In this document: piece by piece, positions 1-32,407 of the stretch | Layout of the letters: each line of letters begins with the position of its first letter | How positions within the stretch are numbered: position 1 is the stretch's first letter | Origin: a virus | Reading direction: 5' to 3' (one strand) | DNA: 32,407 nucleotides | IMG/VR virus record: IMGVR_UViG_3300017986_000075 | Coordinates: 1-32,407 of that record | The notes under the pieces: model-generated | Seen by the model: the letters and a program-made list of their open reading frames with translations, nothing else | Told to the model about the DNA's origin: nothing | The model's database searches: none | Position numbers and translations under genes: made by a program

Positions 1-10
1 AAAATAGTAA

Positions 11-1954
11 ATGGCATTTAGTACAACACCGAGAAAACCAATGATGTATTTTTGGAGTAATGATTTAGGACTGACTGGAACATCAAACCAAAGAGATAAC
101 GACCACGATGGTGAACAGGCAGAAATTCATGTTGAAGAAATAGATAATCATTTAACTCACAAAAATTTAATTACACCAGATTATTCAATTGATGAAGGTT
201 GTAAGATTAATTTTGGTGGTGAGATTACAATGATTCTCATTGACAAAGAAAATGGAATATGGGGTACATCAGACGGATTAACTCGTAATACTAAAATGTT
301 CTTATTAGGATTATCATTCAGAAACTTTGCAAAAGATAAATCAATCTTTGATAAATATGTTTTTAGGGGTGATGGTAAAACTATTAGATTTCAATTCATT
401 ACAGAGGTTGGTGAATTTGTAGATGATAATTACAAACATACCAATGATATTGTTTTTGAAATTGTTAAAAGAAATCAAAGTATTCAAAATGTTATTGATG
501 ATTATTATAAAGAAACTTTATTTAATCAAAACTTTTTTGTATTGGAACAATTAAAAAAATATAGAGATTGGGTTGAGACCCATAAGTTTAAATCTGATAC
601 AGAGTTATTAAATGCTTTTGAAAATATTCTTAACTTATATCATGTTAGTTGGGCTCCATCAGAAAACACAATTGATGATTTTAGTATTAACTCTGGTGAA
701 CGAGGAGTTGCAACAAATGGTATTAGTTCTGTATCTAATAAAGTGTTAGCAAAATTTCAAAATAAATATTTAAAAGGACAACCAGAAAATCATGAATTAA
801 ATTTGGTTATCAATGAAAAGATAAAATCTATATTTTCACCTATTAGAAAAAGGTTTAAACCTACTCAAGAAAATTGTACCAAAATGTTTAGTTGGGTTTT
901 ACAATCTTATTATACCACAAAGGGTGGATACACAAAAGGTATTGGTAGAGGTAGTGTATTAGATGTTGTATCTAATGAAATTATGAAAGTGTTAGATAAT
1001 GAAATGGAAGATTACGCTCCAAGAAATGATGATGGTGAGATTGATTACAAATATAATGATACATCAATGTTAGAACATTTTAAATCTTCTTTAACATTAT
1101 GGGGTTGGTATAAAGATTTACAAAGAATAAATAAGTATTTTGATAATGGATATATTAATGAAGATGGTACAAGATGGATTCCTATTTTATTAAAATATGA
1201 AAGAGAAACAAAACAAGAACTTACTTTAAAAGAACAAAGAGTTATTCAGAACATTCATATTAATGGTAAGTTTGTTTCTTATTCAAGTTTTGATAAGTTA
1301 GTTGGTTCTTCTATAAATGAAATAGATAGAGATACTGATATATCAAAACTCTTAGTTAAATATTTTGTAAACGATAATTCTGTAGAAACAATTAATTATA
1401 AGAATCAGTTTATAGAATCCTTATTAACTAACAAAGTAAAAGATAGAACAAGCCATTTCCTAAGAAAGTATAATTACATTGATAATATATTAGGACATTG
1501 TTCTTTAAAAAGTACTACAAAAAATTGGGTTAATATAAATCCAAACGAATCAGGTACAGAAGAATGTGAACATTATCTTTCAGTTAAAGGTACTAATAAA
1601 TCAGAAATAAGATATCATGGTATTAACTTTTATAATTTAGATAAAACTACAAATGGTTTAATATCTAATGATTCTATTTCAAATAAAAAAGAAGTTGTTA
1701 AAAACTTGGATGGAACTCTTGGACAATTACATAATCCAAATGATAAATTAGAAAACAATGTAAAGCAATTACTTAATAGTTCAGAATATGATATCTTTAG
1801 AGAAGATTCTTTTGGTGATGAAGATTGGGTTAAAGTATGTTCAGTAGGAGTTATTGGAGATAATGTTTCAAGTGAATTAACAAATAACTTACTCTACAAA
1901 TATAGAAGTGTTCAAATTGATAACTACTTAGAAAAGGTATTCGGTGATAAGTAA
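11..1954 (+). CDS. Unrecognised 647-aa protein heading the PLP/glycosyltransferase block
   Basis: I do not recognise a family here. The protein is soluble, rich in Asn, Lys, Asp and aromatic residues, with no signal peptide or membrane segment. The first 40 or so residues are polar and the middle (about residues 150-220) looks helical. There is no obvious catalytic signature such as DxD, a P-loop or HNH. The start ATG lies only 10 bases inside the window and has no convincing Shine-Dalgarno, so ATG at 41 or 44 is an alternative. Its stop overlaps the GTG start of the PLP-type enzyme, which points to co-translation, and it may serve the same pathway as the following three genes. That link is inferred from position only. 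Confidence 0.6.
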   Translation: MAFSTTPRKPMMYFWSNDLGLTGTSNQRDNDHDGEQAEIHVEEIDNHLTHKNLITPDYSIDEGCKINFGGEITMILIDKENGIWGTSDGLTRNTKMFLLGLSFRNFAKDKSIFDKYVFRGDGKTIRFQFITEVGEFVDDNYKHTNDIVFEIVKRNQSIQNVIDDYYKETLFNQNFFVLEQLKKYRDWVETHKFKSDTELLNAFENILNLYHVSWAPSENTIDDFSINSGERGVATNGISSVSNKVLAKFQNKYLKGQPENHELNLVINEKIKSIFSPIRKRFKPTQENCTKMFSWVLQSYYTTKGGYTKGIGRGSVLDVVSNEIMKVLDNEMEDYAPRNDDGEIDYKYNDTSMLEHFKSSLTLWGWYKDLQRINKYFDNGYINEDGTRWIPILLKYERETKQELTLKEQRVIQNIHINGKFVSYSSFDKLVGSSINEIDRDTDISKLLVKYFVNDNSVETINYKNQFIESLLTNKVKDRTSHFLRKYNYIDNILGHCSLKSTTKNWVNINPNESGTEECEHYLSVKGTNKSEIRYHGINFYNLDKTTNGLISNDSISNKKEVVKNLDGTLGQLHNPNDKLENNVKQLLNSSEYDIFREDSFGDEDWVKVCSVGVIGDNVSSELTNNLLYKYRSVQIDNYLEKVFGDK

Positions 1955-2714
1955 ATTTCTTGATTATGGTTATGATGATATCAAGTGTGATGTCAAATTA
2001 CCACTTCCTATCATTGAAGAGTTTGATGGTATCAGAGTTGTTCGTGATGATTTACTTGAGGGTGGAACTAAACGAAGAGCTTTCACTCAATATGTTGCAT
2101 CACTTCCTGATGTAGAAGAGTTTGTATATGCATCGCCTCGTCAAGGATATGCACAATTATCATTAGCATATGCTTGTAAAGATTTAGATAGAAAATGTAC
2201 CGTGACTGTTCCAAAGGGTAAACGATATTGGTTGACTGATGAGGCAGAAGAGTTAGGTGCTAATATCATAGAGGTTCCAATGGGATACTTAACAAATATA
2301 CAACATAAGGCTAGAGTATATTGTGAAGAGAATGGAGCTCACTTAATTCCTTTTGGTGGCGACCATCCAATCATTATTGAAGCAATGTGTAGAGCGGCTA
2401 TGAGTTTAGATTCAATCAAACGATTCGAACATCCAAAAGAAGTTTGGACTGTTATGAGTAGTGGTGTATTAAGTAGAGGTTTACAAAAGGCATGGCCTAA
2501 TGCAAAATTTTATGGTGTACAAATAGGACACAACACAACAGAAGAAGAGATGGGTAGAGCAGAAACATTTCGTTCTAAATATAAATTTCAACAAGAGTGT
2601 AAAAAAGATGAACTACCACCATTTCCAAGTTCACTAACTTATGATAGTAAGGCTTGGATGTTCATCAAAGAACACGCAACAAAAGGAGCATTATTTTGGA
2701 ATGTGGGAAAGTAG
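1944..2714 (+). CDS. Fold-type-II PLP-dependent enzyme (ACC deaminase/cysteine synthase-like)
   Basis: A 256-aa protein resembling fold-type-II PLP enzymes such as ACC deaminase, D-cysteine desulfhydrase and threonine synthase. Residues 39-45 read EGGTKRR, matching the GGNKxR-type motif, with Lys43 the likely Schiff-base lysine. Residues 63-78 (ASPRQGYAQLSLAYAC) match the segment after the lysine that contacts substrate and cofactor, followed by the usual A/LGxxCTVxxP strand near 85-90. Residues 172-180 (SSGVLSRGL) sit where the glycine-rich phosphate loop GSGGT is normally found, so that loop is altered. It is shorter than the usual 320-340 aa, so the C-terminus is reduced. The start is GTG at 1944 with AAAGG just upstream. 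It overlaps the previous gene by 11 bases. The reaction and substrate are unknown; glycosyltransferase neighbours suggest modification of DNA or a glycan. Confidence 0.7.
   Translation: MISKFLDYGYDDIKCDVKLPLPIIEEFDGIRVVRDDLLEGGTKRRAFTQYVASLPDVEEFVYASPRQGYAQLSLAYACKDLDRKCTVTVPKGKRYWLTDEAEELGANIIEVPMGYLTNIQHKARVYCEENGAHLIPFGGDHPIIIEAMCRAAMSLDSIKRFEHPKEVWTVMSSGVLSRGLQKAWPNAKFYGVQIGHNTTEEEMGRAETFRSKYKFQQECKKDELPPFPSSLTYDSKAWMFIKEHATKGALFWNVGK
2684..2688 (+). promoter_or_regulatory. Ribosome binding site that selects a TTG start
   Basis: AGGAG lies seven bases before TTG at 2696, inside the 3' end of the PLP-enzyme gene. No comparable site precedes the in-frame ATG at 2654. This favours TTG 2696 as the start of the downstream glycosyltransferase and suggests translational coupling. 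Confidence 0.55.
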
Positions 2715-3853
2715 TAGTTACTCGATTACGAAGTACAGAATATTATAAAGGTGAACCATTAAATCATATTGTTGATTCACATTATCATTTGTTAAATAAC
2801 TTCATAGAAAAATATGATACATGGCCACATTCTTTTGATACCTACAATTGTTCTTTACCATCACGAGAAAAGAAAAGAACTAATGTTAGAGATTTAAATA
2901 TACTTAAAGAATCTGATGTGTTGATAATACCAAGTGAAGCTGAATTTGCTTATAACATTTATGGTAGGATTCAAAATCTATTAATGGGTAGAAGTTGGGG
3001 TAATGTAGAATACATGAGAGAAATTTTAAGAGATAATCCTAAACCACGAAAAGTTATTTTGTTCACAAGTGATAAAGCAGATACAATAGAATTATATAGA
3101 GATAAAGTTTTTAAAGATGTTCCTAATTTAACATTTTACCAAATAGATGAAAGTGAGTTTCCAGGTGGAGTACATCATTTAAAATATATAAACATAAAAA
3201 AACAAAATCTTGATACCACGAAAAAAACTGATTTTGGATATTGGGGAACTTCTAAAAAATTTAAAATTGATTCTACATCAGAGATGAGAGATTATCATGT
3301 AAAGGATTATTATAAAGATGGTAAGATTGTAAAGTATGGTACTGCTGGATGTGAATTGAAAACAAGATTTATAGAACCATTGTATGTTGGTAAAGAATCA
3401 AAAGATGAACGACACTTAATATTAAAAGAAATTTATAAAGATGAATCAATTAGTAATAATTTAATTGGATACTTTGATGGATTTCAATACACACATAAGT
3501 TCGATAAGAATATGACTAATATTTTACCACACTTATCAGAATGTAAATTTACACTTTGTTTTAATTGGCCAGGTCAAGAAGAACATTTAACTTCAAGATA
3601 CAATGAGGCATTAGGTTGTGATATTATTCCATTAGTGTGGCAAAATTATGATTGTAATAATCAGTTAGTATTAGATGATAGACAAAGAATGTTTTCTTTC
3701 GAAGATATAAAAAAGTGCTTGACTTCTACATCAGAAAGTGTTAGATTACAATGGTTAAATTCTATTCAAGAAAAGTATTTAAGTGTAACTAAACCAATAG
3801 AATATTATGAGGAATCGTTTAACCAAAAATTAATGAAGATACTAAATGATTGA
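2696..3853 (+). CDS. Exostosin-like (GT-B type) glycosyltransferase
   Basis: With the TTG start the protein is 385 aa. Starting at ATG 2654 would add 14 residues read in another frame over the PLP gene. The C-terminal third carries a signature like that of exostosin/GT47-type transferases: around residues 282-315 there is CKFTLCF, then a Gly, then SRYNEALGCDIIPLVW, i.e. strand, basic Arg, helix, and a strand with I-P-L/V that binds the nucleotide sugar. The N-terminal half is alpha/beta with an ESDVLIIPSEAE segment. There is no signal peptide or membrane segment, so it acts in the cytoplasm. Its stop overlaps the next glycosyltransferase in an ATGATTGA arrangement. It could glycosylate modified bases in phage DNA, a protein or a lipid; the sequence alone does not decide. 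Confidence 0.6.
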   Translation: MECGKVVVTRLRSTEYYKGEPLNHIVDSHYHLLNNFIEKYDTWPHSFDTYNCSLPSREKKRTNVRDLNILKESDVLIIPSEAEFAYNIYGRIQNLLMGRSWGNVEYMREILRDNPKPRKVILFTSDKADTIELYRDKVFKDVPNLTFYQIDESEFPGGVHHLKYINIKKQNLDTTKKTDFGYWGTSKKFKIDSTSEMRDYHVKDYYKDGKIVKYGTAGCELKTRFIEPLYVGKESKDERHLILKEIYKDESISNNLIGYFDGFQYTHKFDKNMTNILPHLSECKFTLCFNWPGQEEHLTSRYNEALGCDIIPLVWQNYDCNNQLVLDDRQRMFSFEDIKKCLTSTSESVRLQWLNSIQEKYLSVTKPIEYYEESFNQKLMKILND

Positions 3854-4721
3854 TAAGATTTATATACCTACAGTTGGCAGACCTAATGAACAAGTAACTT
3901 GGGATAATCTACCAAAACAATTACAAGAAAAAGTTTGTTTTGTTATTCATGAAAGAGAAAAAGATTTATATGATTATGATGCAGAGTATTTAGTATTATC
4001 TGATGAACTAAACACTATTGCAAAAGTTAGGAAAGAAATTATATATCACGCTGATGAACAACGATTTTGTATGTGGGATGATGATGTTATTTTCTACAGA
4101 AGAAATAGAAAGTATTATGGTGATTTAAGAATTAATGAAGTTTATATTCCAGATGTATTAAAAGAAGATGGTAGCCCATTATCAAAATGGAAAATGCAAT
4201 ATAGAGATTTTGTAGAGATGTTTGCTCAATTCAATGAATGGTTTGATAATGAAAAAACTTTAGTTCATATTGGACACAGAAGAACTAATTTGCCACCATT
4301 AGGTTCAACACATGATAACATATTTTTTAATTCTATGCATTGTATTGATGGTAAAAAATGTAAAGGGTTTAGAGATTATGTAGATTGGGATTTATGTCAA
4401 GTTGGTGAAGATGCTAACTTTATGTTAGAGTATTTAACAAGAGGTTATACAAACCGAAGAACAGATTTATATTCAGCACATTGGGGTTCATATCAAGAGG
4501 GTGGTTGTTCGGAATATCGAGATGCAGAGTTTCACAATAAAGAACATGAGAAGTTGATGAATAAATGGCCAGAGTATGTGAGTATTAGAAAAGAAATGAT
4601 GGCTCAAGGTAAAGATGGAAAAAACATTGGTATGATAAAAGAGTTTAAATATGATATGAAAAAAGCACATAGAGATTCTACAAACAAGTATTTAGAAAAC
4701 TTTAAAAAATTTGATAACTAA
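3846..4721 (+). CDS. GT-A glycosyltransferase resembling the TET-associated glycosyltransferase (TAGT) family
   Basis: A 291-aa protein with the layout of small GT-A glycosyltransferases. It starts with a strand and loop IYIPTVGRPNEQVT (residues 5-18), continues with an IAKVRKEII helix (58-66), and has the metal/sugar-nucleotide motif WDDDVIF at 77-83, where Asp78-80 form the DxD. A GEDANFMLEYLTRGY segment near 189-203 would supply the catalytic acidic residue. This combination is what I know from phage TET-associated glycosyltransferases that decorate hydroxymethylated bases, but no TET/JBP or hydroxymethylase gene is visible in the window. It overlaps the upstream glycosyltransferase by 8 bases and is followed by a small gap before the HD gene. 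Other GT-A roles, such as surface glycan modification, are possible. Confidence 0.6.
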   Translation: MIDKIYIPTVGRPNEQVTWDNLPKQLQEKVCFVIHEREKDLYDYDAEYLVLSDELNTIAKVRKEIIYHADEQRFCMWDDDVIFYRRNRKYYGDLRINEVYIPDVLKEDGSPLSKWKMQYRDFVEMFAQFNEWFDNEKTLVHIGHRRTNLPPLGSTHDNIFFNSMHCIDGKKCKGFRDYVDWDLCQVGEDANFMLEYLTRGYTNRRTDLYSAHWGSYQEGGCSEYRDAEFHNKEHEKLMNKWPEYVSIRKEMMAQGKDGKNIGMIKEFKYDMKKAHRDSTNKYLENFKKFDN

Positions 4722-4739
4722 AAAATGGAGAAATAATAA

Positions 4740-5516
4740 ATGACACAATTAACACAAGACCAGTTGGTAAAGAACTATCAAAAACTTCGTAGGTTAGTTA
4801 ATGATACATTTTCAGGTGAACGACTTGAGAGATTAAATGAAATGTATGATTCCTTAGAAGATAGAATAATAGTTGCTCCAGCAAGTGGTAAGGAACATTA
4901 TCATAACGCCTATGTGGGTGGTTATGTAGAGCATGATCTTCATGTAGCTAGTTTAGCTCTAAAGATAAACAAGTTATGGAAAGAGAATGGGGCTCATATA
5001 AATTATACAAATGAAGAATTAGTATTTGCAGCTCTTCATCACGACTTAGGTAAAGTTGGTGATTTGGAGGGTGAGTATTATTCACCAAACGATTCAGATT
5101 GGCATCGTAAGAATCAAGGATTGATTTTCAAACACAATGATGAGATTCAATACATGACTGTTACTGATAGAGCAATATTTCTATTGAATCACTTTGGTGT
5201 AAAGATGTCCAAATGGGAATACATTGGATTAAGATTAACTGATGGGATGTATGAAGAGGCTAACAAAAGTTATTATACAGGTTACATTCACGCAACTCGT
5301 CTTCGTAGTAATATTGCTTATGTTCTACACCAAGCTGATATGATGGCTACTCATCTTGAATATGATAAATGGGAACAAGGTGAAGAACAATCTAAACAAG
5401 AAGTTAGTAAGAAAGTTTCTAACATCAAACAAGCAGTACAAACCGAAACAGAAACTAAACTCACAGGTGATTCACCAAAGGATTTATTTGAAGAGTTGTT
5501 TGGAGAGAAAAAATGA
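4740..5516 (+). CDS. HD-domain phosphohydrolase
   Basis: A 258-aa protein with a metal-dependent HD phosphohydrolase domain. The ligand set is visible: His65 in VEHDLHV, His101-Asp102 in AALHHDLGKVGD, later histidines in the 120-165 region, and a closing Asp in LHQADMMATHLEYD near residue 200. The last 45 residues are charged and Gln/Lys/Glu-rich, like a linker or tail. HD proteins in phages commonly act on nucleotides, phosphodiesters or dNTPs; the substrate here is not evident. The start ATG at 4740 has GGAG eight bases upstream. Its stop overlaps the next start as ATGA. Confidence 0.8.
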   Translation: MTQLTQDQLVKNYQKLRRLVNDTFSGERLERLNEMYDSLEDRIIVAPASGKEHYHNAYVGGYVEHDLHVASLALKINKLWKENGAHINYTNEELVFAALHHDLGKVGDLEGEYYSPNDSDWHRKNQGLIFKHNDEIQYMTVTDRAIFLLNHFGVKMSKWEYIGLRLTDGMYEEANKSYYTGYIHATRLRSNIAYVLHQADMMATHLEYDKWEQGEEQSKQEVSKKVSNIKQAVQTETETKLTGDSPKDLFEELFGEKK

Positions 5517-5764
5517 TAGTAGAAATAATACTTGGTTGTTTAGCAATAACATTTGGATACACAACATTTAACCTTACGAGAAAAGTAGAAAGGTTAGAGG
5601 CTTGGATTGAAGATTATGCTGCTAGAGTAACCATCACAAAGAATGTACTTGATGAATTAGATTCAGAGGGTAAGTTCGAATCCGATGATGAAATCGGAGT
5701 TGTCTTTGAGGGAATCAAAGAAACAATTACTGAATTAGAAACTATAACCGATAAGGAGATATAA
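5513..5764 (+). CDS. Small membrane-anchored acidic helical protein
   Basis: An 83-aa protein with one N-terminal hydrophobic segment (about residues 2-18), then a Lys/Arg-Glu helix with heptad character (RKVERLEAWIEDYAARV) and a strongly acidic C-terminal half. It overlaps the HD gene by four bases and its stop touches the sigma factor start, so it belongs to the same operon. Family unknown. T4's late co-activator gene 33 sits beside gene 55, but the hydrophobic N-terminus here argues against calling this gp33. Confidence 0.65.
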   Translation: MIVEIILGCLAITFGYTTFNLTRKVERLEAWIEDYAARVTITKNVLDELDSEGKFESDDEIGVVFEGIKETITELETITDKEI

Positions 5765-6486
5765 TGCCTCGTAAAGCAAAAAAAGGTTCAACAAGATATT
5801 ACTTCACAGATTCAACACAAGATGCGATTATTCGTCATAATAAAGAAACTCGTCCACACATGAGAGAACGAATTTATAATGAACATATTCGTACACCATT
5901 TGAGAAGTTAGCTGAAAATATTATTCATACTTTTAAGTTTTACTACTTTGATGTTCCATCGGAAGATGTTAAACACGAGGTAGTGAGTTTCTTGTATATG
6001 AATATGCATAAGTTCACAGAGGGTAAGGGTAAGGCATTCTCTTACTTTAGTATTGTTGCTAAGAATTATCTGATTCTACATAACAACAATAACTACAAAC
6101 GAATGAAACAACATGACTCCGAAGAAGTTACAGATTACAAGAGAGACCCTGTAACAGAGATGAGAGGTAAGGAAACTGAACAGCTTAAGATGGAGTACTT
6201 AGAACAAATGGTTGAGTATTGGACTAATAATCTAACAACTGTTTTCAAACGAAAAAAAGATTTAGATGTTGCTAATGCTGTAGTTCAGTTAATTGAGATG
6301 AAAGATAGTATTGATAACTTCAATAAGAAAGCTCTATACATCTTGATTCGTGAGATGACTGGTTCCAACACACAACACATCACTCGTGTAATTAATGTGA
6401 TGAAAAAACATCATGAACAATTACAGAAAACCTATATTGCTACAGGTTCTATCGAAACTCGATATACAGGTAGTTGGAACTTATAA
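5764..6486 (+). CDS. gp55: Late-transcription sigma factor, T4 gp55-like
   Basis: A 240-aa protein resembling the T4 late sigma factor, which directs host RNA polymerase to late promoters. The sigma region-2 core is at about residues 45-115: helices with FEKLAENIIHTFKFYYFD and DVKHEVVSFLYMNMHKF, then KAFSYFSIVAKNYLILHN, the part that contacts polymerase and melts the -10 element. The C-terminal 100 residues form a helical region with a helix-turn-helix-like end. It is longer than T4 gp55 (about 185 aa). The start has AAGGAG six bases before the ATG. It sits directly before the divergent regulatory region and the baseplate operon, whose repeated TATATTTAT motifs are its candidate targets. Confidence 0.75.
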   Translation: MPRKAKKGSTRYYFTDSTQDAIIRHNKETRPHMRERIYNEHIRTPFEKLAENIIHTFKFYYFDVPSEDVKHEVVSFLYMNMHKFTEGKGKAFSYFSIVAKNYLILHNNNNYKRMKQHDSEEVTDYKRDPVTEMRGKETEQLKMEYLEQMVEYWTNNLTTVFKRKKDLDVANAVVQLIEMKDSIDNFNKKALYILIREMTGSNTQHITRVINVMKKHHEQLQKTYIATGSIETRYTGSWNL

Positions 6487-6513
6487 GAATTTGTTAATAA
6501 ACAGATGAGGTAA

Positions 6514-6600
6514 ATGATGGAGTTTACAAGTTACTTAGTGATTGCAGGATTTGCAGTTGCTGGATACTTTTTGGTGAAATACTTTCAACGAGGAGTATAA
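6514..6600 (+). CDS. 28-aa membrane peptide
   Basis: ATG at 6514 with GAGG four bases upstream opens a 28-codon frame. One hydrophobic segment (YLVIAGFAVAGYFLVKYF) is followed by a basic C-terminus QRGV. It ends eight bases before the rho-independent terminator stem and looks like the last gene of the sigma-factor operon. Small single-span peptides like this are frequent in phages; no function can be named. Confidence 0.55.
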   Translation: MMEFTSYLVIAGFAVAGYFLVKYFQRGV

Positions 6601-6607
6601 AATAAAA

Positions 6608-6637
6608 AAGGGGAAGCCTCGGAAAAGACTTCCCCTT
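6608..6637. terminator. Bidirectional intrinsic terminator between convergent genes
   Basis: A nine-base-pair perfect stem, AAGGGGAAG (6608-6616) pairing with CTTCCCCTT (6629-6637), encloses a 12-base loop. A-rich sequence precedes it and TTATTAT follows, so it can serve transcripts from both directions. It separates the 28-aa + strand gene from the 73-aa minus-strand gene. Confidence 0.8.
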
Positions 6638-6657
6638 ATTATCTATCCGATATAGTA

Positions 6658-6879
6658 CTACTTACGGAATAAACCCACTAACACCAACAATGCGACAAGA
6701 CCGGCGAAGCCTGACTCGCCGAATGTGTTGATTATAGATGTTAGGTTACCAATAACATTGACACCAAAGATACCACTACCGAAGATAATCTCGGAAACAG
6801 CACCTATAGTAACAAAGGATAACATTAGATGAGCTAAGTCATCTACATATCCTTTTACGAGTGTTATGATTTCCTTCAT
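6658..6879 (-). CDS. 73-aa membrane protein, the only clear minus-strand gene
   Basis: The protein has two hydrophobic stretches, about residues 17-38 (MLSFVTIGAVSEIIFG) and 56-71 (GFAGLVALLVLVGLF), separated by a Gly/Asn/Ser-rich loop, and ends in basic RK. GGGAG lies about a dozen bases upstream of its ATG on the minus strand. It has its own TATATTTAT motif 91 bases upstream and a terminator downstream, so it is an independent transcription unit. Size and topology would suit a holin or a small envelope protein, but no family was recognised. Confidence 0.65.
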   Translation of the reverse strand: MKEIITLVKGYVDDLAHLMLSFVTIGAVSEIIFGSGIFGVNVIGNLTSIINTFGESGFAGLVALLVLVGLFRK

Positions 6880-6909
6880 ATGGTCTTTCTCCCGTTAGTT
6901 ATCAATTAA

Positions 6910-6943
6910 GTCGGATTTTCACCGACACAATAATAACTATTGT
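6910..6943. other. Two abutting hairpins in the divergent intergenic region
   Basis: GTCGG (6910-6914) pairs with CCGAC (6922-6926) around a seven-base loop. Directly adjoining it, ACAATA (6927-6932) pairs with TATTGT (6938-6943) around ATAAC. Both fall in the leader of the minus-strand 73-aa gene, between its promoter-like motif and its ribosome binding site. They could be a leader-RNA structure or a processing site. Function unknown. Confidence 0.4.
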
Positions 6944-6969
6944 ATATATTTGATAAAAAAATAGGATAT

Positions 6970-6978
6970 ATAAATATA
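6970..6978 (-). promoter_or_regulatory. TATATTTAT promoter-like motif for the 73-aa minus-strand gene
   Basis: Read on the minus strand, this is TATATTTAT preceded by GATGTA, about 91 bases upstream of the minus-strand start codon. It is one of five copies, each facing the gene it precedes. The + strand here reads TATAAATA (6969-6976), the T4 late consensus, so the opposite orientation is also conceivable. Confidence 0.45.
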
Positions 6979-7000
6979 TACATCGATTTTTTCATAGTTT

Positions 7001-7009
7001 TATATTTAT
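7001..7009 (+). promoter_or_regulatory. TATATTTAT late-promoter-like motif for the baseplate operon
   Basis: TATATTTAT followed by TAATGA lies 24 bases before the first gene of the structural operon. The same 15-base string TATATTTATTAATGA occurs before the T9SS cargo gene. No conserved -35 element is evident, as expected for gp55-type late promoters. Confidence 0.55.
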
Positions 7010-7033
7010 TAATGATAACTTACAGGTAAAATT

Positions 7034-7411
7034 ATGGCAATTGATTTCGAAATATTCGAGGGTAAAACCTTATCAGATGTATTCAAAGACATCTATGATA
7101 ACTCAGCAAACAATAAAAAACAATTAGAAGTACTAATGAAAGAGATTGTTGGGTTTATTAAAGATGGTGATACCGCTGTGCAAATAGTTCCTATGTTAAA
7201 GGAATACTTAGAAATCAATGTCAAGAATGATGAACAATTAGTTAAGTTAGCAACTATTGTACAAAGATTAGCACAAGCGGGTAGTAAACAAGATTCAGAT
7301 AGTGAATTTGGTTTAACGGATGCAGAAAAAGACCAATTAATGAAAAACATAACCGATACGGTTCATGAGTTACAAGACCATACAGATAATATCACAGCAA
7401 AGGTAAATTAA
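7034..7411 (+). CDS. 125-aa helical acidic protein, first gene of the baseplate operon
   Basis: An all-helical, acidic protein with no signal peptide or membrane segment; it contains helices such as KKQLEVLMKEIVGFI and QLVKLATIVQRLAQ. No enzymatic motif is visible. It leads the operon that contains the gp5-, gp25- and gp6-like genes, so a role in baseplate or tail assembly is likely. The start ATG at 7034 has AGG about eight bases upstream. Family not recognised. Confidence 0.65.
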   Translation: MAIDFEIFEGKTLSDVFKDIYDNSANNKKQLEVLMKEIVGFIKDGDTAVQIVPMLKEYLEINVKNDEQLVKLATIVQRLAQAGSKQDSDSEFGLTDAEKDQLMKNITDTVHELQDHTDNITAKVN

Positions 7412-7418
7412 AAAACAT

Positions 7419-8597
7419 ATGAGTGGTGGATTTAACATAAAAAAAGATTCACGAACAACACCAGTAATTCAAGGTGGGATACAAACTTTCAATACTTTAA
7501 AAAAGTATATGAAGATTGCCCAACAAGATAATAGATTTTATGAACTTGAACCAATTGAAGTTTTAGAGGTGTTGTTGGATAGTAGATTACCATCGTTTCC
7601 AAAAAAACAAGATGGTACACCTGATTATCAATATCTTGGTGCAGTAATTGGTAGAGGTATTATTACTGAACAAGGATTGAATATAGATAAGTGTAAAATT
7701 TTTAAACCATTAAATCCTAATGTTCATACTATTCCTGTTGTTGGTGAAGTATTAGTTTCTGGTGAATATCTTGGTGATAATTATTACTTTTCACAAATAA
7801 ATGTTTTTGGTAATCCAAGTATAAATACACAACATGGAATTAGTAAAATAAAATCAGAAAATACTTTAAGTTCTAATATAGGTAGAATGACAGCAAATAA
7901 AGGTGATGAAAATGGTACTGAAATTGGATACTATATAAATAAAGAAACTGATGCTCGTAGATTATTACCTAAAGAGGGCGATGTAATTATTGATGGTAGG
8001 TTTGGAAATGCAATTCGTTTAGGTAGTGATGAAAGAAATCAAAATCCAGATTCACCAAATATCATTTTAACTGCAGGAACAACAAAAGAAGGAAATAAAA
8101 AAGAACCTGTACGAGAAAACATTGACAAAGATGGTTCAAGTATTCATCTTGTTACAAACCAAGAATTAGATTATTCACCTGCTAAAAAAACTATTTTTGA
8201 AAATAAAAAAGGTAAAAATATTTTACTAAGTTCAGATAACATTATATTTAATACTAAGAACAAAGGTGATGTTGGAATGTTTAGTTCCAATCTTATTTCA
8301 ATAGGTGCAGTTAAACAAGTTGTTGTGGAAACACCAGATACACTTGTGGATTCAGATAAAGTTGTTTTTAAATCACCAGTAGTGAAAATAGGAAGTGATA
8401 GTGCATCACAACCACAAGTATTAGGAAGAACATTAAATACATTGTTAAACCAATTATCATCAGCATTAATTACCTTTGGAACAGGATTAAATGTAGGGAA
8501 TTTGACGGGTAAAGGAGCTGCATTAGCTGGACAAGTATCTTCGATTCAAGCACAATTGGATAATTTTTTAAGTGGTAAACATAGAATTGATAAATAA
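7419..8597 (+). CDS. Baseplate hub/central spike protein, gp5-like OB-fold and beta-helix
   Basis: A 392-aa structural protein whose layout fits the central-spike proteins of contractile tails. An N-terminal OB-fold-like beta domain lies at about residues 70-140 (IPVVGEVLVSGEYLGDNYYF). It is followed by a GDVIIDGRFGNAIRLGS segment near 190-206, typical of phage spike/hub proteins. Repeating short beta strands at about 255-330 (GKNILLSSDNIIFNTK, VVFKSPVVKIGSD) resemble a beta-helix. The C-terminal 60 residues are helical. I see no lysozyme domain such as that in T4 gp5. It lies eight bases after the preceding gene, without a clear Shine-Dalgarno, and upstream of gp25 as in other T4-like marine phages. 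Confidence 0.65.
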   Translation: MSGGFNIKKDSRTTPVIQGGIQTFNTLKKYMKIAQQDNRFYELEPIEVLEVLLDSRLPSFPKKQDGTPDYQYLGAVIGRGIITEQGLNIDKCKIFKPLNPNVHTIPVVGEVLVSGEYLGDNYYFSQINVFGNPSINTQHGISKIKSENTLSSNIGRMTANKGDENGTEIGYYINKETDARRLLPKEGDVIIDGRFGNAIRLGSDERNQNPDSPNIILTAGTTKEGNKKEPVRENIDKDGSSIHLVTNQELDYSPAKKTIFENKKGKNILLSSDNIIFNTKNKGDVGMFSSNLISIGAVKQVVVETPDTLVDSDKVVFKSPVVKIGSDSASQPQVLGRTLNTLLNQLSSALITFGTGLNVGNLTGKGAALAGQVSSIQAQLDNFLSGKHRIDK

Positions 8598-8612
8598 ACA
8601 TAGGAGTTAGAA

Positions 8613-9083
8613 ATGACTAAAAAAGAACTTGTAAAAATAATACAAGAAGTTGTAAAACGAGAAGTACAAAAAGAGGTGAAGAAGATATTTATTAATGAGA
8701 ATAAATCGTCTCTAAAATCTCTTGCACCTAAACAAGTTGTAAAATCAGTACAGAAGAAAAAAGAACCTGTACAATACACCGAAAATAAAGCATTAAATGA
8801 TGTATTAAATGAAACAGTTGGTTTAGGACAGGCTGATGAAATGGATGAGTATCCAACAATGGGCGGTGGAACATTTGATTCATCAAGAGCTACCGAACTA
8901 TTAGGATATGGTGATTCAATGAGAGCAGGTGGTGATAAAGAAACACAACGAAACATGATAGCTGCACAAACATTAAGAGAAAAGAATTTAAGTGTAGATG
9001 ATGTACCTGAAAGTGTACTAAATGCTTTAACAAGAGATTATAGTGATTTAATGAAACACGATAAGATGCAGAGTAAAAAATAA
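8613..9083 (+). CDS. 156-aa baseplate-operon protein of unknown function
   Basis: A helical, highly charged protein. The first 50 residues are Lys/Glu-rich and coiled-coil-like (KELVKIIQEVVKREVQKEVK). A Gly/Ser-containing middle (about 85-115) follows, then a helical end with SVDDVPESVLNALTRDYSDL. AGGAG lies seven bases before the ATG, and its stop overlaps the gp25 start as TAATG. Its place between the spike and wedge genes suggests an assembly factor or minor virion component. Family not recognised. Confidence 0.65.
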   Translation: MTKKELVKIIQEVVKREVQKEVKKIFINENKSSLKSLAPKQVVKSVQKKKEPVQYTENKALNDVLNETVGLGQADEMDEYPTMGGGTFDSSRATELLGYGDSMRAGGDKETQRNMIAAQTLREKNLSVDDVPESVLNALTRDYSDLMKHDKMQSKK

Positions 9084-9511
9084 TGGCAACAAAAAATGTA
9101 GTAAGAATAATTAATGAAGACCCGGATTCATATTTTGGTTTAACATTTCCTTTAAAGGAAGGAGTTGATAATAACTTTGTTAGGTCAAGTACTTTAAGAG
9201 AACAGGCTTCATCTAATATAAAAAACTTACTACTAACTATAAAAGGTGAACGAGTAGGACAGCCTAACTTCGGAAGTAGATTATCAGAAATATTGTTTGA
9301 ACCTATTGATGATGAAATTGGTGATAGAATACAATCTGCTATAGAAGAGGCTTTAGAAGAGTGGTTACCTTATGTAGTTGCTGAAAATGTTTTTACTTTT
9401 GTGGATGAAAAAAATCCAAACTTAATTACTGTTTCTTTAGAATTTAGAGTTACTATTGATGACCCGGATGCAATAGAAACTATTACATTTAATTTTAATA
9501 CTGGAGTTTAA
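9083..9511 (+). CDS. gp25: Baseplate wedge protein gp25
   Basis: A 142-aa protein of the GPW/gp25 family, which seeds sheath polymerisation at the baseplate wedge. It shows the family pattern: SYFGLTFPLKEG near the N-terminus, SSNIKNLLLTIKGERVGQPNFGSRL (split by a turn) in the middle with the typical L-L-x-T-x-x-G-E-R and P-x-F-G-S-x-L, then DDEIGDRIQSAIEEAL and a closing pair of beta strands (LITVSLEFRVTI). T4 gp25 is 132 aa, so the length fits. It is immediately followed by gp6, as in T4. Confidence 0.9.
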   Translation: MATKNVVRIINEDPDSYFGLTFPLKEGVDNNFVRSSTLREQASSNIKNLLLTIKGERVGQPNFGSRLSEILFEPIDDEIGDRIQSAIEEALEEWLPYVVAENVFTFVDEKNPNLITVSLEFRVTIDDPDAIETITFNFNTGV

Positions 9512-9512
9512 G

Positions 9513-11486
9513 ATGCCAACACAAAATCCTGATTATAACACAAGTAAGAAAACGATAAAAAAAGATATATCATATCTTGGTAGAGAGTTTAGTTCTATCA
9601 GAAACAACTTGATTGACTTTGCTAAATCTTACTTCCCAAAAACATACAATGATTTTAATGAATCAGACCCTGGTATGATGTTTATTGAAATGGCTGCTTA
9701 TGTTGGTGATTTATTAAACTTCTATGTTGATAATCAATATCGTGAAACTCTATTACATGCAGCAGAAGAAAAGAAAAACATTTTTAAGATTGCACAATCA
9801 TTTGGATATAAACCAAAACTAACAACACCAGCTACAGCAATTGGTAGATTTACCGTTCAAGTTCCATCAGTTCAAGTTGGTGATTCATATCAACCTGATT
9901 TAACTTACGCACCTATATTAGATGCGGATAGTGGATTCTCTTCAAGAAACGGAACCACATTTAGATTAGTGGATGATATTAATTTTAAAGCATCAAGTTC
10001 TTTAGATAGTATGGAAATTGAAGTTGCACAAACAAGTGGTACAACACCAACATATTTTTCTTTAACTAAAAGTGGTATATTAAAATCAGGTGAAGTAACA
10101 ACACAAGAATTTACTTTTGGTGGAGCAACAAAATTTGATAAAATTATTTTAAATAATTCAAATGTAATTGATATTATTAGTTGTACAGATAGTGATGGAG
10201 ATACTTGGTATGAAGTTCCATTTCTTGCACAAGATACGGTATTTAAATCTGTAGAAAATTCAGAAAAGAATAGTCCTGATTTATCAACATATAAAAAAGA
10301 ATCACCATTTCTTTTACAATTAATTAAAACACCAAAACGATTTGTAAAATATATTCGTAGTGATGGTAAAGTAGAATTAAGATTTGGTGCAGGTATTAGT
10401 GATAATGCTGATGAAGAAATAATTCCAAATCCAGATAATGTTGGTAGTTCACTTGGTACAGGTTTATCTAAACTTGATGAATCATTTGACCCAAGTAATT
10501 TCTTGAAAACAAGAACTTATGGATTAGCACCAAAAAACACAACATTAACAATTAAGTATTCTCATGGTGGAAGTATCCAAGATAATGCAGCAAGTAATAC
10601 AATTACAAGACTTGATTCACCAACATTTACAATTGATGAAGATAATTTAGATTCTACTGAAGTGAACACAATGAAACAAAGTTTATCAGTAACAAATCCT
10701 GTTCCAGCAACAGGTGGTTCTAACGGAGAAACTATAGAAGATACTCGACAAAATGCATTAGCTTATTTTGCATCACAAAACAGAGCAGTTACAAAAGAAG
10801 ATTACGCAGTTAGAACATATTCGTTACCACAAAAATATGGTAACATTGCAAAAACTTATATTGTACAAGATGAACAATTAGAACAACATACAAAACTTAT
10901 TATGAAAGAGGGTGAGATAGTTCAGAATGTTGGAACTCAACCAATAGCAAATCCATTGGCACTAAATATGTATGTTTTAGGATTTGATTCTAACAAGAAA
11001 TTAACTACTTTAAATAGAGCAGTAAAACAAAATTTAAAAACTTATTTATCTCAATATAGATTAATGACAGATGCAATTAATATCAAGGATGCATATATTG
11101 TAAATATTAGTGTAAGATTTAGCATCATCACACAAAGAGGATACAATAAAAACGAAGTATTATTAAAATGTATGGTTGAAGTTAAAAAACATTTTAATAT
11201 TGATAGATATCAAATTGGACAACCAATTATATTGAGTGATATTGCATACAAGATTTCATTAGTGGATGGTGTGGCAAGTGTTGTACCACCAGAAGATGAT
11301 AATCCACAAAAACAAATGGTTGTGATAGAAAACAATTATCAAACAGAAAGTGGATATAGTGGTCATGTTTATGATATACCATCAGCAACAAAAGATGGTG
11401 TTGTGTATCCATCATTAGACCCTTGTTGTTTCGAAATTAAATATCCAAATTCTGATATAACAGGTAGAGTAGTAGGAGACATTTAA
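9513..11486 (+). CDS. gp6: Baseplate wedge protein gp6 (gpJ-like)
   Basis: A 657-aa protein, almost the length of T4 gp6 (660 aa), which forms the inner ring of the baseplate together with gp25 and gp7. N-terminal residues about 45-100 carry the typical FNESDPGMMFIEMAAYVGDL segment, followed by a tyrosine-rich helix and the IFKIAQSFGYKP motif. The second half contains TRQNALAYFASQNRAVTKED, the standard gpJ-family motif, around residues 412-431. It is preceded by GGAG and lies two bases after gp25. Its stop overlaps the next start. Confidence 0.88.
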   Translation: MPTQNPDYNTSKKTIKKDISYLGREFSSIRNNLIDFAKSYFPKTYNDFNESDPGMMFIEMAAYVGDLLNFYVDNQYRETLLHAAEEKKNIFKIAQSFGYKPKLTTPATAIGRFTVQVPSVQVGDSYQPDLTYAPILDADSGFSSRNGTTFRLVDDINFKASSSLDSMEIEVAQTSGTTPTYFSLTKSGILKSGEVTTQEFTFGGATKFDKIILNNSNVIDIISCTDSDGDTWYEVPFLAQDTVFKSVENSEKNSPDLSTYKKESPFLLQLIKTPKRFVKYIRSDGKVELRFGAGISDNADEEIIPNPDNVGSSLGTGLSKLDESFDPSNFLKTRTYGLAPKNTTLTIKYSHGGSIQDNAASNTITRLDSPTFTIDEDNLDSTEVNTMKQSLSVTNPVPATGGSNGETIEDTRQNALAYFASQNRAVTKEDYAVRTYSLPQKYGNIAKTYIVQDEQLEQHTKLIMKEGEIVQNVGTQPIANPLALNMYVLGFDSNKKLTTLNRAVKQNLKTYLSQYRLMTDAINIKDAYIVNISVRFSIITQRGYNKNEVLLKCMVEVKKHFNIDRYQIGQPIILSDIAYKISLVDGVASVVPPEDDNPQKQMVVIENNYQTESGYSGHVYDIPSATKDGVVYPSLDPCCFEIKYPNSDITGRVVGDI

Positions 11487-12664
11487 TGTATTATTTTGAA
11501 TACCCGATAACCGATACAACCATTTATGAGGGAAATGTAACTTCATCTTATAATACTGGTATCGACCAAATATTAGAAATTAGAAAAGATGTAAACTCAA
11601 CAGGTACGACAGTAGATGTTTCTCGTATCTTAATAAAGTTTGATTATGGTTATATTTCATCATCGATACAAAGTGGAATTATTCCAAGTGATGCTAAATA
11701 TTATTTAAATCTATATGATGCAAGTTCAGAAGAATTAGCAGTAGAACAAACCATTTTTGCATATATCATTAGTGGTAGTTGGAATGGTGGTACAGGATAT
11801 ATGGATAGAGACCCTGTCTTAAGTGATGGAGCAAGTTGGAAGTATCGTGATAATGATACACAAAAAACTACATGGATGGGTGGAGATAATTTAACTCAAG
11901 GTGGTAGTTGGTTCACAAGTTCTGTATCTCAATACAATGTTAGTGCTTCATATGATTTAGTTTATGAAACAAAAGATTTAAGAATGGATGTTACTGATTT
12001 GGTGAAGAATCATATTTACTCATCATCAGTTTATCCAAATTACGGTTTTATAGTTAAGAGACAAAACTTACATACATCACAAAGTAGATTTAGTATCTTT
12101 GACCCAACAACTGCAACAGGTTCTGCAGAGGGTGATTCATCTCAATTGGGACAATTAAAGTTTTTCTCAAGAGAAACTAATACAATCTTTCCACCAAAAT
12201 TAGAAATTGAGTGGGATGATTCAAGTTGGAGTACAGGTAGTTTATCTGCTTTGAGTTCAAATAATTTAGAAAATTTAACAATTTATTTTAAAGGATTAAG
12301 AGAAGAATACAAACAAAATTCAAAAGTAAAATTCAGACTTGTTGGTAGAGAGTTGTATCCAACAAGAGGCTTTGATACAACACCAGCTGCACTTACCGTT
12401 AAAACTTTACCAAGTGGTAGTAGAAATTTAACACAAGGAACTTACTATTCAGTTGTAGATAGTTTAACTGAAGATGTTATCGTACCATTTGGAACAGGTT
12501 CAATTGTTAGTTGTGATTCTACAGGTAATTATTTTAACTTGTGGATGAATGGATTTATGCCAGAACGATATTACAAATTCCAAATTAAAGTAGTGAGTGG
12601 TAGTGGAGCAGATGAAACTTCACAAGTTTATGATGATGATTTTGAATTTAAAGTGGTGAGGTAA
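11486..12664 (+). CDS. Virion protein with DNRLRE-like beta-sandwich
   Basis: A 392-aa, beta-rich, Ser/Thr-rich protein. The first 245 residues follow the DNRLRE-type pattern: an early strand pair with SRILIKFDYGYI, an alternating Tyr/Leu strand (AKYYLNLYDA), then LRMDVTDLVKNHI and NYGFIVKRQ, ending PPKLEIEWDDSSW near 245. The last 140 residues resemble an immunoglobulin/fibronectin-like fold that would decorate the baseplate. AGGAG precedes its start. It overlaps the gp6 stop and precedes a 223-aa gene by one base. There is no obvious counterpart in T4; the role is inferred from the operon. Confidence 0.65.
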   Translation: MYYFEYPITDTTIYEGNVTSSYNTGIDQILEIRKDVNSTGTTVDVSRILIKFDYGYISSSIQSGIIPSDAKYYLNLYDASSEELAVEQTIFAYIISGSWNGGTGYMDRDPVLSDGASWKYRDNDTQKTTWMGGDNLTQGGSWFTSSVSQYNVSASYDLVYETKDLRMDVTDLVKNHIYSSSVYPNYGFIVKRQNLHTSQSRFSIFDPTTATGSAEGDSSQLGQLKFFSRETNTIFPPKLEIEWDDSSWSTGSLSALSSNNLENLTIYFKGLREEYKQNSKVKFRLVGRELYPTRGFDTTPAALTVKTLPSGSRNLTQGTYYSVVDSLTEDVIVPFGTGSIVSCDSTGNYFNLWMNGFMPERYYKFQIKVVSGSGADETSQVYDDDFEFKVVR

Positions 12665-12665
12665 A

Positions 12666-13337
12666 ATGCCCTATACAATAACACAAGCTAGAAAATCTCA
12701 GTATTATACAAACATACAAGATGCAGATGAACAAAAGTTTCTTAAAGAAATTGAAACTAATAAACAAGAGTATGCAATTTCTGGTTCTGCTATTGATGCA
12801 GTTCAACAAGTTAGAGATGAAGATGGATTTTTATTATCATATGAAGACCCAAAGAATCCTGGAGTTTCTATAGAGGAACCATATCAATATGTAAGATTAC
12901 AAGTTGTACAAAGGTCTGCTGATAGAGTTAGATTCCAAGAATTTTTCGGTAATGATGGTAGTGAGAAATCAGTATTTAAACAATTGATTAATGAAACAGC
13001 TGATGAAACAGGAATTAATCCTGCAACTTCAAACAAAGTTATTCAAGATATTATAGATACAGCAGACGAAATAGAAGAAGAAATAGTTATAGAATCATTA
13101 CCATCAGCAGAAGATGTAGAAATTGATTTCTCTGATGTAGAAATTGATTTATCTGATATACAGGCAGAGATACCGATACTTGGCGAAAATATTAGTATAC
13201 CACTTTCAGAATTAGCAGATACAAACTTACCACAAATAGATTTTTCTCAATTAGGAAGTTTTGGTAATATATTGGGTAGTGGTGGTTTAAGTTTATCTTC
13301 TCAATTAGAAAATATAATAGGTAGCTACAGGAATTAA
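12666..13337 (+). CDS. 223-aa acidic structural-operon protein
   Basis: The N-terminal 110 residues are mixed alpha/beta with a YEDPKNPGVSIEEPYQYVRL segment. The centre, about residues 140-165, holds an imperfect acidic repeat (VEIDFSD then VEIDLSD). The C-terminus is Leu/Gly/Ser-rich (LGSFGNILGSGGLSLSSQL) and looks flexible or amphipathic. It has no membrane segment or enzymatic motif. GAGG lies before the ATG, and it ends two bases before the giant Hint protein gene. An assembly chaperone or a small baseplate component are both possible. Family not recognised. Confidence 0.6.
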   Translation: MPYTITQARKSQYYTNIQDADEQKFLKEIETNKQEYAISGSAIDAVQQVRDEDGFLLSYEDPKNPGVSIEEPYQYVRLQVVQRSADRVRFQEFFGNDGSEKSVFKQLINETADETGINPATSNKVIQDIIDTADEIEEEIVIESLPSAEDVEIDFSDVEIDLSDIQAEIPILGENISIPLSELADTNLPQIDFSQLGSFGNILGSGGLSLSSQLENIIGSYRN

Positions 13338-13339
13338 TA

Positions 13340-16300
13340 ATGATTAATTACGGATTAACACCTAAAGATAGAGAACAATTAGAATCCAAAAAGAATTTAT
13401 ATTCTGGTTTTGGAAGAGATAGTCGTGATTATATTCATTTGTATGTTTATAATAAACAAGGTACTCTTGTAGAAGATGAAATATTTCCAACAAATGTAGT
13501 TGATTTTACTGATGAAAAAACAATTAATTTAGATATTGGAACTCACTTAAGAGAACTTGGATATTCACAAGGAGAGTTTTCAGTTCAATATTTATTCCTT
13601 AGAAGAATAGCAGGTAAAGATGATACGGTTTTTATAAATGATTATGGTGAAATTCATAGAGGTAAAATACAAACTAAAGTAGTAAATGGAGTAACAAAAT
13701 ATTTCTCTACTAAAAAATTTGGTAATAGAAATTCACAAGCAGAATTAACTGAAATATTTCCAAAGGAAATGAAATATGTTTTCAAAAAAATATCTCAAGA
13801 TAGAACCGAAGTAGAAATTAATTATCAAGATATTAAGAATGGAATCTATAGAAAAAATTTAAAAGAAATAAATAGAATTATAAATTATACACCTACTAAA
13901 CTTCCTGATAATGATGCGGGAACAATTAGATTTGATTTAACAGACCCTTATGTATTAGTTGGAAACTTTGATGAAAAAGATAGAGGATTTACTGATGCGA
14001 TGGTTGGGGGTGAAATATCAATTCAAGGTATTTATGAAATCAATGGTCGTATTATTCAAGAGGAAGAAATTATATATCCTGACCCACCACCACCAGACCC
14101 AATTGATATATTGGATGTGGATTATGTAAAAAAACAAATTAAAGATAAAGTACCAACACCTTTTGTAGATATTGTTGAGGATTTTAGAGAAGAGTTACCA
14201 GAAGAAGATATAGTTTATGGTTGGGATGATTATTCAGGTGTTTGTTTTGTTGGAGATACAAAAGTAAAGTTAAGTAATAATCGTACCATATCAATCAAGA
14301 TGATGAAACCAGGTATGAAAGTTAAAACTCAACAAGGGTATGCAAAAGTATTAAAAGTAACAAAAGAAAACTTACCTTATGGAGATAAGTTTGTAAAATT
14401 TGGTAAACTCATTACAACAAATAGTCATCCAATATTTCACAAGGGTAGTTGGTATCTTGCAAGTGAACTTGGTAAAGAATTTCATGGAGAACCTACTGAT
14501 GTTTGGAATTTATTATTAGATAAACATCACACTATATATGCAGATAATGTAGTGAGTGCTACATTAAACAAATGGAAATCTGATAATAATAAATCTTGGA
14601 AAGAAAGATTTTTTGAATCAAGAAATAGATTTAAAATGTTAAGACCTGCAGGACCAATACCTGGCGGTGGTAATTACAATAGTATGGATGGGGAAAGTGG
14701 ATTTACTGATGAAGGTGGTCTTACTTATGACGCTATACCTGAGGTAAGTGGATATTCTACTCCAAAGAGTACACCTTTTGTTAGTGATAATGAAGTTGTT
14801 ATGGATAGAGTTGTTCCAACATTAACAACAAAAGAAATTGTAAAACAAATAAAGGTTTCTCGAAACACACCTCTACCAATTGTAATACCAGAGATTCGTG
14901 AAGTAGTATCTGTTGATTATAAAGCAAAAATTATTGAGGTGTTAGACCATAATAGAGTTCGTGTTAATAAATCTTGGGAAGATATGTCATTAGAGAATAA
15001 AAATATTGGTGAAGATACATCAAAAGATATTTACCAAGATTTTATGGTTCAGTATATTAAACACCAAGTTGAAAGATTAAATACATATTTAGTTGCAGAG
15101 GGAACTTATAATTTGATTACAAATATGATTCCTAATCCAGATAATCCTGAATCAAGATTTGTAAAGTTATATCAACCATTACCACCACAAATTGAAACAA
15201 TGGATTTGTGTTATTTTGTAGAAGAAAAAATGGAACCATATGTTGATTCAATTAAATTATTTGAATTTGTAGATAGTGAAGAAGAACTTTTATTTTTAAG
15301 ATTACCAGATTTTAATTCAGTAAATAATCCTGTTAATTTTAGAGGAACTAATTTTAATTCATTTAACGATTTGATAGGAACGGATACTGGTGTAAAAGAA
15401 GATGTTCAAAATTTAATTTTATCATCAAGTTTATTAGATGTACAAGTAAATGTAGATTATTCAAAACGAACAGATTCTATAGACCCATTAGTTACTGATT
15501 ATGGTTTTGGTAATTTTGTTCAGTTTGGAAGTGCAGAAAAAAGAATTAAAAACTTTAAAAAGAAATTAGATTTAATACAAACCTATACTTCACAAAGTTT
15601 AGCTTTAAACAATGTTACAGGTTCAAGTGGAACTACAAATGAATACGATAACAAAAAGAGAAGAGTTATAAATTCATTTGACCCTTATGAAAATTATCTA
15701 TATACACAAAGTGGTTCTTATGTATCGAGTTCAGTAGGTGAGTTCTATAGTGCAACTTGGCCAAAAGATAATTCATCATCACCATACATATTAACACACA
15801 CAAGTGCTTCCGCTGCTACAGATTGGTATAGTACTTGGACTGGATATGCTAAAGCGTATGATGATTTAAATCGTGAACGATTAGTAAATAACTTACCACT
15901 TCATGTTACTGCAGATACAGAAAACAATTATTTCTTGAACTTTATGGATATGATTGGACAACAATTTGATGAGATATATGTTTACTTAAGACACTTTACC
16001 GATATTAATGAAAGAGTAAGTAAATTAAGTGAGGGTATTTCAAAAGATATTGTTAGAGAAGTTGCTAAAAGTGCTGGATTCGAAGTAACAAATGGTAATG
16101 ATTTATTAATACTACCACATTATAAGTTGGGTAAGGAAACTGATGGTAGTGCTTTATATGAATCACCACAAGAAGAAGTAACAGAAGAAATATGGAAACG
16201 AATATTAGCAAATACACCATACTTTATGAAAACAAAAGGAACAAAAAGAGCTATACAAGGATTACTAAATTGTTATGGTATTCCAAGTTCTATATTAAGA

Positions 16301-18229
16301 GTTAGAGAATATGGTGGACCTGATAAAGGTACAGCGGTTAATTATGAAATAAAAAGAAAGTTCACATATGCATTAGATTTTAAATCAAGTGAGTATTTAA
16401 GATTGCCTTGGAAACAAGTAAGTAGTAAAGTACCAGAGACGGTTGAGTTTAGATTTAGAAGTCCTAAATCAAAAGACCAAACAATTGTACAGAGTGGTGA
16501 TAAGTGGGCAATCCAATTACAAGATAACGGAGCAACTGATGATTATGGTTATTTAAGATTTGCAGTTAGTGCTTCTACAGGTGTTCAATACATTACATCA
16601 TCACTACATCCATTTTATAATGATGATATGTGGAGTGTGATGTTAACCAGAGTTTCATCAAGTGGTTTAGATTTAAGTAATGATACAATCACACAAGATA
16701 TCACATATGAATTAACCACAAGACAATATGATTCCACAAGAGAAGTTGTATTATTCTCATCAAGTGAAAGTATAGATATTGATGGTAATACTGCAGCAGG
16801 TGCAGCATTTAATTCAGCATTTTCAAGTAGTGAAGATTTTTATATTGGTGGTGATGGTACAAACTTTGGAACACAATTTAGTGGTTCATTAATGGAGTTC
16901 AGATTATGGAGTGAACCATTATCACAAAGTGTATTTGAGAATCATGTTAGAGCACCAAAAACATATAATGGTAATACCACTTCATCATTTTATGATAATT
17001 TAATTTTCAGATTACCATTAGATAATAATGTTAGTTATCAAACATACACAAGTGCATCTCAAGATAAATCATATATTAAATCTTATCATACGAGTGCAAG
17101 TGCTCACAATTTTACTGGTAATAATTTTAGAAGTTTAGTAGATTTAGAACAATTAAGAGTTCCTAATTTAGGTCCTAATCGTAGAAACGCAACCAAGATT
17201 AGAATTGAAGATACAACATTAAGTGGTCCATTAGCATCTAATGTTCGTAGAGAACAATCATCACAAGATTTTGCACCTGTGGATAGTAATAAGTTAGGAG
17301 TATATTTTTCACCAACAGATATCGTGAATGAGGATATTGCATATAGTATAGCTGATTTTAACTTTGATGATTATGTTGGAGACCCAAGAGACCAATACAA
17401 AGATACTTATAGAGGGTTAGGTTCTATACAAAGAACTTATTGGAAAAAATATTCTCGTACAAATAACTTTTGGGATTACTTAAGAATTATAAATTTTTAT
17501 GATGGTGGAATTTGGCAACAAATAAGAAAGATGGTTCCAGCAAGAGCTAAATCAACATTGGGTGTGTTGATAGAACCAAATGTTTTAGAAAGAAGTAAAC
17601 AAGTAGTTGGTAAACCACCAGAGTTTGAAAATGTATATTATGAAAATGCAGGACACTTTGATTTTGGATTACAATTAAGTTCAAGGGAAACAAGTTCGAT
17701 TGGACATCCACCATTCAGTTTAAATGGTGAATATAGATTATTTGGACAAAGTAATAGTACTTATCCAACTAATGGCGTATTAAATGTACATAATAATGAA
17801 AGTGGTTCACTTGGAACTATATCATTACCATCGTTAATACGATTAAACGAAATAGACCCACGAAGTGAATATGGTAGTTTATACGCAACTGCAAGTGTTA
17901 CATTTAATGGAAGTGCTGATTCATTTACAGAAACACTTCAAACCTTTGTTAGCTCATCAAGATTAAGTGAACACAATGAAATTAAATATAAAATTTATAC
18001 GAGTTCGTTAGATGCCGTAACTGATAATCCTAATAGTTCATCATTTGAACCAGCAGAATTTCAGAGTATGGCATACGACTCAAAACTATTTAGACTTTTT
18101 TATAAAGGAAATATATTAACAAAAGATAATACGATTGATGGGGGAGAACCTGTTGAGATAACTATAACATCACCTACTAAATTGGTTACCACCGATAGTG
18201 GCGAATCAAAATTAAAAACAGATGTATAA
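13340..18229 (+). CDS. Giant baseplate protein (gp7 position) with Hint and LamG-like domains
   Basis: At 1629 aa this is the largest gene. Domains in order: an N-terminal virion-attachment region (1-240); a proline linker (PDPPPPDP, about 247-254); a Hint/intein-like domain at 302-412 beginning CFVGDTKVKL, with a TNSHPIF block (His363) and a final HTIYADNVVSATLN; a long alpha/beta region; a tail-protein-I-like motif near 950-985 (FMKTKGTKRAIQGLLNCYGI); a LamG/concanavalin-like sandwich at about 1030-1210 ending FSGSLMEFRLWSEPLS; and a Ser/Asn-rich C-terminal part. T4 places gene 7 (1032 aa) directly after gene 6, so it is probably the wedge protein with added domains. The Hint domain lacks the terminal His-Asn needed for normal splicing. 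AGGA precedes the ATG. Confidence 0.75.
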   Translation: MINYGLTPKDREQLESKKNLYSGFGRDSRDYIHLYVYNKQGTLVEDEIFPTNVVDFTDEKTINLDIGTHLRELGYSQGEFSVQYLFLRRIAGKDDTVFINDYGEIHRGKIQTKVVNGVTKYFSTKKFGNRNSQAELTEIFPKEMKYVFKKISQDRTEVEINYQDIKNGIYRKNLKEINRIINYTPTKLPDNDAGTIRFDLTDPYVLVGNFDEKDRGFTDAMVGGEISIQGIYEINGRIIQEEEIIYPDPPPPDPIDILDVDYVKKQIKDKVPTPFVDIVEDFREELPEEDIVYGWDDYSGVCFVGDTKVKLSNNRTISIKMMKPGMKVKTQQGYAKVLKVTKENLPYGDKFVKFGKLITTNSHPIFHKGSWYLASELGKEFHGEPTDVWNLLLDKHHTIYADNVVSATLNKWKSDNNKSWKERFFESRNRFKMLRPAGPIPGGGNYNSMDGESGFTDEGGLTYDAIPEVSGYSTPKSTPFVSDNEVVMDRVVPTLTTKEIVKQIKVSRNTPLPIVIPEIREVVSVDYKAKIIEVLDHNRVRVNKSWEDMSLENKNIGEDTSKDIYQDFMVQYIKHQVERLNTYLVAEGTYNLITNMIPNPDNPESRFVKLYQPLPPQIETMDLCYFVEEKMEPYVDSIKLFEFVDSEEELLFLRLPDFNSVNNPVNFRGTNFNSFNDLIGTDTGVKEDVQNLILSSSLLDVQVNVDYSKRTDSIDPLVTDYGFGNFVQFGSAEKRIKNFKKKLDLIQTYTSQSLALNNVTGSSGTTNEYDNKKRRVINSFDPYENYLYTQSGSYVSSSVGEFYSATWPKDNSSSPYILTHTSASAATDWYSTWTGYAKAYDDLNRERLVNNLPLHVTADTENNYFLNFMDMIGQQFDEIYVYLRHFTDINERVSKLSEGISKDIVREVAKSAGFEVTNGNDLLILPHYKLGKETDGSALYESPQEEVTEEIWKRILANTPYFMKTKGTKRAIQGLLNCYGIPSSILRVREYGGPDKGTAVNYEIKRKFTYALDFKSSEYLRLPWKQVSSKVPETVEFRFRSPKSKDQTIVQSGDKWAIQLQDNGATDDYGYLRFAVSASTGVQYITSSLHPFYNDDMWSVMLTRVSSSGLDLSNDTITQDITYELTTRQYDSTREVVLFSSSESIDIDGNTAAGAAFNSAFSSSEDFYIGGDGTNFGTQFSGSLMEFRLWSEPLSQSVFENHVRAPKTYNGNTTSSFYDNLIFRLPLDNNVSYQTYTSASQDKSYIKSYHTSASAHNFTGNNFRSLVDLEQLRVPNLGPNRRNATKIRIEDTTLSGPLASNVRREQSSQDFAPVDSNKLGVYFSPTDIVNEDIAYSIADFNFDDYVGDPRDQYKDTYRGLGSIQRTYWKKYSRTNNFWDYLRIINFYDGGIWQQIRKMVPARAKSTLGVLIEPNVLERSKQVVGKPPEFENVYYENAGHFDFGLQLSSRETSSIGHPPFSLNGEYRLFGQSNSTYPTNGVLNVHNNESGSLGTISLPSLIRLNEIDPRSEYGSLYATASVTFNGSADSFTETLQTFVSSSRLSEHNEIKYKIYTSSLDAVTDNPNSSSFEPAEFQSMAYDSKLFRLFYKGNILTKDNTIDGGEPVEITITSPTKLVTTDSGESKLKTDV

Positions 18230-18255
18230 TATTTTGATGAAAAGTGTAGGATGTT

Positions 18256-18264
18256 TATATTTAT
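18256..18264 (+). promoter_or_regulatory. TATATTTAT late-promoter-like motif upstream of the fibre-type genes
   Basis: TATATTTAT followed by CTATGA lies in the 76-base gap after the giant gene, 41 bases before the next ATG. It is preceded by GATGTT, close to the GATGTA before the minus-strand copy. It would start a separate transcript for the three following virion genes. Confidence 0.5.
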
Positions 18265-18305
18265 CTATGAGGTTATCCATCTCAATTTAATCAAAGGAGT
18301 AAAAA

Positions 18306-19157
18306 ATGGGATTTCTAAATAATACAAGCGTAACCGTTGATGCTGTTCTTACCAAGAAAGGTCGAGAATTATTGGCAAGAGGGCAAGACGAGTTCAGAAT
18401 CACAAAGTTTGCGTTAGCAGATGATGAGATTGATTACAGTTTGTGGGATACAGCTCATCCAAACGGTAGTAATTACTATGGAGCTGTAATTGAAAACATG
18501 CCATTGTTGGAAGCTTTTGTTGATGAGAATCAAGTTATGAGGTATAAGTTGGTTTCTTTACCTAAGAATACCGCTAAACTTCCAATACTTGAAGTCCCAT
18601 CACCAAGTTTAACTTTCAATGGACCTGGTTTAACACAAACAATCACACCAAATACAAGAAATGGTAGTGATAATGAAAGTGGATATAGTTTCACTTTACA
18701 TGATGCAACAATAGCAAATTTAACACCTGTTGTGGTGGCTAAAAAAGACCTTATCCCTATCGGTCTACGCCCAAACATACGCTCAAAGTTTGGCAGAGGA
18801 AGACCAGCTGGAAGAGGGTTTGGAAGAAATCAAGGCCTTCCATTAGCACCTTTACCAGATGGTAGACTACCAGCAAGATTTGCAGGAAGAGGTGCTAGAA
18901 GACTTAGCAGATTGGAAGATGATTTTATAATCAGAAAAGAAATTGAAGATTTACAAGTAAACACAGGTGCTACTACTCCCGTATTCGTTGCAGAAGAAGA
19001 GAGAAAAAGAGCAATTACTGTTACTGGTAAATCAATGAATATCGTTTCTCGTTCTGTAACTACACAATCTTCAACAAATGTAACCGTGGTAGGTTTAGAT
19101 AGTGGTGCTACATTTAATGTGGCAGTAACTATTAAAGCTGACCCAAGTAGATTATAA
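18306..19157 (+). CDS. 283-aa virion protein with an Arg/Gly-rich insert
   Basis: The N-terminal 95 residues form a compact domain (VLTKKGRELLARGQDEFRIT, then KFALADDEIDY) that I associate with structural proteins of T4-like marine phages. A central stretch at about residues 152-205 is rich in Arg, Gly, Pro and Phe (KFGRGRPAGRGFGRNQG) and looks disordered or RNA/DNA-binding-like. The C-terminal 70 residues are beta-rich (VVGLDSGATFNVAVTIKA). AAAGGAG precedes its ATG. It opens a three-gene unit with two paralogous proteins. A tail or neck appendage is likely. Confidence 0.6.
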   Translation: MGFLNNTSVTVDAVLTKKGRELLARGQDEFRITKFALADDEIDYSLWDTAHPNGSNYYGAVIENMPLLEAFVDENQVMRYKLVSLPKNTAKLPILEVPSPSLTFNGPGLTQTITPNTRNGSDNESGYSFTLHDATIANLTPVVVAKKDLIPIGLRPNIRSKFGRGRPAGRGFGRNQGLPLAPLPDGRLPARFAGRGARRLSRLEDDFIIRKEIEDLQVNTGATTPVFVAEEERKRAITVTGKSMNIVSRSVTTQSSTNVTVVGLDSGATFNVAVTIKADPSRL

Positions 19158-19167
19158 GGAGTAGAAG

Positions 19168-20184
19168 ATGTCAGTATTTACAAGATTCGATTTTGAAAAC
19201 GATGTAGTTGAAAACCAACGAACCAAAGTATCAAGTGGATTGTTTAGTGGTGGAACAGGAACATTAAGTTCATTCTTTAGTTCATCTACTGCAGGTGCGG
19301 TAAGTGCTTCTCATGTAAGTGTTTATCACCAAAATCCTGCATCATCACCAACAACAGCAGAAATTCAGTTTGATATTGGATATGCAAATATTAATGGTAG
19401 TGGTTCAGCAGGTAACACAACAAAATTAACTACAGGTGGTAGAGAAACAGCTACAATGTATCGACAATTTAGAAACATTATATTACCACCAAACACAAAT
19501 AAATTTACTTTTACATCACACACATCAGCTTCAAATGATTTTTATTTTATATCATTTAACAGAGCTCGTATGAGAGAAAAGATTGACCCAGGTAATTGGG
19601 AATTAAAACTCGGTACTACAGGTCTTAAGTTGATTGATGATAGTGGAGCTTCAAATAATCCAACAGTCAATGAGGGTGGAAGAGTATTTAATATTGTTAG
19701 TGGTTCACTTGAGACAGGAGTTGGTGTAGTCAACACAACAGCAACTAATCAACCAGGTGGATGTTTTGGTAATTTCTATCCTGATTTAGGAATTATTATC
19801 TTAGATGCTTCTCAATTAGATGCAAGTGCATCTATGGGTACTGCAAGAAGTTCAGATACATTTGATAATAATCCAGCAAAATTCTTTCAGAGTTTATCAG
19901 ATGGTGGAAAATTCCAAGTTCGTAGAGAGGAAGAGATTAGTTCTACTAACTTCTTCTGTAGGGTAAATAATAAGAAGTATAACTTCAGTGCTAATCCTAC
20001 TTACTTTACTGGTTCAGATGGTGGATTTGTTCAAGGAACATTTTATAAAGACCCTAAAACATATATTACAACTGTAGGTCTTTATAATGATGATAATGAA
20101 TTGTTGGCAATTGCTAAATTAAGTAAACCAATATTAAAATCATACTCAAGGGAAGCTGTAATTAAGGTTAAACTCGACTTCTAA
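19168..20184 (+). CDS. Virion/fibre-type protein, first of a paralogous pair
   Basis: A 338-aa, beta-rich, Ser/Gly/Asn-rich protein without signal peptide. Its last 45 residues (TYITTVGLYNDDNELLAIAK then LSKP) match the end of the next protein, showing an old tandem duplication. Residues 1-90 are low-complexity Ser/Ala/Thr. AAGGAG precedes its start. Its position after the baseplate block and its composition suggest a virion surface component such as a fibre or tail-tip decoration. Family not recognised. Confidence 0.6.
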   Translation: MSVFTRFDFENDVVENQRTKVSSGLFSGGTGTLSSFFSSSTAGAVSASHVSVYHQNPASSPTTAEIQFDIGYANINGSGSAGNTTKLTTGGRETATMYRQFRNIILPPNTNKFTFTSHTSASNDFYFISFNRARMREKIDPGNWELKLGTTGLKLIDDSGASNNPTVNEGGRVFNIVSGSLETGVGVVNTTATNQPGGCFGNFYPDLGIIILDASQLDASASMGTARSSDTFDNNPAKFFQSLSDGGKFQVRREEEISSTNFFCRVNNKKYNFSANPTYFTGSDGGFVQGTFYKDPKTYITTVGLYNDDNELLAIAKLSKPILKSYSREAVIKVKLDF

Positions 20185-20195
20185 GGGGAATCTAA

Positions 20196-21209
20196 ATGTT
20201 AAAAAACATTGACCCATCAAATAAGTCAATTAAACCATTTGAAGTTAATAAAACTTTTCGTTTAACTAATAACGATAGTGGTAGCGGACATTATGCTTTA
20301 AAAGCCATAAGTGGTTCTGCTTATAACTTCTTATCAAGTTCAGCTGCATCTCAATCATTTGGAACATATATTCCAAGTGCAAGTGCATTCAGTTTAGGAA
20401 CATTCTATAGTTTACCAACATGGCACTCTGTAAATCAATTGTATTACAAAAGGAAATCCGACCCATTTGGTAATTTTGGTAGAAATGATTCTAATAAAAT
20501 GAATCGTGAACTTAATAGTACAGCAAGAGTATTCACAATACCAAGAAATTTATTTGGTGAAAAAATAAAACCAGGTAGTGTAAAATTAGATGTTACTATC
20601 AATGGAGTAACTTATGATTTAAGAGATGACTCTGATGGTAACATCTATGATAATACATATTCAGCAAGTTTTGCAGCATTCAAATCAAGTTCATTTGATA
20701 GAAGACAAGGTGTTCAATCTAACGGAAGTGGTTCAGAAGTTGGTAATGTTATTTATGAACATGGACAAATCATAATAACAGATACAGGTTCATATAGTGA
20801 TGCAGGAACCAATACAGGTCATAACTTAGAATACAAAGCAACTCAAACTATTTATGAACACGAATATCTTGTTGAGGTTGAACCAAATGAATTTAATAAA
20901 ACAATGAACATTAGTGCTACACTTGATAGGAGTGGTAGTTTAACTTTAGCAGAAGGTACTGTTTCTATGAGTAACTTCTTCCCACCAGGTGACCAACCAA
21001 GTGGAGCTGGAACGGGTAGTTTCAAATCATTTTACAACGCAGCTTCATCATATGAAAACTTTGCAACTCATTCAGAATTTAAACCATATTTAACTACAGT
21101 TGGTTTATATAATGATAATAATGAGTTAATGGCAATAGGAAGTTTGGCAAAACCAGTCAAATTAAATCTCGATACAACCACTACAGTTGTGGTTCGTTTT
21201 GATGTATAG
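20196..21209 (+). CDS. Virion/fibre-type protein, second of the paralogous pair
   Basis: A 337-aa paralogue of the preceding protein with the same length and the C-terminal signature YLTTVGLYNDNNELMAIGSL followed by AKP and a terminal V-x-R-F-D-V strand. Internal segments are also alike: RNLFGEKIKPGSVKLDVTING here aligns in position with ARMREKIDPGNWELKLG in its partner. It is beta-rich and Ser/Tyr-rich with no signal peptide. AGGGGAA precedes the start. It is the last gene before the second large intergenic promoter motif. Confidence 0.6.
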   Translation: MLKNIDPSNKSIKPFEVNKTFRLTNNDSGSGHYALKAISGSAYNFLSSSAASQSFGTYIPSASAFSLGTFYSLPTWHSVNQLYYKRKSDPFGNFGRNDSNKMNRELNSTARVFTIPRNLFGEKIKPGSVKLDVTINGVTYDLRDDSDGNIYDNTYSASFAAFKSSSFDRRQGVQSNGSGSEVGNVIYEHGQIIITDTGSYSDAGTNTGHNLEYKATQTIYEHEYLVEVEPNEFNKTMNISATLDRSGSLTLAEGTVSMSNFFPPGDQPSGAGTGSFKSFYNAASSYENFATHSEFKPYLTTVGLYNDNNELMAIGSLAKPVKLNLDTTTTVVVRFDV

Positions 21210-21233
21210 TAACATCATCTTTTTAGTATATAT

Positions 21234-21242
21234 TATATTTAT
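21234..21242 (+). promoter_or_regulatory. TATATTTAT late-promoter-like motif for the envelope operon
   Basis: TATATTTATTAATGA (21234-21248) is identical over 15 bases to the motif before the baseplate operon. It lies 79 bases before the T9SS cargo gene. The remaining leader holds a weak CCCG/CGGG hairpin (21272-21289). Confidence 0.55.
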
Positions 21243-21320
21243 TAATGAACTAAATTAAGGCTACACCAATACCCGTTATAGTTCGCGGGACGATTACAAA
21301 CAACATATAAAGGAACACTC

Positions 21321-24197
21321 ATGAAGAGTATTTTAAATTGGCTCTTATTATTGGGTTTTGTCGGAATGGCCACTGCACAAACACCAATCATAAGGGTTAA
21401 GCAAATAGGTACATGGTCTACACCAGCAATGTGGTGGAAAGATTCGGTTACACAAGATTTAGATGATTTCTTAGCACAAGATGCAACCAAACCTGCCGAA
21501 GATAACAATAACTTTGATATTTGGAGAGATAAAGTATTGGAGATGGAAGTTACTTTGGATGATAATGGTGCAGATATCACAACATTCAGAATAGATATAG
21601 CATTTGATAACGATTTAATCACTTGGGTAGAATCAGGTGAAACAGCAGTTAACGCATGGACACAAGGAAATTCAAAAGTTATTAAAGGTTCACACATTTC
21701 AGGTCTTGTTGAAGGTGATGAAACATCAAATAACGATACAGACTATTCTTTTGAAGTAGTTTACTACGATGATGTAGGATATCAAGATTCATTAGCAGTA
21801 GGTAGTTCTGAACAATTGATAGAAGAAAGTATTGAAGATGACAGATACGATTGGTTAAGAATAACTATGGTATCACACGGAGTAGATGCGAATAATGATG
21901 GAACACCAGATGTTACTTTTGGTGATGGGGATGGTGTTCAAGCACAAGTATTAAAATTTAATTTTTTAATCAATGATGTTGTAGATGATTTTGCACCAAG
22001 AGCATTTAGAGTTGCAACTCAATACGATGGTGATGAGGGATACTACACATATGTTTCAGATGATTATCTTTTAGATTCTAAAGTTTATATTGATGGTAAT
22101 TGGGGTGATTATTATTCAGCAGAAAGAACTTATAATGGTGGTGCTCGTGGAGATATCACACTACATCCAAAACTTGTGCAACTTGAGGGATACTTAAGAT
22201 ACATTGGTGAATGGATTGATACTGATAAAGATGGAGTAAAAGATACAGGTGAAGATTTCTCACAAAACAAATATGCTATGATGAAAGTTATCTTTGAGGT
22301 AGATGAAACTAATCCAGATAATCTTTCTAATTGGAGAAACATAAGAGATATTAATTATCCATCAAGTTTAACAGATGAGTCTTTAAACGATGATGTTATG
22401 GGAACTTATGATGAGTATGGAACATTTGCACAAGGGTATCAACATATGAGATACTATGAACAAAATGCAGGAACAACATCAGACCAAAAGATTCAGAATC
22501 AAGGATTTAAAGATGTAAGTTATTGGTATTGGACATACACAGATGATAAAGGATATTTCAATATTTCTTTACCAAGAAACAATAGATATAAAGTATCGTT
22601 CTGGCCACCAGAAGCAGATGATGTGGTTGGAGACCATACCACTTATTTATTAGATAGAGATGCAATCACAAATATCAATGATGCGATTGCAGGATTTAAT
22701 TTCCAAAGTAATAAATTTGATAACGAAACAGATATTGAGATAGAATCACCAAGTGGATATTTAGTTGGTGATGTTGATGGTGATGATAAATACCAATTAA
22801 ATGATGCCTACTTCTTATGGGCATATACAAGTGGAGTGTTTGATACAGATTACACACACTACAATGGTGAAACTTATCAACAATGGTCAAGTATAGATAA
22901 TTTAAATGGAGTTGATGATTCTTATACTTACAAACAAGATTATGATGGATTCACACGAAACCAAAGAAGAGAGTTCAGTATCTTTGTTGATGGTGATTTA
23001 AATCAAGAAACTACAGAACTAACTACAGATGGTGGTGGTATTATTAGATTAAATCCATTAATGAATGATGTTGAGACTGGATTAGATGTATTAAGTATTA
23101 AAGTTGGAGCAGGTAGTTCTACATTTGGAGATGACCATAATCCTGATTATTACTTTGACCAACCAGATGGAGTAAATGGTTCTAAACAAGTAGATATTGT
23201 TGGAACTGATAATGATTCTGATATTGGATTCTACTTTACAGGTGATGTAAACCTAACAGGTGTTAAAGTTGATAACAATGGAACAGCAATTACACCAACC
23301 GTAGATGGAACAACATATTATCGTTGGGGTAATGGTTCACCGCCAGATGAGTGGGCAAGAACAATGGATAATAATAGAAGTTTAAATAAAATAATGACAG
23401 ACCACGATGTATTATTATCATTCCCACCTGATTCAACAATACGAGTTCAAAGTGGTGAGATTATAGAAGTACCATTAGAAATAACACCATCAGAAGATAT
23501 TAATATTGCAGGGTTTGAATTTGAAGTTGAGTTCAATACAGGTGAGTTAGAATTTATTGATATGAAAACTGGTAACTTACCAGGACCGTGGATGACATAT
23601 GTAAATGTAGGTGAAGTTAATCAAGAGGGATGGCAACGAGTAAGATTTGGTGGTATGGATTATTCACCAGGTAATGCACCACAAGATTATTATGTTACTG
23701 AACAAATGAATGCACTAAAGTTAATGTTTAGAGCAGATTTCCCTGAATCAGAATGGACAGAAGCTCCTATTAGATTCGTAGGTAAATATGCAGCAGGTAA
23801 TCCAAATGGTGATGATTTAAATATGAAAAGAGAAAGTGGTAAAGTAATGGTATGGAATAAGTATTGGGCATTCGGTGGTGGAGAACCATCAGGTGATGAA
23901 ATAACTTATAACTATCCAAATCCATTTAAAGAGAATACAAAATTTCAATTCTACTTAGACCAAGAAGAAAATGTTAAAATTTACATATTAAATTCTAATG
24001 GACAATACATTGGAACATTATTAAATGAAGTTGTTAGTTCAGGTTTACATACATTTGATTTCACTAACCAACCAAGTGTTTGGTTACCTGAAGTGAGTGT
24101 GTATGAGAATCACCAAACTTTAGAACCAGGTGTTTATATATTTGTTCTTGAAACAGATAATAAAATTAAAGCAAATAAATTTACGGTGGTTAAATAA
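21321..24197 (+). CDS. Secreted multidomain protein with a type IX secretion (T9SS) C-terminal sorting domain
   Basis: A 958-aa protein with a Sec signal peptide (residues 1-20, cleavage after ATAQ). The mature part is beta-rich with several acidic Asp/Asn loops. Residues 479-506 contain a dockerin-like calcium loop (GDVDGDDKYQLNDAYF). Residues 697-850 resemble a cohesin-type beta-sandwich (SGEIIEVPLEI, then IAGFEFEVEFNTGELEFIDM). Residues 864-958 form a type-A T9SS sorting domain: YPNPF at 864-868, KIYILNSNGQYIGTL, GLHTFDF, PGVYIFVLE and a final NKFTVVK. This signal sends cargo across the outer membrane in Bacteroidota and relatives. AAAGGA precedes the ATG. It is followed by a 35-aa peptide and a PorV/Q-like barrel in tight succession. 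The role in infection is unknown. Confidence 0.8.
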   Translation: MKSILNWLLLLGFVGMATAQTPIIRVKQIGTWSTPAMWWKDSVTQDLDDFLAQDATKPAEDNNNFDIWRDKVLEMEVTLDDNGADITTFRIDIAFDNDLITWVESGETAVNAWTQGNSKVIKGSHISGLVEGDETSNNDTDYSFEVVYYDDVGYQDSLAVGSSEQLIEESIEDDRYDWLRITMVSHGVDANNDGTPDVTFGDGDGVQAQVLKFNFLINDVVDDFAPRAFRVATQYDGDEGYYTYVSDDYLLDSKVYIDGNWGDYYSAERTYNGGARGDITLHPKLVQLEGYLRYIGEWIDTDKDGVKDTGEDFSQNKYAMMKVIFEVDETNPDNLSNWRNIRDINYPSSLTDESLNDDVMGTYDEYGTFAQGYQHMRYYEQNAGTTSDQKIQNQGFKDVSYWYWTYTDDKGYFNISLPRNNRYKVSFWPPEADDVVGDHTTYLLDRDAITNINDAIAGFNFQSNKFDNETDIEIESPSGYLVGDVDGDDKYQLNDAYFLWAYTSGVFDTDYTHYNGETYQQWSSIDNLNGVDDSYTYKQDYDGFTRNQRREFSIFVDGDLNQETTELTTDGGGIIRLNPLMNDVETGLDVLSIKVGAGSSTFGDDHNPDYYFDQPDGVNGSKQVDIVGTDNDSDIGFYFTGDVNLTGVKVDNNGTAITPTVDGTTYYRWGNGSPPDEWARTMDNNRSLNKIMTDHDVLLSFPPDSTIRVQSGEIIEVPLEITPSEDINIAGFEFEVEFNTGELEFIDMKTGNLPGPWMTYVNVGEVNQEGWQRVRFGGMDYSPGNAPQDYYVTEQMNALKLMFRADFPESEWTEAPIRFVGKYAAGNPNGDDLNMKRESGKVMVWNKYWAFGGGEPSGDEITYNYPNPFKENTKFQFYLDQEENVKIYILNSNGQYIGTLLNEVVSSGLHTFDFTNQPSVWLPEVSVYENHQTLEPGVYIFVLETDNKIKANKFTVVK

Positions 24198-24304
24198 TGG
24201 AAACGATAAAGTTTTTTGGATTACTATTTTTAATATTACCTTTAGGGTTTTATACTTTAAAGGGTATCGTTTGGTTATCTGAAAAATTGGAGAAGAGAAA
24301 ATGA
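24197..24304 (+). CDS. 35-aa membrane peptide
   Basis: The ATG overlaps the cargo stop (TAATG) and the stop overlaps the barrel gene start (ATGA), so it bridges the two by translational coupling. One hydrophobic span (FFGLLFLILPLGFYTL) is followed by a basic helix ending EKLEKRK. No family can be named. Its coupling suggests a helper of the cargo or the barrel, by position only. Confidence 0.6.
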   Translation: METIKFFGLLFLILPLGFYTLKGIVWLSEKLEKRK

Positions 24305-25137
24305 AAAATATATTAATAGGATTATTAATGATGGGAAGTTTGTTTGGACAAATAAATAATGTCCTTACAATTTCACCTACTGCAAGTGAAACCACTTTAG
24401 GTAATCAATCACTTGAGTTTAGAAATCCTGCAAGAAATTCTTTAGATACATTAGATTCTAAAGTAAACTTGAGTTTAACAAATGTTAAATGGTTAGGAAA
24501 CATTGTTGATGATATGGGTTTTAATTATTTAGAAGCCTCAAATAAAAAGTTTGATTATTCAATGTTGTATTTTAACTATGGTGAACAACAATATGCTGAT
24601 GAAACAGGATTTGTTCAAGGTAAGTTTACACCAAGTACTTTACTTGTTGGTACAAGTTGGGGAACTAAATTACCATTTGGACACATAGGTGTTACAGGTA
24701 AAATAGTTAATCATACTTTACATACAGAAAAGATAAATGGTGTATTAACTGATTTAGGATATTATTTAAATACAAAACACTTTGAGTTTGATGTAATGAT
24801 TTCAAACTTGGGATTATACTTTACAGAAGAAGTAGATGCTCCAACGGCATTAAATCTTGGATTAAGTAAATCTTTTCAACAAGGAGTTGATATTTATAGT
24901 CAGATAAACTTGTACGATGGTTATAATACTTTTGGACAAGGTCTATCATATAATATCAAAGGATTAATGAATGTAAATGCTGGATATTATAGTGATTCAA
25001 CACACGAATTAACTTATTCATCAGTTGGATTTGATATAAATTATGATAGATATAAATTTGGATTTGGTTATCTTTTCGGAGATGAAACACATCCATTAGG
25101 AAATACATTATTATTAACATTAAACTTGGAGATATAA
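24301..25137 (+). CDS. PorV/PorQ-like outer-membrane beta-barrel
   Basis: A 278-aa protein with a signal peptide (about 1-16, ending SLFGQ) and alternating aromatic strands throughout. The order of landmarks matches PorV/PorQ proteins of the type IX secretion system: an early FRNPARNSLD, an NYGEQQYADETGFVQGKF segment, a GTSWGTKLPFGHIGVTGKI hairpin, DLGYYL, a MISNLGLYF strand and LNLGLSKSF. It ends with a hydrophobic strand LTLNLEI. In the T9SS, PorV shuttles cargo from the SprA channel to the attachment complex, and PorQ belongs to that complex. It is shorter than cellular members (about 330-400 aa), with a reduced N-terminus. Location three codons after the sorting-domain gene supports a link. 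A different porin-like barrel cannot be excluded. Confidence 0.6.
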   Translation: MKNILIGLLMMGSLFGQINNVLTISPTASETTLGNQSLEFRNPARNSLDTLDSKVNLSLTNVKWLGNIVDDMGFNYLEASNKKFDYSMLYFNYGEQQYADETGFVQGKFTPSTLLVGTSWGTKLPFGHIGVTGKIVNHTLHTEKINGVLTDLGYYLNTKHFEFDVMISNLGLYFTEEVDAPTALNLGLSKSFQQGVDIYSQINLYDGYNTFGQGLSYNIKGLMNVNAGYYSDSTHELTYSSVGFDINYDRYKFGFGYLFGDETHPLGNTLLLTLNLEI

Positions 25138-25138
25138 A

Positions 25139-25519
25139 ATGGCAAAAGATATAGAACAGGCTATTGAAGATGTTAAAGGGAAAAAATTCGGAGTATCAAT
25201 TAACAATATTATCGCTATTGTTACTTTTCTTTCTACCGCAATTGCTGGTTGGTATAGTTTTACTGGCCGTATTGATTCGTTGGAAGAAGTAGTACAAGGA
25301 TTTGCGGAAGCAAGTGATATTGAAATTGTAACGAATAACTTTAACAATATTGATGAAGAATTAAAATATCTACGAGAAAAAGTAGATGGTTTAAAAACAC
25401 CAAAAGTAAAATCTTACGATGGGGATATAATTAAACTACAGAATGAGATTGATAAATTAAAAGGTGAAATCTCAAGATTAGAGAAATTATTAAAAGACCC
25501 ATTATCAGATTTTAAATAA
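25139..25519 (+). CDS. Single-span membrane protein with periplasmic coiled coil
   Basis: A 126-aa protein with a charged cytoplasmic N-terminus, a membrane segment at about residues 22-42 (NNIIAIVTFLSTAIAGWY), and a long coiled coil at about 85-120 (KLQNEIDKLKGEISRLEKLL). GGAG precedes the start, one base after the barrel gene stop. The topology resembles inner-membrane spanin or tether proteins that reach towards the outer membrane. No family was recognised. Confidence 0.6.
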   Translation: MAKDIEQAIEDVKGKKFGVSINNIIAIVTFLSTAIAGWYSFTGRIDSLEEVVQGFAEASDIEIVTNNFNNIDEELKYLREKVDGLKTPKVKSYDGDIIKLQNEIDKLKGEISRLEKLLKDPLSDFK

Positions 25520-25535
25520 ACCGAAAGGGTAAACA

Positions 25536-25889
25536 ATGAGTAAATTTATTAAACTACTAATTGCAGTAGTTTTGTTTAGTGTGGGTACACAATTATTTGC
25601 ACAAGACAAAGAAGTTGTAAAAGAAATTGTAGAACATAAATTGGAACAACATCAATTGATGAAGTACAAAGAATGGGAAGCAATGCACAAAAGATTTCAT
25701 ATGAAAGAGAAACGAAAAATCCAAATGGATATGAGATACAAACATATGAAACAAAGAAAACAAAAGAGAATAGTTACTCTTTTTGTTGTAGGTGGATTAT
25801 CATACTACATTGGTTATGAAATGGGTAAAGATAAACACAATGGTAAACCTGGTGGAAAGAAACCACCTATGATTTGGAGAGATAAATGA
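25536..25889 (+). CDS. Small exported basic protein
   Basis: A 117-aa protein with a signal peptide (about 1-22, ending TQLFAQ), a very basic Met/Lys/His/Arg-rich helical middle (about 45-80), and a second hydrophobic stretch at about 83-97 (RIVTLFVVGGLSYYIGYEM), then a Lys/Gly/Pro tail. It overlaps the next gene as ATGA. Function unknown; a periplasmic or membrane-associated accessory of the envelope operon is inferred from position. Confidence 0.6.
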   Translation: MSKFIKLLIAVVLFSVGTQLFAQDKEVVKEIVEHKLEQHQLMKYKEWEAMHKRFHMKEKRKIQMDMRYKHMKQRKQKRIVTLFVVGGLSYYIGYEMGKDKHNGKPGGKKPPMIWRDK

Positions 25890-26524
25890 AAAAACTATTA
25901 CTATTATCGTTAATGTTTTTTATGGGATGTGCTGCATCAGTATCAACAGAACAATATGTTGGTGAATATGAGAAACAAAAATCATTAGATGAAATCGAAA
26001 TCACTAAAGTGGATAATCTAAAAATTTTAGATGTAAAATTCAATAAAGAGATTGAAGATAGATATCCAGAACTTGCAGATAAACGAGTTGCTTTTGGTTT
26101 AAACCAAGAACTTGCAAATGTAATTTCTTTTATCGGTAGATTTAATCTTGTGGAAGCAGACAGAGATATACAATTATCAATGTTAAACGACCTAAAAGCA
26201 AACGATGCAAAAATAGAGAAAACCAAATACACTGCGTATGTAACAATATACGATTTTGCTGTGAATCTTAAAGAGGATATCAAGGCTGGTAAAGTTGAAA
26301 CAATCAACGAAACCATCGTAGGAATTCAAGTTAAGGTAATCAACAATGAAAATACTCAGTATGTAGTTGGAAGTGGACAAGGAAGAGCTTCAACAATCGG
26401 ACAAGGATTTTTAAAGAATCCTAATATGGATTGGAATCAAAGTTCTTTAAGTTCAGCATCTAACAAAGCTATGGAAACTGCGGTTGTAAATGTAATTAAA
26501 GCAATTGACCGTAGGGGTTGGTAA
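25886..26524 (+). CDS. CsgG-like outer-membrane lipoprotein
   Basis: A 212-aa lipoprotein: signal sequence with lipobox FMGC, Cys15 being the lipidated residue. The mature part follows the CsgG/curli-secretion pattern: RVAFGLNQELANVISFIGRF (short helix), KTKYTAYVTIYDFAVNL (the 'xxYxxxGxIxxF'-like strand), VGIQVKVINNENTQYVVGSG (strand, turn, strand) and a C-terminal helix SNKAMETAVVNVIKAID. CsgG forms an outer-membrane channel for curli subunits; whether this protein oligomerises is unknown. GGAG precedes the ATG. A second, less conserved relative follows two genes later. Confidence 0.55.
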   Translation: MKKLLLLSLMFFMGCAASVSTEQYVGEYEKQKSLDEIEITKVDNLKILDVKFNKEIEDRYPELADKRVAFGLNQELANVISFIGRFNLVEADRDIQLSMLNDLKANDAKIEKTKYTAYVTIYDFAVNLKEDIKAGKVETINETIVGIQVKVINNENTQYVVGSGQGRASTIGQGFLKNPNMDWNQSSLSSASNKAMETAVVNVIKAIDRRGW

Positions 26525-26529
26525 GATGA

Positions 26530-27513
26530 ATGTGGCAGAGATTATTATTAATAATACTTTTATGGGGTAGTGTCTCTGCCCAAGGCTTCCTTTATAGTTA
26601 TATAGACCCTTGTAATCAAACCATTGTTCGAGATAATTATTCACTCGAAACTCAAGATGGTGGATTCTATGTTACATATTATAACAAATCTAAATTTTTC
26701 ACTTTTGAACAATTATTAAACGGAGAGTTGGAAGCTTGGACAGAAAAAGTATTCCGAGATTTTGAAGATTTATTCCCTTGTGCAGTTAGGGTGGCAGAAG
26801 AAATACTTTCATCAGTATTGGCAAGTAACGCCACAGAACAATTCACAAAACAAGATGTAAGTAATGATGTATCTCAAGTTAATTATGGAATTAAAGCATC
26901 ACCAACCGTAGATAGTACTTGGGTAACTTCGTTTAATAGTATTTACACAAGAGAAAGTTTTGATGGTAAATCAAGATATGATGGTAATTTTAATTTTACG
27001 AGTGATTTCAGTAGATTTAGTACATCGTATGGACAGGGAATAAACTTCCTTGCCAAAAAACAAAATAGAGTGATAAGTGCATCAGGTGTTTTATTCAAAA
27101 CATTTGAAGGTCAAGATTGGTTGGTATCAACATCATATGCAAAATCACTTGTAAAGAAAAGAGGAGAAGTTATTGTTTTAACTGGAGCTTATGGAAATGT
27201 TAGTGAAAACCAATTTGGTAACCTATCAGTATTGTATGGTATGAGAATGCCAGTAGACTTACCATTTGGAAAGGTAACATTTACGAACTATATATCTTAT
27301 ACATTATTTAGATATTATAGTGGATTAAATTCAGGTAAACAATATTTATTATTGAAGAGTCCTATAATATTGATGCCTACGATTTCTTTTGACTTTCAAT
27401 TGAGTCAAGCATTTAAGATAAACTTGGGGTTCAGTATGGGATATAACACAGTTGTGAACGATTATGGGGAAAGAACTAAAACCTATTCCATAATGTTTGG
27501 AACTTACTTTTAG
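26530..27513 (+). CDS. Outer-membrane beta-barrel protein
   Basis: A 327-aa protein with signal peptide (about 1-18, ending SVSAQ), a short N-terminal globular part with two Cys (residues about 28 and 82), then from about residue 110 many amphipathic strands with aromatic ends (TSYGQGINFLAKKQNRVISA, GKVTFTNYISYTLFRYYSG). It ends with Phe in MFGTYF, a typical barrel C-terminus. It lies between the two CsgG-like genes in the envelope operon. No specific family was recognised; a transport or receptor-modifying function is possible. Confidence 0.6.
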   Translation: MWQRLLLIILLWGSVSAQGFLYSYIDPCNQTIVRDNYSLETQDGGFYVTYYNKSKFFTFEQLLNGELEAWTEKVFRDFEDLFPCAVRVAEEILSSVLASNATEQFTKQDVSNDVSQVNYGIKASPTVDSTWVTSFNSIYTRESFDGKSRYDGNFNFTSDFSRFSTSYGQGINFLAKKQNRVISASGVLFKTFEGQDWLVSTSYAKSLVKKRGEVIVLTGAYGNVSENQFGNLSVLYGMRMPVDLPFGKVTFTNYISYTLFRYYSGLNSGKQYLLLKSPIILMPTISFDFQLSQAFKINLGFSMGYNTVVNDYGERTKTYSIMFGTYF

Positions 27514-27522
27514 GAGAAGAAA

Positions 27523-28050
27523 ATGAGATTAGCAATAAAATTTGTTTTAGGATTTTTGATGGGTACGATTATTACTGCACAATCTTTACCACAACCATCA
27601 GTTGTTGGAAAAGATGTAGAATTTCCTACAATAAAAATATCAGAGTTTGTTAAGGTGGATGAATCGATTGGTATTGTGGATAATAGAGTAACTTTAGGTG
27701 TGAAACAATTACTTGAAGAAGAATTCCAAAATACAAGATATAGATTAACAGATGATGATAATGCTGATTATACTGCAAATGTAGAGATTCTATATATTGG
27801 TAAACCAAATACTGCATTTAGTATTGCTGGTTTATTCAATCGTAGAAATCAAGAAACAGAAGTTAGATTGTTAGTAAACTTGGTACAAAACAAAGAGGGT
27901 ACACAAAGAAGTTATCGTGGTATTGGTGAAACAACCACACAAGTATCTGCTGCAGGTTTACAAATTCAAGAAGATGTAGAATTTGGTAGAAGTGAATTAG
28001 GTTCATCTTTGAGAAAAGCAATAGTTGATGCATTACAAAATGTTGAGTAA
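27523..28050 (+). CDS. Second CsgG-like periplasmic/outer-membrane protein
   Basis: A 175-aa protein with signal peptide (about 1-20, ending ITAQ) and no lipobox. The mature part resembles the CsgG-like lipoprotein three genes upstream in layout: IKISEFVKVDESIGIVDNRV, a short helix KQLLEEEFQNTRY, DYTANVEILYIGK (strand), TEVRLLVNLVQNKEGTQRSY with RGIGE (paired strands and turn), and a closing helix SSLRKAIVDALQNV. It may be a partner or paralogue of the lipoprotein. AGGAG precedes its start. Assignment rests on pattern only. Confidence 0.5.
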   Translation: MRLAIKFVLGFLMGTIITAQSLPQPSVVGKDVEFPTIKISEFVKVDESIGIVDNRVTLGVKQLLEEEFQNTRYRLTDDDNADYTANVEILYIGKPNTAFSIAGLFNRRNQETEVRLLVNLVQNKEGTQRSYRGIGETTTQVSAAGLQIQEDVEFGRSELGSSLRKAIVDALQNVE

Positions 28051-28086
28051 TGTTTTTTTGAAATATTATAAGTAAGGAGTTACACA

Positions 28087-28812
28087 ATGAATAGAGAATT
28101 TTTAATTGGTGCAATTCTAAATATAGTTTTTGTTTTAGTAGTAGTGGGAACACGATATTATTATGCAAAACAAGAAATGGATTTTCTTATCGAGGATTCA
28201 GCAAGACAAGATGTTTTGATTGAAGAATTAAGAGATTCTGTAGATGTATTAAAAGTACAGAATGATGAGATACTTACTGATTTACATGACCACAACAAAA
28301 CTCGTGGATATGAGAATCAAAAATTAAAAGAACAAATGAGTGAGTTCCAAGTAGAATTAGATACTATAAAAGAACGACTTTCTAAAAAAGTATCTATTTA
28401 TGATAGAGGAACAACCACAAGTGGAACAGGTATAATTCCATTTGAAAAAGAATTTGGTAGACAAGATGATTACCTACGAATCTTTGGTAGAAGTGGTGTT
28501 GCTATTGAGAACGATAGCATTGTAGATTACGAAACCAATTTAGGATTCGATGGTAGTTTAGAACAAGGTGAACCTTTTATAGAAGAAGGTGAAGTTAAAG
28601 GTGAATGGTATGCAATCGTACCTGAAAGACAATTTGATGGTTTACGATTAGGTAGTAGAAGAAGTAAACCATTCAGTATTAAACCACCACGAAACCAAAT
28701 TAGTGTTGGACCGTTTTTTGGAATCACATATGACCAAACTACAGGTTTAACTGAACCCGTTGTAGGATTTGGAATTACTTATAACGCGTTCAAAATATGG
28801 GATTGGAGATAA
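28087..28812 (+). CDS. Membrane-anchored coiled-coil protein with C-terminal beta domain
   Basis: A 241-aa protein. An N-terminal membrane span (about residues 7-24, GAILNIVFVLVVVGTRYY) is followed by a coiled coil to about residue 100 (LKEQMSEFQVELDTIKERL), a Gly/Asp/Glu-rich linker, and a final 45 residues (ISVGPFFGITYDQ then VVGFGITYNAFKIW) with the look of a small beta hairpin pair. This span-coil-barrel-like end is reminiscent of proteins near lysis genes of Bacteroidota phages, so a spanin-like role is possible. AAGGAG precedes the ATG; it overlaps the following 28-aa frame. Confidence 0.6.
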   Translation: MNREFLIGAILNIVFVLVVVGTRYYYAKQEMDFLIEDSARQDVLIEELRDSVDVLKVQNDEILTDLHDHNKTRGYENQKLKEQMSEFQVELDTIKERLSKKVSIYDRGTTTSGTGIIPFEKEFGRQDDYLRIFGRSGVAIENDSIVDYETNLGFDGSLEQGEPFIEEGEVKGEWYAIVPERQFDGLRLGSRRSKPFSIKPPRNQISVGPFFGITYDQTTGLTEPVVGFGITYNAFKIWDWR

Positions 28813-28898
28813 TGGAATATATAATATTAGGATTTTGTACATTAATGGTAGTGGCATTTGTACAAGTTCAAATGTGGAAAGATAAAGATGCCAAATAG
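28812..28898 (+). CDS. 28-aa membrane peptide
   Basis: The ATG overlaps the preceding stop (TAATG). One hydrophobic span (YIILGFCTLMVVAFVQVQMW) is followed by a charged tail KDKDAK. It overlaps the next basic gene by 11 bases. Its tight overlaps on both sides favour a real gene over chance. Confidence 0.5.
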   Translation: MEYIILGFCTLMVVAFVQVQMWKDKDAK

Positions 28899-29034
28899 AG
28901 AAGCAAAAAGTAGAAAACAAAAAAGACAGGCCTTAAATAAAAAGTGGGCTCGTGAGGGAAGAACTGCAAACCAACATAAAAAGTGGAAAGCAAAGAATCC
29001 TGATGCACAACAACAAAATCGTTGGGGAAGATAA
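28888..29034 (+). CDS. 48-aa strongly basic protein
   Basis: About one third of the residues are Lys or Arg (MPNREAKSRKQKRQALNKKW onward), with three Trp and a Gln/Asn-rich end. It is likely a nucleic-acid-binding or packaged peptide. The stop overlaps the next ATG (TAATG at 29032-29036), and GGGGAAG in its last codons serves as ribosome binding site for that gene. Family not recognised. Confidence 0.5.
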   Translation: MPNREAKSRKQKRQALNKKWAREGRTANQHKKWKAKNPDAQQQNRWGR

Positions 29035-29690
29035 TGATTAAATTAAAAGATTTATTAGTAGAGAATCCAGTTAGTACGGTAAATCCACCAAGAAATCTTG
29101 GTAAGGAAACAGAATACGGACACTTAAATTTTGGATTTCATTTAAAACCAGTAGCAAAGGCAGTTGATGATATTTATAAATTGTGTCGAAAAATAGATAT
29201 CGTTTCAACAGATTTTGATGATAGAGATTTATTAAAACCATTTCATCATTTAGGTTCTTGGGAAGATGAAAAGATTAAAGAACCAATCTTAACTTCTGTT
29301 AAGAAATTAGATAAGGCACTAAAAAGTCCTGAAAAAAACTTTGCAGAACCAAAAAGAGTAATTCGTGCGTTACCAGGTGGAAAATCATTTTTAAAACAAT
29401 TTATGAGTAAATTTAAAACTTTATCTTCTTACATAAAAAACTTTGATAAATTCAAAGACCAAAAAATATCAAAAGTAATTCCAAACACCAAAGGAACAGA
29501 AGTTGCTAATAAAAAAGTAGGTGATTATGTTCAATTCACCACTCTTGATTATTTAGATGATATCACTAAATTAGTAACTGGTCAAAGTGGATTTGAAATG
29601 AATAGAATGAGTGATATTGTTAGTGATTTAGCATATAAAACAAAAGGTAATAGAGCTAAAGTTCAAATAACTGCTAAAACACCAAAATGA
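29034..29690 (+). CDS. 218-aa protein with candidate capsid-targeting leader
   Basis: I place the start at ATG 29034, preceded by GGGGAAG, rather than the in-frame TTG at 29022. The N-terminus MIKLKDLLVE resembles the capsid-targeting leader of T4 internal head proteins (MKTYQEFIAE), with LVE fitting the (L/I)xE cleavage pattern of the T4 prohead protease. The rest is Lys-rich and helical with no enzymatic motif. The next two proteins begin with related leaders. It overlaps the following gene as ATGA. Could be an internal head protein; unproven. Confidence 0.55.
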   Translation: MIKLKDLLVENPVSTVNPPRNLGKETEYGHLNFGFHLKPVAKAVDDIYKLCRKIDIVSTDFDDRDLLKPFHHLGSWEDEKIKEPILTSVKKLDKALKSPEKNFAEPKRVIRALPGGKSFLKQFMSKFKTLSSYIKNFDKFKDQKISKVIPNTKGTEVANKKVGDYVQFTTLDYLDDITKLVTGQSGFEMNRMSDIVSDLAYKTKGNRAKVQITAKTPK

Positions 29691-30310
29691 TTAAGTTAAA
29701 AGAATTACTAACACTTCGTGGAATGGTTTACTCTGAAGAGATAAAACCAAAACACAAAAAGAAGATTGAAATGAAAACTTCTCTATGGGATGAGAATATA
29801 GTTATACCAAAAATAACACCACCTGAAAATGACTCATCTAAAACACTAAAGGAAGTAAAGTATTTATCAAAGATAAAACCAAATAATGAGTTTGCAGAAT
29901 CTGGTGATGATGTAAAAGAAAACTTTATGCCACTAATTGAAAAAAATGGTTTAAATGTTACTAAAGAATTTTTATCTAAAATAATTAAAGAAAGTTCTAA
30001 ATTTATTATGGAACTTAAATATCATTATAATCGTCCAAGACCATATCAGATTGCAGAGTTTTATGATATTGATTTAAATGGTACTACATTAAATAGTATG
30101 AAAACACCATCGTTCCCAAGTGGACATGCAGTTCAAGGTTATTTAATTGGTGAGTATTTATCATTTAAAGACCCAAGAATGGCACACGAATATAAACAAG
30201 CAGGAGAAGATATAGCTCAATCAAGAATTGTTGCAAAAGCACATTATCCGAGTGATAAAGAATATGGTAAAATTGTTGCAAGAGCGTTATTTAGAGGTAT
30301 GAAAAGATGA
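29687..30310 (+). CDS. PAP2/class A acid phosphatase-like protein
   Basis: A 207-aa protein with all three PAP2-superfamily phosphatase motifs: K-x6-R-P at Lys111 to Arg118-Pro119, PSGH at 144-147, and S-R-x5-H-x3-D at Ser179-Arg180, His186 and Asp190. The catalytic His186 and Asp190 are intact. There is no signal peptide or membrane span; instead it begins MIKLKELLTL, nearly the same leader as the protein before it. The 60 residues after the leader are Lys/Pro-rich. Substrates could be phospholipid, sugar or nucleotide phosphates. If the leader directs packaging, the enzyme would be delivered with the DNA. Confidence 0.75.
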   Translation: MIKLKELLTLRGMVYSEEIKPKHKKKIEMKTSLWDENIVIPKITPPENDSSKTLKEVKYLSKIKPNNEFAESGDDVKENFMPLIEKNGLNVTKEFLSKIIKESSKFIMELKYHYNRPRPYQIAEFYDIDLNGTTLNSMKTPSFPSGHAVQGYLIGEYLSFKDPRMAHEYKQAGEDIAQSRIVAKAHYPSDKEYGKIVARALFRGMKR

Positions 30311-30699
30311 CATCTCTAAAAGAGATTTTTTTATTACAAGAAAGAACTGATTTATTATTTGTAGCATCTGAATTAGTAAAACACTATAATTTAAAATCTA
30401 AAGTGAAGTTTGGTACATTTGGTAAAGATAAAGGTGGTTACAATTGGGATACTGATACAATAATGTTAAATAAGTATTACCCAAAAGTTTCTGAGTTTAT
30501 TATTACCGTATTACATGAGATTCATCATGCTATTCAAATTGATAAATATGGTAGAAAAAAGTTTATGAAAAAATATAATCAGGCATCTAATATGGCTCAA
30601 TTAGATGGTAAAGATAGATATTTTGCAAATAAATGGGAAAGAAAAGCAGAAAATTGGGCAAAACAAGAATATAGAAGAAAATGGAAAAATAATTTTTAA
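30307..30699 (+). CDS. HExxH metalloprotease-like protein
   Basis: A 130-aa protein with a zinc-protease helix HEIHH at residues 70-74 (VLHEIHHAIQID) after a beta region (TIMLNKYYPKVSEFIITVL). A candidate third ligand lies in the WERKAENWA helix near 109-117. The layout resembles small SprT- or ImmA/IrrE-like metalloproteases. Its N-terminus MTSLKEIFLLQE resembles the two preceding leaders, with LQE as a possible cleavage site. It overlaps the phosphatase stop as ATGA. The target protein is unknown. Confidence 0.6.
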   Translation: MTSLKEIFLLQERTDLLFVASELVKHYNLKSKVKFGTFGKDKGGYNWDTDTIMLNKYYPKVSEFIITVLHEIHHAIQIDKYGRKKFMKKYNQASNMAQLDGKDRYFANKWERKAENWAKQEYRRKWKNNF

Positions 30700-30715
30700 T
30701 TTGAGAATTTTAGGT

Positions 30716-30724
30716 TATATTTAT
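30716..30724 (+). promoter_or_regulatory. TATATTTAT promoter-like motif directly before the nuclease gene
   Basis: TATATTTAT ends only eight bases before the ATG at 30733. If transcription starts about 13 bases after the first T, as at T4 late promoters, the mRNA would have a leader of only a few bases. No Shine-Dalgarno is visible there. Confidence 0.45.
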
Positions 30725-30732
30725 ATATAGTT

Positions 30733-31068
30733 ATGAAAACCCGTTCTGCTAAAAATAAAGGTAAACGCCTTCAAAATTCAGTTAGAGACATACTTCTCGA
30801 AACATTCAAAGAACACTTGGAAGAAGATGATGTTAAATCTACTACTATGGGAGAAAGTGGTGAGGATATTCAATTATCACCAGCAGCTCGTAAACTCATT
30901 CCTTACGCATTCGAGTGTAAGAATCAAGAAAAGTTAAATATATGGAGTTCATTAGAACAAGCAGAACAAAATGCAGAAAAAGGTAAACCTGTATTGGTAT
31001 TTAAAAGAAACAGAAGTAAAACTTATGCTGTTTTAGAATTAAAAGATTTTATAGAACTTATTAAATGA
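30733..31068 (+). CDS. PDDEXK-type nuclease (Holliday-junction-resolvase-like)
   Basis: A 111-aa protein with the core of the PDDEXK nuclease fold: Asp45 in ESGEDIQLSP, then E-C-K at residues 61-63 (YAFECKNQEKLNIW), followed by a helix with Gln (SLEQAEQNAEKG) and a strand PVLVFKRNRSKTYAVLEL. The N-terminus is basic (KTRSAKNKGKRLQNSVRD). Such proteins act as resolvases or endonucleases in phage recombination. It precedes the primase and gp47, consistent with DNA metabolism. Its last codon overlaps the next small gene as ATGA. Confidence 0.75.
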   Translation: MKTRSAKNKGKRLQNSVRDILLETFKEHLEEDDVKSTTMGESGEDIQLSPAARKLIPYAFECKNQEKLNIWSSLEQAEQNAEKGKPVLVFKRNRSKTYAVLELKDFIELIK

Positions 31069-31226
31069 TAGATAAACAGGCAGAAGAATTTATAAGGGCA
31101 GTCAAATCCATTGATATATTAAAGAAAAGAATGGAAGAACATAAAGATATGCCAGTTCCAGATGTAAAAGATTTATGGAAGTATAGAAGATTTCGTAAAA
31201 TAAAATTAAACAAAAACGAGTTTTAA
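31065..31226 (+). CDS. 53-aa protein upstream of primase
   Basis: The ATG overlaps the nuclease stop (ATGA). The protein is helical and charged (FIRAVKSIDILKKRMEEHK, then VKDLWKYRRFRKIKL), with a basic C-terminus. Its TAA directly abuts the TTG where the primase frame opens, so the three genes are coupled. Function unknown. Confidence 0.6.
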   Translation: MIDKQAEEFIRAVKSIDILKKRMEEHKDMPVPDVKDLWKYRRFRKIKLNKNEF

Positions 31227-32150
31227 TTGAGTCAATTAGTTATAAACATATTAGATAAAGCATTAAAATCAAAAGGACAAACACTCAAAAAAACAAATGA
31301 GTATATGTATTGGAGTCCTTTTATATCACATCATAAACCAAAACTACAAGTAAATGTACAGACAGGTAAATGGCATTGTTGGGTAAGTAATCAAGGTGGA
31401 CACAATTTATTTCAGTTGTTAAAACAAGTGGGAGCTCCAAGAGAATTATATAAAGAGTTGAGTGAATCATTAGGTACTACTTATTACTCATCAAAGAAAA
31501 CGGATAAGAAAGAAGTAGTGTTGAATCTTCCGAAGGAAGCTAAACCATTATGGAATGGTGGTGATTCATTACAAAAACAACATGCGGTAAACTTTTGTTA
31601 CAATAGAGGATTAAACTTATCAGATATTATACGATATAATCTACATTATTGTACAGAGGGAATATACAATAATAGAATCATTATACCAAGTTATGATGAA
31701 GATGGAGTGTTGAATTACTTTGTAGGTAGGGATTTCTATAAAGGTGGTATGAAGTATAAGAACCCACCTATACCAAAAGATATTATCGGATTTGATTTAT
31801 ATGTGAATTGGGATGAACCGATTATTCTTTGTGAGGGTGTGTTTGATGCAATGGCTATAAAAAACAATAGTATTCCCTTGTTTGGCAAAACTATATTACC
31901 TAAACTTTATAAAAAGATTATTGAGAAAAAGGTATCCGATATCACCATATGTTTGGATGATGATGCCTTCGATGATTCTTTGAAGATAACATCCAAGTTT
32001 ATGGATAACGGAATTCGTGTAAACTTTGTTAAACTTCAAGGAAAAGACCCAAGTGATTTGGGATATAAAAACATGATAACACATTTAAACACTTCAACCG
32101 AAGTAAACTTTAAAGAACTAATGAGAATGAAAATATATGGTAACAAGTAA
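31227..32150 (+). CDS. gp61: DnaG-type TOPRIM primase (T4 gp61-like)
   Basis: A 307-aa protein that would make RNA primers for lagging-strand synthesis. The N-terminus corresponds to a CHC2 zinc domain (SPFISHHKPKLQVNVQTGKW then HCW at 50-52), but the usual first Cys and the last Cys are replaced by Ser, leaving His50 and Cys51. The TOPRIM core follows: ILCEGVFDAMAI near residue 200 with the conserved Glu, and CLDDDAFDD near 243 with the DxD. T4 gp61 is 342 aa. The start is TTG at 31227, directly after the previous stop; no ATG exists upstream of the zinc-domain-like region in this frame. The next gene overlaps its 3' end. Confidence 0.7.
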   Translation: MSQLVINILDKALKSKGQTLKKTNEYMYWSPFISHHKPKLQVNVQTGKWHCWVSNQGGHNLFQLLKQVGAPRELYKELSESLGTTYYSSKKTDKKEVVLNLPKEAKPLWNGGDSLQKQHAVNFCYNRGLNLSDIIRYNLHYCTEGIYNNRIIIPSYDEDGVLNYFVGRDFYKGGMKYKNPPIPKDIIGFDLYVNWDEPIILCEGVFDAMAIKNNSIPLFGKTILPKLYKKIIEKKVSDITICLDDDAFDDSLKITSKFMDNGIRVNFVKLQGKDPSDLGYKNMITHLNTSTEVNFKELMRMKIYGNK

Positions 32151-32407
32151 AATAAAAGTTCCTTTTAGGAAACTTAAACACATACATCACATAAGTGATA
32201 TACAAATCAGAAACTTAAAACGACACAAAGAATACCAACAAGTATTCGAGGGATTGTATGAGGAGGTTAGGAAGAATCCTAAAAATGCTATCTCATACAT
32301 TGGTGGTGATATTGCACATAGTAAAACAGAAATGTCACCAGAGTTGGTGGATATGTTATCAAGATTGTTCAAAGATTTAGCAGATATATGTCCATTAGTT
32401 ATTATCG
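32137..32407 (+). CDS. gp47: Recombination nuclease gp47 (Mre11/SbcD-like), 5' part only
   Basis: The first 90 residues, running off the window end. The Mre11-type calcineurin phosphoesterase start is visible: HHISDIQIRNLKRHKEY at 16-32 (metal motif I, normally D-x-H, here D-x-Q) and IGGDIAHSKTEMSPEL at about 54-69 (motif II, GDxxH). In T4, gp47 pairs with the gp46 ATPase to resect DNA ends. The ATG at 32137 overlaps the primase end by 14 bases. Confidence 0.8.
   Translation, partial: MVTSKIKVPFRKLKHIHHISDIQIRNLKRHKEYQQVFEGLYEEVRKNPKNAISYIGGDIAHSKTEMSPELVDMLSRLFKDLADICPLVII

Follow-up and report, generated by a model that had tools for sequence, protein, structure and literature searches.

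A methyltransferase-linked PLP enzyme and a TAGT-family glycosyltransferase in a marine bacterial virus: the probable downstream part of a DNA-base hypermodification cassette

We have found that three overlapping ORFs of a marine virus, encoding a fold-type-II PLP enzyme and two putative transferases, are best read from their sequences as belonging to a phage cassette for DNA-base hypermodification, of which they form the downstream portion; we consider this reading probable. DNA hypermodification had been proposed in an earlier note on the same DNA and stands as the best-supported reading, although the reasons for it differ and include the linkage of the PLP enzyme to a DNA methyltransferase. 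The reading is supported because the PLP family includes gp52 of Pseudomonas phage M6 and because PLP-methyltransferase fusions within one ORF occur.

The whole stretch that was analyzed (the window) is a 32,407-bp IMG/VR virus fragment (record IMGVR_UViG_3300017986_000075; G+C 31%) from a marine virus infecting bacteria, and a T4-like baseplate wedge gene is present in it. Three ORFs, well beyond chance expectation, lie on the + strand at 1944-2714, 2696-3853 and 3846-4721, with overlaps of 19 bp between the first two and 8 bp between the last two. Homologues of all three are many, and their gene order is unchanged. The overlap-joined unit of a PLP gene and two transferase genes that the earlier note described is therefore real, once the start of the middle ORF is corrected and the unit is widened: ORF 11-1954 joins it at the 5' side, and an HD-domain gene follows at 4740, after a gap of 18 nt. 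The features are as follows.

11-1954, + strand: 647-aa protein, encoded in the variable slot that separates the methyltransferase and PLP genes; shares 11 bp with the start of the PLP gene
1944-2714, + strand: fold-type-II PLP enzyme, 256 aa, of the PHROG 7093 family and kin of phage M6 gp52 (PF00291 and PHROG 7093 matches)
2070-2072, + strand: codon of Lys43, the presumed PLP Schiff-base lysine (GGTK), invariant in homologues, with a catalytic role suggested by the fold
2696-3853, + strand: possible GT-B-like glycosyltransferase, 385 aa, TTG start (homologues 3' of PLP; weak GT10 similarity)
3846-4721, + strand: TAGT-family GT-A glycosyltransferase, 291 aa (PF20691 above cut-off; PHROG 842)
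4077-4085, + strand: DDD motif (D78-D80) of the TAGT, the presumed metal/nucleotide-sugar site, with D78 and D79 invariant
4740-5516, + strand: HD-domain phosphohydrolase-like gene at the cassette border (weak Pfam HD; PHROG 28876)

The assignment of 1944-2714 to the fold-II PLP enzymes was borne out by matches to PF00291 (42.5 bits against a cut-off of 35; E=6.7e-11) and PHROG 7093 (E=3.1e-38). K43 is invariant across 20 homologues and M6 gp52, and the family shares a conserved signature, PFPS-YDxKAW-FWN; the C-terminal signature is the same in M6 gp52. The latter belongs to the same PHROG and aligned with the window enzyme along its length (98.5% in a profile comparison), at an identity of only 25%. 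A fold-II PLP partner had been regarded as unfamiliar, but M6 gp52, a member of a thymidine-hypermodification cassette, provides the precedent. The family also has remote similarity to serine/threonine dehydratases; an ordinary enzyme of that kind was rejected, as the window protein scores far under every NCBIfam metabolic cut-off. The 5-NedU pathway of M6 involves 5-hydroxymethyluridine, a set of amino-acid transferases and a radical SAM enzyme, and the M6 PLP decarboxylase was reportedly described by Lee et al. in 2021 as acting on a base-linked amino acid. The gene list of the M6-type thymidine cassette places a PLP enzyme beside rSAM (PMC9476957), and the neighbor of M6 gp52 is gp53, with a radical SAM match.

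A contig that is identical to the window over 12,711 bp apart from 15 mismatches (L002; 99.9%) extends beyond the window's first base. It encodes a 536-aa N6/N4-type DNA methyltransferase (about -1660 to -50 in window coordinates) that ends 50 bp before that base, matches PF01555 (N6_N4_Mtase) above the cut-off (6e-7) and carries a TSPPYF motif. In a second contig, L004, whose cassette proteins are 95-97% identical, gene order is the same, and in both contigs 60 bp separate the methyltransferase from the counterpart of ORF 11-1954 on its 3' side. The suggestion that a base hydroxylase might be encoded outside the window was thus correct as to location and not as to kind, as the enzyme found there is an N6/N4-type DNA methyltransferase rather than one of the TET/JBP or thymidylate-synthase type. 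ParB-linked methyltransferases of siphophages (PHROG 498, PHROG 12517) are likewise found beside PLP genes; the methyltransferase of the window lineage differs from them in its N-terminal half and reads TSPPY in place of SCPPY. The two groups are homologous (97.6% in a profile comparison), but many siphophage members have no PLP partner. Visual inspection suggests three more methyltransferase-like genes at L059:3139-5969, 5' of the cassette methyltransferase.

PLP loci were gathered by PLP sequence without regard to methyltransferases and were supplemented by loci recruited via the two transferases. The set comprised 93 distinct PLP sequences. In 48 of them a methyltransferase lies on the same strand no more than 100 bp away, and six share a single ORF with it; it is farther off but within 4 kb in 13, there is none in reach in 11, and 15 loci are cut. 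Counted over the 78 loci with enough flank, the methyltransferase shares an ORF with the PLP enzyme or lies no farther than 100 bp from it in 54, and is found at up to 4 kb in another 13. When the PLP sequences were clustered at 70% identity (18 clusters, 16 evaluable), the link was present in 15/16, the exception being M6. The join takes several forms. The methyltransferase stop overlaps the PLP start in most of L014-L030. In Erythrobacter phages R6L and ZS04, a single ORF of ~812 aa encodes both enzymes, with the PLP domain inserted after motif I of the methyltransferase and before its SCPPY. Mae-JY30 and most bacterial-genome relatives have the order ParB, methyltransferase, PLP; the methyltransferase-PLP overlap in Mae-JY30 and the bacterial-genome loci (mostly alphaproteobacterial) is usually 4 bp. 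An unrelated gene separates the two in the window's clade, and part of the main PLP cluster has no methyltransferase adjacent to the PLP gene. The pairing across unrelated phages and prophages is well supported: marine myoviruses and siphophages have it, and so do bacterial-genome loci. No description of the module was found in the searchable literature, which excluded most subscription journals.

In the reverse direction, a PLP gene is present at about half of 80 methyltransferase loci, a sample biased toward PLP by its PLP-linked queries. The catalytic motif of the methyltransferase shows no difference between PLP-positive and PLP-negative loci, so the PLP enzyme looks like an optional add-on and nothing in the methyltransferase points to unusual donor use. 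A methyltransferase that makes plain N6mA or N4mC, with a PLP enzyme that handles a small molecule (precursor supply or a SAM by-product) and not DNA, would agree with these observations, with the frequent occurrence of the family's methyltransferases without PLP and with an unchanged SCPPY motif, and with the PALP fold being a small-molecule fold with the remote dehydratase similarity noted above. We nevertheless consider it unlikely in light of the several phages whose methyltransferase ORF contains an inserted PLP domain, the membership of M6 gp52 in the PLP family, and NCBIfam scores far below all metabolic cut-offs.

Known modification routes do not fit, because searches of related records turned up no gene for TET, a ThyA-type hydroxymethylase or CmoA, and no radical SAM gene nearby. 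The earlier note had looked to upstream sequence for TET/JBP or thymidylate-synthase-type homologues; TET/JBP dioxygenases and ThyA-family pyrimidine hydroxymethylases were both found in 0/47 related records, several of them 70-100 kb long; all IMG/VR records may be fragments, so these absences are not final. CmoA was found in 0/45 records, and a C5-methylase is absent from the IMG/VR records and was found only in two Erythrobacter phages. Outside M6, no radical SAM gene was found beside the PLP gene; matches occur in 4/41 IMG/VR records, all away from it. One record, G041 (the record behind L060), has seven radical SAM matches within about 12 kb, at about 58-70 kb. The window locus resembles the M6 5-NedU system in that their fold-II PLP enzymes are homologous and share the C-terminal signature, and in being a multi-enzyme phage DNA cassette, but differs in its N-type DNA methyltransferase and glycosyltransferases and in that no ThyA-type gene was found. 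With the CmoA/CmoX/CmoY pathway to 5-carboxymethylcytosine (PMC12783734) it shares the principle of a methyltransferase-fold enzyme installing a handle that later enzymes extend; that pathway, however, uses Cx-SAM and a C5-methyltransferase, and neither CmoA nor a C5-methylase is present in the marine records. It could be argued that the cassette is a variant of a known pathway (5-hmC/5-hmU glycosylation or M6-type thymidine hypermodification) with its hydroxylation genes in unsequenced parts, given that TAGT and M6-like PLP enzymes belong to such pathways and that the records are fragments. The absences just listed, which extend to records of 70-100 kb, and the scarcity and remoteness of radical SAM matches make this quite unlikely.

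Turning to the transferases, identification of the 291-aa protein as a TAGT was upheld by a profile search against PF20691, which gave 37.5 bits (cut-off 27.5; E=3.1e-9) with only profile positions 2-96 of 205 matched. The match to PHROG 842, the T-even beta-glucosyl-HMC-alpha-GT, is nearly full-length (E=2e-24), and D78 and D79 are invariant in nine homologues. The window TAGT is therefore of the same Pfam and PHROG family as that of T-even phages, but no gene for 5-hmC synthesis was found here, and its partner is the methyltransferase-PLP module. The 385-aa ORF most likely starts at TTG 2696, judging from an AAGGAG ribosome-binding site 5' of that codon and an N-terminus that fits the homologues; 2654 is disfavored. 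Its product had been called exostosin-like, a description that is not confirmed, and its glycosyltransferase likeness is weak: there is no match to GT47 (exostosin) in a Pfam search, the GT10 match (E=0.03) falls below the Pfam cut-off, and a profile comparison with three GT10 proteins gave a probability of 23%. Membership in either family is thus not supported, the similarity falling short of significance. We read the protein as a possible GT-B-like glycosyltransferase; it has the motif SRYNEALxxxIIPLVW and a GT10/GT47-like C-terminal motif.

The transferases are swappable cargo 3' of the PLP gene. In two PLP clusters a homologue of the 385-aa protein follows PLP immediately; other homologues adjoin gp46/47, with no PLP gene. 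What stands 3' of PLP may be the 385-aa protein together with TAGT, another GT-B-like protein together with TAGT, just one of them, or neither. A TAGT search independent of PLP placed a PLP gene at 21/28 TAGT loci with enough upstream sequence (counted from the listing); some TAGT loci lack the methyltransferase-PLP module. A methyltransferase-TAGT pair without PLP at L059-L061 was set aside as evidence, since the TAGT there is a 196-aa remnant without its N-terminal part. Phage glycosyltransferases can modify surface or virion acceptors. That the two transferases act on surface polysaccharide or a virion protein and adjoin the module by chance is nonetheless improbable: the 385-aa protein does occur beside gp46/47 without PLP and TAGT does occur without the module, but the TAGT match is above cut-off, its T-even relatives act on DNA (PMC13216743), and three loci with DruA add to the 21/28 with PLP.

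At these three relatives (L255, L256 and L265), DruA stands in place of the methyltransferase and PLP genes and TAGT is kept. Two of them, L255 and L265, were checked: the flanking genes are common to the window's wider lineage, and neither locus showed a methyltransferase-PLP pair. Their DruA genes (PF14236; L255:3204-4403 and L265:3586-4740) lie directly 5' of TAGT or one gene off. The DruA domain was formerly named DUF4338. DUF4338 has been described as a GNAT domain (PMC10853773). This DruA variant also has a 2OG-Fe(II) oxygenase gene (PF13759) between the GT-B-like and HD genes, at L255:8900-9550.

If the ORFs do belong to a hypermodification cassette, the core would be a two-gene module of an N6/N4-type DNA methyltransferase-fold enzyme and the fold-II PLP enzyme. 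Going by its family, the methyltransferase would bind DNA and flip the base out, and the two enzymes might then build an amino-acid-derived substituent on it, one possibility being a SAM-derived aminocarboxypropyl group, which the PLP enzyme would decarboxylate or otherwise reshape. The TAGT, and probably also the 385-aa protein, would then add one or more sugars, and the modified phage DNA would be shielded from host nucleases. The specific chemistry, in which the N-type methyltransferase and PLP enzyme together attach an amino-acid-derived group to an exocyclic nitrogen of the base, TAGT-type transferases glycosylate it, and the module is interchangeable with a DruA/GNAT-like one, is put forward tentatively. 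SAM can serve the PLP enzyme SbzP as an amino-acid donor, with a nucleotide as the acceptor (PMC11610977); we take this as a chemical precedent only and claim no homology to the window enzyme. If correct, the scheme would be a route to hypermodified DNA without pyrimidine hydroxylation, starting from an N-type DNA methyltransferase, would help to explain TAGT genes in phages without T-even glucosyltransferases, and, with the broader hypermodification reading, would give a function to a family of phage PLP enzymes that is widespread and carries the annotation 'threonine dehydratase'. Cultured carriers (Erythrobacter phages R6L and ZS04; Microcystis phage Mae-JY30) make the idea testable now.

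ORF 11-1954 has no significant match in Pfam, PHROG or NCBIfam, and in relatives it is missing or swapped for unrelated proteins of about 500-680 aa, such as those at L005:7986-10004, L009:102-1898, L013:8137-10011 and L043:2534-4066. Apart from a weak ParB match of one cargo gene, proteins of this slot have no significant family match, and the slot between methyltransferase and PLP looks like an exchange hotspot. The HD gene at 4740-5516 matches PHROG 28876 (metal-dependent phosphohydrolase; E=5.6e-14) and, weakly, Pfam HD (0.0055). Almost every marine myovirus relative has this gene at the edge of the cassette, including those with swapped cassette content; its own membership in the cassette is uncertain. 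At L017:12994-14679, a gene with GmrSD_N-like and HNH endonuclease parts lies between TAGT and the HD gene; it is possibly a phage nuclease against unmodified DNA, or a homing gene.

Follow-up and report, generated by a model that had tools for sequence, protein, structure and literature searches.

A candidate type IX secretion client and PorV/PorQ-type partner encoded in an envelope module of marine T4-like phages

The gene at 21321-24197 (plus strand) of IMG/VR record IMGVR_UViG_3300017986_000075, the 32,407 bases of which are the window analyzed here, encodes a 958-amino-acid protein that carries both ends of a client of the type IX secretion system (T9SS) and stands first in a fixed phage module, with the gene for a PorV/PorQ-family outer-membrane barrel next to it. 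The PorV/PorQ family is the T9SS shuttle family. We propose, with a probability of about 0.55, that this protein (the cargo) and the barrel are a phage T9SS client and its own PorV/PorQ-type partner, carried by a lineage of marine T4-like phages in an envelope module of eight genes. The parts of this sequence-based reading differ in strength: export of the cargo through T9SS is quite probable, and it is somewhat likely that the barrel is the cognate partner of the cargo. Phage-encoded secretion-system clients are rare; if the reading is right, these phages, a widespread marine group, would remodel the host surface in a novel manner, by a client fixed together with its own shuttle-type barrel.

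The cargo open reading frame, which begins with ATG, was verified. Judged by eye and by hydropathy, its N-terminus, MKSILNWLLLLGFVGMATAQ followed by TP, has the classic form of a Sec signal peptide (residues 1-20); among cargo relatives, the layout ending in xQ is kept while the residues drift to ∼40% identity. At the other end (residues 865-958), a profile search matched the type A sorting family TIGR04183 at residues 865-956 with 29 bits (E = 7.5e-7), above the curated cutoff of 23 bits, whereas PF18962 scored 20.1 bits, under its curated cutoff of 27. TIGR04183 also matched all 13 full-length or near-full-length relatives (best E = 2.8e-9), and nearly every one of 52 distinct complete relatives has a [YF]PNP[FY] motif (YPNPF in 38, YPNPY or FPNPF in the other printed copies). 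The sorting domain is thus not a chance match. Both a Sec signal peptide and a type A sorting domain had been put forward in the original prediction, made from the sequence alone, and both are borne out, with two amendments: YPNPF starts at residue 865, not 864, and, of the two families suggested for searching the C-terminus, TIGR04183 alone exceeded its cutoff. The two ends of a T9SS client are retained across the cargo family.

Between these ends lies a long, multidomain body with a conserved N-terminal part; the mean column identity in the alignment is 68%, with invariant loops. dN/dS values between close copies are 0.14 to 0.26, and the cargo is under purifying selection. A calcium-loop motif, GDVDGDDxxxLND at residues 483-495, is invariant in the alignment, and DxDxD...ND occurs in 52/52 distinct copies as printed. 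This loop looks dockerin-like, by likeness rather than by family membership: a Pfam search of the cargo gave no dockerin match, and the loop is single, not one of a pair of calcium loops. A cohesin domain follows at residues ∼695-850, where PF00963 scores 25.4 bits against a cutoff of 24.1 and Foldseek returns cohesins at a probability of 1.00, with TM scores (target) up to 0.77; the AlphaFold model of the cargo has a pLDDT of 37, and its cohesin part alone is interpretable.

The genomic setting is that of a phage. Upstream genes in the window match T4-type baseplate wedge families in profile searches, and two tail proteins (19168-20184 and 20196-21209, both plus strand) are encoded directly upstream of the cargo. 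A DnaG-type phage primase (31227-32150, plus strand; phrog_47, E = 1.6e-36) forms the right border of the region. Scans of viral contigs for the cargo found 37 loci and later 96 matching stretches; in 69 of 73 distinct contigs, the cargo gene comes immediately after one and the same tail gene. Two contigs of this phage group carry a T4-type gp23 capsid gene (E about 1e-78); judged by this gp23-type capsid and by the T4-type baseplate families in the window, the group is T4-like. When the cargo body was searched without its sorting domain among 297 sampled Bacteroidota genomes, its sole relative was on a phage contig in one bin. We give practically no credence to an assembly artefact or host fragment, for which nothing speaks beyond the unusual domain content and which is refuted by the synteny, the gp23 genes on two contigs of the group, and the restriction of cargo-body relatives in Bacteroidota to a phage contig. 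A join of phage and host DNA at 21.2 or 28 kb is excluded by the same gene order in dozens of independent contigs. The earlier view of a phage gene placed between tail genes and the primase, not on a host contig, was therefore correct, and the syntenic copies that it led one to look for in related phage contigs do exist.

Among the isolated phages in INPHARED, we found no relatives of the cargo, the barrel, or the protein encoded at 26530. The two nearest isolated relatives, Mel-JY01 (a Microcystis phage) and immuto (a Flavobacterium phage), have a homologous baseplate/tail module, with 40 to 48% identity in the wedge protein and homologues of the 19168-21209 tail proteins in the same place, but they lack the envelope module. 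Fibre-like and other genes lie between their tail genes and primase instead, and in immuto the slot after the tail genes holds tail fibre and spike genes. In the window, a 1,629-amino-acid tail protein (13340-18229) has a Hint domain of the intein/hedgehog type at residues 301-411 (PF14623, E = 7e-18). The domain comes and goes, occurring in 26 of the 75 loci that encode this tail protein, and a Hint-bearing tail protein may possibly process itself. Other window genes encode a PLP-dependent enzyme (1944-2714), a TET-associated glycosyltransferase (3846-4721), which hints at hypermodified DNA, a PAP2 phosphatase (29687-30310), and a DUF6782-like metallopeptidase (30307-30699). An 83-kb relative contig (L234) has, near its fibre genes, a long run of genes that by eye are epimerase, SGNH-hydrolase-like, and other surface-glycan-like genes.

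The putative cognate shuttle or anchor of the cargo is a 278-amino-acid outer-membrane barrel with a signal peptide, encoded at 24301-25137 (plus strand). NF033709 scores 80.5 bits on it (E = 1.6e-22; cutoff 90) and matches 10/10 barrel relatives, several of them over the cutoff; among 11 virus records with an NF033709 match, 7 reach 90, some only with in-frame neighbours. A profile of the phage barrels matches the PorV chain of the SprA complex in PDB 6h3i (E = 1.9e-13). The PorV equivalog NF033710 gave 42.4 bits on the window barrel against a cutoff of 250, and the PorQ equivalog NF033711 gave 49.5 against 220; since the NF033710 cutoff is missed, we call the barrel PorV-like, not PorV. In a maximum-likelihood tree with long branches, which leave the sister group uncertain, the phage barrels group together as a single clade (support 96/96), separate from the sampled PorV and PorQ-like proteins (marine Flavobacteriales family). 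Scanning the viral contigs for barrels gave 0 matches with a single-sequence query and 45 with an alignment-based one.

The barrel gene is next to the cargo gene in 39/39 distinct cases with enough downstream sequence (119/119 by locus). In the window, a gene for a 35-amino-acid single-pass membrane miniprotein, METIKFFGLLFLILPLGFYTLKGIVWLSEKLEKRK (24197-24304, plus strand), sits between the two, overlapping the cargo stop (TAATG) and the barrel start (ATGA); it is present in some relatives and absent in others. The original prediction had the cargo use the host T9SS as a gene standing alone. The client signals agree with the first part, but the gene does not stand alone: it is the first of a fixed module in which the barrel comes next. 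From these sequences, it looks as if the phage supplies an outer-membrane partner of its own instead of merely borrowing the host system. In a few cellular Bacteroidota genomes, PorV-family genes adjoin genes with sorting-domain-like C-termini; these neighbours are a possible model for the phage pair, in too few genomes for a statistic.

To relate the divergence of the cargo to that of its surroundings, we compared pairwise distances of cargo segments and neighbour genes over 27 distinct loci. Windows within residues 1-680 correlate with the barrel at r = 0.36 to 0.64, and often about equally with the tail genes. From residue ∼690 to 958, the stretch of the cohesin and the sorting domain, the correlation with the barrel is 0.77 to 0.89, while that with the tail genes is ≤0.5; the partial correlation of the sorting domain and the barrel, given the tail genes, is 0.75. 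The switch at ∼690 coincides with the start of the cohesin. Thus, the cohesin and the sorting domain move together with the barrel and the other module genes, and the body is exchanged more independently. Genes further downstream correlate with the cargo as strongly as the barrel does. Physical linkage alone can produce the cargo-barrel correlation; coadaptation of the sorting domain and the barrel would produce it too.

The module extends over 21321-28812. Each of its genes encodes a signal peptide or membrane segment by hydropathy, a feature that hardly any other window gene has, and wherever 6 kb downstream of the cargo was available, the six module genes tested were all present (24/24 distinct, 83/83 by locus). 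T4-type late promoters (TATAAATA) showed no pattern at the module. After the barrel comes a coiled-coil protein (25139-25519, plus strand) that by hydropathy is anchored in the inner membrane, with a predicted holin/spanin-like layout; it is kept in 24/24 distinct modules. The small, basic, fast-evolving protein encoded at 25536-25889 (plus strand) is secreted, judging from a signal peptide found by hydropathy. Its relatives are 31 to 45% identical where found, and a homologue was not detected in every relative.

The product of 25886-26524 (plus strand) is a lipoprotein with a nearly invariant lipobox cysteine, Cys15, and a predicted CsgG/PelC-type fold: Foldseek returns PelC and CsgG at a probability of 1.00, on a low-confidence model (pLDDT 47), and the conserved C-terminus resembles CsgG by eye. 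The lipoprotein had no match in Pfam or PDB profile searches, and CsgG profiles do not reach it. A curli pore (CsgG/CsgF) identity for the module, suggested by eye and fold with negative profiles, was rejected. Next are two secreted proteins. One (26530-27513, plus strand) has two conserved cysteines in its N-terminal domain and a strand-rich C-terminal part that ends in F and by eye is likely an outer-membrane barrel; a PDB profile search gave no match for this protein. The other (27523-28050, plus strand) is weakly like Lipoprotein_16 (E of 0.01 at best, in 3/8 members). The last gene (28087-28812, plus strand) encodes a coiled coil that is anchored in the inner membrane, carries a conserved strand motif at its C-terminus, and weakly matches an Rz-like spanin family (phrog_9841, E = 7.5e-4). 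Its stop is overlapped by a 28-amino-acid membrane miniprotein, MEYIILGFCTLMVVAFVQVQMWKDKDAK (28812-28898), and similar miniproteins occur in two other contigs.

Phage use of the host T9SS, called unusual in the original prediction, is indeed so but not unprecedented. Cryophage (Bellas et al. 2020; PMC7468147) encodes proteins that bear type A sorting domains of the T9SS and have been proposed to rely on the host system, and one BACON gene of a gut phage cluster carries a T9SS sorting domain (PMC6949934). In the parts of the Cryophage report consulted, the cargos (endoglucanase, GH39, PA14) form variable islands and no PorV-type partner is described (PMC7468147), whereas the present cargo is single, conserved, and core, always paired with a barrel in a fixed T4-like module. 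The BACON gut phages, mentioned in passing in their source, have T9SS domains near phage structural genes, as here, but the phages and the domains differ (PMC6949934). Cellular counterparts that join a client to a cognate barrel are PorZ-PorQ and the pairs of type B clients with PorP/SprF, the latter usually side by side (PMC10202324, PMC12618676); in contrast, the phage client is of type A, and the phage barrel belongs to a separate phage clade. Among marine T4-like phages, pelagimyophages and Melnitz carry csgGF, an outer-membrane secretion-related cluster with a lipoprotein of CsgG-type fold (PMC7029224, PMC9004378), but the present module has no recognizable CsgG/CsgF family membership and has T9SS features instead. 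A search of the open-licence literature turned up neither a phage-encoded barrel of the PorV family nor a pairing of cargo and barrel in a phage. Thus, single phage T9SS cargos are already known, and the pairing of a cargo with its own PorV-type partner, of which we found no report, is apparently new.

In the working that we propose, the cargo would cross the inner membrane by Sec, as its signal peptide suggests. The host T9SS would recognize the type A sorting domain, and the cargo would cross the outer membrane via the host SprA/Sov translocon; no translocon gene was seen in the 32,407-base window. In Bacteroidota, PorV acts as the carrier that brings type A clients from the SprA translocon to an attachment complex; PorQ holds PorZ, which retains its sorting domain, and type B clients depend on private barrels of the PorP/SprF type (PMC10202324, PMC12618676). 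By analogy with PorQ holding PorZ and PorP/SprF-type barrels holding type B clients, the phage barrel would take the sorting domain from the translocon and hold the cargo, uncleaved, at the surface, as its family, the fixed adjacency of the two genes, and their shared divergence suggest. The exposed cohesin and dockerin-like modules might then stick copies together or to surface ligands, so that infected cells would wear a coat specified by the phage. Speculatively, this coat could keep further phages from adsorbing, or progeny from adsorbing to cells that are infected already. A blocking coat is our preferred function for the cargo, held tentatively. It is more doubtful that the full scheme applies, in which a lytic phage lineage would extend the host T9SS with a client, a dedicated PorV-class shuttle/anchor, and accessory envelope proteins, and build a cohesin/dockerin-like coat that alters the interactions of the cell with phages and other cells. 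Counting against the client-partner reading, host PorV is believed to handle every type A client (PMC12618676), which makes a private phage barrel not strictly necessary. Further points against it are the score of the window barrel under the NF033709 cutoff, the possible origin of the cargo-barrel correlation in linkage, the lack of a Pfam match for the dockerin-like loop, and the difference in Shine-Dalgarno use between the phages and a Flavobacteriales bin described below.

The module could instead serve lysis or egress, with the coiled-coil membrane proteins, the CsgG/PelC-like lipoprotein, and the barrel breaching the outer membrane late in infection while the cargo loosens the surface layer. 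The CsgG/PelC-type fold and weak spanin-family matches of two module proteins (28087-28812 and 25886-26524) point this way, as do phage curli-pore genes, which are common in pelagimyophages (PMC7029224) and were proposed to regulate lysis in the case of CsgGF of methylophage Melnitz (PMC9004378). Such a role leaves the conserved sorting domain and PorV-type barrel unexplained, and the CsgG-like protein, missed by the CsgG profiles, has on our reading of the alignment little sequence room for pore hairpins; we consider it unlikely. It is improbable that the cargo is an auxiliary enzyme or adhesin, released by way of the host PorV to degrade or bind polysaccharide, feeding or loosening the host matrix. 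Cryophage T9SS cargos include glycoside hydrolases (PMC7468147), and residues 393-431 of the cargo have weak similarity, under the cutoff, to fn3_3, the polysaccharide lyase family 4 domain II (E of 0.0016), but Pfam profile searches found no catalytic domain in the cargo, and a fixed barrel of its own (39/39) would be needless for a released enzyme.

The pair might also take over the T9SS, the barrel competing with host PorV and the cargo occupying the translocon, so that host surface adhesins that act as phage receptors or as gliding machinery are shut down. The constant pairing of barrel and cargo would fit, as would the binding of PorV to SprA in 6h3i, the structure matched by the phage barrel profile; a long, conserved multidomain body, however, exceeds the needs of a plug, and we regard a takeover as improbable too. 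Least credible among the functional alternatives is a virion structural protein, in which case the cargo would be an adhesin of the tail and its secretion-like ends would serve some other purpose. Its position right after the tail genes, in the slot that holds tail fibre and spike genes in immuto, would suit an adhesin, but the signal peptide and sorting domain are kept across the family, and a protein bound for the periplasm cannot join virion assembly in the cytoplasm. Very large fibre-like genes elsewhere in cargo-bearing relatives also speak against a virion protein and led us to reject the cargo as a replacement of the tail fibres.

If the client-partner reading is true, T9SS targeting could be dissected with the cargo and barrel as a natural, minimal cognate pair, and the pair would mark phages without a cultured host that infect T9SS-bearing marine bacteria. 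It also raises a testable question: do PorV-family barrels choose clients and decide between release and retention?

The host would carry a T9SS if the export reading is right. A Flavobacteriales bin, NAT55, holds two contigs of this phage group and has 42 sorting-domain matches, including one on C68, a phage contig of the bin. We did not accept a Flavobacteriales host on the strength of this bin, because the phages use Shine-Dalgarno sequences strongly and the bin does not: they precede 0/39 sampled NAT55 genes and, in larger samples, about 33 to 67% of genes in the phage group; the value for immuto is 3%. Taken over the window and its relatives, the share is about 65%, which offers a clue to the host. 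Bacteroidetes have been reported to be without Shine-Dalgarno sequences (PMC6847099). A tRNA-Ala gene on a relative contig was rejected as a host link, its best match being the second phage contig of NAT55 and not a host gene. Other T9SS-bearing lineages are plausible hosts, such as Marinimicrobia (SAR406), for which as many as 24 Por-sorting proteins in one genome are reported (PMC5596340). The 82-kb relative contig L238 encodes, at 12959-13300, a tmRNA with an unusual tag, GTQANLTYAYA, as well as tRNA-Ala and tRNA-Cys.

Follow-up and report, generated by a model that had tools for sequence, protein, structure and literature searches.

Why should a marine phage carry a run of genes whose products are all directed to the cell envelope? 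The window analyzed here is a 32.4-kb virus fragment (IMG/VR record IMGVR_UViG_3300017986_000075) that also encodes T4-like baseplate proteins (gp25-like g9083 and gp6-like g9513). The block consists of eight consecutive plus-strand genes at 21321-28812, with ORF coordinates that agree with those of the original prediction. Nearly every product had been expected to have a signal peptide, lipobox, barrel or membrane span. An N-terminal hydrophobic segment (signal peptide, lipobox or span) is in fact present in all eight products, compared with only one of the other 25 genes in the window, a distribution with a chance probability of about 6.5e-7 (hypergeometric). Five of the products have a signal-peptidase-I site, one has a lipobox and two have a transmembrane span followed by a coil. 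The genes had also been described as overlapping or lying a few bases apart. This is largely so, as the block is nearly contiguous, but the cargo and PorV genes are separated by 103 bp, a gap filled by a 35-aa ORF. Short membrane-peptide ORFs below the cut-off of the ORF list occupy two gaps. The first (24197..24304, plus strand) encodes a 35-aa single-span membrane peptide with a stop-start overlap at either end, and a similar ORF is found at the same position in six relatives (L003, L004, L006, L094, L110 and L123). The second, seen in the window sequence (28812..28898, plus strand), encodes a 28-aa membrane peptide and overlaps the stop codon of g28087.

The first gene of the block, g21321 (21321..24197, plus strand), encodes a 958-aa protein with a signal peptide with Q at +1, a cohesin-like domain at residues 709-753 and a type A sorting domain of the type IX secretion system (T9SS) at residues 865-956. 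It is the single T9SS cargo that had been anticipated, its C-terminal domain (CTD) matching TIGR04183 (T9SS type A sorting domain) with 29 bits against a cut-off of 23. TIGR04183 is found in all 24 aligned relatives of the cargo and the cohesin-like domain in 22 of the 24. The Sec signal consists of a hydrophobic N-terminus and an A-T-A/Q site; Q20 is invariant among the 24 sequences, as is K953, a lysine near the C-terminus. The cargo CTD exceeds the cut-off in 20/20 type A records and in 0/12 type B records, which carry the alternative cassette described below.

Two barrels had been predicted in the block, the first of them left unnamed. Judged by its family match (PorV/PorQ family model, E=1.6e-22) and its place in the tree, this first barrel, g24301 (24301..25137, plus strand; 278 aa), is PorV, an outer-membrane shuttle and putatively the cargo's carrier. 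All 21 phage proteins match NF033709 (PorV/PorQ family); the window protein scores 80.5 bits, just below the cut-off of 90, and the copies in a second phage group (group II) score 110-122 bits, above it. Against NF033710 (PorV equivalog) g24301 reaches 42.4 bits, below the 250-bit cut-off, and we class it by these scores as a PorV-family member and not as an orthologous PorV. In the tree the phage PorVs form one clade with long branches that groups with PorV and not with PorQ (support 95/89). A profile built from 21 phage copies has a single match in the PDB, the Flavobacterium johnsoniae PorV of the T9SS translocon (E=3.6e-14), and with a profile of 15 copies, family members were detected in 221 of the 296 Bacteroidota genomes searched.

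The PorV gene lies directly downstream of the cargo gene, and does so in all 42 distinct relatives with a sufficiently long contig. Each of the 20 type A records has exactly one PorV; the 12 type B records have none. PorV evolves faster than its neighbors, with 56-58% identity in the nearest relatives compared with 91-96% for g25886, and the phage copies fall into two subclades. In cells, type A CTDs are carried by one shared PorV, and each type B cargo is paired with its cognate PorP/SprF shuttle, encoded directly downstream (PMC12618676); PorV loops bind the CTD within SprA (PMC10994853). As read from its sequence, the phage cargo-PorV pair has the gene arrangement of type B systems and the parts of type A. 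One relative, L101, has a mosaic cargo. Its tail genes, PorV and the rest of its block belong to a second lineage, but within its cargo the resemblance is to the window lineage at residues 301-420 and 541-720 (97% at 361-420) and to L101's own lineage at 721-900, with a mixture over the last 58 residues. The pattern fits an exchange of the passenger while the sorting end and PorV remain paired, and it could also reflect plain linkage.

PorV is followed by a 126-aa protein (25139..25519, plus strand) with one membrane span and a coiled coil, a distant homologue of which occurs in the alternative cassette, and by a 117-aa exported basic protein (25536..25889, plus strand) that is missing from some relatives. 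The best conserved gene of the block is g25886 (25886..26524, plus strand), which encodes a 212-aa lipoprotein homologous to g27523 (27523..28050, plus strand; 175 aa, exported), with an hhalign probability of 94 and E=1.3e-7. The model of g27523 (pLDDT 68) has a CsgG/PelC/LptE/TraT-type fold (Z 8-12), its match to 6lqh_A (CsgG-type fold) reaching Z 11.2 over 133 residues at 2.9 A, and g25886 is assigned a CsgG/PelC-type fold by homology. Two CsgG-like proteins had been counted in the block. The count stands for the fold of g27523 and the homology of g25886 to it, but neither protein matches the Pfam CsgG family, and because PelC and LptE score alike, 'CsgG-like' on the strength of the model denotes a fold class and not a family. 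A profile-profile comparison of the pair with the HTVC008M CsgG as single-sequence template gave no match, no Pfam match to CsgF or curlin repeats was found in the block, and PDB sequence searches with the cargo, g25886 and g27523 profiles gave no useful match.

The second barrel, g26530 (26530..27513, plus strand; 327 aa), has an N-terminal YIDPC domain that it shares with a third group of phages (group III). Its predicted structure is weak (pLDDT 59) and backs the term 'barrel' only; at that confidence its structural matches to FapF, an autotransporter and PorV are not read as kinship. The last gene, g28087 (28087..28812, plus strand), encodes a 241-aa spanin-like protein with an N-terminal span, a coil and a conserved beta-rich C-terminus. 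It matches phrog_9841 (Rz-like) weakly (E=7.5e-4), and its beta-rich C-terminus suggests that this end may contact the outer membrane.

A promoter-like motif, TATATTTAT, is located in the leader of the cargo gene (21234..21242, plus strand). That such a motif precedes the block is borne out by its distribution: the plus strand of the window holds four exact copies (7001, 18256, 21234 and 30716), all of them intergenic, and 23 loci of relatives hold 52 occurrences, of which 49 lie between genes, at fixed positions. In the relatives it lies upstream of g18306 by about 52-58 bases, of the cargo by mostly 73-103 and of g30733 by 15-87. The copy before the cargo is kept in most type A relatives. 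Relatives with the alternative cassette have the copies before g18306 and g30733 and lack the one at the cassette, so the block brings its own motif. As the next copy is at 30716, the transcription unit probably extends to about 30699, and because the motif is common to the block and the tail genes, the block would be expressed late. The T4 late promoter TATAAATA is not enriched (146 matches with at most one mismatch vs 154 expected). Three consecutive genes at 29022-30699, namely g29022 (product unassigned), g29687 (PAP2 phosphatase) and g30307 (possible metallopeptidase), have similar N-termini (MIKLKDLL, MIKLKELL and MTSLKEIFLL, respectively), which by analogy with T4 internal proteins could be a capsid-targeting tag.

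The original prediction of a coherent module is strengthened by comparison with relatives, all of which are metagenomic fragments. Besides having its own motif, the block keeps its gene order in relatives of the window phage, where 32 sets contain the six core genes complete and in sequence. In some close relatives this same locus, flanked by g20196 on one side and g30307/g30733/primase on the other, is occupied by a different envelope cassette. This alternative cassette (L153 3863-8285; L154) encodes a signal-peptide barrel of 420-433 aa, a lipoprotein, a membrane-coil protein, a signal-peptide thioredoxin-like protein and, at its end, small holin-like membrane proteins; its lipoproteins start C-E-D, resembling surface-export signals. 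On the g19168 tree the two cassettes require five changes, at least three of which are forced by well-supported branches, and one contig (L122) carries both.

The block is also found in an unrelated phage type, group II (L323, L332 and L333, from three metagenomes), where it lies after portal and holin genes, directly following the holin (phrog_3427, E=1.2e-30), and before the capsid genes. It is complete in L323 and cut by contig or locus ends in L332 and L333. Group III (L381-L392) has a different T9SS cargo, small membrane proteins, homologues of g25886 and g26530 and, in most members, g27523, with the order unchanged; an endolysin (phrog_181, E=1e-69) comes after this core in L384, the contig examined. 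No PorV was found in the group III phages. They also encode one more exported protein (327-400 aa), with no family assigned, whose gene separates that of the barrel from the second CsgG-fold gene (L384 9425-10408 and equivalents). Among the relatives compared, the block thus moves as a unit, as the 42 cargo-PorV pairs, the ordered sets, the cassette swap at one locus and its whole occurrence in an unrelated phage indicate; genes scattered singly were not found among them, and only group III is reduced, with its order kept. Judging by gene content, we take the common core to be the cargo, the CsgG-fold lipoprotein, the barrel and the CsgG-fold partner, with PorV an addition in groups I and II.

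Several features bear on the host. At each of the five signal-peptidase-I sites the +1 residue is Q, without exception across the alignments, as in Bacteroidetes and certain other bacteria, Ignavibacterium among them (PMC5837995). A Shine-Dalgarno-like site is present at 21 of the 29 phage starts tested, compared with 1/31 in Flavobacterium phage immuto. Since Bacteroidia ribosomes do not use Shine-Dalgarno sites (PMC9976891), the probable host is a bacterium that has T9SS but does not belong to the class Bacteroidia. One phage contig, L237, is binned in a Flavobacteriales MAG; we do not rely on this assignment for the host, as a PorV-bearing stretch of that MAG has Shine-Dalgarno sites at 0/6 starts vs 21/29 in the phage. 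The sorting-domain motif NYPNPF presumably recalls Marinimicrobia or Ignavibacteria. Strong Shine-Dalgarno use, Q-rule signal peptides and T9SS parts (21321-30699 and relatives) together point to a host group with this combination. In the group III phage examined, Shine-Dalgarno sites are few (3/15 starts), and group III may therefore infect Bacteroidia.

Envelope remodelling, the role first suggested for the block, is a hypothesis. What the block does can be approached from its parts: a cargo that has a Sec signal and a type A CTD, an adjoining PorV, a CsgG/PelC-fold pair, a YIDPC barrel, a spanin-like protein, a motif of its own and movement as a unit, all as identified from sequence. We favor, as rather probable, a late phage envelope module that uses the host's T9SS. 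The block's products would be exported by Sec and the cargo would pass the host translocon SprA, where the phage PorV would collect it and hold or place it on the surface. The phage would thereby gain a matched carrier in stoichiometric amount, like PorP/SprF for type B cargos. The lipoprotein g25886, its paralogue g27523 and the barrel g26530 may form a companion outer-membrane complex, and the end effect would be an outer membrane altered late in infection, by lysis or egress or by unreceptiveness to other phages. Against a dedicated carrier, every type A cargo is normally served by the host PorV, which leaves no obvious need for an extra copy, and group III has the cargo and core genes with no PorV. 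The phage PorV, at 278 aa, is short beside the 402 aa of the F. johnsoniae protein, in which about 88 residues are passed over by the profile; for this reason, docking on SprA is put forward as a proposal.

The block may instead be a lysis or egress cassette, in which the spanin-like protein acts with the CsgG-fold pair and the barrel to breach or fuse the outer membrane and the surface cargo aids release. We judge this possible rather than probable, yet a serious rival, because of the module's neighborhood in other phages, with holin and endolysin genes close by, which the original prediction missed: the holin precedes the block in group II and the endolysin follows the core in group III. The alternative cassette at the same locus likewise ends with small holin-like membrane proteins, g28087 resembles Rz-like spanins, and CsgGF of the OM43 phage Melnitz has been proposed as a lysis factor (PMC9004378). 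However, the window holds no recognized endolysin, and g28087 matches spanins weakly. Nor, to our knowledge, does any lysis system include a carrier protein and an adhesin-like cargo of 958 aa.

Superinfection exclusion, with cargo and barrel coating or altering the surface late and so blocking adsorption of other phages, is in our view also possible, slightly less so than lysis or egress. The cargo is destined for the surface and has mosaic passenger segments, and g27523 shares its fold with TraT surface-exclusion lipoproteins (Z 8.5), but many other proteins of this fold match at least as well as TraT. Exclusion is typically encoded by a single, early gene, whereas TATATTTAT, common to the tail genes, points to late expression here. 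A virion tail fiber or particle decoration is improbable as the role of the cargo, even though its gene directly follows three conserved tail-region genes at a place where Flavobacterium phage immuto has annotated tail fiber/spike genes: the signal-peptide end and sorting domain, invariant in 24/24, speak against it, since an exported protein cannot enter virions assembled in the cytoplasm, and in group II the cargo adjoins head genes. A loose set of host-derived morons with no joint function, for which the fast evolution of PorV and its two subclades might speak, is highly improbable because the gene order is conserved (42/42 adjacency, 32 complete ordered sets and the passage of the entire block into a different type of phage).

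Beyond the late envelope module that we prefer, we raise tentatively the idea of an undescribed, transferable outer-membrane system, whose core, common to unrelated phages of T9SS bacteria, would serve outer-membrane breach or exclusion and to which PorV was added as a dedicated carrier. Like the curli (type VIII) modules of pelagimyophages and the OM43 phage (PMC7029224, PMC9599517, PMC9004378), the block is a multi-gene outer-membrane secretion module with conserved order and a CsgG-fold protein, common to several phage families. Unlike them, it has a T9SS cargo and PorV in place of CsgA/B and CsgF, and its CsgG-fold pair has no detectable sequence kinship to the HTVC008M CsgG. Phage-encoded T9SS sorting domains are also known from Cryophage (PMC7468147) and the crAss-like BACON proteins (PMC6949934), but those were reported as cargo alone, whereas here the cargo comes with PorV and a constant complement of envelope genes. 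As in the type B CTD adhesin and PorP/SprF pairs of Bacteroidota (PMC12618676), the shuttle gene is directly 3' of the cargo gene; the difference is that a type A CTD and a PorV-family shuttle are paired, and in a virus. The phage PorV is homologous to F. johnsoniae PorV (PDB 6h3i chain F) over most of the barrel (E=3.6e-14), but is about 120 residues shorter and belongs to a separate phage clade.

Phage curli secretion parts and single phage T9SS cargos are therefore already known; of a phage with a T9SS carrier protein we found no report, and no published phage PorV in the open-access papers searched. Neither this PorV nor this cargo was found in isolated phages, and no convincing PorV emerged among 50,697 annotated phage records. 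A cellular PorV query returned three 'Bacteriophage sp.' hits, two of which were examined (the third is MT835954). Both of these (the L285/L286 pair) were rejected: MT836897 resembles a bacterial chromosome, with a PorU-PorV-ispF-mnmA stretch, and MT836010, where the neighbors of PorV are a serine protease gene and one of alpha-amylase type, is likely bacterial. A cargo with its own PorV offers a clean test of the purpose of PorV specificity, and a module that crosses between unrelated phages near lysis genes gives a handle on phage strategies for breaching or controlling the outer membrane in T9SS bacteria.

Two other regions of the window deserve mention. At 13340-18229, a 1629-aa tail-region protein has a Vint/Hint domain at residues 301-411 (E=7e-18), which is unusual for a structural protein. 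At 1944-4721, a PALP-type PLP enzyme and a TET-associated glycosyltransferase (TAGT) are encoded, which suggests DNA base hypermodification.
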